From positions 1 to 64,000 of the forward strand of contig NZ_CP151979.1 in the NCBI RefSeq assembly GCF_038593265.1: DNA of 64,000 nucleotides, read 5' to 3'. Positions 1 through 64,000 of this stretch are shown in pieces. Origin of the DNA: Ureibacillus sp. FSL W7-1570 (GTDB lineage Bacteria > Bacillota > Bacilli > Bacillales_A > Planococcaceae). Under the pieces are notes generated by a model, which did not search any database, was not told the DNA's origin, and saw only the letters and a list, made by a program, of their open reading frames with translations. The translations under genes and the position numbers were made by a program. Position 1 is the first letter of the stretch. The number at the start of each line of letters is the position of its first letter.

Positions 1-112
1 AATTTTTTACAAAAAATTTTTTTTGCAGCTCGTTCACTTTATTAGTTATGTCCCAGCCTCTCCGTATAGCTTATAGCGAGGTATTAAAAAAGATCCCACT
101 TGATGCTAAAAT

Positions 113-138
113 AAATTTTGGTTCGCCAACCAAATTTT
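113..138 (+). promoter_or_regulatory. 5' leader hairpin of tnpA mRNA
   Basis: AAATTTTGGTT and AACCAAATTTT pair around a CGCC loop, with one internal mismatch, seven bases before the strong AAGGAGGG ribosome binding site of tnpA. In IS200 a leader hairpin is known to limit transposase translation, so a similar role is inferred here. A second small hairpin with the complementary loop (GGTTGGCGAACC) lies at 682-693 after the gene. Confidence 0.5.
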
Positions 139-159
139 GGTATCAAGGAGGGACCTATT

Positions 160-645
160 ATGTCTTCTGACATAAATAGTTTAGCACATACTAAATGGAA
201 TTGTAAGTATCACATTGTATTTGCGCCAAAATATAGAAGACAGATAATCTATGGAAAGATAAAGAAAGATATAGGACAAATATTAAGACAACTATGTGAA
301 AGAAAAGGTGTAGAAATTATTGAAGCTACCGCATGTAAAGACCACATACATATGTTGGTTAGTATTCCACCGAAATTAAGTGTTTCATCATTCGTGGGAT
401 ATTTAAAAGGAAAAAGTAGTTTAATGATATTCGATCGACATGCCCATTTAAAATATCGATATGGAAACAGAAAATTTTGGTGTAGAGGATTTTATGTGGA
501 TACGGTAGGCAGAAATAAAAAGGTAATAGAAGAATATATTCGAAATCAAATACAAGATGATATCATTGCGGATCAACTCAGTATGGAAGAATTTATTGAT
601 CCATTTACAGGTGAAGAGATAAAAAGAAAATCGAGGAAAAAATAA
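160..645 (+). CDS. tnpA: IS200-family transposase TnpA (HuH/Y1)
   Basis: This 161-residue protein matches the IS200 Y1 transposase family, which cuts and rejoins single-stranded element ends at sub-terminal hairpins. The HuH motif is visible as HIHML at about residues 64-68 (CKDHIHMLVSIPP). The catalytic-tyrosine helix is near residues 110-130 (YVDTVGRNKKVIEEYIRNQ). The ATG at 160 is chosen because an AAGGAGGG ribosome binding site ends 7 bases before it; an in-frame start at 118 would lie in the leader hairpin. Length is normal for the family and the frame is intact, so the element could be active. Confidence 0.93.
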   Translation: MSSDINSLAHTKWNCKYHIVFAPKYRRQIIYGKIKKDIGQILRQLCERKGVEIIEATACKDHIHMLVSIPPKLSVSSFVGYLKGKSSLMIFDRHAHLKYRYGNRKFWCRGFYVDTVGRNKKVIEEYIRNQIQDDIIADQLSMEEFIDPFTGEEIKRKSRKK

Positions 646-647
646 AA

Positions 648-714
648 GAGACCCTTTAAGGGTCAGCTGGAAAAGTAGTGCGGTTGGCGAACCATTCGAT
701 GCCCCTTTAGGGGT
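648..714 (+). terminator. Hairpins downstream of tnpA
   Basis: GACCCTTTAAGGGTC (648-662) is a compact perfect stem directly after the tnpA stop codon. A second stem, CCCCTTTAGGGG, lies at 702-713. Neither has a strong T-tract, so they may be element-end structures or weak terminators. Confidence 0.4.
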
Positions 715-746
715 TGGCCAGTAATAAAGGCTTCTAGCCGCAGAAC

Positions 747-772
747 AAACCACCCGTTCACACGGGTGGTTT
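747..772. terminator. IS right-end hairpin, probably doubling as the def terminator
   Basis: The stem AAACCACCCGT/ACGGGTGGTTT with loop TCAC ends three bases from the stop codon of def, which reads leftwards into it. On the minus strand the stem is followed by TTTGTTCT, a weak T-tract. It is both the most likely IS right-end structure and the only terminator-like element after def. Confidence 0.55.
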
Positions 773-775
773 TGA

Positions 776-1342
776 TTATTCCTCTTCTTCCGCTTCCAAT
801 GGCAAGGCGTTCGGGATTGGGGCAAATGGATCTTCTTTGTTGATGTGATCATAAAACATCACGCCATTTAAATGGTCCAATTCATGTTGGAAACAAATGG
901 CCGGTAGACCTTGCAGGCGCAATTTTTTCTCTTCCCCATCCAATGTGTAAAATTTTACGGTAATCCGTGCGTAGCGAGGGACATAGCCAGGGACGCTGCG
1001 GTCAACAGATAAACATCCTTCTCCCTGAGGCAAATAAGTTTTTTCGGCGGAATGGCTGACAATTTTCGGATTTACTGCGATAAAGCTCAAAGGTTCTCCG
1101 TTTTCTTGTTCTATATGAATGGCAAAGATTCTTTTTAAGAAATTGATTTGGTTTCCGGCAAGACCAATTCCGGAGCGAAGGCCATATTTTTCAGCCAATT
1201 CCGGGTTTTGGCTGTTTTTTAAAAACTGCAGCATGTCTTCTGCTGTTTTGCGTTCTTCATCACTTAACGGGAATTTCACTTCTTCCGCTCTTGTTCTTAA
1301 GGCAGGATGCCCTTCACGGACAATGTCTTTCATTAAAATCAT
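776..1342 (-). CDS. def: Peptide deformylase
   Basis: This enzyme removes the formyl group from the N-terminal methionine of nascent proteins. All three family motifs are visible in 188 residues: motif 1 GIGLAGNQ (58-65, a variant of the usual GxGLAAxQ), motif 2 EGCLS with metal ligand C110, and motif 3 QHELDHL with ligands H153 and H157 and catalytic E154. The length and the roughly 15-residue insertion before motif 1 fit the type-2 (Gram-positive) class. A GGGAG ribosome binding site precedes the ATG. It sits upstream of and divergent from pdhA, as B. subtilis defB (ykrB) does. The C-terminus is rich in glutamate, and the stop codon abuts an IS element. Confidence 0.96.
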
Positions 1343-2827
<1,485 letters not shown>

Positions 2828-2830
2828 CCT

Positions 2831-3808
2831 ATGGCACAAATGACAATGATTCAGGCGATTACGGATGCGTTAAGAACGGAATTGAGAAATGATGAAAATG
2901 TGTTGGTGTTCGGGGAAGACGTCGGCGTCAACGGCGGGGTGTTCCGGGCAACGGAAGGTTTGCAAAAAGAATTTGGCGTGGACCGGGTATTTGATACTCC
3001 TCTTGCTGAATCAGGAATTGGAGGGCTAGCGATCGGACTTGCTTTGCAGGGATTCCGTCCGGTTCCGGAAATCCAGTTCTTCGGTTTCGTCTATGAAGTG
3101 ATGGATTCCATCAGCGGTCAAATGGCCCGTTATCGTTACCGTACTGGCGGAACATTTAATATGCCAATCACCATTCGTTCGCCATTTGGAGGCGGTGTGC
3201 AAACTCCTGAAATGCACTCTGATAGTTTGGAAGGATTGATGGCGCAACAACCGGGATTAAAAGTGGTCATTCCTTCAACTCCTTACGATGCCAAAGGATT
3301 GTTGATTTCCGCCATTCGCGATAATGATCCGGTGATTTTCCTGGAACATCTGAAATTATATCGTTCCTTCCGTCAAGAAGTGCCGGAAGAAGAATATACA
3401 ATTCCGATCGGCAAAGCGGACGTAAAACGTGAAGGAAAAGATTTATCCATTTTTGCGTATGGACTCATGGTGCATGAAAGTTTGAAAGCGGCGGAAGAAT
3501 TGGAGAAAGAAGGATACTCCGTGGAAGTGGTGGACCTTCGTACAGTGCAGCCGCTTGATGTTGAAACAATCGTGGCTTCCGTTGAAAAAACGAACCGGGC
3601 GATTGTTGTCCAAGAAGCGCAAAAACAGGCGGGGATCGCGGCAAATGTCGTAGCGGAAATTATGGAGAGAGCTGTGTTAAGTCTGGAAGCACCGGTGCTT
3701 CGGGTGGCGGCTCCGGATACGGTTTATCCATTCCCGCAAGCGGAGAATGTTTGGTTGCCGAATTATAAAGACATAATCGAAACAGCGAAAAAAGTATTGA
3801 CATTCTAG
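2831..3808 (+). CDS. pdhB: Pyruvate dehydrogenase E1 component, beta subunit
   Basis: This 325-residue transketolase-like subunit pairs with PdhA to form the E1 heterotetramer. Visible features are the N-terminal [15 protein letters not shown] segment, the [17 protein letters not shown] active-site region, and a C-terminal transketolase domain from about residue 200 ([21 protein letters not shown]). It starts 3 bases after pdhA, with an AGGAG ribosome binding site inside the last codons of pdhA, which indicates coupled translation. Length is normal for the family. Confidence 0.97.
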
Positions 3809-3828
3809 TGGGAGAAAGGGTGAATGGT

Positions 3829-5127
3829 ATGGCGTTTGAATTTCGTATGCCTGATATCGGCGAAGGAATTCACGAAGGTGAAATCGTGAAATGGTTTGTA
3901 AAACCTGGGGATGAAGTGAAAGAGGACGACATTTTATGTGAAATCCAAAATGATAAAGCGGTTGTGGAAATTCCTTCCCCGGTGGACGGAAAAGTTGAAG
4001 AAATTTTAGTGGAAGAAGGAACTGTCGCGGTTGTTGGTGATGTGCTCATCCGTTTTGATGCACCAGGATATGAAAATATGCAATTTAAAGGCGACGTGCA
4101 TGCGGAAGAGGAGACGAAAGAGCAGGTGCAAGCAACTGCGGAAGATGGAAAAGTGGAAGATGCGAAAGAACAAGTAGCATCACAAACGGCTAAAGAAGAA
4201 GTGGCTACACGCGTCATTGCGATGCCTTCAGTCCGCAAATTTGCAAGGGAGCAGGGAGTCGACATTCGCCAAGTCCAAGGAACAGGCAAAAACGGCCGTA
4301 TTTTGAAAGAAGACGTTATCCGATTTATCGAAGGCGGCCAAAAAGTTCAGGAAGCTCCGGAAGTTCATGGGGAAAAAGAAGAAGTGCCGGCAAAAACTCC
4401 GCAAGTTCCGGTATTGGAGGGCGAATTCCCGGAAACTAGGGAAAAAATTTCAGGAATCCGCAAAGCCATTGCGAAAGCGATGGTACATTCCAAACAAACA
4501 GCTCCTCATGTGACACTGATGGACGAAGTGGATGTTTCAAAATTGGTGGCACACCGCAAAAAATTCAAAGACATCGCAGCGGAAAAAGGAATCAAGCTGA
4601 CGTATCTGCCTTACGTGGTCAAAGCGTTGGTGGCGGTGCTGAAAGAATTTCCGGAATTCAACCGTTCCTTCGACGATGCGACGGAAGAAATTATCCAAAA
4701 ACATTACTATAATATAGGAATCGCTGCAGATACTGAACGAGGGCTTCTTGTACCAGTGATCAAACACGCCGACAGAAAATCCATTTTTGCCCTGGCGTCA
4801 GAAATTAATGAATTGGCAACAAAAGCGCGCGAAGGCAAACTGGCTCCGAATGAAATGAAGGGCGGCTCCATGTCCATCACGAATATAGGATCTGCTGGAG
4901 GCCAATGGTTTACGCCGGTCATTAATCATCCGGAAATCGCAATTTTGGGGCTTGGAAGAATTTCAGAAAAGCCTATAATAAAAGAAGGTGAAATTATAGC
5001 AGCACCTATGTTAGCATTATCTTTGAGCTTTGATCATCGATTGATCGATGGAGCATTGGCTCAAAATGCATTAAATTACTTAAAACGATTAATCAGTGAT
5101 CCAGAACTTTTATTAATGGAGGCGTAA
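3829..5127 (+). CDS. pdhC: Dihydrolipoamide acetyltransferase (E2) of pyruvate dehydrogenase
   Basis: This is the core subunit that passes acetyl groups from E1 to CoA on a swinging lipoyl arm. Domain order in 432 residues: one lipoyl domain (1-78, lipoyl lysine K43 in [11 protein letters not shown]), a charged linker, a peripheral-subunit-binding domain (about 126-165, [11 protein letters not shown]...GRILKEDV), a second linker, and the catalytic domain from about 205 ending in the active-site motif FDHRLIDG. The ATG at 3829 follows GGAGAAAGGG by 8 bases; an in-frame GTG at 3808 overlaps the pdhB stop and lies upstream of that site, so it is less likely. A single lipoyl domain is usual for Bacillus E2. 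Confidence 0.97.
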
Positions 5128-5130
5128 CAG

Positions 5131-6543
5131 ATGGTAGTAGGAGATTTTCCAATTGAAATCGACACACTGGTAGTTGGTGCAGGTCCTGGTGGATATGTTG
5201 CAGCGATTCGTGCGGCACAAACTGGACAAAAAGTGACAGTTGTGGAAAAAAATGAAGTGGGCGGCGTTTGCTTAAACGTAGGATGTATCCCTTCAAAAGC
5301 GTTAATTTCAGTTGCCCATCGCTATGAGCAGGCGAAACATTCAGAAGATATGGGTGTTATCGTTTCTGATGTCAAACTTGATTTTTCAAAAGTGCAAGCA
5401 TTCAAAGACAGCGTAGTGAAAAAATTGACTGGCGGGGTAGCCGGCCTATTAAAAGGAAATAATGTGGATGTTATCAAAGGTGAAGCATATTTCGTTGATG
5501 CCAATACGGTTCGCGTTGTGAACGGTGATCAAGCTCAAACATACAAATTTAAAAATGCCATCCTTGCGACAGGTTCACGTCCTGTGGAAATCCCAACATT
5601 CAAATATTCTGATCGCGTATTGAACTCCACTGGCGCATTGAATCTGAAAGAACTGCCTAAAAAATTGGTGGTTATCGGCGGTGGCTACATCGGTACAGAA
5701 TTAGGTACTGCTTATGCAAACTTCGGCACAGAAGTAACGATTCTTGAAGGGGCAAGCGACATCTTAGCCGGATTCGAGAAACAAATGACTCAAATCGTGA
5801 AAAAAGGTCTGAAGAAAAAAGGCGTGACAATTGAAGTGAACGCTCTTGCCAAAGGTGTGGAAGAAACAGAAAATGGTGTCATCGTCACTTATGAAGTGAA
5901 CGGCGAAGAGAAAAAAGTGGAAGCGGATTACGTGCTTGTGACAGTAGGACGCAGACCGAATACAGATGAACTTGGTCTTGAACAAATCGGCATCGAGTTT
6001 GGCGAAAGAGGCTTAATCAAAGTGGACAAACAATGCCGCACAAATATTCCTAACATTTATGCGATCGGTGATATCGTGCCTGGTCCACAGCTTGCCCACA
6101 AAGCTTCTTATGAAGGTAAAGTGGCTGCGGAAGCAATTGCCGGACACAAATCTGTTGTGGATTATTTGGCAATTCCTGCGGTTTGCTTCACAGATCCGGA
6201 AATGGCGTCTGTAGGATATTCAGAAGAACAAGCAAAAGCGGAAGGCATCGAAGTGAAAGTGGCAAAATTCCCATTTGCTGCAAACGGCCGTGCTTTAGCA
6301 TTAAATCAAACAGAAGGATTTGTGAAACTTGTTGCGCGTAAAGAAGATGGCCTTATCATCGGCGGACAAATCGTTGGTACGGGTGCATCCGACATGATTT
6401 CAGAAATCTGCTTGGCCATCGAAGGCGGCATGACTGCTGAAGATATCGCGCTTACAATCCATCCACACCCAACATTGGGCGAAATCACAATGGAAACTGC
6501 CGAAGTCCTTCTAGGCAATCCTATCCATATCATTTCAAAATAA
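5131..6543 (+). CDS. pdhD: Dihydrolipoamide dehydrogenase (E3)
   Basis: This flavoprotein reoxidises the E2 lipoyl group with NAD. Landmarks in 470 residues are the FAD dinucleotide fold [12 protein letters not shown] near residue 14, the redox disulfide [15 protein letters not shown] (cysteines near 47 and 52), the NAD fold [10 protein letters not shown] near 186, the second FAD motif (IYAIGDIV) near 313, and the C-terminal catalytic HPHPTLGE. It closes the pdh operon. A GGAGG site overlaps the end of pdhC, and a terminator follows the stop codon. Confidence 0.97.
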
Positions 6544-6554
6544 TGTGTAATGAA

Positions 6555-6585
6555 AGAGGGCGTCTTTTTAGGCGCCCTTTTTTGT
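6555..6585 (+). terminator. Terminator of the pdhABCD operon
   Basis: AGGGCG...CGCCCT forms a GC-rich stem followed directly by TTTTTT, starting 12 bases after the pdhD stop codon. It is a standard rho-independent terminator. Confidence 0.88.
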
Positions 6586-6651
6586 TATGACGGAATGGTG
6601 ATATCGGGAAAGGATAGAGGGGATAAATTTTATTGCCATAGTGGCAAAATT

Positions 6652-6688
6652 AAAAAGGGGGAAATGAATGGCTTCATTTCCCCCTTTT
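6652..6688. terminator. Long hairpin, terminator of the pucR-type regulator gene (bidirectional)
   Basis: AAAAGGGGGAAATGA and TCATTTCCCCCTTTT form a 15-bp perfect stem with a 6-base loop. Its A-tract and T-tract let it end transcription on either strand; it lies 12 bases beyond the leftward regulator gene. A smaller perfect repeat, TTGCCA-TAG-TGGCAA, lies at 6633-6647. Confidence 0.85.
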
Positions 6689-6699
6689 CGTACAGGCGG

Positions 6700-8322
6700 T
6701 TATTCGGCAACAGCATATGAGTCGTTATTTTCGAAACGAACAGACCACAATTTTAAACAAAGTTGGAGTAAGAAGATATCATCAGGATCGTTTAAAGACC
6801 GATTCGTCAAGGCTTCTATTTTTCTTAAACGGTATAATAAAGATTGACGGTGGAGAGATAGCGCCCTGGCGGTTTGACTGACATTGCCCTGATGGTAAAT
6901 ATAGGTCGAAAGGGTATTGATCAAATCCAATCCGTTATTTTTATCGTAAGCGGCAATTGCACCTATCGTTGAGTGCATCAATTCGGTGGACATGGAATTA
7001 TTGGATAAGGAAATCAATAGGTGGTAAATGCCTGTACTTGCAAAAGTGTTCCTAGTTCCGGGCCCTTTATGATTTCTTCCGATCTCCAGGGCAGTGCGGG
7101 CATTTTTATAACCTAAATGAAACATTAAGTTTCCGGTATGGTTTTCCCCAATTCCCCATGAAATGGTTGGCAGTTGATTTTTTTTCACATAACTGTCAAT
7201 CATATCTAAAAAGTGGTTCACTTCCCGGTCTGCCTCTGAAGATTTGCATTCCAGGAAAATGATGGTCAAGTCCCTTTTGAATGTGTAAATGAGATGCTTA
7301 TTTAATTTTTTGCTGACATTCTCTAAAATTTCTGAGAAGGTTCTTTTAAAATCTTTCTCCATTTCATGTATGTGCTCTTTTTTATGGACAATATAAAATT
7401 CCTTCAATTTTTCCGGAGAACCGACAATACAAATGTAAGGAAGATCCACTTCGAATCCGAATTTTTTCCCTTGGTTAATGAAATCTTCTTTTTTTGTCCA
7501 GCTTCCGTTTAAAAGGGTTTTAATATATTCTTTTTTTTCTTTATTTTTGGAAATCATTGACGCCATTTCTTTTTGAATCCATAACGTCAAAATGGTTACG
7601 ATATTATTTAAAATTAAAGCGGAAATGGGTTTCGCATTTAATTTTCTTGATTTAAAAATAAGAAAGCTTGAAGATTGATCCAATAAAGGGCTGATAGGGA
7701 CGATTTGCAAAAACTTTCCGTTATCGTACCGGATGATGGCGGGTTGATCGGTGTACGATGTCTCGGAGATTTGTTGTATTGTGTCATTTTCTATTTGTTC
7801 CTTGTATTTCAATTCCACTTCCATCTGAAATTCTTTCGATAAAAATGTTAAAACTTCTTCGAGAGGATAGTTATCCAAATAAAGTTTTAAAAGCTCTCTT
7901 TGGAGAGTATCCGCTTTATCAATGGATTGTTGTTCCCAACTGTTCAACTGTTCTAAAATGACTTTGAGAATATCCGAAAAGCGCATTTCCCACGGTAGTT
8001 CAATAAGAGGGAAATTTACGGATTTGCAGTATTCAATCACTTCTTCCGGGATATATTGGACATGCCCCCCGACTGCTATCGCCATTCCGGCAGCATTCGA
8101 GGAGTGAACATCTTTGACATATGTAAGAAATAAGTCGGGATTGTTCCCGCATCCAATGGCGGTTGTTAAAACGAGTTCGTTCTTTTTGATGAAGTCTTCA
8201 ACGGGAATTTCCATAACGGTAACAGATTCGATTACTTGTGAAGAAATGATATTGTTAGCAGATAATAGTTTTGCGGTTGAAAAAAGTGGAATGGACAACA
8301 AATCTCTGATTGTAAATTGCAT
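6700..8322 (-). CDS. PucR-family transcriptional regulator of the ectoine-type cluster
   Basis: This 540-residue protein has the PucR layout. The N-terminal sensor domain spans about residues 1-125 (FTIRDLLSIPLFSTAKLLS..., ELVLTTAIG). A long middle region follows. The C-terminal PucR-type helix-turn-helix lies at about 478-525 (GNVSQTARALSLHRQSLLYRLRKIEALT). Members usually activate nitrogen or purine/amine catabolism genes in response to a small ligand. It lies 31 bases downstream of the eutB-like gene on the same strand and is inferred to control the cluster at 8.3-20 kb. Described ectoine clusters usually carry a MocR-type regulator (EnuR), so this is a different solution. AAGGGGGAA precedes the ATG. 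Confidence 0.85.
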   Translation of the reverse strand: MQFTIRDLLSIPLFSTAKLLSANNIISSQVIESVTVMEIPVEDFIKKNELVLTTAIGCGNNPDLFLTYVKDVHSSNAAGMAIAVGGHVQYIPEEVIEYCKSVNFPLIELPWEMRFSDILKVILEQLNSWEQQSIDKADTLQRELLKLYLDNYPLEEVLTFLSKEFQMEVELKYKEQIENDTIQQISETSYTDQPAIIRYDNGKFLQIVPISPLLDQSSSFLIFKSRKLNAKPISALILNNIVTILTLWIQKEMASMISKNKEKKEYIKTLLNGSWTKKEDFINQGKKFGFEVDLPYICIVGSPEKLKEFYIVHKKEHIHEMEKDFKRTFSEILENVSKKLNKHLIYTFKRDLTIIFLECKSSEADREVNHFLDMIDSYVKKNQLPTISWGIGENHTGNLMFHLGYKNARTALEIGRNHKGPGTRNTFASTGIYHLLISLSNNSMSTELMHSTIGAIAAYDKNNGLDLINTLSTYIYHQGNVSQTARALSLHRQSLLYRLRKIEALTNRSLNDPDDIFLLQLCLKLWSVRFENNDSYAVAE

Positions 8323-8353
8323 AAGATTCCCCCTTGATGTTTCGAATAGAAAG

Positions 8354-9361
8354 TTATAAATATGCTTCTATGGCATTTGCGTGTGCATCCAAATCAACGT
8401 TGCATCCTGAAATGATAATGACGTTTTTTGTGTTTTCTTCAAGTGAAATCGCATTGTTTAATATGGCCCCGATACCGATGGCTGCCGCTCCTTCTACGAC
8501 AATGTTATGTTCCTTGTATAAATAAGCCATGCCTTTTTTGATCGCTTCTTCCTCCACTAAGATGGATTGGTCGACAAATTGTTGAACCATTTTAAATGTA
8601 TATTGATTCTTTTCCCCAATGCCGCCCAACAGGCTGTCTGCCAGGGTCGGTTCCTCGCGAACGGTCACCGGTTTTCCTCTTTTTAAACTTTCAAACATTG
8701 CCGCTCCTTTTTCCATGGATAAACCTATCACTTTTATGTCCGGATTCGTGGTTTTCATCACCAAACCAATACCGGAAAGCAGCCCTCCCCCGGATAAACC
8801 TCCAATGACACAATTGACATCCGGCAATTCTTCAAGGATTTCAAGAGCGATGGTTCCTTGGCCTGCAATTACTTCCGGATGATCAAAGGGCGGGATAACC
8901 GTCAACCCTTTTTCTTTAACGAGTTCATAACAGCGTTGCTCTGCATCATCCTGTCCATCTCCGTAAATTTCCAACTCTGCGCCCAAACTCTTGATTTTTT
9001 CAATTTTCGCCCTTGGAACATGTTTGGATACACAAATCACTGCGCGTATTCCTAATTTTTTGGCTGCCAGTGCTACAGCGAATCCGTGGTTTCCTGTGGA
9101 AAATGTCGTCACGCCCCGGGATTTCTGAGCGGGGGACAAGTTGGAAATGGCATTAAAAGCACCGCGCATTTTAAATGAGCGACTTTCATGCAAATGCTCA
9201 TATTTTAAATAGACTTCAGAGTTCGTTAAATTTGAAAGTTTGGGTGAAAAGATTAAAGGTGTTTTGTTAATATGGGAAGCTAAATTTTTTTTAGCCTGCC
9301 AAACATTTTGCAATGTAATTTCCTTACTTTCATTGATTCGTACATTTAATAATTTTGCCAT
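8354..9361 (-). CDS. eutB: Threonine dehydratase-like PLP enzyme, EutB type (hydroxyectoine utilization)
   Basis: This is a fold-type II PLP enzyme of 335 residues with no C-terminal ACT domain. The Schiff-base lysine is K64 (SFKMRGA), the asparagine loop is STGNHGFAVA near 103-112, and the phosphate loop is GGLSGGGLL near 184-192. The family covers threonine/serine dehydratases. In described ectoine clusters EutB is grouped with EutC in removing the extra hydroxyl of hydroxyectoine-derived compounds. That assignment rests on the neighbours, because sequence alone would also fit a catabolic threonine dehydratase. It is divergent from doeA and co-directional with the regulator gene. Confidence 0.78.
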   Translation of the reverse strand: MAKLLNVRINESKEITLQNVWQAKKNLASHINKTPLIFSPKLSNLTNSEVYLKYEHLHESRSFKMRGAFNAISNLSPAQKSRGVTTFSTGNHGFAVALAAKKLGIRAVICVSKHVPRAKIEKIKSLGAELEIYGDGQDDAEQRCYELVKEKGLTVIPPFDHPEVIAGQGTIALEILEELPDVNCVIGGLSGGGLLSGIGLVMKTTNPDIKVIGLSMEKGAAMFESLKRGKPVTVREEPTLADSLLGGIGEKNQYTFKMVQQFVDQSILVEEEAIKKGMAYLYKEHNIVVEGAAAIGIGAILNNAISLEENTKNVIIISGCNVDLDAHANAIEAYL

Positions 9362-9595
9362 AAATTCGACTGCCCCTTCCCCTATGTTAAGTATTCTAAC
9401 ATATTGTGTAATGGAATCTTACGTATTTCTATTCGGTTTTGAAAAAAATGTATAAAAAAATATCAAAAATCTCAATAGTATAAATTGTCTAAAAATTTCA
9501 TACAAGTTGACGCATTGTTCTGAAATGTCAGATAACTTACCATTCAATTAACAAATCATTCATCGCAATGAGGATATGGAAGGGAGTTTTGTAGA
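9362..9595. promoter_or_regulatory. Divergent eutB / doeA promoter region
   Basis: This AT-rich stretch separates the two divergent transcripts. A plausible rightward promoter is TTGACG (9507-9512), a 17-base spacer, then AGATAA (9530-9535), 60 bases before doeA. Leftwards, TAGAAT (complement of 9393-9398) is a candidate -10 box for eutB with no clear -35. This is where the PucR-type regulator would be expected to bind, but I could not define an operator. Confidence 0.4.
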
Positions 9596-10783
9596 ATGGC
9601 GATATTTGACATATCAGAGTATCAAACGCGGTTAAGAAAAACAAAAGAAAGGATGCAGGAAAAAGGGATAGAAGTGCTGGTGGTGACCGATCCGGCCAAT
9701 ATGAATTATTTAACCGGTTATGACGGATGGTCGTTTTATGTGCATCAATGTTTAATTGTACTTCTGGATGATGAAGAGCCATTCTGGATTGGAAGAGGCC
9801 AAGATGCAAATGGTGCCAAAGTTACGACCTGGTTGAATGAAAACCACATCATTCCTTACCGGGACCATTATGTTCAATCCACTGAAAGGCATCCAATGGA
9901 TTTCGTTTGCAACATATTAAAAGAAATTGGAAAGTCGAATGCAACGATTGGTATTGAAATGGATACTTACTATTTTACAGCAAAGTGTTATACGCAATTA
10001 AAACTTGGACTCCCACTGGCCACTTTTGTGGATGCGACTTCATTAGTGAATTATGTGCGCATTATCAAATCGGATAAAGAAATTGAATATATGAGGAAGG
10101 CCGCAAAGATTGTGGAAAAGGCGATGCAAACCGGCATTGATGCGATTGAAGAAGGCGTTCGCGAATGTGATGTAGTGGCGCAAATCATGCATGCCCAAAT
10201 CAGCGGAACGGAAGAGTTTGGCGGGGATTACCCGGCGATTATGCCATTACTTCCATCCGGCAAAAAGACATCAACTCCCCATTTGACTTGGACAGATGAA
10301 AAATACAAATCCGGAATACCGGTCATTTTGGAATTGGCAGGTTGTTATAATCGATACCATTCTCCATTATCACGGACCGTATTTATCGGAGAACCCGATC
10401 CAAAGGTCAAATATTTGGCGGACGTTGTGATCGAAGGATTGAATGCGACACTGGATTTCATTAAACCGGGTGTCACTTGTGAAGAAGTCGAGGAAGTCTG
10501 GAGAAAAACGATTGCAAAAAGCGGATTTGAAAAAGAATCCCGTATCGGTTACTCAATGGGATTAAATTATCCTCCTGATTGGGGTGAACACACTGCAAGC
10601 TTGCGGCCGGGAGATAAAACCGTACTCGAGCCGAATATGACTTTCCATTGCATTCCGGGAATATGGCTGGATGATTATGGGGTTGAACTGAGTGAATCGT
10701 TCAGAGTGACGGAGAATGGAATCGAAGTATTTGCAAACTTCCCAAGAAAATTATTTGTAAAGAATGCTACAAATGTTTATTAA
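9596..10783 (+). CDS. doeA: Ectoine hydrolase (M24 creatinase-like fold)
   Basis: DoeA/EutD opens the ectoine ring to N-acetyl-diaminobutyrate, the first step of ectoine catabolism. The 395-residue protein has the creatinase N-domain (1-155) and the pita-bread domain (160-395). The positions that hold metal-binding aspartates in aminopeptidase P relatives are changed: ELAG (246-249) and HSPLSRT (255-261). This points to a creatinase-like rather than a metal-dependent peptidase, which fits DoeA. Identification also rests on the adjacent doeB, eutC and ehu genes. A GGAAGGGAG site precedes the ATG. It is first in a ten-gene operon. Confidence 0.85.
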   Translation: MAIFDISEYQTRLRKTKERMQEKGIEVLVVTDPANMNYLTGYDGWSFYVHQCLIVLLDDEEPFWIGRGQDANGAKVTTWLNENHIIPYRDHYVQSTERHPMDFVCNILKEIGKSNATIGIEMDTYYFTAKCYTQLKLGLPLATFVDATSLVNYVRIIKSDKEIEYMRKAAKIVEKAMQTGIDAIEEGVRECDVVAQIMHAQISGTEEFGGDYPAIMPLLPSGKKTSTPHLTWTDEKYKSGIPVILELAGCYNRYHSPLSRTVFIGEPDPKVKYLADVVIEGLNATLDFIKPGVTCEEVEEVWRKTIAKSGFEKESRIGYSMGLNYPPDWGEHTASLRPGDKTVLEPNMTFHCIPGIWLDDYGVELSESFRVTENGIEVFANFPRKLFVKNATNVY

Positions 10784-10795
10784 GTGGTGAATGCT

Positions 10796-11773
10796 ATGAA
10801 AATATTCCAAGAAGAAGAGATTCGGCAATTGGTCGGATTGAATTTAAAAGCAATTGAAATTGTGGAGGAAGGTTTTGCGGCATTGGCAAGTGGAATGGTC
10901 ACCCTGCCACCGATTATGCGGGTTGATATTCCGGAAAACAATGGAGAAGTTGATGTAAAAACAGCTTATATAAAAGGTTTGGATTCGTTTGCAATCAAAA
11001 TATCTTCAGGTTTTTTCAACAATCCGTCGATCGGCCTTCCGAGCCTGAGCGGCATGATGCTCCTGTTCAGCACGAAAACAGGGCTTGCCCAATCCATCTT
11101 GCTTGATAATGGCTATTTGACCGATGTAAGAACCGCGGCGGCCGGTGCCATTGCTGCAAAGTATTTGGCGAAACCGGACGTTGAAAGTGTCGGTGTCATA
11201 GGTACCGGAACCCAAGCCAGGTACCAGATTGAAGCACTTTCACTAATAAGGCAATTTGAGACGATCTATGTTTATGGTCGCAAAGATGAAGCCGCAAAAA
11301 ACTATGCTGTTGAAATGGAAGCGAAATTAGGGAAAAAGGTCATTGTCGCCAAAAGCCCGGAAGAAGTGGTCAAAATGAGTGAAATTGTAATCACAACAAC
11401 TCCTGCCACTTCACCATTGATTAAAGCCGAATGGCTGCATCCGGGTCTTCATATTACGGCGATGGGATCTGATGCCGAGCATAAGCAGGAACTGGATGAA
11501 AACATTTTTAGTAAGGCGGATTTGATCGCTTGTGATGTCAAATCTCAATGTTTCCGATTAGGTGAGCTGCATCACGCAAAAGATAAGAGAATCATAGATG
11601 AAGAGGCAAACATTATAGAACTGGGAGAAATCATCACAGGTACAAAAACAGGAAGAACCGATCATGGGCAAATAACCGTCTGCGATTTGACAGGCACTGG
11701 GGTGCAAGATACAGTCATCGCGCGCTTTGCCTATGAACAGCTGGTAACAGGCAAAAAATCTTTTATTAGATAA
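10796..11773 (+). CDS. eutC: Ornithine cyclodeaminase/mu-crystallin-family protein, EutC type
   Basis: This 325-residue protein belongs to the ornithine cyclodeaminase/alanine dehydrogenase-like family. The NAD-binding fold is visible at GVIGTGTQARYQIEAL (about 135-150), with LTDVRTAAAGAIAAKYLA just before it. In ectoine clusters EutC works with EutB on hydroxyectoine, and that role is inferred from context. The ATG at 10796 is preferred because AAGTGGTGA lies 5 bases upstream; the in-frame GTG codons at 10784 and 10787 fall inside that site. It directly follows the doeA stop codon. Confidence 0.8.
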   Translation: MKIFQEEEIRQLVGLNLKAIEIVEEGFAALASGMVTLPPIMRVDIPENNGEVDVKTAYIKGLDSFAIKISSGFFNNPSIGLPSLSGMMLLFSTKTGLAQSILLDNGYLTDVRTAAAGAIAAKYLAKPDVESVGVIGTGTQARYQIEALSLIRQFETIYVYGRKDEAAKNYAVEMEAKLGKKVIVAKSPEEVVKMSEIVITTTPATSPLIKAEWLHPGLHITAMGSDAEHKQELDENIFSKADLIACDVKSQCFRLGELHHAKDKRIIDEEANIIELGEIITGTKTGRTDHGQITVCDLTGTGVQDTVIARFAYEQLVTGKKSFIR

Positions 11774-11793
11774 AAACATTGGAGGGGTATTTT

Positions 11794-13002
11794 ATGAGTA
11801 ACAAAAAAGTGAACATGGGTACACAAGCTGTATGGTCAGGAGAAAAAGACGTATTAGTGCATGGAGCCACACAAGTTCCGGTCGTGGTAAGTGTCGCTTA
11901 CAACTATGATGACATGGACGAATGGTATGATGTTGCGACTGGAAAAAAACCGGGACATATCTACGGAAGAAATACGAACCCGACAGTACAAGCCTTTGAA
12001 GAAAAAGTGAGAATCATGGAAGGGGCAGAAGCTGCCACAAGTTTTTCAACAGGAATGGCTGCCATTAGCAACATATTTTATACATTCTTGAGACCAGGTG
12101 ATCGGATTGTTTCAATCAAAGATACGTATGGCGGTACAAATAAAATTTTTACTGAATTTTTGCCGCAAATGAACATTGAAATCGTATTATGCGAAACCGG
12201 CAATCATGAAGAAATGGAAAGAGAAATTGAAAAGGGCTGTAAAATCGTTTATTTGGAATCGCCAACAAATCCGACTGTAAAAATTACGGATATTGAAAGA
12301 ATAGCGAAAAAAGGAAAAGAAGTCGGTGCGCTTGTTGTGGTGGATAACACATTTGCCACACCAATTAATCAAAAACCGCTTGAACTCGGCGCAGATCTTG
12401 TCCTTCATAGTGCAACGAAATTCTTGGGCGGTCATGCGGATGCACTTGGTGGTGTCGTTTGCGGATCGAAGGAATTAATTGAACCAATTTATCATTACCG
12501 TGAAATTAATGGTGCCACATTGGATCCTTGGTCAGCTTACTTATTATTGCGCGGTATGAAAACATTGAAACTGCGTATGGAACAGCAAGAGAAAAATGCC
12601 TTTGCAATCGCACGTTACCTACAAACTCAGGAACTTGTCGAGGAAGTCTTCTATCCAGGACTGGAAACTCATGTGAATCATGATATTGCGAAGAAGCAGA
12701 TGAAAGGTTTCGGCGGAATGCTCAGCTTCTCATTAAAAGGCGGCATGGATGCGGTAAAAATTTTACTTCCTGCATTAAAATACGCCAACCGTGCAGCCAA
12801 TCTGGGAGCTGTTGAAACAACTTACGGTCCTGCAAGAACGACAAGCCATATTGAATGTACACCGGAAGAACGCGCCGCAGTCGGCATTCCGGATGGGCTT
12901 GTACGAATTTCGGCGGGTATTGAAGACACGGAAGATTTAATTAACGATTTGGAAAATGCTTTCGCCATTTTAAAAGAGCACATGTTGACAGTCGGAAAAT
13001 AA
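11794..13002 (+). CDS. Cystathionine gamma-synthase/methionine gamma-lyase-family PLP enzyme
   Basis: This fold-type I PLP enzyme of 402 residues belongs to the Cys/Met metabolism family. The PLP lysine is K209 in HSATKFLGGHADALGG. The phosphate-binding YGRNTNPT lies at 57-64, and STGMAA (85-90), DTYGGT (110-115) and SPTNPT (156-161) follow the family plan. Such enzymes replace or eliminate the gamma substituent of amino acids. It sits between eutC and doeB, where described clusters would have an aminotransferase (DoeD). A role in deaminating 2,4-diaminobutyrate or homoserine is therefore possible but unproven. The ATG at 11794 follows GGAGGGG by 6 bases. Confidence 0.85.
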   Translation: MSNKKVNMGTQAVWSGEKDVLVHGATQVPVVVSVAYNYDDMDEWYDVATGKKPGHIYGRNTNPTVQAFEEKVRIMEGAEAATSFSTGMAAISNIFYTFLRPGDRIVSIKDTYGGTNKIFTEFLPQMNIEIVLCETGNHEEMEREIEKGCKIVYLESPTNPTVKITDIERIAKKGKEVGALVVVDNTFATPINQKPLELGADLVLHSATKFLGGHADALGGVVCGSKELIEPIYHYREINGATLDPWSAYLLLRGMKTLKLRMEQQEKNAFAIARYLQTQELVEEVFYPGLETHVNHDIAKKQMKGFGGMLSFSLKGGMDAVKILLPALKYANRAANLGAVETTYGPARTTSHIECTPEERAAVGIPDGLVRISAGIEDTEDLINDLENAFAILKEHMLTVGK

Positions 13003-13015
13003 GAAGGTGAAACGG

Positions 13016-14254
13016 ATGGAACACAATATCCTTTCCAGGGTTCAACAATTGACGGATGAAATCATTGAATGGAGAAGACATATTCATCGAAATCCGGAAC
13101 TCAGCTTTAAAGAATATGAGACTTCACAGTTTGTCTATGAAAAGTTGTCAAACATCGATGGTATGAAAGTGGTCAAGGGAGTCGGGGTTGAAACGGCTGT
13201 CATCGGCACCCTTTCCAGAGGGGATGGCCCAACCGTCGCCATTCGCGCAGATATGGATGCCCTTCCCATTGTCGAAGCAACTTCCCATTCCTTCCCTTCA
13301 AAAAATGTAGGCGTCATGCATGCTTGTGGCCATGACGCCCACACTTCAATCGGTTTGGCGGTAGCGACCATCATAGGTCAAATTTGGAAAGAAACTGACA
13401 TTCAAGGCACAGTAAAATTCATCTTCCAACCCGCTGAAGAAAATACAGATGAATACGGAAAGACAGGATCCCCTTATTTGATAGAAGCAGGCGCCCTTGA
13501 TGATGTGGATTGCATTATGGCCCTTCATATGGATCCGGAACATGAAGTGGGAACCGTGTTGATACACGATGGATACAGCATGGCCAATGTGGATGTATTT
13601 CAAGGGAAACTCTTTGGAACCGGAGGACATGGAGCATACCCCCATTTAGGAACGGACCCGATTTGGATGCTGGGTCCGGTGCTCCAAGCCATCCATGGAA
13701 TTGTTGCAAGAAATATATCTCCCCTTGATGCAGCGGTAATCAGTGTGGGAGAGATAAAAGCCGGATCGGCAAGTAATGTCATTCCGAGCGAAGTATATTT
13801 GCAGGGCACCCTTCGCAGTTATACGCCATCAGTCCGGAAAGAGTTGGAAACAAGGTTGAAAAATGCTTTTTCGATAGTTGAAGCATTTGGGGGACGGTTC
13901 GAATTGAATATTACCCATGGAGAACCGGCTTTATTTAATAATGCTGAGGTCAACAAAATGTTGAAAGAAGTGGTTTCCGAATTGTATCCGGGCATGGAAA
14001 TAAAGGAAATTCCTTTTGGATTGGGTGGCGAGGATTTTTCCCATATGACGTACAAAGTCCCTGGGTCCATGTTTTTCCTGGGATGTGCCTATCCTGATGG
14101 AATCAAGCGGGATCTCCATACACCGATTTTTGATATTGATGAAAGATGTTTACCAATCGGCACAGCGATTTTAACTCAAGCGATACTTAAATATTTACTT
14201 GGAAATGCACAACTTCCTCAACAATATGCAAATGAGGAGAAAGCCGTTATATAG
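13016..14254 (+). CDS. doeB: N-acetyl-diaminobutyrate deacetylase (M20 amidohydrolase)
   Basis: DoeB/EutE removes the acetyl group from the product of DoeA, giving 2,4-diaminobutyrate. The 412-residue M20 protein shows HRNPELSFKEYETS (24-37), the metal-binding MHACGHDAH (101-109), IRADMDALP (76-84) and QPAEEN near 140. Those motifs define the amidohydrolase family, which also includes hippurate and auxin-conjugate hydrolases, so specificity comes from the neighbourhood. The ATG at 13016 follows AAGAAGGTG; the longer GTG start at 13007 lies inside that site. Spacing to the flanking genes is short, in keeping with one operon. Confidence 0.82.
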   Translation: MEHNILSRVQQLTDEIIEWRRHIHRNPELSFKEYETSQFVYEKLSNIDGMKVVKGVGVETAVIGTLSRGDGPTVAIRADMDALPIVEATSHSFPSKNVGVMHACGHDAHTSIGLAVATIIGQIWKETDIQGTVKFIFQPAEENTDEYGKTGSPYLIEAGALDDVDCIMALHMDPEHEVGTVLIHDGYSMANVDVFQGKLFGTGGHGAYPHLGTDPIWMLGPVLQAIHGIVARNISPLDAAVISVGEIKAGSASNVIPSEVYLQGTLRSYTPSVRKELETRLKNAFSIVEAFGGRFELNITHGEPALFNNAEVNKMLKEVVSELYPGMEIKEIPFGLGGEDFSHMTYKVPGSMFFLGCAYPDGIKRDLHTPIFDIDERCLPIGTAILTQAILKYLLGNAQLPQQYANEEKAVI

Positions 14255-14274
14255 GGAAAGGAGGGGATCGATGC

Positions 14275-15315
14275 ATGAAACATCGTATCGCATTATTAGG
14301 TTTTGGTGTTGTAGGACAAGGGTTTGCGGAAATTTTGAAAAATAAAAAGCAAGTACTGGAAGAGCAGTTTGGGCTCGATGCGGCCATAGTGGCGGTAAGT
14401 GACGTGATGAAAGGTTCTGTTTATCATCCCGATGGACTGTCAATAGAGGATTTACTGGCGGTTGTGAAGGAAACCGGAAAGCTTGATGATTATCCCGAAC
14501 AAGAAGGGCTGATCCGGGGATTGAACAGTTTTGAAACGATCAAGCAAACAAATGCGGACACAATTGTCGAAGTCACCTTTACGGATGTGAAAACAGGTCA
14601 ACCGGCTATCGATCATTGTCAATGCGCCTTTGAATATGGAAAAAATGTCATCATGAGCAATAAAGGGCCGGTTGCACTGGCATACGCCCAATTAAAAGAA
14701 ATGGCGGAGAAAAGGAACGTCCGTTGGGGCTTTGAAGGTTCCGTAATGAGCGGGACACCATCGTTGCGTATGCCCGTCACTTCACTGGCGGGAAATGACA
14801 TATATGAAATTCAAGGGATATTAAATGGTACGACCAACTATATGTTGACTCGCATGGAAGATGGACTTTCTTATGACGAGGCGTTGAGCGAAGCCCAGAA
14901 ATTGGGTTATGCGGAAGCCGATCCGACGAGTGATGTGGAAGGGTATGACGCTCTATACAAAATTGTCATTTTAGCAAATGTGGTGATGAATTATCCGTTA
15001 AAAGTTCACGAAGTTGAAAGAATGGGAATCTCCCATTTGACAACCGAAGACATTGAACTGGCGCGGCAAAGCAACCGAAAGTGGAAATTGATTGCAAAGC
15101 TGAAAAAGGAAAACGGCAGTGTGGTTGCTTCCGTTAAACCTGAAATGATTCCATTAGACCATCCTTTGGCAAATATTTCTGATGCCACAAATGCCATAAC
15201 GTACCATTGCGATTTATCCGGTCCCGTTACATTAATCGGGGCAGGGGCAGGCAAAACCGAAACGGGTTTTGCGATATTGATCGATTTGATTAATATCCAT
15301 CGAAAGCAACTTTAA
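14275..15315 (+). CDS. Homoserine dehydrogenase (short form, no ACT domain)
   Basis: The enzyme interconverts aspartate semialdehyde and homoserine with NAD(P). The Rossmann motif GFGVVGQGF lies at about 8-16. Catalytic-domain signatures include MSNKGPVALAY (about 124-134) and GILNGTTNYMLTRM with YAEADPTSDVEGYDA (about 181-225). At 346 residues it lacks the C-terminal ACT regulatory domain of biosynthetic Hom in Bacillus. Its place between doeB and the aldehyde dehydrogenase suggests it handles aspartate semialdehyde made from diaminobutyrate rather than serving threonine synthesis. A GGAGGGG site lies 8 bases before the ATG. Confidence 0.85.
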   Translation: MKHRIALLGFGVVGQGFAEILKNKKQVLEEQFGLDAAIVAVSDVMKGSVYHPDGLSIEDLLAVVKETGKLDDYPEQEGLIRGLNSFETIKQTNADTIVEVTFTDVKTGQPAIDHCQCAFEYGKNVIMSNKGPVALAYAQLKEMAEKRNVRWGFEGSVMSGTPSLRMPVTSLAGNDIYEIQGILNGTTNYMLTRMEDGLSYDEALSEAQKLGYAEADPTSDVEGYDALYKIVILANVVMNYPLKVHEVERMGISHLTTEDIELARQSNRKWKLIAKLKKENGSVVASVKPEMIPLDHPLANISDATNAITYHCDLSGPVTLIGAGAGKTETGFAILIDLINIHRKQL

Positions 15316-15331
15316 CGAGAGGAGTGAGTGA

Positions 15332-16777
15332 ATGGAACAAACGATGTTAAAAAGGAAAATGTATTTGGCTGGTGAATGGGTTTTCCGGGACAAAACGATT
15401 GATGTGGAAAATCCCCAAAATGGCGAGATTATCGCCCAAGTGCCGGCCGCGAGCAGGGAAGATGCGATCTTTGCGATAAAAGAAGGGATCAAAGGCGCAG
15501 AAATCGCAAGAAATATGCCGACTTATGAAAGGATCTCCATATTAAATAAAGTGGCAAATTGGATTGAAGATCGACAATCCCTTTTTGCTAAAACGATTGC
15601 CACTGAAGGCAGTAAAACAATTCGTGAAGCGAAAAAAGAAGTCCTTCGATGCATCCAGACGATCCGCATCAGTGCGGAAGAAGCAAGAAGACTTCATGGA
15701 GAAACGATTCTCTTTGATCAGTTGGCAGGAAATGAAAATCGGGTTGGATACTATCAGCGTTTCCCAATCGGGTTAATTGTTGCAATCACTCCATTTAACG
15801 ATCCTCTGAATCTGGTTGCGCACAAAATAGGTCCAGCTATTGCTGCCGGGAATTCAATCATTGTGAAACCTTCGACACTCACCCCATTAAGTGCGTTGTT
15901 ATTAGCTGAAGCATTTCATGAAGCGGGATTGCCCAAAAAAGTTTTAACGGTCATAACGGGTCATTCAAGTGACATTGGCGATGAACTGGTGACACATCCA
16001 GCAGTGCGGATGATTTCGTTTACCGGCGGATATGAAGCGGGAAAGAGCATTTCATCAAAAGCCGGGATAAAAAAGTTAAGTATGGAACTGGGTTCAAATT
16101 CACCTTGCATTGTCCTCCGGGATGCGGATATCCCAGATGCGGTCGAATCGATTGTATCAGGCGCTTTTTGGGCAGCCGGACAAAACTGTTTAGGTGTCCA
16201 GCGGGTTTATATTGAGGAAGAAATCTATTCAACTGTTGAAAGATTGCTGGTTGATCGGACCAAACAAATGCGTGTTGGTGATAAGCTTAACGAAATGACC
16301 GATATGGGCCCGTTAATCACTGAAAAAGAAGCGATCCGAATAGAAAAACTTGTCCAGCAATCTTTGCGGGAAGGTGCAAAACTTCTTTGTGGCGGCAGAA
16401 GAAATGGCGCTTATTATGAACCGACCATCCTTACAAATGTTCATCCGGAAAGCAAAATAGCAAAAGAGGAAATCTTTGGTCCGGTTGTCATTTTGGACAG
16501 TATAAGGGATCTGAATGAAGCGATCCAAAAATCGAACAATGTCATGTATGGTCTGCAGGCAGGTATCTTTACAAAAAATCTTGATTTCGCATTCCGCGCG
16601 ATAAAAGAGATGGAGTTTGGGGGCATTATGGTCAACGATAGCAGCGACTTCAGAATCGATTCCATGCCTTTTGGCGGAATGAAACAATCAGGAATCGGCA
16701 GAGAAGGTGTAGCTTTTGCCATTCAGGAAATGACAGAACAAAAAGTTGTATGTTTCAAAATAGGATCAAATTTCTAA
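15332..16777 (+). CDS. NAD(P)-dependent aldehyde dehydrogenase, DoeC-like candidate
   Basis: This 481-residue aldehyde dehydrogenase has all catalytic residues: N156 in TPFNDPLN, E252 in MELGSNSPC and C286 in AAGQNCLGVQR, plus the C-terminal PFGGMKQSGIGREG. The family oxidises aldehydes to acids. In ectoine catabolism DoeC oxidises aspartate semialdehyde to aspartate, and position in this operon makes that the best guess. Similarity alone would equally permit succinate-semialdehyde-type or glyceraldehyde-type substrates. The start follows GAGAGGAGTGA. Confidence 0.82.
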   Translation: MEQTMLKRKMYLAGEWVFRDKTIDVENPQNGEIIAQVPAASREDAIFAIKEGIKGAEIARNMPTYERISILNKVANWIEDRQSLFAKTIATEGSKTIREAKKEVLRCIQTIRISAEEARRLHGETILFDQLAGNENRVGYYQRFPIGLIVAITPFNDPLNLVAHKIGPAIAAGNSIIVKPSTLTPLSALLLAEAFHEAGLPKKVLTVITGHSSDIGDELVTHPAVRMISFTGGYEAGKSISSKAGIKKLSMELGSNSPCIVLRDADIPDAVESIVSGAFWAAGQNCLGVQRVYIEEEIYSTVERLLVDRTKQMRVGDKLNEMTDMGPLITEKEAIRIEKLVQQSLREGAKLLCGGRRNGAYYEPTILTNVHPESKIAKEEIFGPVVILDSIRDLNEAIQKSNNVMYGLQAGIFTKNLDFAFRAIKEMEFGGIMVNDSSDFRIDSMPFGGMKQSGIGREGVAFAIQEMTEQKVVCFKIGSNF

Positions 16778-16800
16778 TCAATTAATTTGGAGGGTTGCGT

Positions 16801-17694
16801 ATGAAAAAATTATTGATCACATTAATCGCAGTATTCATGGTAATTTTGTCGGCATGCAGTGGTTCGGAAAATGAAAAAAATGAAGCGAATGGCGCATCGG
16901 ATACAGGCAAGCTGGATCAATTAATAGAATCCGGAAAGGTGAGAATCGGCTTTGCGAATGAAGTTCCTTATGCATATGAAGAAAACGGTGAAATCAAAGG
17001 GGCAAACGTAGATATTGCCAAAGCGGTATTTAAAGAATTGGGAATTGAAAATTTGGAAGCACAATTATCAGATTTTAGCCAATTGATCCCTGGAGTGCAA
17101 GCAGGACAGTTTGACGTAATTACTGCGGGAATGGCCATTAAACCGGACCGTTGTGAACGCGTATTGTTCAGCGAACCTGAAATCAAGTACGGTGAAGGTA
17201 TCGTTGTAGCGAAAGGCAACCCATATAACATCCACAGTTATAAAGATATTGCTGCAAATCCTGATATAAAAGTCGTTGTGATGGAAGGGACAACGGAAAT
17301 TGAATTTTTACAAAAAGAGGGGGTAAACCCAAATCAAATCATTACTGCTCCGGATATTCCAGCAACATTTTCCGCCATTCAAGCAGGTCGTGCGGATGTG
17401 ACAACAGCTACTGAAATGACGCTGAAAATGGCCCTTCAGTCTGCGGCAACGGATAAATTGGAGTTTGTTGATTCCTTTGAACAACCGGATGTGGAAGGAG
17501 TACCAAGTTACGGTGCAGCCGCATTCAACTTAAAAGACAAAGAAATTCGGGACGCTTATAACGAAAAATTAAAACAATTAATAGAAGATGGTACAATCGG
17601 CAAAATTTTGGAAGAGTATGGATTCAGTTCTGTGAACAATATTGTCAAAGCGGGTGAAATAACAACTGAACAAATATGTGCAGGTCAAAACTAG
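16801..17694 (+). CDS. ehuB: Ectoine/amino-acid ABC transporter substrate-binding lipoprotein
   Basis: This 297-residue extracellular solute-binding protein (family 3) has a lipoprotein signal peptide with lipobox LSAC, C19 being the lipidated residue. The mature domain opens with LIESGKVRIGFANEVPYAYEENGEIKGANVDIAKAVFKELG, typical of polar amino-acid binding proteins. EhuB binds ectoine and hydroxyectoine in other bacteria, and that specificity is inferred from the operon. The ATG at 16801 is chosen because GGAGGG lies 7 bases upstream; a TTG at 16795 is too close to it. Confidence 0.85.
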   Translation: MKKLLITLIAVFMVILSACSGSENEKNEANGASDTGKLDQLIESGKVRIGFANEVPYAYEENGEIKGANVDIAKAVFKELGIENLEAQLSDFSQLIPGVQAGQFDVITAGMAIKPDRCERVLFSEPEIKYGEGIVVAKGNPYNIHSYKDIAANPDIKVVVMEGTTEIEFLQKEGVNPNQIITAPDIPATFSAIQAGRADVTTATEMTLKMALQSAATDKLEFVDSFEQPDVEGVPSYGAAAFNLKDKEIRDAYNEKLKQLIEDGTIGKILEEYGFSSVNNIVKAGEITTEQICAGQN

Positions 17695-17706
17695 GTAAAC
17701 TTATTA

Positions 17707-17748
17707 GGGACAAGCTTTAATTCCGAAAAGTCTTGTCCCTATTTCGGA
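17707..17748 (+). promoter_or_regulatory. Interlocked stem-loops between ehuB and ehuC
   Basis: GGGACAAG (17707-17714) pairs with CTTGTCCC (17732-17739). TCCGAAA (17722-17728), inside that loop, pairs with TTTCGGA (17742-17748) beyond it. The arms alternate A-B-A-B, so they form either a pseudoknot or two mutually exclusive hairpins; a weak T-rich tract follows the second. An intergenic hairpin between a binding-protein gene and its permease genes commonly tunes their ratio, and that role is inferred here. Confidence 0.5.
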
Positions 17749-17777
17749 TTTTCTATTTACAACCTTGGAAGAAGGGG

Positions 17778-18446
17778 ATGATCATTATTAGTGCCATATT
17801 CGAAATTACCCCACAACTGTTGAGAGGACTGGGTATCACAATTTCTGTATTGCTTGGTTCGGCAATCATCTCATATATTGTCGCTTTTGCTGCAGGGTTA
17901 TCAAGAGTTTCGAACAATGTCATATTAAACAAGGTGACAGGAGTCTATGTCGAAGTATTTCGTGGAACTTCACTCATCGTACAATTATTTTGGCTCTATT
18001 ATGCCATCCCGATGCTTTTTGGTATTCAATTGGGTTCAAACTGGTGGACCGGAGTCATTGCAATCGCTCTGAATTATGGCGCTTATTTATCAGAAGTGGT
18101 ACGCGGATCCATTTTGGCAGTGGATAAAGGGCAAACGGAAGCGGCTATCGCTTTGAATATGTCCCGTTATCAACGGATGAGGTTCATCATATTACCTCAA
18201 GCAGTACGGATGATGCTTCCGGAGTTCGGCAACTACACAATCCAAATGATGAAAGCGACATCGCTCGTCTCATTGATTGGCATGAGGGATATTTTATATT
18301 ACGGCGATATTATGAGAAATACGAATCTATCTCAAGCTCCATTAATCTACGTAGTAGTGTTATTTATATACTTCATTTTGGCATTGCCTTTGATTTGGTT
18401 GACTAAAAAAGGAGAAACGATCGCGAAGAAAGGGGTGGCCGGTTGA
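17778..18446 (+). CDS. ehuC: ABC transporter permease, ectoine-type (EhuC-like)
   Basis: This 222-residue membrane permease of the polar amino-acid (HisM/ArtQ-type) family carries the loop that contacts the ATPase: EVVRGSILAVDKGQTEAAIALNMSRYQRMRFIILPQAVRMMLPEFGN. About five membrane segments are visible. The start is uncertain. The ATG at 17778 matches the usual N-terminus (IFEITPQLLRGLGITI), but the GAAGGGG site touches it with no spacer. A TTG at 17733 would lie inside the upstream hairpin. It follows ehuB and overlaps ehuD by one base. Confidence 0.83.
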   Translation: MIIISAIFEITPQLLRGLGITISVLLGSAIISYIVAFAAGLSRVSNNVILNKVTGVYVEVFRGTSLIVQLFWLYYAIPMLFGIQLGSNWWTGVIAIALNYGAYLSEVVRGSILAVDKGQTEAAIALNMSRYQRMRFIILPQAVRMMLPEFGNYTIQMMKATSLVSLIGMRDILYYGDIMRNTNLSQAPLIYVVVLFIYFILALPLIWLTKKGETIAKKGVAG

Positions 18447-19195
18447 TGAATGGCAATTTCAGATGGGATACATTCTTTGATGCTTTGCCAATAGTCTTAC
18501 AAGGATTGGGCGCAACGATCGGTTTGACATTTGCCTGTTTTGGATTTGCCCTTCTTTTCGGTTTTGTATGGATCCTCTTCAGACGGTTTCCGAATAAACC
18601 GGTTGTGACAATCGCTGTTTGGGTGATGGAATTTATTCGTTCAACGCCACCTCTGGTTCAATTATATTTTGTTTATTATGCATTGCCCGTGGTACCGGTT
18701 ATCGGTATAACATTGGAACCTTTTACATGCGCAATTCTGGCCATTGGTATCCATTATAGTACGTATATTGGAGAAATCTACCGTTCAGGTATTGAGAGTG
18801 TGGATAAAGGTCAATGGGAAGCGTCGACCGCTTTGAATTTTTCCACTATTGATAAGTGGAGAAAGATCATTTTACCCCAGGCAATTCCGCCAACCATTCC
18901 AATGCTGGGGAACTACTTTATCATTATGTTCAAAGAGGTGCCATTAGCGTCAATCATTGGTGTTACCGGAATATTGGCGATGGCGAATTCATATGGCGCT
19001 TTGAACTTCGCTTATTTAGAGCCATTGACAATTGCGGGTATCATTTTCTTACTTTTGAGTTACCCATCTTCTATACTGATTAAAAAATTGGAAGTGAAAA
19101 TGAATACCAAATTCGATAAAAATGCACTTTTGGAAAAGACAAAAAAGAATGGCCTCCCCAACATGAATCTGAAGGAGAGTGATCGTATTGCCTAA
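18446..19195 (+). CDS. ehuD: ABC transporter permease, ectoine-type (EhuD-like)
   Basis: This second permease subunit (249 residues) is paralogous to the preceding gene. It has several membrane segments and the coupling motif EIYRSGIESVDKGQWEASTALNFSTIDKWRKIILPQAIPPTIP. Together the two permeases form the membrane channel of the importer. Its ATG shares the TGATG junction with the end of ehuC, with AAAGGGG 10 bases upstream, so translation is probably coupled. The C-terminus is a charged tail. Confidence 0.85.
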   Translation: MNGNFRWDTFFDALPIVLQGLGATIGLTFACFGFALLFGFVWILFRRFPNKPVVTIAVWVMEFIRSTPPLVQLYFVYYALPVVPVIGITLEPFTCAILAIGIHYSTYIGEIYRSGIESVDKGQWEASTALNFSTIDKWRKIILPQAIPPTIPMLGNYFIIMFKEVPLASIIGVTGILAMANSYGALNFAYLEPLTIAGIIFLLLSYPSSILIKKLEVKMNTKFDKNALLEKTKKNGLPNMNLKESDRIA

Positions 19196-20006
19196 TGCAT
19201 TGACAAAAAATATAGAAAAAAATGTACCCATTTCGGCCGAACCAATTGTGAAATATCGTAATGTAACAAAATCCTTTGGAGATCATCATGTGTTAAAAGG
19301 GATCGATCTGGAAATTCATCCGGGAGAGAAAATTGCGATCATTGGCCCAAGCGGTTCCGGAAAAACAACGATTATCCGAATGTTGATGACTTTGGAAGAA
19401 CCCAGTTCCGGCGATATTGTTGTAAACGGAAAAAATTTATGGAAGATGGAGAAAAAAGGGCAACTGGTAAAGGCAAATGAAAAACATTTAAGAGAAGTGC
19501 GCGGAGATATCGGTATGGTATTTCAGCATTTCAACCTTTTCCCCCATATGACAATTTTGGAGAATTGTATGGCGGCACCAATCCATGTAAAGAAGGAAAA
19601 CAAAGATGAAGTGAGGGAACGTTCGATAAAAATGTTGGAAAGAGTGGGATTAGGGGATAAATTGAATTTTTATCCATCCCAGCTTTCCGGCGGACAGAAA
19701 CAGCGTGTCGCGATGGCCCGGGCTTTGGTGATGAGGCCGAAAATCATGCTTTTTGACGAAGTGACTTCCGCCCTGGACCCGGAATTAGTAGGGGAAGTGC
19801 TGGAAGTGATTCGGGATATTGCCCAAAATGATGATATGGCGATGGTTTTGGTAACCCATGAAATGGAATTTGCCTTGGAAATTGCCGATAGAGTCCTTTT
19901 CCTTGACCAAGGGGTTATTGTTGAACAAGGAACGGCATATGAGGTATTGGTGGTTTCGAAAAATGAACGTGTTCAATCATTCTTGAAACGATTTAGAAAA
20001 GCATAG
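19188..20006 (+). CDS. ehuA: ABC transporter ATP-binding protein, ectoine-type (EhuA-like)
   Basis: This is the ATPase of the importer, 272 residues. Walker A is GPSGSGKTT (53-61), the signature motif is LSGGQKQRVAMARAL, Walker B is IMLFDEVTSALDPE and the switch histidine lies in VTHEM. It belongs to the polar amino-acid (GlnQ/HisP) ATPase family. The TTG at 19188 is preferred because AAGGAGAG lies 8 bases upstream; the GTG at 19179 overlaps that site. It overlaps the ehuD end by 8 bases and closes the operon, followed by a strong terminator. Confidence 0.85.
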   Translation: MPNALTKNIEKNVPISAEPIVKYRNVTKSFGDHHVLKGIDLEIHPGEKIAIIGPSGSGKTTIIRMLMTLEEPSSGDIVVNGKNLWKMEKKGQLVKANEKHLREVRGDIGMVFQHFNLFPHMTILENCMAAPIHVKKENKDEVRERSIKMLERVGLGDKLNFYPSQLSGGQKQRVAMARALVMRPKIMLFDEVTSALDPELVGEVLEVIRDIAQNDDMAMVLVTHEMEFALEIADRVLFLDQGVIVEQGTAYEVLVVSKNERVQSFLKRFRKA

Positions 20007-20080
20007 GTGACAAAGGGCGAAATAGTATGAATTTGATAAAAAAATGGAGCGGCTGGGATAGAAGCCCTCTCCAGATAAGG

Positions 20081-20120
20081 AAAAAAGAGAATTTTGGTGA
20101 ATACCAATTCTCTTTTTTTT
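20081..20120. terminator. Bidirectional terminator between ehuA and the tetR-type gene
   Basis: AAAAAAGAGAATT pairs with AATTCTCTTTTTT, extended by GGT/ACC nearer the loop. A T-tract follows on both strands, so it can serve the rightward ehu operon and the leftward regulator gene. Confidence 0.87.
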
Positions 20121-20181
20121 GTGTGTATCAAATATTGAATTAACCCGGCTTTTATAAAATGTTCCTTTTTTTATCACTTTT

Positions 20182-21036
20182 TTATGAAACCGATTGCAGA
20201 TCCGAAACGTATTGTCTTACGAGGAACACAACCATTGAAAAATCTTCATTTTTTTGCAAATTGGAAGCTAATCCGGATAAAATGGCCAATCTCGGTTTTT
20301 CTTTCATCAATTCTTCCATCAAAAGATGGATCGATTCATCGATTAAAGGCGTTTTCTTATATTGGCCTTCCAATTGTCGAAGCAAATATAAAATATGTTC
20401 TTTTGAAACCATTTCGCTGAAAGAGGAAGCGCTTTTTGTATTCCACAGCTTTTCTGTAACGAAATGAAGGGTGCTATGTTCGGCGATAATATTCACTTTT
20501 TCAGCCAGGCTATTTGCAAGCTGTTCAAAATTATATTTTCGTGGATGGGTTGTAATAAATTCCGTATAACTGATCAATAATCCACGAACAACTAATAATA
20601 AATCATACTTAAAATGTTCAACTTTTTCACCATAAGTTTGGTGTATAATCGTGAGAAGAGCTTCATTATGAACCGTATTAAATTCTTTTATTTTCTGGAT
20701 GACTTCATTGTTCATCGGCTGGAAATTTTCCCGCATGCACATGGAAATAAAGGAATAATGTTCTTCCAATAATCTGAAATTGTAGTAAAAGAACTTCGGC
20801 AATTTCTCATTGACCGGGATGCTGTCATCCAAAATTTCGTTTTGTACGGCGATAAATTTTTTTATAAAGTAATCGGTAATTTCCACGAGCAAATCATCTT
20901 TCGATTTGAAGCTGAGATAAAAGGCGCCTTTGGAAATTCCGCATGCATTGGTTATATCTTGTATGGAAGTGGATTCTACTCCGTTTTTCGAAAAAAGTTC
21001 TATTGCTTTTTCCATGATCATCAATTTTTTTGACAC
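20182..21036 (-). CDS. TetR/AcrR-family regulator of the adjacent RND efflux gene
   Basis: This 284-residue regulator has the TetR N-terminal helix-turn-helix (about 7-52: KAIELFSKNGVESTSIQDITNACGISKGAFYLSFKSKDDL) and a long ligand-binding C-terminal region, larger than the common 190-210. TetR proteins repress neighbouring transport genes until a ligand binds. It is divergent from the RND transporter gene, and two matching operator-like sites lie between them. The GTG start at 21036 follows GGAGGAGA by about 5 bases. Confidence 0.9.
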   Translation of the reverse strand: MSKKLMIMEKAIELFSKNGVESTSIQDITNACGISKGAFYLSFKSKDDLLVEITDYFIKKFIAVQNEILDDSIPVNEKLPKFFYYNFRLLEEHYSFISMCMRENFQPMNNEVIQKIKEFNTVHNEALLTIIHQTYGEKVEHFKYDLLLVVRGLLISYTEFITTHPRKYNFEQLANSLAEKVNIIAEHSTLHFVTEKLWNTKSASSFSEMVSKEHILYLLRQLEGQYKKTPLIDESIHLLMEELMKEKPRLAILSGLASNLQKNEDFSMVVFLVRQYVSDLQSVS

Positions 21037-21072
21037 AAAATCTCCTCCGGGTATCTAAGTAAATCAATTACA

Positions 21073-21125
21073 TTGACAGTGACTGCTTAGTCAATTATTA
21101 TATTGAAATGTGACCGATTAGTCAA
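21073..21125. promoter_or_regulatory. Promoter with two TetR-type operator copies
   Basis: TTGACA (21073-21078), a 17-base spacer and TATTAT (21096-21101) form a promoter facing the RND gene. GTGACTGCTTAGTCAA (21079-21094) fills the spacer, and GTGACCGATTAGTCAA (21110-21125) lies just downstream. Both copies have TGAC/GTCA palindromic ends and are 31 bases apart start to start, three helical turns. The arrangement fits cooperative repression of both divergent genes. Confidence 0.72.
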
Positions 21126-21142
21126 AAAAGGTGGGTTCAATT

Positions 21143-24100
21143 TTGAATGGATTAGTGAATTTCGTCATAAAAAATAAACTAGCTGTATGGTTATTAGCCA
21201 TTATTTTAATGGTGACGGGAATTTATTCCACTTCCCGAATGAACAAAGAAACAATTCCTGATATTTCCATTCCCTATATTACTGTAATGACAGTATATCC
21301 AGGTGCTACTCCTGAACAATCGATGAATGATATTTCCATTCCTCTGGAAAAAGCGGTACAAAACCTGAGAAATGTTGTAGGTGTTTATTCAACATCATAT
21401 TCGAATATGTCCAGCGTACAAATCGAATATGAATATGGAACAGACATGCTGGATGCGGAACGGGAATTGCGTTCGGTCATTGATGGCTTGGAGTTTCCGG
21501 ATACGGCACAGGATCCTACAATTGCCCGTATCACGGTCAACACTTTCCCGATTTTGGCATTAAGCGTGTCAAGTGACACTGAAGATATTGCAGAGTTGAC
21601 TGCTACAGTCGAAGATGTCATTGTACCAAAATTGGAAGGTATTGATGGCGTTTCTTCCGTTTCGATTTCAGGCCAACATGTGAATAAAGTGGAAATTGAA
21701 TACGACCAAGTAAAGATGGCTTCTCTGGGCGTGACGGAAGACGATGTAAAACAAATGATTCAAGCAAGCGACTTGAAGGCGCCGCTTGGTTTGTATCCAT
21801 TTAAAGAAAAAGAACAATCCATCGTCATTGATGGAAAATTTACGACCGTCGACGAGTTGAAAAACTTGTTGATCCCGGTTACACCAACAGCACAAAATCC
21901 GACACCTTTTGTGACTTTGGGTGATATTGCAAAAGTAAAATTAGTAGGAGAAGTCGAATCGGTTTCACGTACGAACGGAAAAGAAGCGATCGGCATCCAA
22001 ATTGTAAAAGGTCAGGATGCTAACACGGTTGAAGTCGTAAATGAAGCCAAAGACATTATCAAAGAATTGGAAGCGAAAAATGATGGGTTGCACATCGATG
22101 TGACGCTTGACCAAGGGGAACCGATCGAAGAATCCGTTTCTACGATGTTAGGAAAAGCGTTATACGGTGCAGGATTTGCGATTATCATTATCTTGCTGTT
22201 CTTGCGTGATATCAAATCAACAATCATATCCATCATTTCCATTCCGTTGTCTTTGTTGATTGCCTTTACCATCTTGCATCAAATGGACATTACATTGAAC
22301 ATTATGACCCTTGGCGCGATGACGGTTGCGATTGGACGGGTAATCGACGATTCGATTGTAGTGGTTGAAAATATTTACAGACGATTGCATTTGAAAGATG
22401 AAAAATTAAAAGGACGAGCATTGATCCGTTCAGCAACGATCGAAATGTTCAAACCGATATTGGCCTCCACCCTTGTTACAATCGCCGTGTTTGCGCCGCT
22501 TGTATTAGTCGGAGGCATGGTTGGAGAACTGTTCACTCCATTCGCCTTTACGATGGCTTTCGCCTTGCTTGCTTCATTGCTGGTGGCCATCACGGTGGTT
22601 CCATCACTGTCCCATACGCTGTTTAAAAAGCGTTTATATGGCGGTAAAAAAGGCGGAAAAGTAAAACATGAAAAACCGGGCGCATTGGCTTTATGGTATA
22701 AAAAAGTGTTGCGCTGGTCATTGAATCATAAAGTCGTTTCATCCCTAATTGCGATTGCATTATTGGTGGGAAGCTTATTCTTGATTCCGGTGGTAGGATT
22801 CAGTTTCCTTTCCGCTGATCAGGAAAAAGTGATGTATCTCACTTACACTCCTGAGCCGGGTGAGTCTGAGGAAAAAACGTTGGAAAATGTCCAAGTCGTT
22901 GAAGATAAATTATTGGCCCGGGATGATGTGGATATCGTTCAAGTTTCCATCGGTGGCAGCGGTAATGCGATGATGGGCATGATGGGCACTGACGGAGCAT
23001 TAATGTATGTCATTTTCGATGATGATACAAAGAATTTTGATGATGTCCAAGATGAAATCACAAACTACATTGAAGGTTTGGATCAATCAGGCAAATGGAT
23101 CAATCAAAACTTCAGCATGTCCATGTCCAATAATGAACTCAGCTATACCGTTTATGGAGATGACATGGATAAAATTGAAAAAACGGTAGCAGACATCGAG
23201 AATATCATGAAAGAATCCGGAAATTTGAAAGATGTGGATACATCCCTTTCCGAACGATTTGATGAATTCACATTAAGAGTGAACCAGCAAACATTGCTGC
23301 AATATGGTTTAACAGCAGGACAGCTGGCCATGATGTTAAATCCGAACAAACAGGATGAAGTGTTGACGACGTTGAAAAAAGACGGCACGGACATCGATGT
23401 CATTGTGAAACGGAATGTCAATTTGGCGACATCCTTCGAAGATTTGTTGAATCAACCTGTCCCAACCGCTACGGGAGCGGCTGTACAGTTGAAAGACATT
23501 GTGCAAGTGGAAGAAGGAACAGTATCCAACACAATTTCCCGCAGTAAAGGACAGTTGTATGCAAGTGTTTCCGGTACTGTGACAAGCAAAGACGTGACAA
23601 AAGCTTCAAAAGAAGTGGATGAAAAAATCGATAAACTTGAATTGCCTAAAGGCGTTGAAATCGGCGTTTCCGGCGTTACAGCGGATATGGAAGAAGCCTT
23701 TACCCAATTAGGTTTTGCCATGATTGTCGCGATAGGAATCGTGTACTTCATTCTGGTGGTAACATTTGGTGAAGGTTTGGCGCCATTTGCCATCCTCTTC
23801 TCATTGCCGTTTACGGTCATCGGTTCATTGGTGGGACTTTGGATTGCAGGAGAAACCATTTCCGTATCGGTTATGATGGGTATGCTCATGCTGATCGGTA
23901 TTGTTGTTACAAATGCCGTTGTATTGGTGGACCGAATCATCAACATGGAACGTACGGGTATGCCAATGCGTGAAGCGATCCTGGAAGCGGGAGCCACTCG
24001 TTTGCGTCCAATCTTAATGACCGCGATTGCCACAATCGGTGCGTTAATACCGCTTGCAATCGGTGCGGAAGGAAGCGGAATGATTTCAAGGGACTTAGGT

Positions 24101-24220
24101 ATTTGTGTAATCGGCGGTTTATTCAGTTCAACGATGTTAACGTTGATCGTCGTGCCGATCGTGTATGAAATCTTGTCAAAAATGTTGAGAAAAAACCGTA
24201 CAGAAATTGAAGAAGATTAA
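21143..24220 (+). CDS. RND-family efflux transporter (AcrB/SwrC-like)
   Basis: This 1025-residue resistance-nodulation-division pump exports hydrophobic compounds using the proton gradient. Twelve membrane segments are arranged as one N-terminal helix, a large loop, five-plus-one central helices from about 330, a second large loop from about 560, and a C-terminal helical block from about 840. The N-terminus (KNKLAVWLLAIILMVTGIYSTSRMNKETIPDISIPYITVMTVYPGATPEQ) and GRVIDDSIVVVENIYR are hallmarks. B. subtilis SwrC (YerP) is the nearest known relative I can name. The TTG at 21143 follows AAGGTGGG by 7 bases; a GTG at 21131 overlaps that site. Confidence 0.93.
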   Translation: MNGLVNFVIKNKLAVWLLAIILMVTGIYSTSRMNKETIPDISIPYITVMTVYPGATPEQSMNDISIPLEKAVQNLRNVVGVYSTSYSNMSSVQIEYEYGTDMLDAERELRSVIDGLEFPDTAQDPTIARITVNTFPILALSVSSDTEDIAELTATVEDVIVPKLEGIDGVSSVSISGQHVNKVEIEYDQVKMASLGVTEDDVKQMIQASDLKAPLGLYPFKEKEQSIVIDGKFTTVDELKNLLIPVTPTAQNPTPFVTLGDIAKVKLVGEVESVSRTNGKEAIGIQIVKGQDANTVEVVNEAKDIIKELEAKNDGLHIDVTLDQGEPIEESVSTMLGKALYGAGFAIIIILLFLRDIKSTIISIISIPLSLLIAFTILHQMDITLNIMTLGAMTVAIGRVIDDSIVVVENIYRRLHLKDEKLKGRALIRSATIEMFKPILASTLVTIAVFAPLVLVGGMVGELFTPFAFTMAFALLASLLVAITVVPSLSHTLFKKRLYGGKKGGKVKHEKPGALALWYKKVLRWSLNHKVVSSLIAIALLVGSLFLIPVVGFSFLSADQEKVMYLTYTPEPGESEEKTLENVQVVEDKLLARDDVDIVQVSIGGSGNAMMGMMGTDGALMYVIFDDDTKNFDDVQDEITNYIEGLDQSGKWINQNFSMSMSNNELSYTVYGDDMDKIEKTVADIENIMKESGNLKDVDTSLSERFDEFTLRVNQQTLLQYGLTAGQLAMMLNPNKQDEVLTTLKKDGTDIDVIVKRNVNLATSFEDLLNQPVPTATGAAVQLKDIVQVEEGTVSNTISRSKGQLYASVSGTVTSKDVTKASKEVDEKIDKLELPKGVEIGVSGVTADMEEAFTQLGFAMIVAIGIVYFILVVTFGEGLAPFAILFSLPFTVIGSLVGLWIAGETISVSVMMGMLMLIGIVVTNAVVLVDRIINMERTGMPMREAILEAGATRLRPILMTAIATIGALIPLAIGAEGSGMISRDLGICVIGGLFSSTMLTLIVVPIVYEILSKMLRKNRTEIEED

Positions 24221-24222
24221 TT

Positions 24223-24278
24223 TGCAAAAAAGAATTCGCCCTTCTTGCATGGAATTTGGGGCGAATTCTTTTTTTGCA
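24223..24278 (+). terminator. Terminator of the RND transporter gene
   Basis: TGCAAAAAAGAATTCGCCC and GGGCGAATTCTTTTTTTGCA form a long nearly perfect stem, ending in a T-tract right after the stop codon. Confidence 0.9.
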
Positions 24279-24333
24279 GACTGGACAATTTGAAAACGCA
24301 GGCGTAGAATAGCGGGGTACAAGAAGGAGGGAA

Positions 24334-24353
24334 GGTATAACAATTTCTATACC
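24334..24353 (+). promoter_or_regulatory. Hairpin between ribosome binding site and start codon
   Basis: GGTATA (24334-24339) and TATACC (24348-24353) form a stem between AAGGAGGG (24324-24331) and the ATG at 24360. Without the fold the spacing of 28 bases would be too long. With the stem closed, the ribosome binding site and ATG are brought to a workable distance. No other in-frame start codon lies nearer. Confidence 0.4.
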
Positions 24354-24359
24354 GTTGAT

Positions 24360-24758
24360 ATGATCGTTATTCGAACAATTTTGCAAATCCTGATTTTATA
24401 TCTTTTTTATTATATGGGCGTATTTATTGTTAAAGGGACGCATCTTCCCATTCCGCCAAGCATAATCGGTTTGCTCTTGCTATTTTTGTGCTTGCGGCAA
24501 AAATGGATCAAAGTCGGAATGATCCGGGAAGGGGCAGGTTTTTTAATAGGGTTTATGACTTTATTTTTTATTCCATCGATGATTGGCGTCGTGGAATATC
24601 CTGAATTGTTGTCTTCAAAAGGGTTTTTTTTAATAGTGACCGTGTTTGCAAGTACGATATTGACAATTTATATGACGGGCATTTTTAGTAAAAAAATAGA
24701 AGAAAAAGAGAAGGGGAAGGGGGAAGAAAAGAGTGGAAGCCATCATTTATATCGTTAG
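24360..24758 (+). CDS. LrgA/CidA-family small membrane protein, copy 1
   Basis: This 132-residue protein has four membrane segments and the CidA/LrgA core: LPIPPSIIGLLLLFLCLRQKWIKV followed by GAGFLIGFMTLFFIPSMIGVVEYPEL. The family was first described as holin-like; some members form pyruvate transport systems with an LrgB partner (PftAB in B. subtilis). The charged lysine/glutamate tail is typical. It overlaps the partner gene by 26 bases. A second copy of the pair follows 0.9 kb later with the same overlap. Confidence 0.85.
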   Translation: MIVIRTILQILILYLFYYMGVFIVKGTHLPIPPSIIGLLLLFLCLRQKWIKVGMIREGAGFLIGFMTLFFIPSMIGVVEYPELLSSKGFFLIVTVFASTILTIYMTGIFSKKIEEKEKGKGEEKSGSHHLYR

Positions 24759-25410
24759 CACGATTATAATCTTTTTAATCATGATGAAAATATATAAATG
24801 TTTCCCCTATCCATTTTTGATGCCAATCCTTACTACAACCATCGTTTTGGTTGTTTTCATCTTATTGCTAAATATTCCATATGACGAGTATATGGAAGGG
24901 GGAAAGTGGATCCAACATTTATTGGGGCCGGCAGTGGTTGCCCTGGCCTATCCGTTATACAACCAACGGCATTTGGTGCTGAAATATAAATATACCATCC
25001 TTTCGGGTATCGTTTTTGCCATGCTGATTGGCTTGTTTAGTGTTTTTGCAGGATTGAAATTGTTCCACGAGGAAAAAACGTTTATTTTGACCGCATTGCC
25101 CAAATCCTTGACAACACCGATTGCGATGCAAGTAAGTGAAACCATCGGGGGAGTCCCGCCGTTAACCGCCGTTTTGGTGATGGTGGCAGGCTTTACCGGG
25201 GCGCTTTTTGGACCTGTCGTTTATAAATTGGGCAAAATCGATTCACCCATCAGTCGGGGGATTTCCATGGGAAGTGCCAGCCACGGTGTCGGAATATCAC
25301 AGCTGAAGGATTTTGGCGAGGAAGATTTGTCCATCGGTTCGGTCTCCATGAGTTTGAGTATAGTCATCGGGGCCATCCTTTGTCCCATTTTTGTCTCTCT
25401 CTTTTTCTAA
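24733..25410 (+). CDS. LrgB/CidB-family membrane protein, copy 1
   Basis: This 225-residue partner of the LrgA-type protein has about six membrane segments. The family motifs are HLLGPAVVALAYPLY, LPKSLTTPIAMQVSETIGGVPPLTAVLVMVAGFTGALFG and GSASHGVGISQL. It starts with GTG inside the end of the upstream gene, after an AAGGGGGAAG site. Possible roles are pyruvate uptake/export or control of autolysis; the sequence does not decide. Confidence 0.85.
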   Translation: MEAIIYIVSTIIIFLIMMKIYKCFPYPFLMPILTTTIVLVVFILLLNIPYDEYMEGGKWIQHLLGPAVVALAYPLYNQRHLVLKYKYTILSGIVFAMLIGLFSVFAGLKLFHEEKTFILTALPKSLTTPIAMQVSETIGGVPPLTAVLVMVAGFTGALFGPVVYKLGKIDSPISRGISMGSASHGVGISQLKDFGEEDLSIGSVSMSLSIVIGAILCPIFVSLFF

Positions 25411-25463
25411 CATAGGCTGGGTTGTCTGAAAAATGTTTGGTACGGATAACCGCATAATGGAAG

Positions 25464-25497
25464 CAGATGCCGATTTTCTGGCATCTGTTTTCTTTTC
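25464..25497 (+). terminator. Terminator after the first lrgAB-type pair
   Basis: CAGATGCC (25464-25471) pairs with GGCATCTG (25480-25487), followed by TTTTCTTTTC. The remaining bases up to 25678 carry no gene. They hold a possible promoter for the second pair, with TATAAA at 25648-25653 and a GACAA-TATT-TTGTC repeat at 25629-25642. Confidence 0.75.
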
Positions 25498-25678
25498 ATT
25501 TGATAGTTTCCTATTCCGTAAAAACATCCTTTCTGAAGCCGATTTCCCCAAAGGGATATCTTCATCACAAATATCCTGAATGCATCTCCAAAATTTAGAT
25601 TCTTTTGATTTTTCTAAAATAATTAATAGACAATATTTTGTCACAAGTATAAAATAACGAATACGGGGGAGGTGAGTT

Positions 25679-26125
25679 TTGGAAAAGGGTGTTCCTTTTT
25701 CCGATGGAAGTATGAAAATTGTTCGAACGATCATTCAAATTCTGCTTCTGTACGTTTTTTACTACATTGGGGTGTTTATGGTTGAAATCACACATTTACC
25801 ATTGCCTGCCAGCATCATCGGTTTGGTGCTTCTATTTATTTGCCTACAATTTAAATGGATCAAAGTGGATTATATAAAAGACGGGGCAAATTTCCTGATA
25901 GGGTTTATGACGTTATTTTTTATTCCGCCCATTGTCGGCATCATCGATTATCCGGAGCTTATTTCCGTATCCGGTTCGCTATTGGTGGCGTCGGTCATCG
26001 TCAGTACGCTTTTCGTGCTTCTGACGACAAGCATGATTTGCCAATGGATTGAGAAAAAAGAATTGGCGATGAAGGGGAAGAAAGAGGGGGAAGTGGAACA
26101 TGCGAGCAAGTTTATCCATCATTAG
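25679..26125 (+). CDS. LrgA/CidA-family small membrane protein, copy 2
   Basis: This 148-residue paralogue of the protein at 24360 keeps the same core: VRTIIQILLLYVFYYIGVFMVEITHLPLPASIIGLVLLF and IDYPELISVSGSLLVASV. It has an N-terminal extension of 11 residues because the TTG start at 25679 follows an excellent GGAGGTGA site. An ATG at 25712 would give the usual length but has no site of its own. It overlaps its partner by 26 bases, exactly as in the first pair. Confidence 0.85.
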   Translation: MEKGVPFSDGSMKIVRTIIQILLLYVFYYIGVFMVEITHLPLPASIIGLVLLFICLQFKWIKVDYIKDGANFLIGFMTLFFIPPIVGIIDYPELISVSGSLLVASVIVSTLFVLLTTSMICQWIEKKELAMKGKKEGEVEHASKFIHH

Positions 26126-26777
26126 TACGGTCATCATCTTTTTATTAATGAAGAAGTTGCATGCCCGGTACCCTTCGCCGATTCTCATGCCCATCTTAAC
26201 TTCGACCATTATCATCATTGCGGGCCTGCTCTTTTTGAATGTCCCATTTGACGTTTATATGGAAGGTGGGCGCTACCTTCAACATTTGCTTGGACCTGCT
26301 GTCGTCGCTTTGGCCTATCCGTTGTACAACCAGTGGCATATGGTGCTGAAATACAAATATACGATTTTATCAGGCATTGTAATTGCGATGGTAAGCGGCT
26401 TGATCAGCGTTTATACGCTTCTAGTCGTATTTAAAATCGATAAGGAGTATATATTGACGGCCCTGCCAAAATCGATGACGACACCGGTCGCGATGCATGT
26501 GAGCGAAACGATCGGTGGAATCCCATCCCTTACCGCTGTATTGGTATTGATTGCGGGCTTTACAGGTGCCCTGCTTGGTTCGGTCATGTTCACCATTGGA
26601 AAAATCGATTCATCGATCAGCCGAGGGATTGCCATGGGAAGCGCAAGCCATGGAGTCGGCACGGCAAAGCTTGTCGACTATGGTGAACTGGATTTATCGA
26701 TCGGTTCATTGTCGATGGGGCTAAGCGCGGTGGTTGGTGCCATTCTATGTCCGATATTTGTTTATCTTTTTATGTAA
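26100..26777 (+). CDS. LrgB/CidB-family membrane protein, copy 2
   Basis: This 225-residue paralogue has the same length as the first LrgB copy. It keeps HLLGPAVVALAYPLYNQWHMVLKYKYTILSGIV, LPKSMTTPVAMHVSETIGGIPSLTAVLV and GSASHGVGTAKLVDYGELDLSIGSLSMGLSAVVGAILCPIF. The high but incomplete similarity implies an old tandem duplication of the whole pair rather than a recent one. Its ATG lies within the upstream gene. A terminator shared with speA follows. Confidence 0.85.
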   Translation: MRASLSIISTVIIFLLMKKLHARYPSPILMPILTSTIIIIAGLLFLNVPFDVYMEGGRYLQHLLGPAVVALAYPLYNQWHMVLKYKYTILSGIVIAMVSGLISVYTLLVVFKIDKEYILTALPKSMTTPVAMHVSETIGGIPSLTAVLVLIAGFTGALLGSVMFTIGKIDSSISRGIAMGSASHGVGTAKLVDYGELDLSIGSLSMGLSAVVGAILCPIFVYLFM

Positions 26778-26781
26778 AGGA

Positions 26782-26812
26782 AAAAGCATTCTAGTCCCGC
26801 TAGAATGCTTTT
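26782..26812. terminator. Bidirectional terminator between lrgB copy 2 and speA
   Basis: AAAAGCATTCTAG and CTAGAATGCTTTT form a 13-bp perfect stem with a 5-base loop. T-tracts lie on both strands, so it serves both convergent transcripts. Confidence 0.87.
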
Positions 26813-26827
26813 GACATTTTCCGCATA

Positions 26828-28297
26828 TTAATATATAGGTTTCCGTTCTTTAATGACACGAATCGTCTGCAGACTTGCATCTTCGGGTCCTTGCACCGGC
26901 AGTCCCGCTTCAATGTTCATTTGAATGTAGTCTATATTTTCCTGGGTAATGACTTCACCCGGAATAAAAATTGGGATGCCAGGCGGATACACCATGATAA
27001 ACTCGGCGCAAATATAGCCGGCGGAGTCTTTGAAAGGAATCACTTCCGTGCTGGAATAAAAGGCATCTCTTGGGGTCATGGCAAGGGCTGGAATATCCGG
27101 CACATTCACTTCCGTTTCTTTTATGCAAGCCTCCGAATCAAATGCCTGGGACATGCGTTGCAATGCATTCACAAGCAAATTGATTTCTTTTTTTGTATCC
27201 CCCAATGTAACAAGGCAAAGGATGTTGTAAAGATCAGACAATTCCACTTCAATGTTGGCATTTTGCCGGAGCCATTCTTCCGCTTGATGGCCCGTAATCC
27301 CCAAGTCTTTGACGCTGATCAACAGCTTTGTAGGGTCCATATCATATGTCGCGGATGAATGGAGCCTCTCTCGTCCAGCTACCTTCAAATGCGGAATTTT
27401 ATTGATTCGTTTTCTTGCTTCTTTTGCCAAACGGATCGTTTTGTCGATTAAATGATTGCCATTGATTGCCAGCTGTCTTCTGGCGCAATCAAGGGAAGCG
27501 AGCAATGGGTATGATGTTGAAGTGGTTGTCAACATCGATAATACGGATTGTACGCGGCTAATGCTCACAAGCCCTTCCCGGACGTTTAATACGGAACTTT
27601 GGGTCAAAGAACCTCCTAGCTTATGTACGCTTGTCGCAGCCATATCGGCTCCAGCTTCCATTGCTGAGATTGGCAGTTCATCATGGAATCTCAAATGGAT
27701 TCCATGGGCTTCATCGACAATTACCGGTATATCTGAAGCATGTGCGATCTCCACAATGCGTTTTAAATCAGCAGCAAATCCGAAATAAGTCGGATTAATC
27801 ACAAGCAAAGCTTTTGCGTCTGGATATGTTTCGATTGCCTTTTCAACGGATTCGGCAGAAATTCCATGGGTGATCCCGTATTCTTCATCCACTTCAGGAT
27901 AAATGAAAATCGGAATCGCACCAGACAAAATAATCGCAGACATCGTAGATTTATGAACATTTCGTGGTACCAAAATTTTATCTCCCGGACCGACGACAGA
28001 CATGATCATCGTCATGATAGCACCACTAGTTCCTTGAACAGAAAAAAATGTATGGTCAGCACCAAAGGCTTCGGCAGCAAGTTCCTGTGCCGCTTTAATT
28101 GCACCTTTTGGCGAATGTAAGTCATCTAGTGGAGCAATATTGATTAAATCAATGGATAAAACGTTGTCTCCAATAAATTCTCGAAAAGCAGGATCCATTC
28201 CTTGCCCCTTTTTATGGCCTGGGATGTGGAATTGGATCGGATGTCTGTTTCGATGTTTTAACAATGCGTCGAACAGAGGAGTTTCTAACTGTGACAA
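26828..28297 (-). CDS. speA: Arginine decarboxylase (Orn/Lys/Arg decarboxylase family)
   Basis: This PLP enzyme of 489 residues matches B. subtilis SpeA, which makes agmatine for spermidine synthesis. Landmarks are FHIPGHKKGQGMDP near the N-terminus, the SVQGTSGAI substrate/cofactor loop, DEAHGIHLRFH, and the PLP-lysine motif ATSVHKLGGSLTQSS. The TTG at 28297 is chosen because it gives the same MSQ-ETPL opening as SpeA and lies 8 bases after GAGGTGG. A GTG at 28309 overlaps that site. In B. subtilis speA also follows the pdh genes; here some 20 kb of other genes lie between. Confidence 0.95.
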   Translation of the reverse strand: MSQLETPLFDALLKHRNRHPIQFHIPGHKKGQGMDPAFREFIGDNVLSIDLINIAPLDDLHSPKGAIKAAQELAAEAFGADHTFFSVQGTSGAIMTMIMSVVGPGDKILVPRNVHKSTMSAIILSGAIPIFIYPEVDEEYGITHGISAESVEKAIETYPDAKALLVINPTYFGFAADLKRIVEIAHASDIPVIVDEAHGIHLRFHDELPISAMEAGADMAATSVHKLGGSLTQSSVLNVREGLVSISRVQSVLSMLTTTSTSYPLLASLDCARRQLAINGNHLIDKTIRLAKEARKRINKIPHLKVAGRERLHSSATYDMDPTKLLISVKDLGITGHQAEEWLRQNANIEVELSDLYNILCLVTLGDTKKEINLLVNALQRMSQAFDSEACIKETEVNVPDIPALAMTPRDAFYSSTEVIPFKDSAGYICAEFIMVYPPGIPIFIPGEVITQENIDYIQMNIEAGLPVQGPEDASLQTIRVIKERKPIY

Positions 28298-28442
28298 CGC
28301 AGGTACCACCTCACTTTATTGTAATTTTAAAAAACAATGAAATTATAGCATCTATAGGCTCCACTTGCTATAAAAATTTAAAGGAAATTTAAGTTTTATT
28401 GAAGAACTCATTAATCAATATGAAAAAAAGGGGATGAGCATG

Positions 28443-29402
28443 ATGAATTGGGAAACAAGAGTGACAAAATTATTGGGAATCCAATATCCGATCATACAGG
28501 GGGGACTCGCTTATTTGGCCTACTCCGATTTGGCGGCCGCCGTATCCAATGCGGGGGGACTCGGACAAATTACAGCCCTCAGTTTGGAATCTCCTGAACA
28601 ATTAAGGAAAGAGATCCGAAAAACAAAAGAAAAAACCGATAAACCTTTCGGAGTGAATTTTGCTTTCGGCAATTATGGAAAAGGCTATGAACCGATGGTG
28701 GAAGTGGCAATCGAGGAAAAAGTGCCGGTCATTTCGATGACGGGCGGTAATCCTGCTCCGATGTTCAAATTGCTTGAAGGGGTCGACGTGAAAAAGTTGG
28801 TCTTGGTTGCGGCACGCCGTCAAGCCCAGAAAGCGGAAGAACTTGGTGCGGATGCAGTGATGGTGGTTGGACAAGAAGGAGGGGGACACTTGGGAAGAGA
28901 TGATGTGGGGACAATGGTGCTCGTACCGCAAGTCGTGGATAGCGTATCCATCCCTGTCATCGCTTCTGGAGGGATTGGAGATGGACGAGGGTTGATGGCG
29001 GCTTTGGCTTTGGGAGCGGAAGGAATCGAAATGGGGACAAGATTCATTGCGACGAAGGAATGCGTGCATGCCTCCCCGGAATATATTAAAGCTTTGCTCA
29101 ACAGTTCCGAAACGGATACGGCGGTCATCAAGCGATCATTAGGAACTCCAGCCCGAGCCTTAAAAAACGGATTTACAGAAAAAATATTGCAAATCGAAAA
29201 GGAAACCCCAACCTATGAAGCCCTTAAAGACTATATCAGCGGAGAAGCGAATAAACGCTTTATTTACGATGGGGACGCGGAAAACGGCTTTGGTTGGGCA
29301 GGGCAAGTAACCGGTTTAATCAAAGATGTCCCTTCAGTACAAGAATTGTTTAAGCGTATGATTCGGGAAGCGGAAGAAATTCGGTTAAAATGGGGAAGAT
29401 AA
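28443..29402 (+). CDS. Nitronate monooxygenase / FabK-type FMN oxidoreductase
   Basis: This 319-residue TIM-barrel flavoprotein belongs to the 2-nitropropane dioxygenase/enoyl-ACP reductase II family. Motifs are YPIIQGGLAYLAYSDLAAAVSNAGGLG at the start, VVGQEGGGHLGRDDVGT in the middle and VIASGGIGDGRGLMAALALGAEGIEMGTRFIATKE for FMN phosphate binding. The family includes nitronate monooxygenases and FabK; the EGGGH(L)G motif is common in both, so I leave the substrate open. Three ATGs compete (28434, 28440, 28443). The last is 9 bases after AAAAGGGG. It is absent from this place in B. subtilis. Confidence 0.82.
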   Translation: MNWETRVTKLLGIQYPIIQGGLAYLAYSDLAAAVSNAGGLGQITALSLESPEQLRKEIRKTKEKTDKPFGVNFAFGNYGKGYEPMVEVAIEEKVPVISMTGGNPAPMFKLLEGVDVKKLVLVAARRQAQKAEELGADAVMVVGQEGGGHLGRDDVGTMVLVPQVVDSVSIPVIASGGIGDGRGLMAALALGAEGIEMGTRFIATKECVHASPEYIKALLNSSETDTAVIKRSLGTPARALKNGFTEKILQIEKETPTYEALKDYISGEANKRFIYDGDAENGFGWAGQVTGLIKDVPSVQELFKRMIREAEEIRLKWGR

Positions 29403-29433
29403 AGAGAAAACAAATGAAGCGAGGTAAAGCCGT

Positions 29434-29706
29434 ATGGAATATGCGTATCCAATTTCCCCTGATTGGTCAACAGAGGAAATAATTGCAGTGGTGAAATTTT
29501 TTGAGGGAATTGAACAAGCGTACGAAAAAGGGATCAAAAGGGAGGAGATGTTGGAAAAGTATCGCCGTTTTAAACAAATCGTCCCTTCAAAAGCGGAAGA
29601 AAAAACCCTCTTTCGGGAATTTGAAGAGGTCAGCGGATATGCAAGCTACCCTGTGGTGAAGCAGGCGAGGGAATTAAAGGATGGGGATTGGATTCATATG
29701 AATTGA
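29434..29706 (+). CDS. yktA: UPF0223-family protein YktA
   Basis: This 90-residue cytosolic protein of unknown function matches the UPF0223 family by its opening [32 protein letters not shown] and its small charged helical build. It has no membrane segment or cysteines. It keeps its B. subtilis position between speA and yktB, apart from the inserted oxidoreductase gene. A terminator follows at about 29725-29758. Confidence 0.88.
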
Positions 29707-29724
29707 GTCCACATCCTCTTGACG

Positions 29725-29758
29725 AAAAAAAGGAGCAATATGGCTCCTTTTTCTTTTT
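29725..29758 (+). terminator. Terminator of yktA
   Basis: AAAAAAGGAGC and GCTCCTTTTT form a stem followed by TTTTTCTTTTT. Between here and 29951 no gene or other clear signal is seen. Confidence 0.85.
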
Positions 29759-29951
29759 CCAAACAGCATTTTATGAAGACTTGATGCGGAATATTATTAA
29801 ATTCAAAGAAAAAAAGCGGCTGAAAAATGTAATGTTTAATGTCGTCAACAGCATATTTATTTATACAACATACAGCAGGAAATAAATCAATCCTCATTCA
29901 AAAGAAAATGAAGAAGTTCATGCCGTTTAAATGGAATACAAAAAGCACAAT

Positions 29952-30581
29952 TTAATTTTTTCCAATCATCATTTCGTAAATTGGGAAAAGTGCTTCAAAA
30001 GTATCCTCCGCCACTTTTAAAAACTCTTCCGAAGATAGATTTATGCATGTTTCACGAGGAATATGACGTCCAACCAAAAATTCCCCTTTTTTCACATCCC
30101 GAAGTCGAACCAGAAGTTCCTCCAACCGGCCATCCAATGCATCCTTTAAAGGAATGGCATCAGGGGACGTATGATCGCCTGAAATAATGAAATCATCAGG
30201 CAACTTCCGAAATGCATCCAATGAATTCAGCAAACGTTGGGCCATGGCAGATTTTTGTGGAACTTCATAAATTATTGCAACAACGATGAATAAATGGTTG
30301 TTTGTAAGCCCAATTTGAAAATGGGGAAGCGATTTGTATCCGCGTTTATATGGGGCAAATGCCACCCATGAATCATTCGGCGGATTGACGGTTCTTCTTG
30401 CATGTTTGGCGATATGGGCAAAAAATTCATCACCGGTTTTCGCACTGAAATATCCGGCAAAATGTTCCCCCAGCGCTTGGAATTTGGGACGTACAATCGT
30501 TTTCAATGCATCCATTCGGGCGTCTAAACCGTCTATTGTAAAAACATCAAAATCGGAATTTGTCCATTTGATATCAACCAT
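29952..30581 (-). CDS. yktB: UPF0637-family protein YktB
   Basis: This 209-residue cytosolic protein belongs to the YktB family (UPF0637), function unknown. It opens IKWTNSDFDVFTIDGLDARM and contains VAFAPYKRGYKSLPHFQIGLTNNHLFIVVAIIYE. The ATG at 30581 lies about 10 bases after AAAGGAGG. A reading that extends upstream to 30728 adds a spurious hydrophobic leader and is rejected because that extension lacks any ribosome binding site and overlaps the divergent gene. It is divergent from ykzI. Confidence 0.88.
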   Translation of the reverse strand: MVDIKWTNSDFDVFTIDGLDARMDALKTIVRPKFQALGEHFAGYFSAKTGDEFFAHIAKHARRTVNPPNDSWVAFAPYKRGYKSLPHFQIGLTNNHLFIVVAIIYEVPQKSAMAQRLLNSLDAFRKLPDDFIISGDHTSPDAIPLKDALDGRLEELLVRLRDVKKGEFLVGRHIPRETCINLSSEEFLKVAEDTFEALFPIYEMMIGKN

Positions 30582-30699
30582 GAATTGTTTTCCTCCTTTT
30601 TGAATCTTATGTTTATTTTCCATGTTTTTTGGGAAAAATCTTGTAACAAACAGCACTTCACCTTGAGACAAAAATAATTGGGAAAGGAAAGTGAGTGGC

Positions 30700-30897
30700 A
30701 TGAGACAAACGGTTAAGATTATTCGCAAAGTTGATATTGAAAAACAATATGAACACGCTTTACGGTTGGAATTAGATTATGAATTGGCTTCCCTTTATTC
30801 CGCGATGCAAGAAAACGATACGAAGGAAATGGAAAGATGCAAAAAACGCTTAAAAGAAATCCAAGATGAATTAAACGGTCTGCACGCGTATGCGTAA
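30700..30897 (+). CDS. ykzI: Small conserved protein YkzI-like
   Basis: This 65-residue charged helical protein opens RQTVKIIRKVDIEKQYEHALRLELDYELASLYSAMQ and has a likely coiled-coil C-terminal half (EMERCKKRLKEIQDELNGL). Function is unknown. The symbol rests on its position between yktB and suhB, as in B. subtilis, more than on recalled similarity. The ATG at 30700 follows GGAAAGTGAG; a GTG at 30691 overlaps that site. Confidence 0.7.
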   Translation: MRQTVKIIRKVDIEKQYEHALRLELDYELASLYSAMQENDTKEMERCKKRLKEIQDELNGLHAYA

Positions 30898-30916
30898 GCA
30901 GTTTCCCTTCCTATAG

Positions 30917-30957
30917 AATCACTTGCTTTGATCGTCGAGCAAGTGATTTTTTATTTT
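30917..30957 (+). terminator. Terminator of ykzI
   Basis: AATCACTTGCT and AGCAAGTGATT form an 11-bp perfect stem followed by TTTTATTTTT. Confidence 0.88.
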
Positions 30958-31229
30958 TGAAAAATGTTAAGTCATAGGTTGTTTTCAATTTATCTTCTGC
31001 AGCCTTCTAAAAAAGTATATAATAATAACGTGAAAAATAAAAAAATTAAGATTTTATGACAGGGATTGCAACTTTGGCAATTTTGGACCCCTTTTCAATA
31101 AATCATGTTAAAATAATGATAAAGGGGAATCTTTCATTCTTAAATGGCCTTATGAAATTTCTGAATTTTAGAAATTATATTTCAAAATAGTAGAAATCTA
31201 TGGTAGATAAGAAGGCAGGTTTTTAACAA
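30958..31229 (+). promoter_or_regulatory. suhB upstream region
   Basis: No convincing gene is seen. A TATAAT box lies at 31018-31023 with a weak TTCTGC at 30995-31000 (17-base spacer). A second AT-rich promoter-like stretch lies near 31103-31120. An AATTTCT/AGAAATT hairpin lies near 31155-31180. The region is AT-rich and gives a long leader for suhB. Confidence 0.35.
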
Positions 31230-32042
31230 ATGGATTTACGGAAAATAAACGATTTTGCAATAAAAACTATTTTTCATGCCGGTGATCAAATACGCGAATC
31301 TTTTTCAAAAGAATTGATTATAGAAACAAAAGCGAGCGCCAATGATTTGGTGACAAACATCGACCGGAAAATCGAACAATATTTTGTGGAAAAAATAAAG
31401 GAATTGGACCCTTCCCATAAGATTTTGGGGGAAGAAGGGATGGGGGATAAAATTGTGACATTGGATGGCCCCCTATGGATTATCGATCCAATTGACGGCA
31501 CGATGAATTTCATCAAACAAGGCCGCAATTTCATGATTTCAATCGGTTTCTTTGTCGATGGAGTCGGGAAGTTGGGGTATTTGTATGATGTGATGCGGGA
31601 TGAATTAATTTACGCGATCAAAGGCGAAGGTGCGTTCATCAATGATCAGCAAATCGGCAAATTAAAGCCGTTGAAGATTGAAGAAGCTGTGATTGGAATC
31701 AACTCCAGCTGGGTGATCCCGAATGGAAAAATCAATCACGAAAAAGTGGTAAAACTGATCCGGACTGTGCGCGGCACCCGTTCATACGGTTCAGCCGCCA
31801 TGGAAATTGCTTTGGTGGTGACAGGCAAACTGGATGCTTATCTATCAATGAGATTGGCTCCATGGGATATCGGAGGCGGAATGGTCATCGCCCAGGAGGT
31901 GGGAGCGGTTGTATCGAACTTGAAAGGCCAACCGTTCAATTTATTGAACCACGATACATTCCTTATTGCGAACCCATCAATCCATCAGTTGTTGCTGGAA
32001 CATTATATCGAATTAAAAGACGAGAAGCAGCATTCCAATTAA
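31230..32042 (+). CDS. suhB: Inositol monophosphatase-family protein (SuhB/YktC)
   Basis: This 270-residue magnesium-dependent phosphatase has all three metal-binding motifs: GEEGMG near residue 68, WIIDPIDGTMNF near 85-96 and WDIGGGMVIAQEVGA near 211. It hydrolyses inositol-1-phosphate or related sugar phosphates; some family members act on NADP or FBP. It keeps the B. subtilis yktC position. An AAGGCAGG ribosome binding site precedes the ATG by about 10 bases. A shared terminator follows. Confidence 0.92.
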   Translation: MDLRKINDFAIKTIFHAGDQIRESFSKELIIETKASANDLVTNIDRKIEQYFVEKIKELDPSHKILGEEGMGDKIVTLDGPLWIIDPIDGTMNFIKQGRNFMISIGFFVDGVGKLGYLYDVMRDELIYAIKGEGAFINDQQIGKLKPLKIEEAVIGINSSWVIPNGKINHEKVVKLIRTVRGTRSYGSAAMEIALVVTGKLDAYLSMRLAPWDIGGGMVIAQEVGAVVSNLKGQPFNLLNHDTFLIANPSIHQLLLEHYIELKDEKQHSN

Positions 32043-32092
32043 ATAATCAACCTTTCCAATCCAATTTTAAGATTGCGGATCTGGGATAAAAT

Positions 32093-32127
32093 AAAAAGTG
32101 CTCGCCATTTAAGGTCGAGCACTTTTT
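32093..32127. terminator. Bidirectional terminator between suhB and ylaF
   Basis: AAAAAGTGCTCG and CGAGCACTTTTT form a perfect 12-bp stem with an 11-base loop. It serves both convergent genes. Confidence 0.92.
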
Positions 32128-32128
32128 A

Positions 32129-32314
32129 CTATAGCAGCCCTTTTTCACGAAATTTTCTTTTCATGCGGAAACCGATTCCCATAACGGCACATAATGCCAC
32201 GATGCAAGCAATGATTGTAGGAACGCTTCTTATGGCGATCGCGTAACCAATGGAAACCATTGATAATAGTGCAGCGATGGAGAAAAGCAGCATGACAAAC
32301 TTCGCTTTATTCAT
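32129..32314 (-). CDS. ylaF: Small membrane protein YlaF
   Basis: This 61-residue protein has two membrane segments (about 6-27 and 30-47) and a basic tail (GFRMKRKFREKGLL), matching the YlaF/DUF5325 type. Function is unknown. The ATG at 32314 follows AAGGGGGGC by 5-6 bases; a TTG one codon upstream is also possible. It is divergent from typA, as in B. subtilis. Confidence 0.82.
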   Translation of the reverse strand: MNKAKFVMLLFSIAALLSMVSIGYAIAIRSVPTIIACIVALCAVMGIGFRMKRKFREKGLL

Positions 32315-32349
32315 CAAAAGCCCCCCTTTAGAGTTCGAAGGTTAAAAAA

Positions 32350-32397
32350 GTGTTATTAAAAAAAGACATTTTTCATGTTCTTGTGATATAATAACAC
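32350..32397 (+). promoter_or_regulatory. typA promoter flanked by an inverted repeat
   Basis: AGACAT (32364-32369), a 17-base spacer and TATAAT (32387-32392) form the promoter. GTGTTATTA (32350-32358) and TAATAACAC (32389-32397) are perfect inverted copies that bracket it, the right copy overlapping the -10 box. They could be an operator or allow the DNA to loop. Confidence 0.5.
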
Positions 32398-32433
32398 AGT
32401 TAATCTTATGAACAAAGAAATTGGAGTGGAATC

Positions 32434-34281
32434 ATGACAAAATTACGTGAAGATATTCGCAACATCGCTATCATTGCACACGTTGACCACGGAAAAACAA
32501 CATTAGTCGATCAATTATTGAAACAATCCGGAACTTTTCGTGTAAATGAGCATGTTGAAGAGCGAGTATTGGATTCGAATGACTTAGAACGCGAACGCGG
32601 CATCACTATTTTAGCAAAAAATACTGCCGTTCACTATAAAGGGACAAAAATTAATATTTTGGATACTCCGGGACACGCGGATTTCGGGGGCGAAGTGGAA
32701 CGTATTCTGAAAATGGTTGACGGGGTTCTGCTCGTCGTGGATGCATACGAAGGTTGTATGCCCCAAACACGCTTTGTATTGAAAAAAGCGTTGGAACAAA
32801 AGTTGACACCGATTGTGGTGGTGAACAAAATCGATAAAGACTCTGCCCGCCCTTTGGAAGTGGTGGATGAAGTATTGGATCTATTAATTGAATTGGGTGC
32901 GGATGAAGACCAATTGGACTTCCCGGTTGTCTATGCCTCAGCTGTCAACGGAACAGCAAGCCTTGATCCGGATCCGGCAAATCAGGACGCTGATATGCAA
33001 TGCTTGTTTGATACGATTATTGATCACATTCCTGCACCGGTGGATAATTCGGATGAACCATTGCAATTCCAAGTGACTATGCTGGATTATAATGACTATG
33101 TAGGACGGATCGGAATCGGACGCATTTTCCGGGGAGAAATCCATGTGGGCCAATCCGTTGCCCTAATGAAACTGGATGGCAGTGTCAAACAATATCGCGT
33201 GACGAAATTGTTGGGCTACTCCGGTTTGAAACGGGAAGAAATTGAATCGGCAAGTGCCGGAGATATCGTCGCGGTTTCCGGAATGGATGACATTAACGTA
33301 GGGGAAACGGTATGTGCCATTGAGCATCAAGAGGCGTTGCCGCCACTTCGCATCGATGAACCGACATTGCAAATGACGTTTCTTGTGAACAATTCCCCAT
33401 TTGCAGGAAGAGAAGGAAAATTTGTGACGGCCCGTAAATTGGAAGAAAGATTAAGACAGCAATTGGAAACGGATGTTTCATTGCGGGTGGAAGATACCGA
33501 TTCACCGGATGCATGGATTGTTTCCGGCAGAGGAGAGCTTCATTTATCCATCTTGATTGAAAATATGCGCCGCGAAGGATATGAATTGCAAGTTTCAAAA
33601 CCGAAAGTGATCATCAAAGAAATCGATGGAGTCAAATGCGAACCGGTGGAACGGGTACAAGTGGATGTTCCTGAAGAATATGTGGGTGCCGTGATTGAAT
33701 CATTGGGCAATCGCAAAGGCGAAATGGTGGATATGATCAATAACGGCAATGGACAAACCCGCCTCATTTTCATGGTGCCATCCCGCGGATTGATCGGGTA
33801 TACAACGGAATTTATGTCCATCACCAAAGGGTACGGAATCATCAACCACTCCTTTGACAGCTATCAACCGGTTGTTCCTGGCCGTGTCGGTGGCCGCCAT
33901 AACGGGGCTCTTGTATCGATGGAAACTGGAAAAGCGACAACTTATGGTATGATGCAGATAGAAGATCGTGGTACACTATTTGTAGAGCCGGGCACGGATA
34001 TTTACGAAGGAATGATTGTCGGGGAAAATAGCCGGGAGAACGACCTTGCCGTCAACATCACAAAACAAAAACAAAAAACGAATATCCGTTCCGCAACGAA
34101 AGATCAGACAGCGGTCATCAAAAAACCGCGCCTTTTGACACTGGAAGAAGCATTGGAATTTTTGAATGATGACGAATATTTGGAAGTAACACCACAATCC
34201 ATCCGTTTAAGAAAACAAATTTTAAATAAAAGTGAAAGAGAAAAATTGGCGAAAAAACAAAAATACGCCGAGCAAGAATAA
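32434..34281 (+). CDS. typA: Ribosome-associated GTPase TypA/BipA
   Basis: This translational GTPase of 615 residues takes part in ribosome assembly and stress or cold adaptation. GTP-binding motifs are AHVDHGKTT (G1, about 15-23), the switch-I ERGITI, DTPGHADFGGE (G3) and NKIDKD (G4). EF-G-like domains follow, then the TypA-specific C-terminal domain. Length and order are standard for the family. A GGAG site precedes the ATG, and ylaH follows as in B. subtilis. Confidence 0.97.
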   Translation: MTKLREDIRNIAIIAHVDHGKTTLVDQLLKQSGTFRVNEHVEERVLDSNDLERERGITILAKNTAVHYKGTKINILDTPGHADFGGEVERILKMVDGVLLVVDAYEGCMPQTRFVLKKALEQKLTPIVVVNKIDKDSARPLEVVDEVLDLLIELGADEDQLDFPVVYASAVNGTASLDPDPANQDADMQCLFDTIIDHIPAPVDNSDEPLQFQVTMLDYNDYVGRIGIGRIFRGEIHVGQSVALMKLDGSVKQYRVTKLLGYSGLKREEIESASAGDIVAVSGMDDINVGETVCAIEHQEALPPLRIDEPTLQMTFLVNNSPFAGREGKFVTARKLEERLRQQLETDVSLRVEDTDSPDAWIVSGRGELHLSILIENMRREGYELQVSKPKVIIKEIDGVKCEPVERVQVDVPEEYVGAVIESLGNRKGEMVDMINNGNGQTRLIFMVPSRGLIGYTTEFMSITKGYGIINHSFDSYQPVVPGRVGGRHNGALVSMETGKATTYGMMQIEDRGTLFVEPGTDIYEGMIVGENSRENDLAVNITKQKQKTNIRSATKDQTAVIKKPRLLTLEEALEFLNDDEYLEVTPQSIRLRKQILNKSEREKLAKKQKYAEQE

Positions 34282-34304
34282 TTCTCTTCTTGGGAATGTG
34301 AAAG

Positions 34305-34682
34305 GTGTTGTTCGACTTGAAGCTATTTGGTTTAATTTTGGCATCCGCCGCTGTCAGTGATTCTGACCGGGTATTTAATCGCATGTCGGCAGTCACTCGC
34401 TATGTTTACGAAAACGCACCGAATAATCAAGTGGCAGGATACATCATTTTTATCCTGGTGTTCATCCTGTCCGCCATTGTTTACAAACTCGGTTTTGCCA
34501 AAAAACTGAGTTTGGGGAAAAATATAATCATTTATATTTTTCTATTTCTAGGTTGTATTCTTCTTACCTTTTTCGCCCTATTCTTGCCGATGATTGAAGG
34601 ATTGATTGTTGCGGCACTTGTTTTGATTCTCTATAAAATCCGTTTATGGCGAGAGAAAAGAGAAGAGAAAGAGGCTTCCTGA
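34305..34682 (+). CDS. ylaH: YlaH-like membrane protein
   Basis: This 125-residue protein has two or three membrane segments (about 45-60, 72-92 and 93-110) ending in KIRLWREKREEKEAS. GFAKKLSLGKNIIIYIFLFLGCILLTFFALFLP is the recognisable YlaH part. Function is unknown. The start is uncertain: GTG 34305 and TTG 34308 overlap the AAAGGTG site, while TTG 34317 has the best spacing. It follows typA by 23 bases. Confidence 0.82.
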   Translation: MLFDLKLFGLILASAAVSDSDRVFNRMSAVTRYVYENAPNNQVAGYIIFILVFILSAIVYKLGFAKKLSLGKNIIIYIFLFLGCILLTFFALFLPMIEGLIVAALVLILYKIRLWREKREEKEAS

Positions 34683-34744
34683 CAAGGGAAATAGGGAGAC
34701 TTGTCATCGGGTCAATCATTTTTCAATGAAGATTTGTAGAGTTG

Positions 34745-34786
34745 AGCGAATCGGGAAACGGACTGTTTTCCCGGTTCGCTTTTTTT
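34745..34786 (+). terminator. Terminator of typA-ylaH
   Basis: AGCGAATCGGGAAA and TTTTCCCGGTTCGCT form a long stem with a run of seven T. Between it and 34972 lies a CGGATAA/TTATCCG repeat (34848-34854 and 34870-34876). No other gene or riboswitch was recognised there. Confidence 0.88.
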
Positions 34787-34972
34787 GTTGCACATGTGTC
34801 CATGGTTTCATATTTTTGATCGGCCAGCTTACCCTCCTTTTGGAAGGCGGATAAGACACATTGGTATCGTTATCCGGGAGCCGGACCAAATTCATGGGCA
34901 TTCACACATTATTTTCCCTTCGCATAACCTACTCTTGATAATGGATGCTGACGAAACAAGGAGGTAAGAGGG

Positions 34973-35510
34973 ATGAAATGGTGGAAGATTAGTCTTTCCG
35001 TCATGCTGGCAGGGATGATGGTTTTTCTTGCCGCGTGCGGAGACAAAGAGATGACAAAAGTGAAAGTAGGGGAAGTAACACGTTCCATCTTTTATGCACC
35101 ACAATACGTGGCGATTTCCAAAGGATATTTTGAAGAAGAAGGGCTGGAAATTGAACTTTCCACAATTCCCGGCGGGGATAAAACAATGACTGCCCTCCTT
35201 TCAGGTGGAATCGATATTGCCCTTGTTGGAGCGGAAACTTCCATTTATGTGACAGCACAAGGCGCCAATGATCCGATCAAAAACTTTGCCCAATTAACCC
35301 AAACGGATGGAACGTTCTTAGTGTCCCGGGAAAAAATTGACGAATTTTCATGGGATCTGCTGAAAGGTTCCACATTCCTTGGCCAGCGCAAAGGCGGCAT
35401 GCCGCAAATGGTTGGGGAATTTGTATTGAAAAAACATGGCATCGACCCTCACAAGGATCTAAACTTGATCCAAAACATAGAATTTGCCAATATTGCAACA
35501 GCCTTTGCAT
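34973..35510 (+). pseudogene. NitT/TauT-type ABC substrate-binding protein, N-terminal half (split by an integrated element)
   Basis: This is the first 179 codons of a lipoprotein substrate-binding protein. The signal peptide has lipobox LAAC (C22), followed by KVKVGEVTRSIFYAPQYVAISKGYFEEEGLEIELSTIPGGDKTMTALLSGGIDIALVG, typical of the SsuA/TauA/ThiY fold. The gene is interrupted at TTTGCAT by a 6.95-kb element; the frame runs on for about 70 unrelated codons to 35722. The rest of the gene is at 42461-42912 and joins exactly in frame. A strong AAGGAGG site precedes the ATG. Without excision, the product would be a truncated, probably non-functional lipoprotein. Confidence 0.9.
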
Positions 35511-35531
35511 GCGGGTACATAAGACACTACT
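35504..35531. other. attL of the integrated element
   Basis: The core TTTGCAT (35504-35510) is followed after GC by the element arm GGGTACATAAGACACTACT (35513-35531). This arm is the inverted partner of 42428-42446 at the other end. Host sequence lies to the left of the core, in frame with the binding-protein gene. Confidence 0.85.
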
Positions 35532-35595
35532 TACAACCGGGATGGATTCATGGAAGTTGCAATGAAAAGATTTTAAACCATATGGTGAATGACAA

Positions 35596-35643
35596 AATGA
35601 AGCTGCTTATCCCTTTTCCTTCAAAGGGGCAAGCAGCTTCATT
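35596..35643. terminator. Terminator of the element's MFS gene
   Basis: AATGAAGCTGCTT and AAGCAGCTTCATT form a 13-bp perfect stem, with a CCCTTT/AAAGGG inner stem. It lies 25 bases beyond the leftward MFS gene. Confidence 0.75.
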
Positions 35644-35668
35644 GTTTAATGGATTTGATTCAACCCGT

Positions 35669-37156
35669 TTATTTATTTTCAATATTTTCCGCGATGACTT
35701 TGCTTACATCAACCCGTTTTAAGAATAATGTCAAGATTAAAGCCACAATCGTCACGATTGTTGCAACCAAGAATGACACTTGAATACCTTCAAGCAATGC
35801 CTGTTGCTGGATCCCTGCGATAAACGTCGGATTTTGCAATTCTGCCGGATTTGCGGCTTTTACCGCTTCCACCAATTCTTCCCCTTTATTGGTAGCGACA
35901 GAATTCATCAACGTCACGAACAACGCCGTTCCGATTGAACCAATCACTTGTTGAACCGTGTTGTTGACCGCTGTACCATGTGGATTCAAGCGGTTCGGCA
36001 ATTGGTTCAAACCGTTTGTCATAATAGGCATCATGACCATTGACATACCAAACATCCGCAATGTGTACATTAAAACAATGGTCGTTTTTGTTGTTTCCAA
36101 ATCCATCGTGGATAACAAATAAGTTCCGTAAGCAGTAACGGATAACCCGACAAATGCCAAAATACGCGGACCGAATTTGTCGAACAATCTTCCTGTGATT
36201 GGTGACATGATTCCCATTGCGAGGGCACCCGGCAACATCATTAAACCTGAATCAAGCGGTGAAATACCGCGGACGTTCTGAACGTAAGCCGGTGTTAAAA
36301 TCATCCCTGAAAACATGGCGGCTGTGACAACCATCGAAATGATGTTACCAACGGCAAACATTGGGTATTTGTAAACGCGCAAATCCAATAAAGGTTGTTC
36401 CAAGCGGAATTGGCGGATGATGAACCAAATGATGCCGATTGCTCCTATAATCAACGTCGAAAGAACTTTTGCATCCGACCATCCTTCAGTGCTGGCCGTT
36501 GAACAGCCGTATAGTACGCCACCGAAACCGATAATCGATAATAGAATGGAAAAGTAGTCAATGGAAACGTCGCGTGTTTCCAATATGTTTTCCAATTTCC
36601 AAATAGCTAAAATCAAGCTGATGACAGCAAAGGGCAGTATCATTTCGAATAATACCCGCCAGTCCCAATATTCCACAATATAACCGGACAATGTTGGCCC
36701 GATTGCCGGTGCGGTAATCATAACCAAACCGAAAATCCCCATTGCCGCGCCACGTTTTTCGCGGGGGAAGCTCACAAGCATGATGTTCATAAGCAACGGA
36801 CCCATTACGGAACCGCCAGCCGCTTGAATCATACGCCCGGCCAAAAGCACACCAAAGTGGGGAGCATATGCCGCCAATGCGGTACCAATAGTGAATAGCG
36901 AAATTGCTGTAATAAATAAATGACGGTTTTTAAACCGTGTAATTAAAAAGGCGGATACAGGAATCAGAACACCACTTACCAGCATGTAACCTGTAGCCAA
37001 CCACTGAACAGTTGAATAATCCACTTCAAAATCTTTCATGATTGTTGGTAGTGCAACATTCAACAAAGAGTTATTTAAGAATGAAACAAACGCGCCAAAG
37101 AAAAGTATTGCAATCACTAAATATGGCGGTTTTTTCCCTTGTTTATCTAATGTCAT
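35669..37156 (-). CDS. MFS multidrug exporter, DHA2 (EmrB/QacA, LmrB-like) family
   Basis: This 495-residue drug:proton antiporter has about 14 membrane segments. Family motifs are FLNNSLLNVALPTIMKDF (motif D1 region, about 25-42), WLATGYMLVSGVLIPVSAFL, the motif-A-like LFDKFGPR, and the motif-C-type APAIGPTLSGYIVEYWDWRVLF. DHA2 pumps export lipophilic drugs, dyes or bile-salt-like compounds; LmrB of B. subtilis is the nearest kind. An AAAGGGAT site precedes the ATG. It is divergent from a TetR-family gene that probably represses it, and both are cargo of the integrated element. Confidence 0.92.
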   Translation of the reverse strand: MTLDKQGKKPPYLVIAILFFGAFVSFLNNSLLNVALPTIMKDFEVDYSTVQWLATGYMLVSGVLIPVSAFLITRFKNRHLFITAISLFTIGTALAAYAPHFGVLLAGRMIQAAGGSVMGPLLMNIMLVSFPREKRGAAMGIFGLVMITAPAIGPTLSGYIVEYWDWRVLFEMILPFAVISLILAIWKLENILETRDVSIDYFSILLSIIGFGGVLYGCSTASTEGWSDAKVLSTLIIGAIGIIWFIIRQFRLEQPLLDLRVYKYPMFAVGNIISMVVTAAMFSGMILTPAYVQNVRGISPLDSGLMMLPGALAMGIMSPITGRLFDKFGPRILAFVGLSVTAYGTYLLSTMDLETTKTTIVLMYTLRMFGMSMVMMPIMTNGLNQLPNRLNPHGTAVNNTVQQVIGSIGTALFVTLMNSVATNKGEELVEAVKAANPAELQNPTFIAGIQQQALLEGIQVSFLVATIVTIVALILTLFLKRVDVSKVIAENIENK

Positions 37157-37302
37157 ATTATCCCTTTCCCCATTTCTTTCTTTTTATCGACTTAAACATT
37201 TTATACCCATAGTTCAATTTTATCAATAAAAAAATACATTCAGTCCAACATTGATTTTTTGTGTATAATAAATAGAGCATTATATAAATAGAGGAGTTCA
37301 AA
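37157..37302. promoter_or_regulatory. Divergent promoters of the MFS and tetR-type cargo genes
   Basis: On the minus strand TTGATA (complement of 37221-37226), a 17-base spacer and TAAAAT (complement of 37198-37203) form a good promoter for the MFS gene. On the plus strand a TATAAT box lies at about 37263-37268 before the regulator gene. No clean palindromic operator stood out. Confidence 0.5.
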
Positions 37303-38208
37303 ATGAATAAAAGAAAAAAAGCGGTCATTGATCATGCTTTGCGATTGTTTGTAGAACATGGAATTGCGAAAACATCAATCCAACAAATCATTGAAAGAGC
37401 AGGGATTTCAAAAGGAACTTTTTACAATTACTTCTCTTCCAAAACGGAATGTATTGAAGCGATATTGGAGCAGGCGAGATATGATGCCTCACTTTTACGG
37501 GCCGAACTCATGATAGGAAAAGACCCTACGGATATCAACGTATTCGCCAACCAGATTGCTGTATTATGGAAGATTAATCAGGAATCCGGATTGGATGTGC
37601 TATACGAAGAAATTTTGCATTCAGGGGAAGACGAATTAAAAGAACTGGTTTTGCGTCATCGGATATTGGAGTTTGAATGGTTCCGATTGCGTTTGATTGA
37701 AGTTTACGGAGATGAAATGCGCAATTACGGGTTTGAAGCGGCAATATTATTTTATGGAATGTTTCAATATTTAACCTTCACCTGCAAAATTTCCAATCAC
37801 CATTCCATTTCTTTGGAGGAAATCGCTTCAATATTGTTGAAATATTTGGAAAAAATTATTGATATGATGATAAATGAAAAAACGGCAGTATTAAATGCCG
37901 ATAAAATAAATACCATTTTATCCATTTCGAAAAAACAATATCGTTTGGATATTTCAGAAATAAAAAAGAAACTGGAAGATCTGATCAAGGAAAATTTATC
38001 AAGCAATCAGAAAGAAATTACAATGGCCATCATCGAGGAATTCCATCGCGAATCTCCCCGGACCATTATACTCAATGCTTTATTGAAAGTTTTTATTGAC
38101 GAATTTAAAGGCTCCGAATTGGAACAGACAGTGAAAGAAATCGCAAGCCTTATTTGGTATGATGTGCGTTCAAAACAGTTGCGTCAAAAAAAGGCGCAAA
38201 AAGTTTGA
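37303..38208 (+). CDS. TetR/AcrR-family regulator (element cargo)
   Basis: This 301-residue protein has the TetR helix-turn-helix at about 8-53 (HALRLFVEHGIAKTSIQQIIERAGISKGTFYNYFSSKTECIEAIL) and a long C-terminal effector domain. It is divergent from the MFS exporter and inferred to repress it. A GAGG ribosome binding site precedes the ATG. A strong terminator follows. It is a different protein from the TetR-type gene at 20182, with a longer C-terminal half. Confidence 0.9.
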   Translation: MNKRKKAVIDHALRLFVEHGIAKTSIQQIIERAGISKGTFYNYFSSKTECIEAILEQARYDASLLRAELMIGKDPTDINVFANQIAVLWKINQESGLDVLYEEILHSGEDELKELVLRHRILEFEWFRLRLIEVYGDEMRNYGFEAAILFYGMFQYLTFTCKISNHHSISLEEIASILLKYLEKIIDMMINEKTAVLNADKINTILSISKKQYRLDISEIKKKLEDLIKENLSSNQKEITMAIIEEFHRESPRTIILNALLKVFIDEFKGSELEQTVKEIASLIWYDVRSKQLRQKKAQKV

Positions 38209-38245
38209 TCCCATTGACGAAGGAAGCGGGACACCTTCTAAAAAA

Positions 38246-38290
38246 ATGAGCTATTTTAGTAGACGCCAGCCACTAAAATAGCTCATTTTT
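38246..38290. terminator. Terminator between tetR-type gene and recombinase gene
   Basis: ATGAGCTATTTTAGT and ACTAAAATAGCTCAT form a perfect 15-bp stem followed by TTTTT. It lies between convergent genes and can act in both directions. Confidence 0.88.
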
Positions 38291-38327
38291 ATATGCCGTA
38301 CAAGAAGAGCCGTTCCGATGAAAAAGT

Positions 38328-39908
38328 TTAATTGATGTTCCCTTCAAAATAATCCGACAACCCGATATTCAATTCAATTTCAATTTCGTTTTTGCCTAAA
38401 TACACTTTATTGATTAATTTCGAGAGCAATGCTTTTTTATGATCCCCATCCGCTACTTCGAACTTTTGCGCCCAATGTTTCAATTCATTCGCCAAGAAAT
38501 TGACATCTGAACAGGTTTCCCGTTCTTTTTGCAATTCTTCCGTCAAAGAATGGATTAGCGCCGACTTTTCCTCCATTTGTTTTTCAATTGTTTCCAAGGC
38601 AAGAGAAAGCTGTTCCGGTGTAAATGCGCTCTCGCCGATCAAAGCCTTCCCGATTTCTAAATTCAGTTTTTCCTGCTGTTTCTTTAAATCAACGTACTCT
38701 TTTTTTAAATGTTTGATATTTTGTTCTTTCAGTTTTACTCTTTCAGCTTTCAAATGTTTGCCTGCTTCCAGGTATGGTTGAAGTTCGAATTGGGATAGGA
38801 TGGATTTGAGTTTATTGATAATGAGCGTGTCGTATTTTTTTCCACCCCATATGTTTTGACGGTGACGGCAATAAGTTTTGCCTTTGTTTAAAGGGCATCG
38901 GTATCGGTAAATGGCGGTTTTATGCCTTTTATCTTTTGAAGATTTGTAAAGGTAATTGGAAGTCAGCTTTGAACCGCAATATTTGCAATAGGCAAGGCCT
39001 GACAGCAGCAATTTTCCTGATCTCGGGATATCCGATTTGTCCTGTTCTTTCATGTTGCCGCGTCTAATTTTTCGGATTCGCTCAGCCTGATAAAACAATT
39101 CCTCAGGAAGGATTTGCAGTTTTTCGTTAAATGGCTGCGTTCCTCCTGCAGCCGTTTTATATCTTTTAAATCCGATATAAATGGGGTTGGACAGTATTCT
39201 TTGGATGGTGCTCACAGCAAAGATTTTGCCATCACGGTTACGATAGCCCTGTTCATTTAAATGATCGGCGATTTTTCGATAGCCCATATGTTTGTTTACA
39301 TATAAGTGGTAAATCAGCTTAATGATTTCCGATTCCATTTCGTCCGGCACCAATTCTTTTACACGGCGGTCTTTGTTTTTCCAATGCCGCTCTTCTGTTT
39401 CGACAATTTTATAGCCCAATGGTGCTGTTCCGCCTTGAAAATAGCCTTGTTCACTCAGTTGTTTTTTGGCTTCTTTCACCCGGATGGATGTTTTTTGGCT
39501 TTCCCCATCGGATTGCCAAAAACTGATATAATTCAGCAGTTTGTCGACATGGGATTCGATTTTCCGTTGCCCTTCTTTTACGGACCAGACTTCGATGCCA
39601 TGTTGAATCAGAAAATTGACCATGACCGGTGTTTCATCTTCCCGGCGTCCTAAACGGTCGAACATGAAAACCAGCAACACATCGAATTTTTTCTTTAAAG
39701 CTCCTTCTTTTAGTGCCGCCATTTCATCCCGCTCATTGACGGATTTTTTCCAGCCGGATACGCCCTTTTCGTACAACTCATTTGTGATGGTCCAATCGGG
39801 TTTGCCGTTGACGAATTCATGGCAGGCGTTTTTTTGCATAGGAATGTCTTCATCTGCGCTGACTTGTTGTTTTTTCGACACCCGGTAAAGGCACCAAACC
39901 CGTTTCAT
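38328..39908 (-). CDS. Large serine recombinase (integrase) of the element
   Basis: This 526-residue recombinase has the three parts of the large serine integrase class. The catalytic domain has nucleophile S11 in YRVSKKQQ and RLGRR at 85-89. A 'recombinase' domain (about 160-260: GGTAPLGYKIVE, GYRKIADHLNEQGYRNRDGK, RILSNPIYIGFKRY) follows. A zinc-ribbon has C308, C311, C338 and C347, and a long coiled coil runs at about 385-470. Such enzymes catalyse directional attP x attB insertion and, with a directionality factor, excision. It is inferred to act on the att sites at 35504 and 42454. The ATG at 39908 is favoured over a TTG six codons upstream. Confidence 0.93.
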   Translation of the reverse strand: MKRVWCLYRVSKKQQVSADEDIPMQKNACHEFVNGKPDWTITNELYEKGVSGWKKSVNERDEMAALKEGALKKKFDVLLVFMFDRLGRREDETPVMVNFLIQHGIEVWSVKEGQRKIESHVDKLLNYISFWQSDGESQKTSIRVKEAKKQLSEQGYFQGGTAPLGYKIVETEERHWKNKDRRVKELVPDEMESEIIKLIYHLYVNKHMGYRKIADHLNEQGYRNRDGKIFAVSTIQRILSNPIYIGFKRYKTAAGGTQPFNEKLQILPEELFYQAERIRKIRRGNMKEQDKSDIPRSGKLLLSGLAYCKYCGSKLTSNYLYKSSKDKRHKTAIYRYRCPLNKGKTYCRHRQNIWGGKKYDTLIINKLKSILSQFELQPYLEAGKHLKAERVKLKEQNIKHLKKEYVDLKKQQEKLNLEIGKALIGESAFTPEQLSLALETIEKQMEEKSALIHSLTEELQKERETCSDVNFLANELKHWAQKFEVADGDHKKALLSKLINKVYLGKNEIEIELNIGLSDYFEGNIN

Positions 39909-39929
39909 TACCACACACCCGTCCAAAAG

Positions 39930-40133
39930 TTATAATAGCTCCAGGAAAAAGGTTTTTAATGCATTGCGGGCTTCCTTTCTTTTCTCCTCATCTTTCGTGA
40001 ATTTCAGGTGTATTTTCACTTCGTTGTCTGATAAATCCGTTAAATAATCAAACCCATCATCGGATTTGTGCAAATATTTCACTCCGCCAATGACCATTTC
40101 ACCCGATTGCTTTGAAGGATTAACATCATTCAA
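39930..40133 (-). CDS. Small protein upstream of the serine recombinase (candidate directionality factor)
   Basis: This 67-residue acidic/basic protein of unknown family opens NDVNPSKQSGEMVIGGVKYLHKSDDG and ends in a charged helix (KFTKDEEKRKEARNALKTFFLELL). The TTG start at 40133 follows a GGGGGG site by about 6 bases. Its stop lies 21 bases before the recombinase ATG, so the two genes are probably co-transcribed. Small genes next to serine integrases sometimes encode excision factors; I suggest this only from position. Confidence 0.6.
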   Translation of the reverse strand: MNDVNPSKQSGEMVIGGVKYLHKSDDGFDYLTDLSDNEVKIHLKFTKDEEKRKEARNALKTFFLELL

Positions 40134-40246
40134 TCAAATCCCCCCGTTTTTTTAAGGTGTTAAATTGTATTCGTGCTGAATTGATAATATTAGTCATTTT
40201 CCGAAACGGAAATGTCGAAACGCCAAGTCGGAATCAACTTTTTTAC

Positions 40247-40302
40247 AAAAAAAGACCCCATAAAAGACCTGCACATGTGTGTACAGCTTCATGGGGCCAA
40301 TT
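40247..40302 (-). terminator. Terminator of the Old Yellow Enzyme gene
   Basis: On the minus strand CCCCAT and ATGGGG enclose a long loop with further pairing, followed by TTTTTTT. It lies 31 bases beyond the stop codon. The rest of 40134-40333 holds only promoter-like AT-rich DNA for the small gene. Confidence 0.65.
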
Positions 40303-40333
40303 TTTCCGTTTACTTATAATGAATCAGGAATCT

Positions 40334-41464
40334 TTAGCGTTCTTTCACCGGGAACCAGCCTGGTCTGGAAATGATTTGTTCCCATAATCCATCCGGAATG
40401 ATCAGTTCTTCCTGTTGGTCAGTGAAAATGACAATGGAGATTTCATCTTCCCTTCCTTCCTGGATTTTTTGCACCCAATCCGGATCCACAATCATTTCTC
40501 TGCCTATGGCAATGAGGTCAACCCCTGTTTCCAGCGCTTCTTTCGCATCGTCGGCAGTTATAATGGAACCGACGCCGATGAGTGGTACACGGCCGTTGAT
40601 GGTTTCAAGTAAATATTCAATCCGCGTTTTAGTGAAATCCTCGACGCCGACTCTTGGAGTGGAGCGGAAATCATTTAATGAAACATGCAGATAATCAAGT
40701 CCTTGATTTGCAAGTACATCAACAAAGACAAGAGTATCCGCCATTGTAATGCCAGGTGTTTCCGGTTCTTCCGGAGAGAAACGGTAACCGACGATGAAAG
40801 GGGATTTTGCATGTTGGTCGACAACGCTTTTTACTTTCTTGATGATTTCAAGCGGGAACGACATTCGTTTTTCAAGGGTGCCGCCATATTGGTCTTCCCG
40901 GCGGTTGGAATGTGGCGAGAAAAATTGATGAATCAGATAGCCGTTCGCCCCATGAATCTCAACGCCATCAAAACCGGCTTCAATCGCGCGGCGGGTCGCT
41001 TCACCAAATGCATCAATGATTTCTTCAATTTCTTGAATCGTCAAAGATCGGGGTGTTTCCGCCCCGGGTCTTTCAGCCGGAACCGCACTCGCGCTAACAA
41101 TATCTCCGTCCGGTACAAGTTCAGGCGGGCATAATCTTCCGCCGTGATGGATTTGAAGTATGGCTTTGGCTCCTTGTTGTTGAATCGCGGTTGCCACTTT
41201 TCTTAACCCCGGAATCATTTCATCACGATCTGCGGCAAATTGGCCGTGGAATGCTTTCCCATTTGGGGTTACATAAGCGCAAGCCGTGATGACTGCACTC
41301 ACGCCCGCAGATCTCCGGGCATAGTATTTTAATTCAATTTCTGAAACGGAGCCGTCCGGATTGGATGACCAGTGTGTCATTGGAGCAATGACGATGCGGT
41401 TTTTCAATGTCACACCATTCGGGAAGGTAAAAGGTGAAAATAAACTTTTAAATTTGTCCTTCAT
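40334..41464 (-). CDS. NADH:flavin oxidoreductase, Old Yellow Enzyme family
   Basis: This 376-residue FMN TIM-barrel enzyme matches the OYE family: LFSPFTFPNGVTLKNRIVIAPMTHWSSNPDG at the start, ILQIHHGGR (about 101-109), the active-site pair in VEIHGANGYLIHQFFSPHSNRREDQYGGTLEKR, and VGSIITADDAKEALETGVDLIAIGRE for phosphate binding. Members reduce activated C=C bonds, nitroesters or quinones. As cargo of the element it may detoxify electrophiles, alongside the exporter. A GGGGGAAAA site precedes the ATG. It is transcribed in the same direction as the recombinase. Confidence 0.92.
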   Translation of the reverse strand: MKDKFKSLFSPFTFPNGVTLKNRIVIAPMTHWSSNPDGSVSEIELKYYARRSAGVSAVITACAYVTPNGKAFHGQFAADRDEMIPGLRKVATAIQQQGAKAILQIHHGGRLCPPELVPDGDIVSASAVPAERPGAETPRSLTIQEIEEIIDAFGEATRRAIEAGFDGVEIHGANGYLIHQFFSPHSNRREDQYGGTLEKRMSFPLEIIKKVKSVVDQHAKSPFIVGYRFSPEEPETPGITMADTLVFVDVLANQGLDYLHVSLNDFRSTPRVGVEDFTKTRIEYLLETINGRVPLIGVGSIITADDAKEALETGVDLIAIGREMIVDPDWVQKIQEGREDEISIVIFTDQQEELIIPDGLWEQIISRPGWFPVKER

Positions 41465-41734
41465 AACTTTTCCCCCAATCAGTTATTTCACTCACTTTAA
41501 CGATACGCCTTTATTGGATAATTTTTCAAATATAACGCATAAAAAAAATGGAGAGTCCCCTGTTGGGCAGAGGTGAGGAACGGCTTCTTTAGGGCGTTAT
41601 TTCTTTACAAATATGATTTCTCCTTTAAGATATTCTGTAGTGAAAATACATATATTCGAACTGATGGCTTAATCCATTAAACCATCTTTTGTTAAAAAGA
41701 ATTTTTTTGATTGCATGTTGCAGAGGTGAGTCCG

Positions 41735-41947
41735 CTGATTCATTTTTTTGAAACGGTACAAGGAATAGCAACGTTCTTCTTATTATTTTGCGGGTATATC
41801 TATTACAGGCAATTAAAGAGAAAGAGGTTGGAGAAAAAGGTTTCGGCGTTTGAGAATGTAATGTATCTATTGACGGGCTTATCCGTATTCCTTTTTGCCG
41901 CCAGTTTTTTGCTTCTTTTTTTAGATGCCCTTTTTGAAGGCGAATGA
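41735..41947 (+). CDS. Small two-helix membrane protein in the element
   Basis: About 70 residues with two membrane segments (VQGIATFFLLFCGYIYY and VMYLLTGLSVFLFAASFLLLFLDALF) joined by a basic loop (RQLKRKRLEKK). Family not recognised. The start is uncertain: AGAGGTGAG at 41722-41730 is a good ribosome binding site, but the codons at a proper distance are CTG (41735) or ATT (41738). GTG 41726 overlaps the site and TTG 41711 has no site. A hairpin with a T-tract follows at about 41988-42018. Confidence 0.5.
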   Translation: MIHFFETVQGIATFFLLFCGYIYYRQLKRKRLEKKVSAFENVMYLLTGLSVFLFAASFLLLFLDALFEGE

Positions 41948-42132
41948 TTGAATGCCCGTTTGGAAGCTTCAGTCAGATCCGGCAATCAGGAGACTCCTTG
42001 AAAAAGGGGCTTTTTTTGTTTTTGGGCGGATTGGAATGTTTATTTTTGAAAATATGGCCAAGCAAAAATCAGGGAACTTTTTTTCCATTGATTCGTAGAA
42101 ATCACCAACCGTATTTTTAAGGGGGAATATTT

Positions 42133-42288
42133 ATGAAGCCAATCAATTTTAAGAATCCACATGTAGCAAGCTATCTTTTAATCGGGGTTGTATTTTTTAT
42201 GATCGGTTTTACAAAAGGGATCCTTTTCTTTCTCTTGGGGGCGATTTTTATTTTGTTAGGGATTCGGCAAAACGCCCGTTTATCTTAA
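42133..42288 (+). CDS. Very small membrane protein in the element
   Basis: A 51-residue reading frame from an ATG with AAGGGGGAA 6-7 bases upstream. It has two closely packed membrane segments (SYLLIGVVFFMIGF and GILFFLLGAIFILLGI) and a basic end (RQNARLS). The family was not recognised. The well-placed ribosome binding site and membrane pattern support it as a real gene. It lies about 140 bases inside the right end of the element. Confidence 0.6.
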   Translation: MKPINFKNPHVASYLLIGVVFFMIGFTKGILFFLLGAIFILLGIRQNARLS

Positions 42289-42427
42289 TCATCAATTGCT
42301 GCAAACATCGATTAGGGCCTTATTCCTGCCGTCAATGATCCCGAATCTTCCATCCTAACTGCCGGCCATCCCGGAATCAAAAGCCTATGTTGCCATCTGT
42401 ATTTAGGATGACCTTTCCTGGCATGAC

Positions 42428-42460
42428 AGTAGTGTCTTTTGTACCCTCGCGCTTTTGCAT
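42428..42460. other. attR of the integrated element
   Basis: The element arm AGTAGTGTCTTTTGTACCC (42428-42446) is followed by TCGCGCT and the core TTTGCAT (42454-42460). Host coding sequence of the split binding-protein gene begins immediately after the core. The arm is the reverse complement of 35513-35531 with one mismatch. Confidence 0.85.
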
Positions 42461-42912
42461 CCGGAACGGGGGAATTCGTACAACTATTTGAACCGACCGC
42501 AAGCGTTTTTGAAAAAGAAGGAATCGGCTATGTGGTGGCATCATTCGGTACGGAATCCGGGCATGTTCCATATACGGTGTTTATGGCGAAAGAAAGTTAC
42601 TTGAAGAAAAATCCGGAAGTGGCGGAGAAATTTACGAGAGCCATCAAAAAAGCGCAAGACTTTGTGTATGATGCTCCGGCGGAAGAAGTGGCAAAAGCCA
42701 TTCAGCCATTCTTTGAAGATACGGACGTTGAATTGATTGCACAAGTGGTGGAACGCTACCGCCAGCAGGAATCCTTTGCGAAGGATCCGATTTTGGATGA
42801 GGAAGAGTGGAACAACTTGCAGGATATCATGGAAGAAGTGGGGGAGCTTCCGATGCGCATGGATTACTCAAAACTGGTGGATACAACATTCGCCGAGAAG
42901 GTAACGAAGTGA
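42461..42912 (+). pseudogene. NitT/TauT-type ABC substrate-binding protein, C-terminal half
   Basis: This is the C-terminal 150 codons of the binding protein begun at 34973: SGTGEFVQLFEPTASVFEKEGIGYVVASFGTESGHVPYTVFMAKESYLKKNPEVAEKFTRAI and onward. Joining 34973-35510 to 42461-42912 gives one frame of 329 codons (TTT GCA T + CC GGA), so only the integrated element separates the halves. The frame opens leftwards into the element from 42439, but no proper start exists there. Two bases separate its stop from the ATPase gene. Confidence 0.9.
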
Positions 42913-42913
42913 T

Positions 42914-43678
42914 ATGAGTTTCTTGCTTGTTGATCACGTCAGCCATGCGTATTTTTCAAAGGATGCGGCAACGGAAGCGTTACAGGACATCCATTTGACC
43001 ATTGATGAAGGGGAATTCGTTTCCTTTATCGGGCCGAGCGGGTGCGGTAAAACAACCCTTCTCTCCATCATCGCCGGATTATTTCAGCCGACTTCAGGAA
43101 ATGTCTACATTGAAAATCAAAAGGTGTACGGAAATAAAGAGCTCTCCATCGGGTATATGTTGCAGCAGGATTATTTATTCCCGTGGAAAACCATCGAGGA
43201 AAATATCACCCTTGGATTAAAACTGGCGAATCAAGAGTATGATCGGCATATTGCGTCAAAGCTGCTGGAAGATGTGGGATTGCCATCCATCGAGAAAAAA
43301 TATCCCCGGGAATTATCGGGGGGGATGAGGCAAAGGGTGGCGCTCGCCAGAACCCTTGCGGTGGATCCGAAAGTGCTATTGCTGGATGAACCGTTTTCCG
43401 CCCTGGACTATCAATCCAAATTGAAGCTGGAAGATTTGGTATCCAACATGTTAAAAGCGTACAATAAAACGGCCATTCTTGTGACCCATGACATCGGGGA
43501 AGCCATTGCGATGAGCGACCGCATTTTCTTATTTTCCAGAAGACCCGGACGAATCCATCAAACCTTTGAAGTGCCGGAAGAAATCAGAAACTTGACTCCT
43601 TTTGAAGCAAGAAGCCATTCAAGCTATTCACCATTATTTCAACAAATTTGGAAGGAGCTTGAAAGCCTTGAACATTAA
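42914..43678 (+). CDS. NitT/TauT-type ABC transporter ATP-binding protein
   Basis: This 254-residue ATPase belongs to the SsuB/TauB/ThiZ type. Walker A is GPSGCGKTT (about 39-47), the Q-loop is [16 protein letters not shown], the signature is [15 protein letters not shown], Walker B is [12 protein letters not shown] and the switch is VTHDIGEA. The substrate is unknown; the class imports sulfonates, nitrate, or thiamine-related pyrimidines. It starts 2 bases after the split binding-protein gene and overlaps the permease gene by 11 bases. With the binding protein broken, its transcription may depend on promoters inside the element. Confidence 0.92.
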
Positions 43679-44462
43679 AGAACTCCATCTGGCATATAAG
43701 AAAAGATTGGCGAAGGAAAAACGATGGATTCGATTTTACCAGTTGTTCATCCTGATCGGCTTTTTTGCCATATGGGAAGCCGCCTCTTCCAACCGCTGGA
43801 TTGATCCGCTCATATTCAGCGCGCCTTCGAGGATTTTCCGGTTACTGATGAACATGATTTCGGATGGCACGATTTTTATCCACATGAACTATACATTGTT
43901 TGAAACGGTTCTCGGGTTTATTTTGGGGACGCTCGTAGGCACGGTTTTGGCGGCCATTCTTTGGTGGTTCCCGACTTTTTCCAAAATTTTGGACCCGTAT
44001 TTGGTTGTGTTGAATTCCATGCCGAAAGTCGCACTTGGACCGATTTTGATTGTTGCTCTCGGTCCAGGGATGACATCCATCATCACAATGGGGGCCATCA
44101 TCTCCGTCATCATTTCCACCATCGTCATTTACACATCTTTCCGCAACGTGGATGCCAACTATCTGAAAGTGTTGCAAACCTTCAATGCGACGAAATGGCA
44201 AATGTTCAAAGAAGCGATTTTGCCCGCCTCTTTTCCGACAATCATCTCCACATTAAAAGTGAATGTGGGATTGTCTTGGGTAGGGGTCATTGTCGGCGAA
44301 TTCCTCGTTTCTTCCCAGGGGCTCGGCTATTTGATCATTTATGGATTCCAAGTGTTCAACTTCAATCTCGTATTAATGTCGCTCCTCATCATTGCCATCT
44401 TCGCAACACTCATGTACCAGCTGGTGGAAATGCTGGAGAGACGATTGATCAAAAATGAGTAA
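43668..44462 (+). CDS. NitT/TauT-type ABC transporter permease
   Basis: This 264-residue membrane component has about six membrane segments and the coupling motif [55 protein letters not shown], typical of SsuC/TauC permeases. The TTG at 43668 is selected because GGAAGGAG lies 10 bases upstream. A TTG at 43659 is too close, and longer frames run back into the ATPase gene. A clear terminator follows. Confidence 0.9.
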
Positions 44463-44507
44463 TCCATCATGCAACATTTTGTTCATCCTTAAGAATAAAA
44501 AATATAA

Positions 44508-44550
44508 CCTATTATGAAATTCCATTTTGGATTTCATAATAGGCCATTTT
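44508..44550. terminator. Terminator between the ABC permease gene and ylaI
   Basis: CCTATTATGAAAT and ATTTCATAATAGG form a perfect 13-bp stem followed by CCATTTTTTT. It lies between convergent genes. Confidence 0.87.
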
Positions 44551-44570
44551 TTTGCGGGAAAATGATATTG

Positions 44571-44774
44571 TCATAGTTCTTCATCAATGCTTGAAGAGCT
44601 GCGGAAGAAACGGAATTTGCCCGTCGCCAGTCTCTCCAGCGTTTTTGTTGTAATGCGATCATGGCAAGTTTCACACATGTATGTGTGGATCGGCCGATTT
44701 CTTAATCTTTTAGCCAGTGGTGAGTCGTCTTCCAGTTCATGGATGGAATCACAAATTACACATTGGACACGCAT
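44571..44774 (-). CDS. ylaI: Zinc-ribbon protein YlaI (DUF2197)
   Basis: This 67-residue protein has two CxxC pairs (C5/C8 and C34/C37), suggesting a zinc knuckle. AKRLRNRPIHTYMCETCHDRI is the family signature. Function is unknown. It keeps the ylaH-ylaI-ylaN gene order of B. subtilis, although the ylaI-to-ylaH distance here holds the transporter and the integrated element. It follows the 44785 gene on the same strand by about 10 bases. Confidence 0.87.
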   Translation of the reverse strand: MRVQCVICDSIHELEDDSPLAKRLRNRPIHTYMCETCHDRITTKTLERLATGKFRFFRSSSSIDEEL

Positions 44775-44784
44775 AGGTTAAATC

Positions 44785-45285
44785 CTATTCCACCCGAATC
44801 GCTGCAATGTTTTTGATTGGGTTGTCCAAATTGGAACCGTCACCAAAAATAATATGAACAGGCCCATCCTCTGTCAGCGGCTTACCATCTTGGCTAAATT
44901 TGAAAATCAATTTGTATGCATCATCGATTGCAAAAGCGTGCTCTGTGCCATCTTTGCATTCAAAGACCACTTTTGTTGCATCTTCTTCGATTTCGGCATT
45001 GTTAAGGAAATATTTTATTTCCATGCCGAACGTACCGGTTTGCATCCCTTTCCGGTCAAATTTTCTTTCCGTTTTTAAAGTAGGAGGGAATGTTGCACCT
45101 TCCATAATTTCACGGGACCAATGTTCGCCCATTTTAAACAAGTATTTTAAATCTTCGTCCTCATTTTCTTTTGGTTTTGTAAAATATGTTTTCAAATCAA
45201 TTCTTCGATCGTCAAAAATCCACACGGATGGATCCAACGTCAATTTATATTTCACTTTTCCTTTAATTGGAATGATGCTTTCCAT
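44785..45285 (-). CDS. Conserved protein of unknown function
   Basis: 166 residues without signal peptide or membrane segment, rich in beta-strand-like stretches (GKVKYKLTLDPSVWIFDDRRIDLKTYF, AFAIDDAYKLIFKFSQDGKPLTEDGPVHIIFGDGSNLDNPIKNIAAIRV). The C-terminal part faintly recalls molybdopterin-oxidoreductase-type beta domains, but I cannot name the family. A GGGGGAGAA site precedes the ATG. It is probably co-transcribed with ylaI. Its full intact frame and ribosome binding site make it a real gene. Confidence 0.8.
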   Translation of the reverse strand: MESIIPIKGKVKYKLTLDPSVWIFDDRRIDLKTYFTKPKENEDEDLKYLFKMGEHWSREIMEGATFPPTLKTERKFDRKGMQTGTFGMEIKYFLNNAEIEEDATKVVFECKDGTEHAFAIDDAYKLIFKFSQDGKPLTEDGPVHIIFGDGSNLDNPIKNIAAIRVE

Positions 45286-45461
45286 CAGAATTCTCCCCCT
45301 TAACTATTTTACATATATCAGTATACAGTTAGATTTTCACATAATAAAGAAATAATCATTTCTAACTGTTCTATCTTGTGTTGCCACTTGCATTTTTATT
45401 TGCTAAAAGATAAACTTTATTAAGATAGAATAGAAGAAATTACATTAATGGGGGCGTCCTC

Positions 45462-45755
45462 ATGGAGAAAAAAACTCAAGCTTCCTTCCAGGAAAAAGCG
45501 TTGGAATTGCTGCTTGAAGATGCAGATAAAATAGCGCGTTTGATCAAAGTGCAAATGGATCATTTGACGATGCCGCAATGTCCTTTGTACGAAGAAGTTC
45601 TGGATACACAAATGTTTGGTTTGTCCCGGGAAATCGATTTCGCCGTGAAATTGGGATTAATTGAACGTGAACAAGGAAGAAAGATTTTGGATACATTAGA
45701 AAAAGAATTGTCCTTGTTACATGAAGCATATACAAACGCAAACTCGAACAAGTAA
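45462..45755 (+). CDS. ylaN: UPF0358 protein YlaN
   Basis: This 97-residue helical protein matches Yla[60 protein letters not shown]. In B. subtilis and staphylococci it is needed for growth at low iron and is linked to Fur. It is upstream of ftsW, as in B. subtilis, but a terminator lies between. Its start follows GGGGGCG by 9 bases. Confidence 0.93.
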
Positions 45756-45762
45756 CAAAAGG

Positions 45763-45792
45763 CTCAAATCAATGTGATTTGAGTTTTTTTTC
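45763..45792 (+). terminator. Terminator of ylaN
   Basis: CTCAAATC and GATTTGAG form an 8-bp stem followed by a run of eight T. It lies between ylaN and ftsW. Confidence 0.85.
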
Positions 45793-45809
45793 TAAAAGAG
45801 GTCTTCGCT

Positions 45810-46997
45810 ATGAGAAAATATCTTTCGTACTATATTCGGAATTTTGATTACCCTTTATTCTTCGTTTATGTATTTTTGTGTTTATTCGGCCTGGTGATGA
45901 TTTACAGTTCCAGCATCATGGTGGCACTTGTCGACGGGAAGGAACCGGATTATTATTATAAAAAACAATTATTTAATTTAATGGTTGCATTTTTCTTCTT
46001 TACCGTCGGTGCTTTTGTGCCGTACAAGCATTATAGCAGAAAAAATATAATGGTCTTTATGGTTGGATTGATCACCGTTTTGATGTTCTGGGTGTTTTTT
46101 TTCGGATTCGGTGAAAGCGGAACGGGGTCCAAAAGCTGGATCAGTCTGTTCGGCCTGATGTCTTTCCAACCTTCTGAACTTGCAAAACTCATCATTATTT
46201 TATATTTTGCAGGGGCTTTTTATCGGAAAAGTTTAAAAACCCCAATGGTTGATTTACACCCAAATCATATTATTTACCCTATTTTAGTATGGATTTTTAT
46301 CATCTTTTTCGTGGCACTTGAAACAGATATCGGTGCCGTCATGATCATTTCCGGCATTGCCATTGCGGTAGTAGCGGCAAGCGGCATACGGATAAGAACC
46401 TTCTTTAAGTTTTTTGCCGAATTGGCGATTCTCGGTGCAACCATTCTCGGTGTCATTTTATTGATCAAAGGGGATAAAATTTTGACGCCAAACCGCATCG
46501 GGAGAATCAAGGCATTTTTAAATCCATTTGAATATGAACAAGGTTCAGGGCACCAAGTGGTTCAAGGCTATATTGCCATCGGTTCTGGTGGAATAGAAGG
46601 GGTAGGGCTTGGTCAATCCGTGCAAAAACTCGGATATTTGCCAGAACCGCAAACAGATTTTATAATGGCTGTAATTGCGGAAGAATTAGGTTTGTTGGGC
46701 GTTATAATCGTTCTAGGAGGTTTGGGATTTATCGTATTTAAAGGATTATCCATTGCTCTGACTACGAAAGATCCGTTGGCCAGAATGATTGCGGCAGGTA
46801 TTGCCAGCTGGATTGCCATACAAACCTTTGTCAATTTAGGTGGTTTATCAGGACTTATCCCATTGACTGGGGTGACATTGCCTTTCATCAGTTATGGTGG
46901 ATCATCTATTTTGGTATTGTCTTTCGCAATAGGCATATTAATCAATGTTTCTATGTATGAGAAACTTGAAAAAAGAAAGTTAAGGGGGACAAAATGA
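45810..46997 (+). CDS. ftsW: Cell-division peptidoglycan glycosyltransferase FtsW
   Basis: This 395-residue SEDS-family polymerase works with a class B PBP at the division septum. About ten membrane segments are visible. SEDS motifs include GTGSKSWISLFGLMSFQPSELAKL, NPFEYEQGSGHQVVQGYIAIGSGGIEGVGLGQSVQKLGYLPEPQTDFIMAVIAEELG, and the C-terminal LSGLIPLTGVTLPFISYGGSSIL. An AAAGAGG site precedes the ATG. It overlaps pyc by four bases (ATGA), a conserved arrangement in Bacillus. Confidence 0.95.
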   Translation: MRKYLSYYIRNFDYPLFFVYVFLCLFGLVMIYSSSIMVALVDGKEPDYYYKKQLFNLMVAFFFFTVGAFVPYKHYSRKNIMVFMVGLITVLMFWVFFFGFGESGTGSKSWISLFGLMSFQPSELAKLIIILYFAGAFYRKSLKTPMVDLHPNHIIYPILVWIFIIFFVALETDIGAVMIISGIAIAVVAASGIRIRTFFKFFAELAILGATILGVILLIKGDKILTPNRIGRIKAFLNPFEYEQGSGHQVVQGYIAIGSGGIEGVGLGQSVQKLGYLPEPQTDFIMAVIAEELGLLGVIIVLGGLGFIVFKGLSIALTTKDPLARMIAAGIASWIAIQTFVNLGGLSGLIPLTGVTLPFISYGGSSILVLSFAIGILINVSMYEKLEKRKLRGTK

Positions 46998-49900
46998 GAA
47001 AGATTCACAAGCTTTTAGTCGCAAACAGAGGGGAAATCGCCATTCGCGTATTGCGGGCATGCAATGAATTGGATATTAAAACAGTTGCGATTTATTCGGA
47101 AGAGGACCGCGCGTCCCACCATCGTTACAAAGCGGATGAAGCTTATCTTGTCGGTGTCGGGAAAGGTCCGATTGATGCTTATTTGGATATCGAGGGCATC
47201 ATTGAAATCGCAAAAGAATCAGGCGCTGATGCCGTTCACCCAGGATATGGCTTCCTGGCGGAAAATGTTGAATTTGCCAGACGTTGTGAAGAAGAAGGGA
47301 TCATCTTTATCGGTCCAAATTCAAAGCATTTGGAGATTTTTGGCGATAAGGTGAAGGCAAGAGAGCAGGCAATCCTTGCGGGAATTCCGGTGATTCCTGG
47401 AAGTGACGGCCCTGTTTCATCTTATGAAGAACTGGAACAATTCGCAGATGAAGTCGGATATCCGGTGATGATCAAAGCTGCCTTGGGGGGCGGCGGCCGC
47501 GGAATGCGATTGGTGCATGCAAAAGAGGAACTGAAAAGCGCCTATGAAAGGGCGAAATCTGAAGCCAAAGCGGCTTTCGGATCCGACGAAGTGTATGTGG
47601 AAAAAGCGATCATTAAGCCGAAGCATATAGAAGTGCAAATTTTAGGGGATTATGCAGGAAACATTGTCCATTTATATGAGCGCGATTGTTCGATTCAGCG
47701 CCGTCATCAAAAGGTGGTTGAAATCGCTCCATCGATTTCGCTTTCTGAAAATTTAAGAAATAGAATTTGTGAAGCGGCAGTAAAATTGATGAAAAATGTC
47801 GGGTATGTAAATGCCGGCACTGTAGAATTTTTGGTTTCCGGCAACGAATTCTATTTCATCGAAGTGAATCCGCGCATTCAAGTGGAGCATACCATCACGG
47901 AGATGATTACAGGCATTGATATCGTTCATGCGCAAATTAAAATTTCGGAAGGATATGAACTTCATTCAAAAGAAATCGGCGTTCCTGAACAGAGCGAAAT
48001 TCCGTTATTCGGCTATGCGATACAATCCCGTGTGACGACGGAAGATCCAGCCAATAACTTTATGCCGGATACAGGAAAAATCATGGTTTACCGTTCAAGC
48101 GGCGGTTTCGGAGTGCGTTTGGATGCAGGTAACGGTTTCCAAGGTGCCGTTGTGACACCTTACTACGATTCCTTGCTCGTCAAAATTTCCACATGGGGTA
48201 GAACATTTAAGGAAGCCGCGGCTAAAATGGACCGCAACTTGAGGGAATTTCGTATCCGCGGCGTCAAAACGAACATTCCGTTCCTGATGAATGTGGTGTT
48301 GCATGAGAAGTTCTTATCCGGAGAATTTGATACGAGCTTTATCGATTCTACGCCGGAACTATTTGACTTAGCCGTTCGCAAAGACCGCGGCACTAAGTTG
48401 TTGAGATATATTGGGGATGTTACATTAAACGGATTCCCTGGAATTGAGAAAAAGAATAAACCGATCTTTGTAAAACCTGAAAAGCCGAAATTGGATATCA
48501 AGCATACGGAAATTCCGCGGGGAACAAAACAAATACTTGAAGAAGAAGGCGTCGATGGAGTCATTCGATGGATCAAAGAACAGGATGATGTTCTATTGAC
48601 AGATACCACATTCCGTGACGCGCATCAGTCGCTGCTTGCTACAAGGGTCCGCAGCCAGGACATGTATCAAATTGCAGATTATAATGCACGGATGATGCAT
48701 GATTTCTTCTCCCTGGAACTTTGGGGCGGCGCAACGTTTGATGTCAGCTATCGATTCCTGAAAGAAGATCCATGGGAAAGACTTGCAAAACTTCGAAAAC
48801 AAATCCCGAACGTTTTGTTCCAAATGTTGTTCCGTGGCGCCAATGCAGTAGGTTATACAAACTATCCGGACAATTTGATCCGCGAATTTGTGAGGGAAGC
48901 GGCGAGTGCCGGAATTGACGTATTCCGCATTTTCGACAGCTTAAACTGGATCAAGGGGATGGAAATCGCCATTGATGAAGTGCGTAATACAGGGAAAATC
49001 GCGGAAGCGGCCATCTGCTACACAGGCGATATTCTGGATCCTTCCCGCTCAAAATACACGGTTCAATATTATAAAGAAATGGCGAAGGAATTGGAGCGTG
49101 CGGGAGCCCATATTTTGGCCATCAAAGATATGGCGGGCTTGTTGAAACCGGAGGCGGCTTATGTCCTTATTTCTGAATTGAAAGAAGCGACGGACTTGCC
49201 AATCCACTTGCACACTCATGATACAAGCGGCAACGGAATTTACACTTATGCAAAAGCCATCGAAGCGGGTGTCGATATAGTCGATACAGCATTGGGTTCC
49301 ATGGCAGGCTTAACATCCCAGCCAAGCGCCAATACGCTGTATTATGCCATGAGCGGCGCAAAACGAAAAGTGCGCGCGGACATCGAAGCGCTTGAACAAT
49401 TATCATATTACTGGCAAGATGTTCGGGAGTATTACCGGGATTTTGAAAGCGGCATGAAAAGTCCCCATTCCGAAATCTATGTTCATGAAATGCCAGGCGG
49501 ACAATACAGCAACTTGCAACAACAAGCGAAGGCCGTGGGGCTTGGAGACCGTTGGGATGAAGTGAAAAAAATGTATTCCCGCGTGAATATGCTGTTTGGC
49601 GATATCGTAAAAGTAACCCCATCGTCCAAAGTCGTCGGCGATATGGCGCTATTTATGGTGCAAAACAATTTGGATGAAAACAATATTTTGGAAAAAGGAA
49701 AAACGATCGACTTCCCGGACTCAGTCGTCGAATTTTTCCAAGGCTATTTAGGACAGCCTTATGGCGGGTTCCCGGAAGAGTTGCAAAAGGTCATTTTGAA
49801 AGAAAGAAAGCCGATTACTGTGCGGCCTGGCGAACTCCTTGAGCCGGTGGATTTCGATGCACTGAAAAAAGAATTGGAGAACAAAGTGAAAAAGCCGGTG

Positions 49901-50431
49901 GAGAAAAAGGATGTCATCTCCTACGCTTTATATCCTAAAGTGGTGGAAGAGTATTTCATGGCTGTTGAAAAGTATGGAAACTTATCCGTATTAGACACGC
50001 CTTCTTTCCTTTACGGTTTACGAATCGGTGAGGAAATTGAGGTGGAAATCGAAAAAGGGAAAACGTTAATTATTAAATTGGTGTCCATCGGTGAAGCGGA
50101 ACACGATGGAACACGGGTAATTTACTTTGAATTCAACGGTCAGCCTCGTGAAGTGGTTGTGGAAGATAAAACGGTGGAAGCCGATGGATCAATTGCCGTG
50201 AAGGCGGATCCGAACAATCCAAATCAAATTGGGGCGACAATGCCGGGTACTGTATTGAAAGTGCTCGTTTCTAAAGGCAGCCATGTAAAACGCGGCGATC
50301 ATTTATTGATTACGGAAGCGATGAAAATGGAAACAACTGTGCAAGCGCCAAGTGACGGTGTAGTGAAAGAAATCTACGCAAAACCGGGCGATGCGATTTC
50401 AACGGGCGATTTGTTAATTGAGCTTGAATAA
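46994..50431 (+). CDS. pyc: Pyruvate carboxylase
   Basis: This biotin enzyme of 1145 residues makes oxaloacetate from pyruvate. Domain order: biotin carboxylase (about 1-455; GGGGRGMR ATP loop, EVQ(I/V)LGD, FIEVNPRIQVEHT), carboxyltransferase (about 530-800; TDTTFRDAHQSLLATRVR, metal site HLHTHDTSGNG), and the C-terminal biotinyl domain with biotin lysine K1111 in AMKMETT. The frame is intact and full length. ATGA overlap with ftsW implies coupled translation. A terminator follows at 50461. Confidence 0.97.
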   Translation: MRKIHKLLVANRGEIAIRVLRACNELDIKTVAIYSEEDRASHHRYKADEAYLVGVGKGPIDAYLDIEGIIEIAKESGADAVHPGYGFLAENVEFARRCEEEGIIFIGPNSKHLEIFGDKVKAREQAILAGIPVIPGSDGPVSSYEELEQFADEVGYPVMIKAALGGGGRGMRLVHAKEELKSAYERAKSEAKAAFGSDEVYVEKAIIKPKHIEVQILGDYAGNIVHLYERDCSIQRRHQKVVEIAPSISLSENLRNRICEAAVKLMKNVGYVNAGTVEFLVSGNEFYFIEVNPRIQVEHTITEMITGIDIVHAQIKISEGYELHSKEIGVPEQSEIPLFGYAIQSRVTTEDPANNFMPDTGKIMVYRSSGGFGVRLDAGNGFQGAVVTPYYDSLLVKISTWGRTFKEAAAKMDRNLREFRIRGVKTNIPFLMNVVLHEKFLSGEFDTSFIDSTPELFDLAVRKDRGTKLLRYIGDVTLNGFPGIEKKNKPIFVKPEKPKLDIKHTEIPRGTKQILEEEGVDGVIRWIKEQDDVLLTDTTFRDAHQSLLATRVRSQDMYQIADYNARMMHDFFSLELWGGATFDVSYRFLKEDPWERLAKLRKQIPNVLFQMLFRGANAVGYTNYPDNLIREFVREAASAGIDVFRIFDSLNWIKGMEIAIDEVRNTGKIAEAAICYTGDILDPSRSKYTVQYYKEMAKELERAGAHILAIKDMAGLLKPEAAYVLISELKEATDLPIHLHTHDTSGNGIYTYAKAIEAGVDIVDTALGSMAGLTSQPSANTLYYAMSGAKRKVRADIEALEQLSYYWQDVREYYRDFESGMKSPHSEIYVHEMPGGQYSNLQQQAKAVGLGDRWDEVKKMYSRVNMLFGDIVKVTPSSKVVGDMALFMVQNNLDENNILEKGKTIDFPDSVVEFFQGYLGQPYGGFPEELQKVILKERKPITVRPGELLEPVDFDALKKELENKVKKPVEKKDVISYALYPKVVEEYFMAVEKYGNLSVLDTPSFLYGLRIGEEIEVEIEKGKTLIIKLVSIGEAEHDGTRVIYFEFNGQPREVVVEDKTVEADGSIAVKADPNNPNQIGATMPGTVLKVLVSKGSHVKRGDHLLITEAMKMETTVQAPSDGVVKEIYAKPGDAISTGDLLIELE

Positions 50432-50460
50432 GAAATTTTGGGGCAATTCCATTGTTTGTG

Positions 50461-50491
50461 AGCGAATGAGCATTCATTCGCTTTTTTTTAT
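50461..50491 (+). terminator. Terminator of ftsW-pyc
   Basis: AGCGAATGA and TCATTCGCT form a 9-bp stem followed by TTTTTTT. Confidence 0.87.
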
Positions 50492-50703
50492 TTGCATAAA
50501 ACATTTTAGAACTTAAATGGGGGAAGGGGAAAATTTTGGATTCGGAAAGATCTTTCCTGAATAGAGAGGCCATTTTGAAAATCTGGTAATAATTCCATTT
50601 TTGAGGAGTAATTTCCTACAATTAGGGAAAATAGAATGAAAGAACCGTTCAAAGATCATTGGTATGCAGTTCCAATCCGAAATGGTCATTAATTGAAGCG
50701 CAG
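50492..50703. other. Intergenic stretch without recognisable gene
   Basis: Between the pyc and ctaA terminators I see no reading frame with a ribosome binding site and no repeat. A GGGGGAAGGGGAAAA purine run (50518-50533) is followed by no usable start codon. The stretch may be the remnant of lost genes. Confidence 0.5.
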
Positions 50704-50742
50704 AAAAAAGGATTGTCCCCTTTGGTCGGGGGAACAATCCTT
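50704..50742 (-). terminator. Terminator of ctaA
   Basis: On the minus strand GGATTGTTCCCCC and GGGGACAATCC form a stem followed by TTTTTT, directly after the ctaA stop codon. Confidence 0.87.
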
Positions 50743-50746
50743 GGTG

Positions 50747-51676
50747 TCAGTGGTTTCTTTCGTTGTAAGAGCTTCGGGCCACCAATAATATCAAGTAGCA
50801 TAAAAGCCCGAACAGCAGCGTAATAAATAATGAATGCAATAAAGATATGAATAGACTTAATTGAGTAAAGATAATGAATGCGCCAGCAATGATTTGCAAT
50901 GAAACAAGGACAAGGGCGATAATCCAGCTCCAATAGATCACCCGTTGGTCTTTGTAATGTTTAATTACATGAACCATGATGTACAAAATCCAGATGAAGA
51001 TTAAAAATGCAGCGAACCGATGGCCCATGTGCACCCATTCATACATTTTGTCAGGCAGCTCAAAGGGATTGCGATTATCGCAAAACGGCCAGCTTGTACA
51101 TGTTAAACTGGAACCTGTATGTCTAACGAGCGCTCCGGTATAGACGACTATGTATGAATAAAGGGTAACACCGATGGTATGCCACTTTAATTTTTTTCGA
51201 ATGATCACCCGATCGGCATCAAATTTCTGATCCACTTCGAAAACAATCATCGATAGCAACATCACCGCTGCAAAAGAAATCAGTGAAATGCCGAAGTGCA
51301 AGGCCAAAATAAAATCACCTTGTCCCCAAAGCACTTGAGCAGCACCGATCAATGCTTGCAGTACAAGGAAAAAGATTGCCAGAAAGCCTAAAAATTTCAC
51401 TTCTTTAACGTGGTTTAAAGCTCTCCATGTCCAAATCACTAATATTAATACCAGTATCGAGACTGCTCCGGTAACAAATCGGTGGGAAAACTCGATCAAC
51501 ACTTCTGTCGTGATTTCTTTTGGAATCAATGATCCATTGCAATCAGGCCAGTTACGGCCGCAGCCTAAACCGCTGTCTGTTTTTGTTACGAGAGCGCCTC
51601 CCAGAAGGATTAGCAACATGCCAAGGGTGGTAAGTACTGCAACCCATTTCAATAACCAATTATACCTGTGTTGCAT
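50747..51676 (-). CDS. ctaA: Heme A synthase
   Basis: CtaA oxidises the heme O methyl group to make heme A for the caa3 oxidase. The 309-residue protein has eight membrane segments and conserved heme-ligand histidines in EFSHRFVTG, ALHFGIS, WVHMGHRFAAF and SLLHSLF. The extracellular cysteine pair SLTCTSWPFC and the GLGCGRNWPDCNG loop are typical of the Gram-positive type. The ATG at 51676 follows AGTAGGTG; an upstream in-frame GTG overlaps that site. It is divergent from the cta operon, as in B. subtilis. Confidence 0.94.
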   Translation of the reverse strand: MQHRYNWLLKWVAVLTTLGMLLILLGGALVTKTDSGLGCGRNWPDCNGSLIPKEITTEVLIEFSHRFVTGAVSILVLILVIWTWRALNHVKEVKFLGFLAIFFLVLQALIGAAQVLWGQGDFILALHFGISLISFAAVMLLSMIVFEVDQKFDADRVIIRKKLKWHTIGVTLYSYIVVYTGALVRHTGSSLTCTSWPFCDNRNPFELPDKMYEWVHMGHRFAAFLIFIWILYIMVHVIKHYKDQRVIYWSWIIALVLVSLQIIAGAFIIFTQLSLFISLLHSLFITLLFGLLCYLILLVARSSYNERNH

Positions 51677-51733
51677 CAATGACACCTACTTTTATATCTG
51701 TAAAGATTGCATGAAAAAAGCTATGCTTTTATG

Positions 51734-51762
51734 ATGATAGCGAATTCGCGAAAAAAAGACAA
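51734..51762 (-). promoter_or_regulatory. ctaA promoter
   Basis: On the minus strand TTGTCT (complement of 51757-51762), a 17-base spacer and TATCAT (complement of 51734-51739) form a good vegetative-type promoter about 58 bases before the ctaA ATG. Confidence 0.6.
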
Positions 51763-51772
51763 CTTCAAAGAA

Positions 51773-51839
51773 TTCTCACAAAATAATTGTTATGAAATTT
51801 CACAAACTGTTCACAGAAATGTGAAAAATATTTCACAAA
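51773..51839 (-). promoter_or_regulatory. ResD-like box cluster upstream of ctaA
   Basis: On the minus strand TTTGTGAAA occurs exactly at 51831-51839 and 51798-51806, 33 bases apart. Close relatives lie between and beside them (TTCTGTGAA at 51810-51818, TTTTGTGAG near 51774-51782). B. subtilis ResD binds TTTGTGAAT-like repeats and activates ctaA. The cluster sits just upstream of the -35 box, the proper place for an activator. Confidence 0.55.
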
Positions 51840-52495
51840 GATACTATTAAATCTTCAATCCTTATAATATGCTTTTTAATAAGGTATTGTCTGCTTTCAT
51901 CGAACTTGTCCACTTCACATAAAATTCACTTAAAATCTAGAAATTTGGCACAAAGTTCGATATAGTAGAATTTAGTAAGTAAAGCTTACAAATTTGAAAG
52001 AAAAAGGGGGAATGGCAGCGGTTGGAGTTTATCCAGTTAATGGACCTTGCTTTTAAAAAGAGCAGCATAGTAAACTCAAAGCTGGAAGACTTGGATCATA
52101 TTCGCATGTGGCGATCGGCCAAACTGGGTGTGTGTTAGTTTAGAGGTATAGACATGAATGAGATTTGAACATTTTTTAAATTATAAAAAATGTCGTTCAT
52201 CATTCGAAAATTGTGTGTTAATATGGTTATTGTTTCATTTTTATGTACAAACTGTTTTCTAGCGGTTTTGCACTTATTAAACATCATAATTAGATTAAAA
52301 ATAGTTTTTACTAAATATATGTTGTTTACTTGTGATTGATGATAACCATTTTACCATTTTTTGATAATAAATAATATTCATCAATCCGCGCTTTTATACC
52401 CTTTGGGATTCTTTCTTCAATAAAGAATTCAAATAGATAGAATACAACGTCCAGTTAGACAAGACAATCAAAAGAAAGAGGGGTTTAATTAAGCT
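51840..52495. other. ctaA-ctaC spacer where ctaB would be expected
   Basis: About 650 AT-rich bases lie between the divergent control region and ctaC; B. subtilis has ctaB (heme O synthase) just before ctaC. No ctaB fragment is visible. The stretch holds a 38-codon reading frame (52022-52138), a perfect hairpin ACATTTTTT/AAAAAATGT at 52169-52193, an ATTCTTT/AAAGAAT repeat near 52411-52431, and a promoter candidate TTCAAT-16-TAGAAT near 52420-52447 for ctaC. Confidence 0.5.
52022..52138 (+). CDS. Possible 38-residue small protein
   Basis: A TTG-started frame lies 11 bases after a strong AAAAAGGGGG site. The peptide begins EFIQLMDLAFKKSSIVNSKLEDLDHIRMWRSAKLGVC, an amphipathic helix pair. The middle faintly resembles the LA..K..-S-LD pattern of Spo0E-type aspartyl phosphatases, but not enough to assign it. 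It is followed by a hairpin at 52169-52193. It could be a regulatory peptide or chance. Confidence 0.35.
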   Translation: MEFIQLMDLAFKKSSIVNSKLEDLDHIRMWRSAKLGVC

Positions 52496-53572
52496 ATGAA
52501 GAAAGGGCTTAAAAAATGGTCTCTTTTCCCGTTGTTAGCAGCAATGGCTGTGATTTTATCGGGCTGTGGTGAAGAGTATATTTCTGCGCTTCGACCAGCC
52601 GGTGCTGTCGGAAAAGAGCAATTTAATCTACTATTACTAGCTGTAAGTATCATGACGTTGGTAGTTTTAGTAGTATCAGTTCTTTATTTACTCGCTTTCG
52701 CAAAGTTTCGCCGTTCTAAACTTGGCGAAGATTACATGCCTAAGCAAGTGGAAGGTAGCCATACATTAGAGGTAATTTGGACAGTTATTCCAATCATCCT
52801 TCTATTAATTTTATCTGTTCCAACAGTATTGGCTACTTATAAATTTGCTGATGTATCCGCAATGGATGAAGTGGATGAAAATGGGGATCCAAAAGCATTA
52901 ACAGTTAATGTTACTGCAAAATTGTATTGGTGGGAATTTGAATATCCACAATACGGTATTGTTACTTCTCAAGAGTTAGTTGTTCCAACAAATGAAAAGG
53001 TTTACTTCAACTTGAAAGCAGCTGATGTAAAACACTCATTCTGGATTCCTGCTATCGGCGGTAAAATGGATACGAACGTAGACAATTTGAACAAATTCTA
53101 CTTAGTTTTCGATGAAGAATCTGCCGGCCTCAATGATGGAGAAGGCGTATGGTACGGAAAATGTGCTGAACTTTGCGGTCCTTCCCACGCTTTGATGGAT
53201 TTCAAAGTAAAATCATTGAATCGTGATGATTTCGATGCTTGGGTAGCAGCAATGAAAGCTACTGAAGGCCAAACAGCTTCTGCTGATTCAACTGATTTGG
53301 GTGAAGCGACATTCGCTCAAAACTGTTTAGGATGTCACGCAATTTCTGCAGTAACTCCTGCTGGTGCTGCTGGTCCAAACTTGACAACATTTGGTGACCG
53401 CAACCGCGTTGCAGGTTTCTTAGAGCATAATAAAGAAAACGTAGAAGCTTGGATTAAAGATCCTGAAAAATACAAACCAGGCAACTTGATGACTGGTAAG
53501 TATAAAGAGTTGACTGATGAGGAAATCAGCGCTGTAGCTGATTACTTGCTAGGCTTATCAGTAGAAAAATAA
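52496..53572 (+). CDS. ctaC: Cytochrome caa3 oxidase subunit II (with fused cytochrome c)
   Basis: Subunit II passes electrons through the CuA centre to subunit I. The 358-residue lipoprotein has lipobox LSGC (C24), two membrane helices (about 44-68 and 90-112), and a CuA cupredoxin domain with ligands in CAELCGPSHALM. A C-terminal class-I cytochrome c domain carries heme site CLGCH and a distal-methionine region GNLMTGKYKELTDEE. The fused cytochrome defines it as caa3 type. It starts the ctaCDEFG operon, with GAGGGG before the ATG. Confidence 0.96.
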   Translation: MKKGLKKWSLFPLLAAMAVILSGCGEEYISALRPAGAVGKEQFNLLLLAVSIMTLVVLVVSVLYLLAFAKFRRSKLGEDYMPKQVEGSHTLEVIWTVIPIILLLILSVPTVLATYKFADVSAMDEVDENGDPKALTVNVTAKLYWWEFEYPQYGIVTSQELVVPTNEKVYFNLKAADVKHSFWIPAIGGKMDTNVDNLNKFYLVFDEESAGLNDGEGVWYGKCAELCGPSHALMDFKVKSLNRDDFDAWVAAMKATEGQTASADSTDLGEATFAQNCLGCHAISAVTPAGAAGPNLTTFGDRNRVAGFLEHNKENVEAWIKDPEKYKPGNLMTGKYKELTDEEISAVADYLLGLSVEK

Positions 53573-53618
53573 TTAATTCGCAGATATAGATAGAGAACAA
53601 ATTAAGGAGGTTAAAGTT

Positions 53619-55511
53619 GTGAGCTCAGTAGCAGTCACAAAGAAAAAGGGCGTGGGTGCGGTTATTTGGGAGTATCTAACAACTGTTGACCACAAAAAAC
53701 TTGCGGTATTGTATTTATTCTCCGGGCTATTGTTCTTCGCCATCGCAGGTTTTGAAGCGCTTTTAATGCGTATACAGTTGATGTACCCAAATAGCGATTT
53801 CATCTCAGCTGGTACTTTTAACGAGTTATTAACAATGCACGGTACAACAATGCTTTTCTTGGCAGCGACACCACTTTTATTCGCATTCATGAATATGGTT
53901 GTACCATTGCAAATCGGTGCTCGTGACGTAGCATTCCCATTCCTTAACTCATTAGGATTCTGGTTATTCTTCTTAGGTGCTACATTCTTGCATTTATCAT
54001 TCTTTATGGGTGGAGCACCAGATGCTGGTTGGACATCATATGCATCATTATCTTTATATTCACCTGGTCATGGTATTGACTTCTATGTATTAGGTCTGCA
54101 AATTTCCGGTGCAGGTACATTGATTTCTGCCATTAACTTCATTGTGACAATCATCACAATGCGTGCACCAGGTATGACGTTCATGCGTTTGCCTTTATTT
54201 ACTTGGACTACACTTATTTCCAGTACATTGATTTTATTCGCATTCCCTCCACTAACAGTAGGTTTGTTCCTAATGTTGGTTGACCGTATGTTCGATGCGA
54301 ACTTCTTCGATCATACAATGGGTGGTAACACAATTATTTGGGAGCACTTATTCTGGATTTTCGGTCACCCTGAAGTGTATATCTTAGTATTGCCGGCATT
54401 CGGATTATTCTCTGAAATTATTCCGGTATTCGCCCGTAAACGTTTGTTCGGATACTCTTCAATGGTATTCGCGACAATCTTGATCGGTTTCTTAGGGTTC
54501 ATGGTTTGGGCCCACCACATGTTTACAGTAGGTCTTGGTGCGACTGCAAACGCGATCTTTGCGGTAGCAACAATGGCGATCGCCGTTCCAACAGGTATGA
54601 AAGTATTTAACTGGATTTTGACAATTTGGGGCGGTTCTATTAAAGTTACTGTACCAATGATTTACGCATTAGGATTCATCCCATCCTTCGTTGCTGGTGG
54701 GGTAACAGGTGTAATGCAGGCAACTGCACCACTTGACTATCAATTACACGACTCTTATTTTATCGTTGCACACTTCCACTACGTAATCGTTGGTGGTATC
54801 GTAACGGCTATCTTTGCATCATTCCATTTCTATTGGCCGTTATTATTTAACCGTGCATTAAATGAGAAATTAGGTTATTTAACATTCTGGATCTTCTTTA
54901 CAGGATTCCATTTAACATTCTTTGTACAACACTTCTTAGGATTAATGGGTATGCCACGCCGTGTATTCACTTATATGGAAGGTCAAGGTTGGGATTTATT
55001 CAACTTCATTTCTTCCATTGGTGCGATTATGATGGCGATTGGTGTAGTGCTAATGGTACTCAACATGTTGTTGTCAATTAAATCTAAACCAGTGAACTGC
55101 AGAGACTACTGGGGAGATGGACGTTCTCTTGAATGGGCAATCCAAACACCAATCCCATTCTATAACTTCAAACAACTTCCACTTGTACGTGGATTTGACC
55201 CATACTGGATTGAAAAACATGAAGGCAACCCAGAAGGCATGACATATGCAGAACCTCTTGGCGACATCCATATGCCAAACAACTCAATTTTACCGTTAAT
55301 CATGTCAATTGGATTATTCATTGCTGCATTCGGTGCATTATATCATCCAGATGGAGTATCTTGGTCAGTACCAGTAATGGTAATTGGAATTGGTATTACT
55401 GTGCTTGCAATGATTATTCGTTCAGTAAAAGATGATTTTGGATATCACTTACATGCAGAAGAAGTTATTGCAATTGAAAATGAGCTTTATGGAAAAGGGG
55501 GAAATAAATAA
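53619..55511 (+). CDS. ctaD: Cytochrome caa3 oxidase subunit I
   Basis: This is the heme-copper catalytic subunit, 630 residues with about 14 membrane segments. Visible metal sites are the heme-a ligand in ELLTMHGTTMLFL, the CuB/tyrosine pair HPEVYI (in IFGHPEVYILVLPAFG), WAHHMFTVG for the CuB histidines, and HDSYFIVAHFHYV for the heme-a/a3 ligands. The GTG start follows AAGGAGG. Its stop overlaps the ctaE ATG by one base. Confidence 0.96.
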   Translation: MSSVAVTKKKGVGAVIWEYLTTVDHKKLAVLYLFSGLLFFAIAGFEALLMRIQLMYPNSDFISAGTFNELLTMHGTTMLFLAATPLLFAFMNMVVPLQIGARDVAFPFLNSLGFWLFFLGATFLHLSFFMGGAPDAGWTSYASLSLYSPGHGIDFYVLGLQISGAGTLISAINFIVTIITMRAPGMTFMRLPLFTWTTLISSTLILFAFPPLTVGLFLMLVDRMFDANFFDHTMGGNTIIWEHLFWIFGHPEVYILVLPAFGLFSEIIPVFARKRLFGYSSMVFATILIGFLGFMVWAHHMFTVGLGATANAIFAVATMAIAVPTGMKVFNWILTIWGGSIKVTVPMIYALGFIPSFVAGGVTGVMQATAPLDYQLHDSYFIVAHFHYVIVGGIVTAIFASFHFYWPLLFNRALNEKLGYLTFWIFFTGFHLTFFVQHFLGLMGMPRRVFTYMEGQGWDLFNFISSIGAIMMAIGVVLMVLNMLLSIKSKPVNCRDYWGDGRSLEWAIQTPIPFYNFKQLPLVRGFDPYWIEKHEGNPEGMTYAEPLGDIHMPNNSILPLIMSIGLFIAAFGALYHPDGVSWSVPVMVIGIGITVLAMIIRSVKDDFGYHLHAEEVIAIENELYGKGGNK

Positions 55512-56134
55512 TGATTAATACAAAGTTCACCCCTCAAACTTGGCCAGAACATCCGGAACAGGTAACACAAGAAGGTAAAAATAAGTACGTTGGTATTTGG
55601 ATTTTTATCTGTAGCGATATCGTGCTATTTGCAAGTTTATTCGCAACTTACATCTCTTTAAGAAACAAAGGTCCAGCAGGCATGGAGTTCACTTCCCAAG
55701 AACTCTTTGAACTGCCGCTCGCCTTTGTGATGACAATGTTCCTTTTAACTTCATCACTAACATCCGTATATGCGATGTATCATTTGAAAAACTATAATTT
55801 CAAAGGGGTTCAGCTTTGGACTGGAGCAACAATCCTTCTAGGTCTCGGATTCCTTTGCCTTGAAATTTATGAGTTCTATCATTATGTACACATTGGCTTT
55901 GGTTACACTCAATCCGCGTTCTCTTCCGCATTCTTCACGCTTGTTGGAACACACGGATTGCACGTAATCATCGGCTTAATCTGGATGATTTGCTTAATCA
56001 TCCGTAACGCTAAACGTGGTCTTAACCTTTACAATGCGCCAAAATATTTTGTTGCTTCTATCTACTGGCACTTTATCGACGTTGTTTGGGTATTCATCTT
56101 CACGGTAGTTTACCTCATGGGGGTGTTAGGATAA
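55511..56134 (+). CDS. ctaE: Cytochrome caa3 oxidase subunit III
   Basis: This 207-residue membrane subunit with five helices stabilises subunit I. Recognisable parts are KYVGIWIFICSDIVLFASLFATYISL, GLGFLCLEIYEFYHYV, FFTLVGTHGLHVIIGLIWM and YWHFIDVVWVFIFTVVYL. The ATG overlaps the ctaD stop (TAATG), so translation is coupled. Length is typical of the Gram-positive form. Confidence 0.95.
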   Translation: MINTKFTPQTWPEHPEQVTQEGKNKYVGIWIFICSDIVLFASLFATYISLRNKGPAGMEFTSQELFELPLAFVMTMFLLTSSLTSVYAMYHLKNYNFKGVQLWTGATILLGLGFLCLEIYEFYHYVHIGFGYTQSAFSSAFFTLVGTHGLHVIIGLIWMICLIIRNAKRGLNLYNAPKYFVASIYWHFIDVVWVFIFTVVYLMGVLG

Positions 56135-56135
56135 T

Positions 56136-56477
56136 ATGAGTCACGATACTGAGATTCAAGGCAGAAGCCAAGCCCAATATGAATTCGATCGCAGAAAAAG
56201 CGCAGTTCAAATGCGTAAACAGGTGATCAATTTTGCGATCATGATTTTCCTAACGTTTGTTGCTTTTGCAACAGTGGCGGCAGATTTTGCGCCAACATTT
56301 ATCAAACCAATCATCTTATTGCTTGCCGGAATCCAAGTTGTATTGCAACTCTATTCCTTCATGCATATGGATGATAAACACGCACCATATATCGGTGTCA
56401 TTTCCACTTTTGTGTGGGTAGGAGCTGTAATTGCATTTACATTCTTCCTAGCATTCAACACAATTATTTGGTGGTAA
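56136..56477 (+). CDS. ctaF: Cytochrome caa3 oxidase subunit IV
   Basis: This 113-residue subunit has three membrane helices, including QVVLQLYSFMHMDDKHAPYIGVISTFVWVGAVIAFTFFLAFNTIIWW, the COX4/CyoD-type signature. It starts one base after ctaE. A hairpin AATGGCTGTCTAGAT/ATCTAGGCAGCCATT follows at 56483-56513 with only a weak T-tract, so some transcripts may continue into ctaG. Confidence 0.93.
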   Translation: MSHDTEIQGRSQAQYEFDRRKSAVQMRKQVINFAIMIFLTFVAFATVAADFAPTFIKPIILLLAGIQVVLQLYSFMHMDDKHAPYIGVISTFVWVGAVIAFTFFLAFNTIIWW

Positions 56478-56482
56478 TGGAA

Positions 56483-56513
56483 AATGGCTGTCTAGATGAT
56501 CTAGGCAGCCATT
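56483..56513 (+). terminator. Hairpin after ctaF
   Basis: AATGGCTG-t-CTAGAT and ATCTAG-g-CAGCCATT form a 15-bp stem with one mismatch. It lacks a good T-tract. A separate TATAAT box at 56598-56603 may then start ctaG transcription. Confidence 0.6.
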
Positions 56514-56657
56514 CTTGTATGTTCGGATTTTCAAAATTATCATATTTTCTTCAAAAAGTTGATAGGTTTCTTCATATTTTATCTTAAGAAATAATGTTAT
56601 AATACCAATAGCACTTTGTTTTTTTTTTAGATTATCTCTTTGTTGAGGAGCGATATT

Positions 56658-57590
56658 ATGCCTTTAAGTATATTTGGGTTTCAAGCAATGTGGAGCCCAT
56701 ATATGATTGGGACATTAGTGTTTATCATCATCGTTTATTTTCTTGTGACCATTCGCTGGAGAAGCGATTTTAAGGGGAACGAACCGTTAAAAAAGAAAGA
56801 AGCGGTTTACTTTATTTTAGGTATCATATTGTTATATATAGTTAAAGGATCTCCAATTGATCTATTGTCAAATATTACCTTTACGATGCATATGGTTCAA
56901 ATGGCCTTTTATCTGCTATTGATTCCGATCCTGATCATTAAAGGAATTCCTTGGTGGGTTTGGCGGGTAGTCGTTGAATTCCCAGTGGTCGATAAAATCG
57001 TCAAAGCGTTAACACACCCGGTTGTATCAGTTCTAGGGTTTGCCTTAACCTTTTCGGTTTATCACCTTCCGATTGTATTCGACTACATTAAAATTGATGA
57101 AACATTGCATGGATTGGCTAGTCTGGCACTGTTTCTGTCAGCCTTCTTCATGTATTGGCCGTTGGTAAACGAAGTACCGGGCCAACGGAAAATAAAAGGG
57201 TTATACAAAATCGGGTATATTATCGCTACTGCTGTTGTTATCACACCTGCTTGCGCACTCATCATTTTTACAAAAAATCCGGTATACGCAACATATACCG
57301 ATGGAGAAGCCTGGCTGAAAGCGATGTCGCTTTGTGTGCCGGATAAAACGTTGGCGAGCCTTAATACGACAGTAAAATTGTCCGGACCGGAGTTATTCAC
57401 AAACTTGTCTCCACTGCGCGACCAGCAATTGGGCGGAGTGCTAATGAAAATCATCCAGGAAATCATTTTGGGTGTCATTTTGTATTTTTCCTTTCGTGAA
57501 TGGTGGAGTGAGGAACATAAACTCACTGAAGAAGAAATTACAGCAAAAGCTTTAAATGACTTTCAAGAGAAAAAAAGAAACCAATATTAA
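56658..57590 (+). CDS. ctaG: Cytochrome caa3 oxidase assembly factor CtaG
   Basis: This 310-residue protein with about seven membrane segments belongs to the caa3_CtaG family, needed to assemble active caa3 oxidase, probably by copper delivery. Motifs are FGFQAMWSPYMIGTL at the start, HMVQMAFYLLLIPILIIKGIPWWVWR and YWPLVNEVPGQRKIKG. The ATG at 56658 follows GAGGAGCG by about 6 bases; a TTG frame to 56640 has no site. It is followed 12 bases later by the DUF420 gene. Confidence 0.94.
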   Translation: MPLSIFGFQAMWSPYMIGTLVFIIIVYFLVTIRWRSDFKGNEPLKKKEAVYFILGIILLYIVKGSPIDLLSNITFTMHMVQMAFYLLLIPILIIKGIPWWVWRVVVEFPVVDKIVKALTHPVVSVLGFALTFSVYHLPIVFDYIKIDETLHGLASLALFLSAFFMYWPLVNEVPGQRKIKGLYKIGYIIATAVVITPACALIIFTKNPVYATYTDGEAWLKAMSLCVPDKTLASLNTTVKLSGPELFTNLSPLRDQQLGGVLMKIIQEIILGVILYFSFREWWSEEHKLTEEEITAKALNDFQEKKRNQY

Positions 57591-57608
57591 GGATAGGAGA
57601 ATGTGGGC

Positions 57609-58070
57609 ATGGGTGTACCAATCTTACCAACAATCAGTACATCATTCATCGTAATCAGTGCCATTTTGGTGGCCATTGGATGGGGTCTAATCATCGCCAG
57701 AAAAATAGAAGCACATAAGAAAGTCATGTTGGCTGCCGGAGCCAGCGCATTAATCTTCTTTATTATTTATGCAACAAGAACGGTATTCATTGGAAATACC
57801 GCTTTTGGTGGTCCTGAAGAGGTAAAAATATACTATACTTTCTTTTTAATTTTCCATATTATTTTGGCTGCGGTAGGCGCAGTATTCGGCATTATAAGTA
57901 TCGTTACAGGATTGAAAGACAAGTTGGGTGTGCATCGCCGCCTCGGACCGATCTCAAGCATTATTTGGTTCTTTACGGCCATCACCGGAGTACTTGTATA
58001 TTTGCTCCTTTATGTGATTTATGAAGGCGGGGAAACCACTTCCGTCATTAAAGCGATTTTAGGATTTTAA
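57609..58070 (+). CDS. DUF420 membrane protein (YozB-like)
   Basis: This 153-residue protein with four membrane helices matches DUF420, which often accompanies caa3 oxidase genes. Histidines at the helix ends (EAHKKVM, LIFHIILA, GVHRRLGPIS) recall heme- or copper-binding helices of CtaG/CtaA-type proteins. The ATG at 57609 follows AGGAG by 9 bases; a GTG at 57603 is too close. It is probably co-transcribed with ctaG. A terminator follows. Confidence 0.85.
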   Translation: MGVPILPTISTSFIVISAILVAIGWGLIIARKIEAHKKVMLAAGASALIFFIIYATRTVFIGNTAFGGPEEVKIYYTFFLIFHIILAAVGAVFGIISIVTGLKDKLGVHRRLGPISSIIWFFTAITGVLVYLLLYVIYEGGETTSVIKAILGF

Positions 58071-58078
58071 CCTATTTT

Positions 58079-58107
58079 GAGGCTAACCACTAGCCTCTTT
58101 TTTTATT
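58079..58107 (+). terminator. Terminator of ctaG and the DUF420 gene
   Basis: GAGGCTA and TAGCCTC form a 7-bp stem followed by TTTTTTTATTTT. A second hairpin GAGGC/GCCTC at 58134-58156 serves the convergent ylbA gene on the other strand. Confidence 0.87.
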
Positions 58108-58188
58108 TTTTGGTAAAAATAATGGAAAATAAAAAAAGAGGCCATTTTATTGCCTCCTTTGTAATATAAATGAATTATATAAGTGCGA

Positions 58189-58551
58189 TTAGGCGATGCC
58201 AAGTTCTGCTAAATCTTTTTTCACATTTTCCAAAATTGCTTCACATTTTTTCACTAAATGAGCTGGGAACACTTCATCATCACCGTATTCCACACCATGA
58301 GGATAATAGTATTTACCAAGAGCAGGTTTCAAGATTTTCAATGATGCGGAGTTGTTTCCACAGTCGCCGGAAACCGCTGTGCAGAAGACACGAAGATAGT
58401 AACGGCCTTCTTTGATATCAAAACGTTTGTCGAATGTCATACGGTCATAGTCCCATCCGCCATGGCATTCCAAGCCGTTTTTTTCCATTACTTCAACAAG
58501 TACCGCTTGGTCTACGATTATATCTTCAACCGTTTTGTTTTCAAAATACAT
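58189..58551 (-). CDS. ylbA: YugN-like protein YlbA
   Basis: This 120-residue cytosolic protein of the YugN-like family has unknown function. It opens YFENKTVEDIIVDQAVLVEVMEKNGLECHGGWDYDRMTFDKRFDIKEGRYYLRVF. The ATG at 58551 follows AAAGGAGGATC; ten extra upstream codons in the same frame precede that site and are rejected. The position after ctaG and opposite ylbC matches B. subtilis ylbA. Confidence 0.87.
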   Translation of the reverse strand: MYFENKTVEDIIVDQAVLVEVMEKNGLECHGGWDYDRMTFDKRFDIKEGRYYLRVFCTAVSGDCGNNSASLKILKPALGKYYYPHGVEYGDDEVFPAHLVKKCEAILENVKKDLAELGIA

Positions 58552-58628
58552 GAATGATCCTCCTTTTGTTACATCGAACAAATTTTAACGCATAATTTTA
58601 TAATAGTGCAATTTCTTAATAGTTGCAA

Positions 58629-58644
58629 TGACAACATTGTGTCA
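58629..58644. promoter_or_regulatory. Inverted repeat in the ylbA/ylbC divergent region
   Basis: TGACA-ACATTG-TGTCA is a perfect 5-bp repeat with a 6-base spacer between the two divergent genes. It could be an operator. No matching second copy was seen nearby. Confidence 0.3.
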
Positions 58645-58697
58645 TACTCAATAAATTTAGTACAATGAAATTATTATAGCAAAGGATCTGAACTTTT

Positions 58698-59756
58698 ATG
58701 AAAACTCTCTTTCGTATATTAATTGTGCTATTTTGTTTGGCGATTCTTTATTATTATACATCCGATTCATCATATGAACTGAAACCGTTGGAAGGGCCTA
58801 ATTCCAAATCTTCTGTCATCCCGAAAACCGAGGTTATTGAAGGTGATGAAGATGCCTTGCCAAGACCGGAAACTGGACTATCCACATACATAAATCAAAA
58901 CAGTGACCTTCTCATTAATGAATTTGGTGAACCGAACCGGATTGATCAAAGTGCTTTTGGCTATGAATGGTGGGTTTATAATAACCATCCTGAAACCTTT
59001 GTCATGTTTGGGGTGGAACATGGAAAGATTGTCCAGGTATATATAGCGGGAGATCAATTGGATGCTGCTCCGTATAAAGTGGGTCAGTCCCTTGACGAAA
59101 TTTATCGTATGACCATTGTGGAACCGGAAATTACCGCGAAAATAGGCGAAAATGTTTACACCTTCACCTTGACGGAAAACGATATGCAAACCCGCATTTT
59201 AGTCAAATTCGATGGCGTTTTTGCCCAGTTATATATCGATCCGTTTACCGAAAAATTGATCGGGATCCGGTTTGTCAACAGCGAAACCCTTGTGAAACAT
59301 AGACCCTATGAAATGACCTTTGTCGGGGAATTAATCCGGGTGCCGAACTTAAATTCTTATATGTTGCAAGAAAGCAATCAAGCGTATTCGAAACAATTGT
59401 TTGATATTATCAATGTATTTCGGAGCAATGAACAAGTTCCGACGCTAAAATGGGATGATGAAGCAAGCGTTGCGGCAATGGAGCATAGCGAAGAAATGTA
59501 CACGGAAAACTATTTGTCCCATGATTCACCGAATTATGGTTCGTTGAAAGAGCGTCTGGCAGCCCATTCAGTCGTTTATGATGAAGTGGGGGAAAACTTG
59601 GCCACTGCTTATTATGACGCCATTGAGGCCGCCAATGGCTGGTTTAATTCGGAAGATCACCGTAAATTAATTTTGAATGACAAATTCACCCATGTCGGTT
59701 CGGGGGTCTTTATGAACTATTATACGCAAATCTTTCTGAATAAACCTGATCGCTGA
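58698..59756 (+). CDS. ylbC: CAP/SCP-domain secreted protein YlbC
   Basis: This 352-residue extracellular or membrane-anchored protein has an N-terminal signal/membrane helix (LFRILIVLFCLAILYYYT). A CAP-associated domain follows at about 60-215 (NEFGEPNRIDQSAFGYEWWVYN...). A C-terminal CAP (SCP/PR-1) domain spans about 235-345, with the conserved LFDIINVFRSNEQVPTLKWDDEASVAAMEHSEEM and LSHDSPNYGSLKERL...GENLA. Function is unknown; related proteins are made during sporulation. The start has a weak ribosome binding site (AAAGGATC). A terminator follows. Confidence 0.9.
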   Translation: MKTLFRILIVLFCLAILYYYTSDSSYELKPLEGPNSKSSVIPKTEVIEGDEDALPRPETGLSTYINQNSDLLINEFGEPNRIDQSAFGYEWWVYNNHPETFVMFGVEHGKIVQVYIAGDQLDAAPYKVGQSLDEIYRMTIVEPEITAKIGENVYTFTLTENDMQTRILVKFDGVFAQLYIDPFTEKLIGIRFVNSETLVKHRPYEMTFVGELIRVPNLNSYMLQESNQAYSKQLFDIINVFRSNEQVPTLKWDDEASVAAMEHSEEMYTENYLSHDSPNYGSLKERLAAHSVVYDEVGENLATAYYDAIEAANGWFNSEDHRKLILNDKFTHVGSGVFMNYYTQIFLNKPDR

Positions 59757-59796
59757 AATAGTGTGTGTAACTGTGGACTTTTACAAAAAATTTCAG

Positions 59797-59840
59797 AAAA
59801 GCGGATGGTGAAACCGATGTGTTTACATCCGCTTTTTTAT
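59797..59840 (+). terminator. Terminator of ylbC
   Basis: AAAAGCGGATG and CATCCGCTTTT form an 11-bp perfect stem with a T-tract. Confidence 0.87.
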
Positions 59841-59943
59841 TTTCCGTGGGGATAGGGAATTATGGCAAAAATGTTTCCCGACCTCCTTTCCCCTTGTGTC
59901 ACATTATTTTCCTGGGCATATGATATGGAAAAGGAGTGACACA

Positions 59944-61410
59944 GTGCAGCTAGCGGAGCTATTAAAGGATTGGCCTTGTACGGTAAAAGGCGGTTCCATA
60001 CGAGTGGAAGTATCAGGGGTAGAGGATTATGCCCAGCATGTAAAACCTGGAGATTTATTTGTTGTAAGAAAAGGCAAAAAATTTGATGGCTATCAATACA
60101 TTGATTTAGCCATCCAAAATGGTGCAGTTGGAGTTGTCATTGAAGATGAAACGAAACTCGATCAATTAAAATTGTCAGTACCCCTCATTTGGGTGCCAAA
60201 CTGTTTAAAATTTATGTCATTCAGCGCCGCAAAAATTTATCGTTTCCCTGCGGAAGCATTGCAAGTGATTGCGGTAACGGGCACAAACGGAAAAACGACG
60301 GTAACCCATTTTATTGGGCAACTGCTCCATGCACTACATAAAAAAGTAATGGTGATTGGAACAGTTGGCGTATTTATCAACGGGGAAGAAATCGATCTGG
60401 ATTATGAACATTTGACGACACTGCAACCGAAACACTTGCACAGAATATTGCAGTATGCGGTAAGGAACCGGGTGCAATATGTCGCGTTAGAAGCATCTTC
60501 CATGGGGCTTGCGACTCACCGGCTGGATGACTGCGATATTGACATTGGCGTCTTTTTAAATTTGGCGGAAGATCATATTGAAGAACACGGTTCTTATGAA
60601 AAATATAAACAGTCCAAGCAAATTTTGGCCCAGCTGGCGGATAAACTCGTATTAAACGGCGATGACTCCTTTTGCCGCACAGTCGGCTTGCAGTCCAAAA
60701 AGAAAAAAACGTACTTTGGGCTCGGAAATCGTGTGAATTATCAATTGCAAACTTTGGCGGAGGGGATTCACCATACCACTTGTTGCTTGCAAAGCGATAA
60801 AGGACAAAAAGTGTTTACATTGCCATTTGTGGGAGAACATCAATTGCAAAATGCCATTGCCGCCATTACGACGGTCAGCGAATTAGGGTTTCCGATCGAA
60901 AAAATTTGCGAAGCAGCCGAAACGTTAAGATTGCCGAAAGGAAGACTGGAATCTGTTCCAAATGATTTGAATTTATCTATTTATATTGATTATGCCCATA
61001 CGGAAGCGGCATTAAGGGCGGTATTAAAAACGTTGAAAAAGACGGCGAAAAGGGATTTGATTTTAGTGTTCAGTTGCGGCGGCGATCGGGATAAACATAA
61101 GCGGATTAAAATGGGAGCAGTCGCAACGAAATATGCGGATATGATTTACTTGACAACAGATAATCCACGAAGCGAAGATCCGGCCTTTATCAATTCCCAA
61201 ATTGCGGCAGGATTCGTCTCGACGCAAAAATACGAAATGATTTTGGACCGGGCGGAAGCGATTGAAAAAGCCATTTTATCCGCCAAAGAAGGGGATACCA
61301 TCCTCATTGCCGGGAAAGGCCATGAAACAACCCAAACCTTTAAGGATAGGGAAATCTATTTTTCCGATTATGAATGCGTGCAATCCGTATTGACAAAAAT
61401 AAAAAGGTAG
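59944..61410 (+). CDS. MurE-family ligase (divergent UDP-MurNAc-tripeptide synthetase paralogue)
   Basis: This 488-residue Mur ligase has the three-domain layout: N-terminal UDP-binding part (1-95), central ATPase with GTNGKTTVTHFIGQ (about 110-125) and the carbamylated-lysine region EEHGSYEKYKQSK, and a C-terminal domain with TTDNPRSEDP and GKGHETTQ. DNPR is the signature of MurE enzymes that add meso-diaminopimelate. Two usual motifs are changed: TTPE reads TTLQ and E(V/A)SSH reads EASSM. It stands alone outside a division-wall cluster, so it may be a second MurE or act on another amino-acid acceptor. The GTG at 59944 follows AAAAGGAGTG. Confidence 0.85.
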   Translation: MQLAELLKDWPCTVKGGSIRVEVSGVEDYAQHVKPGDLFVVRKGKKFDGYQYIDLAIQNGAVGVVIEDETKLDQLKLSVPLIWVPNCLKFMSFSAAKIYRFPAEALQVIAVTGTNGKTTVTHFIGQLLHALHKKVMVIGTVGVFINGEEIDLDYEHLTTLQPKHLHRILQYAVRNRVQYVALEASSMGLATHRLDDCDIDIGVFLNLAEDHIEEHGSYEKYKQSKQILAQLADKLVLNGDDSFCRTVGLQSKKKKTYFGLGNRVNYQLQTLAEGIHHTTCCLQSDKGQKVFTLPFVGEHQLQNAIAAITTVSELGFPIEKICEAAETLRLPKGRLESVPNDLNLSIYIDYAHTEAALRAVLKTLKKTAKRDLILVFSCGGDRDKHKRIKMGAVATKYADMIYLTTDNPRSEDPAFINSQIAAGFVSTQKYEMILDRAEAIEKAILSAKEGDTILIAGKGHETTQTFKDREIYFSDYECVQSVLTKIKR

Positions 61411-61510
61411 CGGATTGCACTTCTTAATGAAGGCTGGAAAAGCAAGTATTGCAAATACAAACTTCCATAAAAATTTGCTATGATAGATGTACAGATTGGA
61501 GGAATAATTG

Positions 61511-61954
61511 ATGATGATGACATCAGAATGGGCCTTCATTTTAGATGAAGCGGACGCATTAAGCTCCATGATTCTCAATTCTGAACTTGTTCACAATTAT
61601 CGTAAAGCCCATCATGCGGTATACAGTGATCAAGTGTTGGTTGAGAAGATTGCCGCATTTAATCGAATGAAAGAACAATACGAGGATGTACAGCGGTTCG
61701 GCAAATATCATCCCGATTATCATAAAATTACTAAAGAAATCAGAAAGCAAAAAAGAGAACTGGATCTCAATGAAAAGGTGGCAAATTTGAGGCTCGTGGA
61801 AAACCAGCTGCAAGACATGCTGGATGAAATCAGTCTCATTATTGGAAAGTCTGTTTCGGAAGCGGTCAAAGTGCCTGTCAGCAATCCGTTTTTTGAGACG
61901 GCTTGCCACTCCGGCGGTTGCGGATCAGGCGGAAAATGTTCTTGTTCGGCTTAA
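61511..61954 (+). CDS. ylbF: YlbF/RicF-family regulator
   Basis: RicF (YlbF) joins RicA (YmcA) and RicT (YaaT) in a complex that promotes RNase Y-dependent mRNA maturation, sporulation, competence and biofilm formation in B. subtilis. The 147-residue helical protein matches the family: LDEADALSSMILNSELVHNYRKAHHAVYSDQVLVEKIAAFNRMKEQYEDVQRFG. The C-terminus CHSGGCGSGGKCSC holds four cysteines, consistent with the iron-sulfur ligation reported for the complex. ATGs at 61511, 61514 and 61517 follow GGAGGAA; the first two have the best spacing. Confidence 0.92.
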   Translation: MMMTSEWAFILDEADALSSMILNSELVHNYRKAHHAVYSDQVLVEKIAAFNRMKEQYEDVQRFGKYHPDYHKITKEIRKQKRELDLNEKVANLRLVENQLQDMLDEISLIIGKSVSEAVKVPVSNPFFETACHSGGCGSGGKCSCSA

Positions 61955-61965
61955 ACAAGGAGTAT

Positions 61966-62005
61966 TTAGGCTGTTTGGAAGGAAGTTTCTTTCTGAACAG
62001 CCTCA
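61966..62005 (+). terminator. Hairpin after ylbF
   Basis: AGGCTGTT and AACAGCCT enclose a second stem of GGAAGGAA with TTCTTTCT. The T-tract is weak, so it may be a partial terminator. Confidence 0.55.
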
Positions 62006-62070
62006 TTGTTTTCGACAGTCTTTAAGGCAAAGGATTTTACAGTGCAATTTATTCAATTCTGGAGGTAGAT

Positions 62071-62529
62071 ATGATTCTGGTCAGTTCTTGTTTGGCGGGA
62101 TTAAAAGTCCGCTATAATGGCACCCATTGTCTGGATGAAAAAGTGGCGAAATTGATTGAGGAAAAGAAAGCTGTGGCGGTCTGTCCGGAAGTCTTGGGGG
62201 GATTATCGACTCCAAGGGAACCCGCAGAAATCATAGGCGGAGACGGTAATGACGTTTTGGATGGAAAGGCAAAGGTCTTAACGGAAAACGGAAAAGATGT
62301 GACGGAACATTTCTTAAGAGGGGCTTACGCCACTTTGGAAGTTGCTAAAAAAGTGGGGGCCACCTTGGTTGTTCTTAAAGAGAACAGCCCTTCTTGCGGT
62401 AGCACGATGGTATATTCCGGAGAATTTAACGGGCAGAAAATCGCGGGAGATGGAGTCACTTCCGCATTGCTTAAGAGAAATGGTTTTAAAGTCATTTCAG
62501 AAGAACAGTTTGTGAAGGAATTGAGTTGA
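62071..62529 (+). CDS. DUF523-family protein
   Basis: This 152-residue cytosolic protein of the DUF523 type has unknown function. It shows the family cysteine motifs SSCLAG (about 5-10), VCPEVLGGLSTPREP (about 37-51) and ENSPSCGS (about 104-111), a pattern that suggests metal or iron-sulfur binding. A perfect GGAGGT site lies 6 bases before the ATG. A hairpin GGACCC/GGGTCC with a T-tract follows at about 62535-62563. Confidence 0.88.
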   Translation: MILVSSCLAGLKVRYNGTHCLDEKVAKLIEEKKAVAVCPEVLGGLSTPREPAEIIGGDGNDVLDGKAKVLTENGKDVTEHFLRGAYATLEVAKKVGATLVVLKENSPSCGSTMVYSGEFNGQKIAGDGVTSALLKRNGFKVISEEQFVKELS

Positions 62530-62592
62530 TCGATGGACCCAAAGTATAGGGTCCTTTTTGTTTTGAATTCATCCAAGGAATTTATATTGATA

Positions 62593-62631
62593 TGTAAAAT
62601 ATATATTGCATTATGTAATATATATATTACA
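62593..62631. promoter_or_regulatory. Tandem 18-bp palindromes before the XRE gene
   Basis: TGTAAAATATATATTGCA (62593-62610) and TGTAATATATATATTACA (62614-62631) differ at two positions and start 21 bases apart, two helical turns. The second is a perfect palindrome. They lie where the promoter of the regulator gene must be, as expected for autoregulation. Confidence 0.6.
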
Positions 62632-62660
62632 ATATAAAGTAAGAAGGGGTGATTGAACTT

Positions 62661-62864
62661 TTGGAAAATAGGGTGAGGATTGCAAGAGTAGAAGCAAATC
62701 TGACACAGCAACAGTTGGCGGAAAAGGTCGGGGTGACCCGCCAAACGATCAGCCTCATCGAGAAGGGGAAATATAACCCGACACTCAGGCTGTGTCTGGA
62801 TATTTGTTATGCGGTGAATAAAACATTGGATGAGGTATTTTGGATTGAAAAGGAGGATGAATAA
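62661..62864 (+). CDS. XRE-family transcriptional regulator (small, Cro/CI type)
   Basis: This 67-residue DNA-binding protein consists of a single helix-turn-helix: VRIARVEANLTQQQLAEKVGVTRQTISLIEKGKYNPTLRLCLDICYAVNKTLDEVF. Short regulators of this kind pair with a membrane protein gene in many Bacillales. The TTG at 62661 follows AAGGGGTGAT by about 8 bases; a GTG at 62649 overlaps that site. Its stop is joined to the next gene's ATG (TAAATG). It probably binds the palindromes at 62593-62631. Confidence 0.88.
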   Translation: MENRVRIARVEANLTQQQLAEKVGVTRQTISLIEKGKYNPTLRLCLDICYAVNKTLDEVFWIEKEDE

Positions 62865-63296
62865 ATGAAAAAAATCGGTGATGAACGCCTAAAGCTGCAA
62901 AATTTAAAAAACATCCGGATTGTTTATTTTATCCAAACTTTTGGGATTATTTGCATTTTGGGGTATGACTGGGTGACAAAAGGGTTCGATGCAATGAGGG
63001 ATAATCCTCTATGGATGTTATTTATGCTAACGACTGTGATTTCTGCATACTTGTCCATGGGTATTGCCGCAGATTATGAAAGCACCGAAATGAATCCAAA
63101 AAAGCAAATGATGATTTCAATGGTGGTTCTTGTTTTCATTTCCCTTGGTTTAGGGATTGCAACGGCACTGACCGATGGCTACAACTTCCTGGATGGGATG
63201 TTAATAGGAGGAATAATCTTAATCTGCGGAATTTTCCCGATCGTTTATTTGTATAACTTGAGAAAGAAACGTCTGGATGGAACTCAGGAAGAATGA
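62865..63296 (+). CDS. Membrane protein paired with the XRE regulator
   Basis: This 143-residue protein has four membrane segments (about 17-38, 48-67, 83-101 and 108-131) and charged ends. Family not firmly recognised; it resembles the small four-helix proteins found directly after short XRE regulators. It starts immediately after the regulator's stop codon with a GGAGG site inside that gene. The pair is probably one transcription unit. Confidence 0.82.
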   Translation: MKKIGDERLKLQNLKNIRIVYFIQTFGIICILGYDWVTKGFDAMRDNPLWMLFMLTTVISAYLSMGIAADYESTEMNPKKQMMISMVVLVFISLGLGIATALTDGYNFLDGMLIGGIILICGIFPIVYLYNLRKKRLDGTQEE

Positions 63297-63345
63297 TCAA
63301 TCTGATTGCGGAAATGGAAGCCTCCCCAAGATGGTTATTTTCAGC

Positions 63346-63828
63346 TCAGTCGGGCGAGGCCTCCAACAGAATTGAATCGCTTTCGATATCTTTTTCAATT
63401 TTATAGTTGATATGGTTCAAAGTGTATGATTTTTCATGATTGGCAAGGGTTGGACCGGCAATGTCCAATTGATTGTATATTTGATCGATGTCGTCATCCG
63501 TCAGAGAGGGGTCGATGGATTTTAGAAGCGTATGAAAACTGGCCAATACTATATCCATATCCTTTGAAATCGCTTCCGGTTTGACGCTGACAGCCGCTTT
63601 TTCAAGATTGTTATGATCATCCGTATTAAGAACTAATGCAACTGTCGGGAGGATTTCAACTAAATAAGTTTTTTCATCAAATTGGATCTTTTCACCAATC
63701 GGAATGGAATCCCCCGCCGTTTCCTCATATTTTTGTATAAAATCATGAACTGTATAATCGAAAGTTTTTTCATTTCCGCAAGCAATCAATAACAGGGCAA
63801 AAAATGTGACAAGTAATGTTTTTTTCAA
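63346..63828 (-). CDS. Lipoprotein of unknown function
   Basis: This 160-residue lipoprotein has a signal peptide LKKTLLVTFFALLLIAC with C17 as the lipid-bearing residue. The mature part is acidic (TFDYTVHDFIQKYEETAGDSIPIGEKIQF and SIDPSLTDDDIDQIYNQLDI) and family-unknown. The TTG at 63828 is chosen since AAAGGGG lies 8 bases upstream and the lipobox then has normal spacing. A longer frame to 63930 adds 34 charged residues before the signal and is rejected. No clear terminator is seen before 63346. Confidence 0.75.
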   Translation of the reverse strand: MKKTLLVTFFALLLIACGNEKTFDYTVHDFIQKYEETAGDSIPIGEKIQFDEKTYLVEILPTVALVLNTDDHNNLEKAAVSVKPEAISKDMDIVLASFHTLLKSIDPSLTDDDIDQIYNQLDIAGPTLANHEKSYTLNHINYKIEKDIESDSILLEASPD

Positions 63829-64000
63829 ATAAAATACCCCTTTCAAGTTCGGATAACCCATCCTAAAACTGTAAATGCCTATTCCTTCTTCTTTGGAGTC
63901 ATCCCTTTCTGCGGGATTTTCAAAATCCATAGGTACACATGTTGGAAGGAAGCGGATATGACTGGTTAGTTCATAAGTTGTTTAAGATATCTTGATTTCA

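What the first reader, a model, noticed from the sequence alone, without database searches (positions are those of the whole stretch)
34973..42912. Precisely excisable 6.95-kb serine-integrase element splits an ABC binding-protein gene
The sequence shows TTTGCAT at both junctions. Inverted 19-nt arms GGGTACATAAGACACTACT (35513-35531) and AGTAGTGTCTTTTGTACCC (42428-42446) differ at one base. The two gene halves fuse in frame (TTT GCA T + CC GGA) to a 329-codon binding protein. The arms are 16 bases apart in the rebuilt attP and its centre falls on the TT of the core. The element encodes a large serine recombinase. By known logic of such integrases, excision would restore a functional transporter, so the insertion could act as a genetic switch that trades an importer for an exporter plus an oxidoreductase.
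Basis: partly seen in the sequence, partly recalled or inferred. Interest (0 to 1): 0.88.

Follow-up and report, generated by a model that had tools for sequence, protein, structure and literature searches.

The report
Island splitting a spore-stage transporter gene
A movable DNA island sits inside a transporter gene of a spore-forming bacterium, and its DNA-cutting enzyme carries the kind of on-switch used in the doomed mother cell, so the cell probably cuts the island out and repairs the gene only while making a spore.

Summary
A 6,950-bp island splits a 329-aa ABC binding-protein gene at codons 179/180. Among 261 genomes of the family, 83 carry the gene: 74 uninterrupted, 9 split at the same codon. 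Those 9 are the genomes with a close relative of this integrase; a tenth has a 55% relative elsewhere. The nine islands share the integrase and a 67-aa protein directly upstream, while cargo differs (efflux/oxidoreductase here, defence-like genes elsewhere).

The regulation changes the interpretation. The integrase operon has a sigma-E-type promoter motif in 9 of 9 islands. The split gene has a sigma-K-type motif in 8 of 8 split genes whose start is available, 38 of 47 uninterrupted family genes and 18 of 26 genes of other families. All 83 genomes with the gene have the sporulation gene spoIVA. Both halves remain under strong purifying selection.

The best reading is a sporulation gene-intervening element like skin (sigK) or gin (gerE): excised in the mother cell, inherited intact through the spore. 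A vegetative importer/exporter switch is less likely. No paper found names this target. Excision itself was not observed, and promoters are motif matches only.

The parts
34902..34931 (+). sigma-K-type promoter motif of the split gene: TCACA, 15-bp gap, GCATAACCTA
   Evidence: coordinates; pattern met in 8/8 split, 38/47 uninterrupted same-family and 18/26 other-family genes; spacing and the C at position 4 of the -35 element match PMC517825
34973..35510 (+). 5' part of the ABC substrate-binding protein gene (codons 1-179 and the first base of codon 180)
   Evidence: uninterrupted in 74 of 83 family genomes that carry the gene
35480..35531 (.). attL: host half, TTTGCAT core (35504-35510) and element arm GGGTACATAAGACACTACT (35513-35531)
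35504..42453 (.). the 6,950-bp island
35669..37156 (-). cargo: DHA2-family MFS efflux permease, 495 aa
   Evidence: PF07690, TIGR00711; among the islands compared shared only with G253 and G252
37303..38208 (+). cargo: TetR-type regulator, 301 aa
   Evidence: PF00440; among the islands compared shared only with G253 and G252
38328..39926 (-). large serine recombinase (integrase), listed as 532 aa
   Evidence: PF00239, PF07508, PF13408; 77-79% identical full-length relatives in 7 further genomes and a partial copy in G248
39930..40133 (-). 67-aa protein directly upstream of the integrase, candidate recombination directionality factor
   Evidence: present in all 9 islands; 28 invariant columns in 8 sequences; no Pfam, NCBIfam or PHROGs family at E 0.001
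40164..40192 (-). sigma-E-type promoter motif of the 67-aa/integrase operon: TAATATT, 14 bp, AATACAAT
   Evidence: 9 of 9 islands, once per element, 28-31 nt before the 67-aa start; 0 in 200 rounds of dinucleotide shuffles; near-invariant block in the alignment of 8 upstream regions
40334..41464 (-). cargo: old-yellow-enzyme/NADH:flavin oxidoreductase, 376 aa
   Evidence: PF00724; among the islands compared shared only with G253
41711..41947 (+). small ORF, 78 aa, weak DUF6338 match below cut-off, no match among the other islands
42133..42288 (+). small ORF, 51 aa, no Pfam match
42428..42490 (.). attR: element arm AGTAGTGTCTTTTGTACCC (42428-42446), TTTGCAT core (42454-42460) and host half
42461..42912 (+). 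3' part of the substrate-binding protein gene
   Evidence: purifying selection kept
42914..43678 (+). ABC transporter ATPase of the same operon
   Evidence: PF00005; conserved next to the split gene
43602..44462 (+). ABC transporter permease of the same operon (listed from a TTG; true start probably further in)
   Evidence: SaoP/SsuC-type permease models, below their cut-offs

Best explanation
This is a sporulation gene-intervening element. A non-phage genomic island integrated by its own large serine recombinase into a fixed site (centre TT) in a conserved stretch of a binding-protein gene. That gene is the first of an ABC importer operon used late in the mother cell (sigma-K-type promoter). 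When the cell sporulates, sigma-E in the mother cell switches on the operon of the 67-aa protein and the integrase. The 67-aa protein probably acts as the directionality factor, so the integrase excises the island precisely, and the repaired gene is then transcribed by sigma-K. The forespore chromosome keeps the island, so it is inherited while the gene still works once per sporulation. Shown by sequence: exact sites, in-frame repair, empty sites in relatives, repeated use of the same site, the conserved module, both promoter motifs, purifying selection on both halves. Inferred: actual excision, its restriction to the mother cell, the activity of both promoters, the role of the 67-aa protein, and identity with the YtlA-YtlC-YtlD transporter of Bacillus subtilis.
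For: Of 261 family genomes, 9 have an integrase 77% or more identical to this one (one is the window itself; G248 has a partial copy) and all 9 have the gene split at codon 179/180; the other 74 carriers of the gene are uninterrupted. Integrase plus 67-aa ORF is the only module found in all 9 islands in the ORF comparisons made. Sigma-E-type motif upstream of that module in 9/9, once per element, none in shuffles. Sigma-K-type motif upstream of the gene in 8/8 split, 38/47 uninterrupted family and 18/26 other-family copies, against shuffle means of 0.11, 0.67 and 0.29, and 0 of 32 other window genes. Gap lengths and the published C-versus-T difference at position 4 of the -35 element fit both assignments (PMC517825 passages and section 14). 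All 83 genomes with the gene have a spoIVA match, against 197 of 261 overall. dN/dS of both halves in comparisons that include a split gene is 0.00-0.13 with no stop codon in the compared codons, and split copies are not faster in 10 of 12 relative-rate comparisons. ytlA, ytlC, ytlD are listed as sigma-K-regulon ABC transporter genes (PMC3416734 passages). gin in gerE has the same logic, shown experimentally (PMC5595907 abstract and sections).
Against: No excised circle or repaired gene was seen; only assemblies were available. Promoters are motif matches, and the exact patterns were written after looking at these upstream sequences; the islands are also related to each other, so 9 of 9 is not nine independent events. 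The 67-aa protein has no recognised family and its model is poor (pLDDT 65.9). Orthology with YtlA was not tested because that sequence could not be fetched by name. Nine of 47 family genes and 8 of 26 other-family genes lack the strict sigma-K motif (eight of the nine have GGCAC...GAATAAGTTA at the same place). G235's split copy has more unique changes than its uninterrupted partners (20 against 8, 18 against 12). G248, with the gene split, shows an integrase frame with a stop near residue 214 at a contig end. Recent insertion could also explain preserved halves.
Confidence: 0.78

Rival explanations
1. An ordinary integrative island (SCC-like) that uses a conserved gene as a docking site. The gene is simply lost in carriers; insertions are recent and turn over quickly.
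For: Cargo is swapped freely and includes defence-like genes. The integrase moves between genera: identities of 84-92% among G018, G067, G158, G159 and G235, while the binding protein is 65-82% identical. Two split genomes have very close uninterrupted relatives.
Against: It does not predict a conserved sigma-E-type motif on the integrase operon, nor that the target carries a sigma-K-type motif. The integrase relative in G165, in another gene and a phage-like context (read by eye), lacks the motif. W and G253 have sister integrases (98/97 support); dS between them is 1.74, 1.29, 1.34 and 0.93 for permease, regulator, integrase and oxidoreductase and 0.54 for the 67-aa gene, within the range of 20 host genes (0.23-1.76), so the islands are not a recent exchange between the two, yet both halves of the gene stay at dN/dS 0.04-0.05.
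Confidence: 0.17
2. A vegetative phase switch as first proposed: cells alternate between importer-on (island out) and exporter-plus-oxidoreductase-on (island in).
For: Precise attL/attR, in-frame repair, complete integrase frame.
Against: The exporter and oxidoreductase are not conserved among islands. Promoter motifs point to mother-cell timing. An excised island without a replicon would be lost from a growing lineage (general knowledge).
Confidence: 0.04
3. The two halves are now separate working genes or two harmless remnants, and the element is immobile.
For: Both halves are open frames.
Against: Past the shared arm the 5' half runs into a different sequence in most islands, so it has no common new end, and neither half decays. 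Whether the 3' half has a start or promoter of its own was not examined systematically.
Confidence: 0.01

Closest known systems
gin element in gerE of Bacillus cereus ATCC10987 (GirC/GirX; PMC5595907, abstract and three sections seen)
   Same: Non-phage island in a mother-cell gene; serine recombinase with a small directionality protein; imperfect inverted repeats around a short core; variable cargo; a further recombinase pair beside the active one (here in 4 of 9 islands, as girAB)
   Different: Other target gene (ABC importer, not gerE); the window island has a single recombinase; small protein 67 aa rather than 42 aa; direct sequence comparison with GirC and GirX not made
skin element in sigK (SpoIVCA) of Bacillus subtilis (passages of PMC6957869)
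   Same: Serine recombinase, sigma-E-controlled excision, gene repaired in the mother cell, element kept in the spore
   Different: Skin is a defective prophage and splits a sigma factor gene; here no phage genes were found in the window island and the target is a transporter
SP-beta in spsM, vfbin in spoVFB, prophages in kamA, yin in yabG (passages of PMC6957869 and PMC10747680; start of abstract of PMC4191935)
   Same: Mobile element inside a sporulation gene, site-specific recombination
   Different: Prophages or prophage-like; other genes
Staphylococcal cassette chromosome (Ccr recombinases; description partly recalled, partly from PMC5595907)
   Same: Fixed site, inverted repeats, swapped cargo; CcrB is the best-scoring NCBIfam model for the integrase (113 bits)
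   Different: Score far below the CcrB cut-off of 900; target is not rlmH; the site lies inside a coding gene that is broken

Membership tests
Sporulation gene-intervening elements (skin, vfbin, gin, SP-beta type) | Element splits a gene that precise site-specific excision would restore in frame | tested here: met
   In-frame 329-aa fusion and empty sites in relatives
Sporulation gene-intervening elements (skin, vfbin, gin, SP-beta type) | Target gene is expressed in the mother cell | tested here: inconclusive
   Sigma-K-type motif widely conserved and gene found only in spoIVA-bearing genomes of the family; expression not measured
Sporulation gene-intervening elements (skin, vfbin, gin, SP-beta type) | Element encodes the site-specific recombinase | tested here: met
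   Resolvase, Recombinase and zinc-ribbon domains; attP symmetry 22 of 30; activity not tested
Sporulation gene-intervening elements (skin, vfbin, gin, SP-beta type) | Element encodes a directionality factor | tested here: inconclusive
   67-aa protein conserved in 9 of 9 islands next to the integrase; function untested
Sporulation gene-intervening elements (skin, vfbin, gin, SP-beta type) | Recombinase or directionality factor under mother-cell sigma control | tested here: inconclusive
   Sigma-E-type motif in 9 of 9, none in shuffles; expression not measured
Sporulation gene-intervening elements (skin, vfbin, gin, SP-beta type) | Excision observed during sporulation | not testable with these tools
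   Only assemblies held
gin | Inserted in gerE | tested here: not met
   Inserted in an ABC binding-protein gene
gin | Three serine recombinase genes | tested here: not met
   One in the window island; a further adjacent pair in 4 of 9 related islands (G018, G158, G159, G235)
gin | GirX-type 42-aa directionality protein | not tested
   GirX sequence not fetched; the conserved small protein here is 67 aa
SCC (Ccr) cassettes | Recombinase reaches a Ccr family cut-off | tested here: not met
   CcrB 113 bits against a cut-off of 900
SCC (Ccr) cassettes | Inserted at rlmH | tested here: not met
   Target identified as a binding-protein gene
Prophage | Phage structural or replication genes | tested here: not met
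   None among the Pfam and NCBIfam matches of the window-island proteins scanned (seven, six); no IMG/VR relative of the integrase by the scan

The most novel reading that the evidence does not exclude
A mother-cell transporter gene serves spore-forming Bacilli as a general parking slot for accessory islands. Any cargo, including anti-phage-type systems, can sit there at little cost, because one shared unit (att sites, integrase, 67-aa protein, sigma-E promoter) repairs the gene in the disposable mother cell. Spore formers would thus have an SCC-like cassette slot that is licensed by development.
Probability: 0.6. Interest if true: 0.75.

Novelty: new member of a known kind. Interest (0 to 1): 0.64.

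Why it matters
If true, it adds a new target gene, an ABC importer, to the short list of genes known to be cut out and repaired during sporulation (sigK, spoVFB, spoVR, spsM, gerE, kamA, yabG in the passages read). It shows the same excision unit carrying unrelated cargo in nine genomes of four genera. It gives a testable reason why mobile elements favour mother-cell genes: insertion costs little in the germ line if the repair is tied to sigma-E. It also points to a role for a conserved, uncharacterised late-sporulation transporter and offers an integrase/67-aa pair with a defined site for genome engineering in thermophilic Bacilli.

Tried and rejected
Riboswitch or other Rfam RNA near the gene: none at gathering scores in 30-46 kb. 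A viral origin: no relative in IMG/VR by the pattern scan; every phage and plasmid match was below 60% identity, the best listed about 35%. More relatives at order level: the order held the same 261 genomes as the family. In 398 genomes of the class the integrase has relatives of 34-42% identity outside the family. Folding the 67-aa protein: mean pLDDT 65.9, so no fold search was made. Identifying the substrate: the matches are NMT1/SsuA-type, below cut-off for the named functions. Integrase relatives outside the nine: of 14 loci given to the script, 13 were evaluated before it stopped with an error at L011. Only G165 (L063) has a clear 67-aa homologue; a looser sigma-E-type pattern matched upstream in L084 and L088 but not in L063 or the other ten. 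In the first integrase tree one row (G465) had been read on the wrong strand and another (G360) was very distant; the tree was rebuilt without both. Recombinase pair against plasmids, to look for pMC319: hits of 22-29% identity among the 12 of 15 records listed. Two literature searches with many terms returned nothing.
Full report
What is there. The island lies between 35504 and 42453 and splits a gene for an ABC substrate-binding protein into 34973-35510 and 42461-42912. Joining the flanks gives a 329-aa protein without a stop. The halves match the two parts of the NMT1-type profiles, and an ATPase and a permease gene follow directly. The rebuilt attP has 22 of 30 symmetric positions centred on a TT; 3,000 random joins of window sequence reached at most 19. 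The core heptamer alone is not informative, since it occurs six times between 35 and 43 kb.

Relatives. The joined protein was searched in 261 genomes of the family: 83 have it at E 1e-40 or better, 74 uninterrupted and 9 split. The integrase was searched in the same 261: ten have a match at E 1e-60 or better. Nine of these ten are the nine split genomes; the tenth, G165, has a 55% relative in another place and an uninterrupted gene. In G248 only the 3' half and a partial integrase lie on a short contig, and in G235 the two halves lie on two contigs. Named records among the relatives are Ureibacillus thermosphaericus DSM 10633 and Lysinibacillus antri, so the window is probably from Ureibacillus (inference). 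All junctions read (8 left, 9 right) fall at the same codon, and all ends carry versions of the same arm, GTACAAAAAACACTACT, with 0-3 mismatches and no further copy inside the islands. In 30 uninterrupted genes examined, of the 74, the TT at the centre is invariant. G066 and G164 are close relatives of split G067 and G159 and have the empty site, 97% and 95% identical across the junction.

One unit, many cargoes. Seven islands read from end to end measure 6,950 to 23,103 bp; G235 has at least 27 kb in two pieces and G248 is incomplete. In the ORF comparisons all nine share only the integrase and a 67-aa protein encoded directly upstream of it, apart from ORFs that overlap these on the other strand. 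Cargo: efflux permease, TetR-type regulator and oxidoreductase in the window and in G253 (which adds a GtrA/GtrII glycosylation set); ABC exporter, MerR and GNAT genes in G254; a STAND NTPase with a marginal Mrr-like domain in G018; DndB-like, RelA/SpoT-like and AAA proteins in G159; ABC-3C-type, AAA and IS110 genes in G158; a SMODS nucleotidyltransferase, Mrr and NB-ARC proteins in G235; S-layer-domain protein and IS3 in G067. Proteins were scanned in part: ten window proteins, seven of them from the island, and 40 proteins of the related islands against Pfam, of 109 ORFs of 70 aa or more listed. Four islands have an extra pair of adjacent serine recombinases (families checked for the pairs of G018 and G159). 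The integrase is 84-92% identical among G018, G067, G158, G159 and G235, although the host binding protein is only 65-82% identical, so the unit moves between genera.

Regulation. Upstream of the 67-aa/integrase operon all nine islands carry TAATAT(T/A), about 14 bp and (A)ATACAnT, 28-31 nt before the start; it occurs once per island and not in 200 rounds of dinucleotide shuffles. In an alignment of eight of these upstream regions this block is nearly invariant while sequence further upstream is not. Upstream of the binding-protein gene there is TCACA-15 bp-GCATAACCTA (34902-34931). A strict pattern of this kind is met in 8 of 8 split genes with a readable start, 38 of 47 uninterrupted genes of the family and 18 of 26 genes of other families, with shuffle means of 0.11, 0.67 and 0.29. 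None of 32 other window genes has it, and none of the 32 has a near-equal sigma-E-type pattern (ATATT instead of TAATAT). Both patterns were written down after these upstream regions had been seen, so the counts measure conservation, not a blind prediction. Rows left out of that count: L081-L083 (second copies of loci already used) and L104, L108, L110 (same family, brought in by the class search). Eight of the nine family misses carry GGCAC and GAATAAGTTA at the same place. The published description of sigma-K and sigma-E promoters gives a 15-bp gap for a 5-nt and a 12-bp gap for an 8-nt -35 element, the same -10, and a C against a T at position 4 of the -35 element (PMC517825, passages and section 14). 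TCACA and TAATA fit that rule; the letter-by-letter consensus of these promoters is otherwise recalled, since the logos are figures. G165, whose integrase relative sits beside a different ABC gene in what looks by eye like a phage context, has the small protein (56% identical over 55 residues) but no such motif.

The target looks like a sporulation gene. All 83 genomes with the gene also have a spoIVA match, which 197 of 261 have (one of the 83, G245, only a weak one); the 64 genomes without spoIVA do not have the gene (Fisher p 4e-13, which ignores kinship). By genus the gene is in 7 of 19 and spoIVA in 13 of 19. The gene is found in 178 of 398 genomes drawn from the class. In B. subtilis ytlA, ytlC and ytlD, an ABC transporter of the same three parts, are listed in the sigma-K regulon (PMC3416734, passages) and the transporter's function is unknown (PMC11466899, passages). 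That our gene is the orthologue is likely but was not tested.

Selection. Between split genomes W (the window), G253 and G254, dN/dS is 0.03-0.04 for the first half and 0.02-0.05 for the second. Pairs of a split with an uninterrupted gene, or of two split genes, give 0.00-0.13 where dS could be computed; pairs of uninterrupted genes give 0.015-0.10. No stop codon lies in the compared codons (1-176 and 183-329) of any split gene; stops reported for some half matches lie past the junction, inside the island (read). Amino-acid changes unique to the split copy are not more numerous than in the uninterrupted partner in 10 of 12 comparisons; both exceptions are G235 (20 against 8 and 18 against 12). 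ATPase and permease are likewise conserved. W and G253 carry sister integrases (support 98/97) and share three cargo genes in the same order. dS between them is 0.93-1.74 for these and the integrase and 0.54 for the short 67-aa gene, against 0.23-1.76 for 20 host genes. This is compatible with the island having sat there since their common ancestor, which without repair would predict about 19-21 stop codons per gene at 0.45 changes per site. It does not exclude separate acquisition, because the island ends differ. G252 is instructive: it keeps a fragment of the 5' half, attL and part of a G253-like island without the integrase, and has a complete gene copy beside it.

Interpretation. The parts match the scheme shown for gin in gerE: GirC and a 42-aa GirX, expressed in sporulation, excise a non-phage island (PMC5595907, abstract and sections read). 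Elements in mother-cell genes persist because the spore genome keeps them (PMC6957869, passages). I therefore read the window island as a member of that kind with a new target. The steps of excision, its timing and the role of the 67-aa protein are inferred.

Novelty check. The ten literature searches listed no paper whose title or shown abstract describes an element in this gene; two of them returned nothing at all. Targets named in the passages read are sigK, spoVFB, spoVR, spsM, gerE, kamA and yabG. The library lacks most subscription journals, so an earlier report cannot be excluded. Gene names typA, ylaH, ftsW, pyc, ctaA and ctaD used are recalled from order and size.

Noticed in passing
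L063 (G165) 8189-10618: A 55% relative of the integrase with a 75-aa homologue of the 67-aa protein directly upstream, in what looks by eye like a phage context (dihydrofolate reductase-like and metallophosphoesterase-like ORFs), abutting the 3' part of an ABC exporter-like gene: a related unit apparently using another ABC gene as its site, without the sigma-E-type motif.
   Followed up: partly
L062 (G252) 1-7461: Unmatched stretch (by eye an IS remnant), fragment of the 5' half of the gene (codons 50-179), attL, part of a G253-like island without integrase, then a complete binding-protein gene: a locked, partly deleted island beside a restored gene.
   Followed up: partly
L053 9570-12442; L057 8273-11151; L055 11409-14286; L058 8167-11093: Adjacent pairs of further serine recombinases (458-467 and 498-508 aa in G018, G159 and G235; in G158 the first lies in two frames and the second is 387 aa) preceded by small ORFs, in four of nine islands; the G018 pair has weak matches to CcrA, CcrB and XisF. 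Role unknown, like girAB of gin.
   Followed up: partly
L061 (G248) 4981-5659: Integrase frame with a stop near residue 214 close to the contig end, in a genome with the gene split; real decay or assembly error.
   Followed up: no
L058 3510-5394; L057 12683-16678; L055/L056: Related islands carry defence-like genes (SMODS nucleotidyltransferase, DndB-like with RelA/SpoT and AAA proteins, ABC-3C component), unlike the window island. They were not scanned against PADLOC.
   Followed up: partly
G067 against G066 (L054, L065): The two halves of the gene differ in divergence from the closest uninterrupted relative: dS 0.25 in the first half and 0.02 in the second, which suggests recombination near the site.
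   Followed up: no
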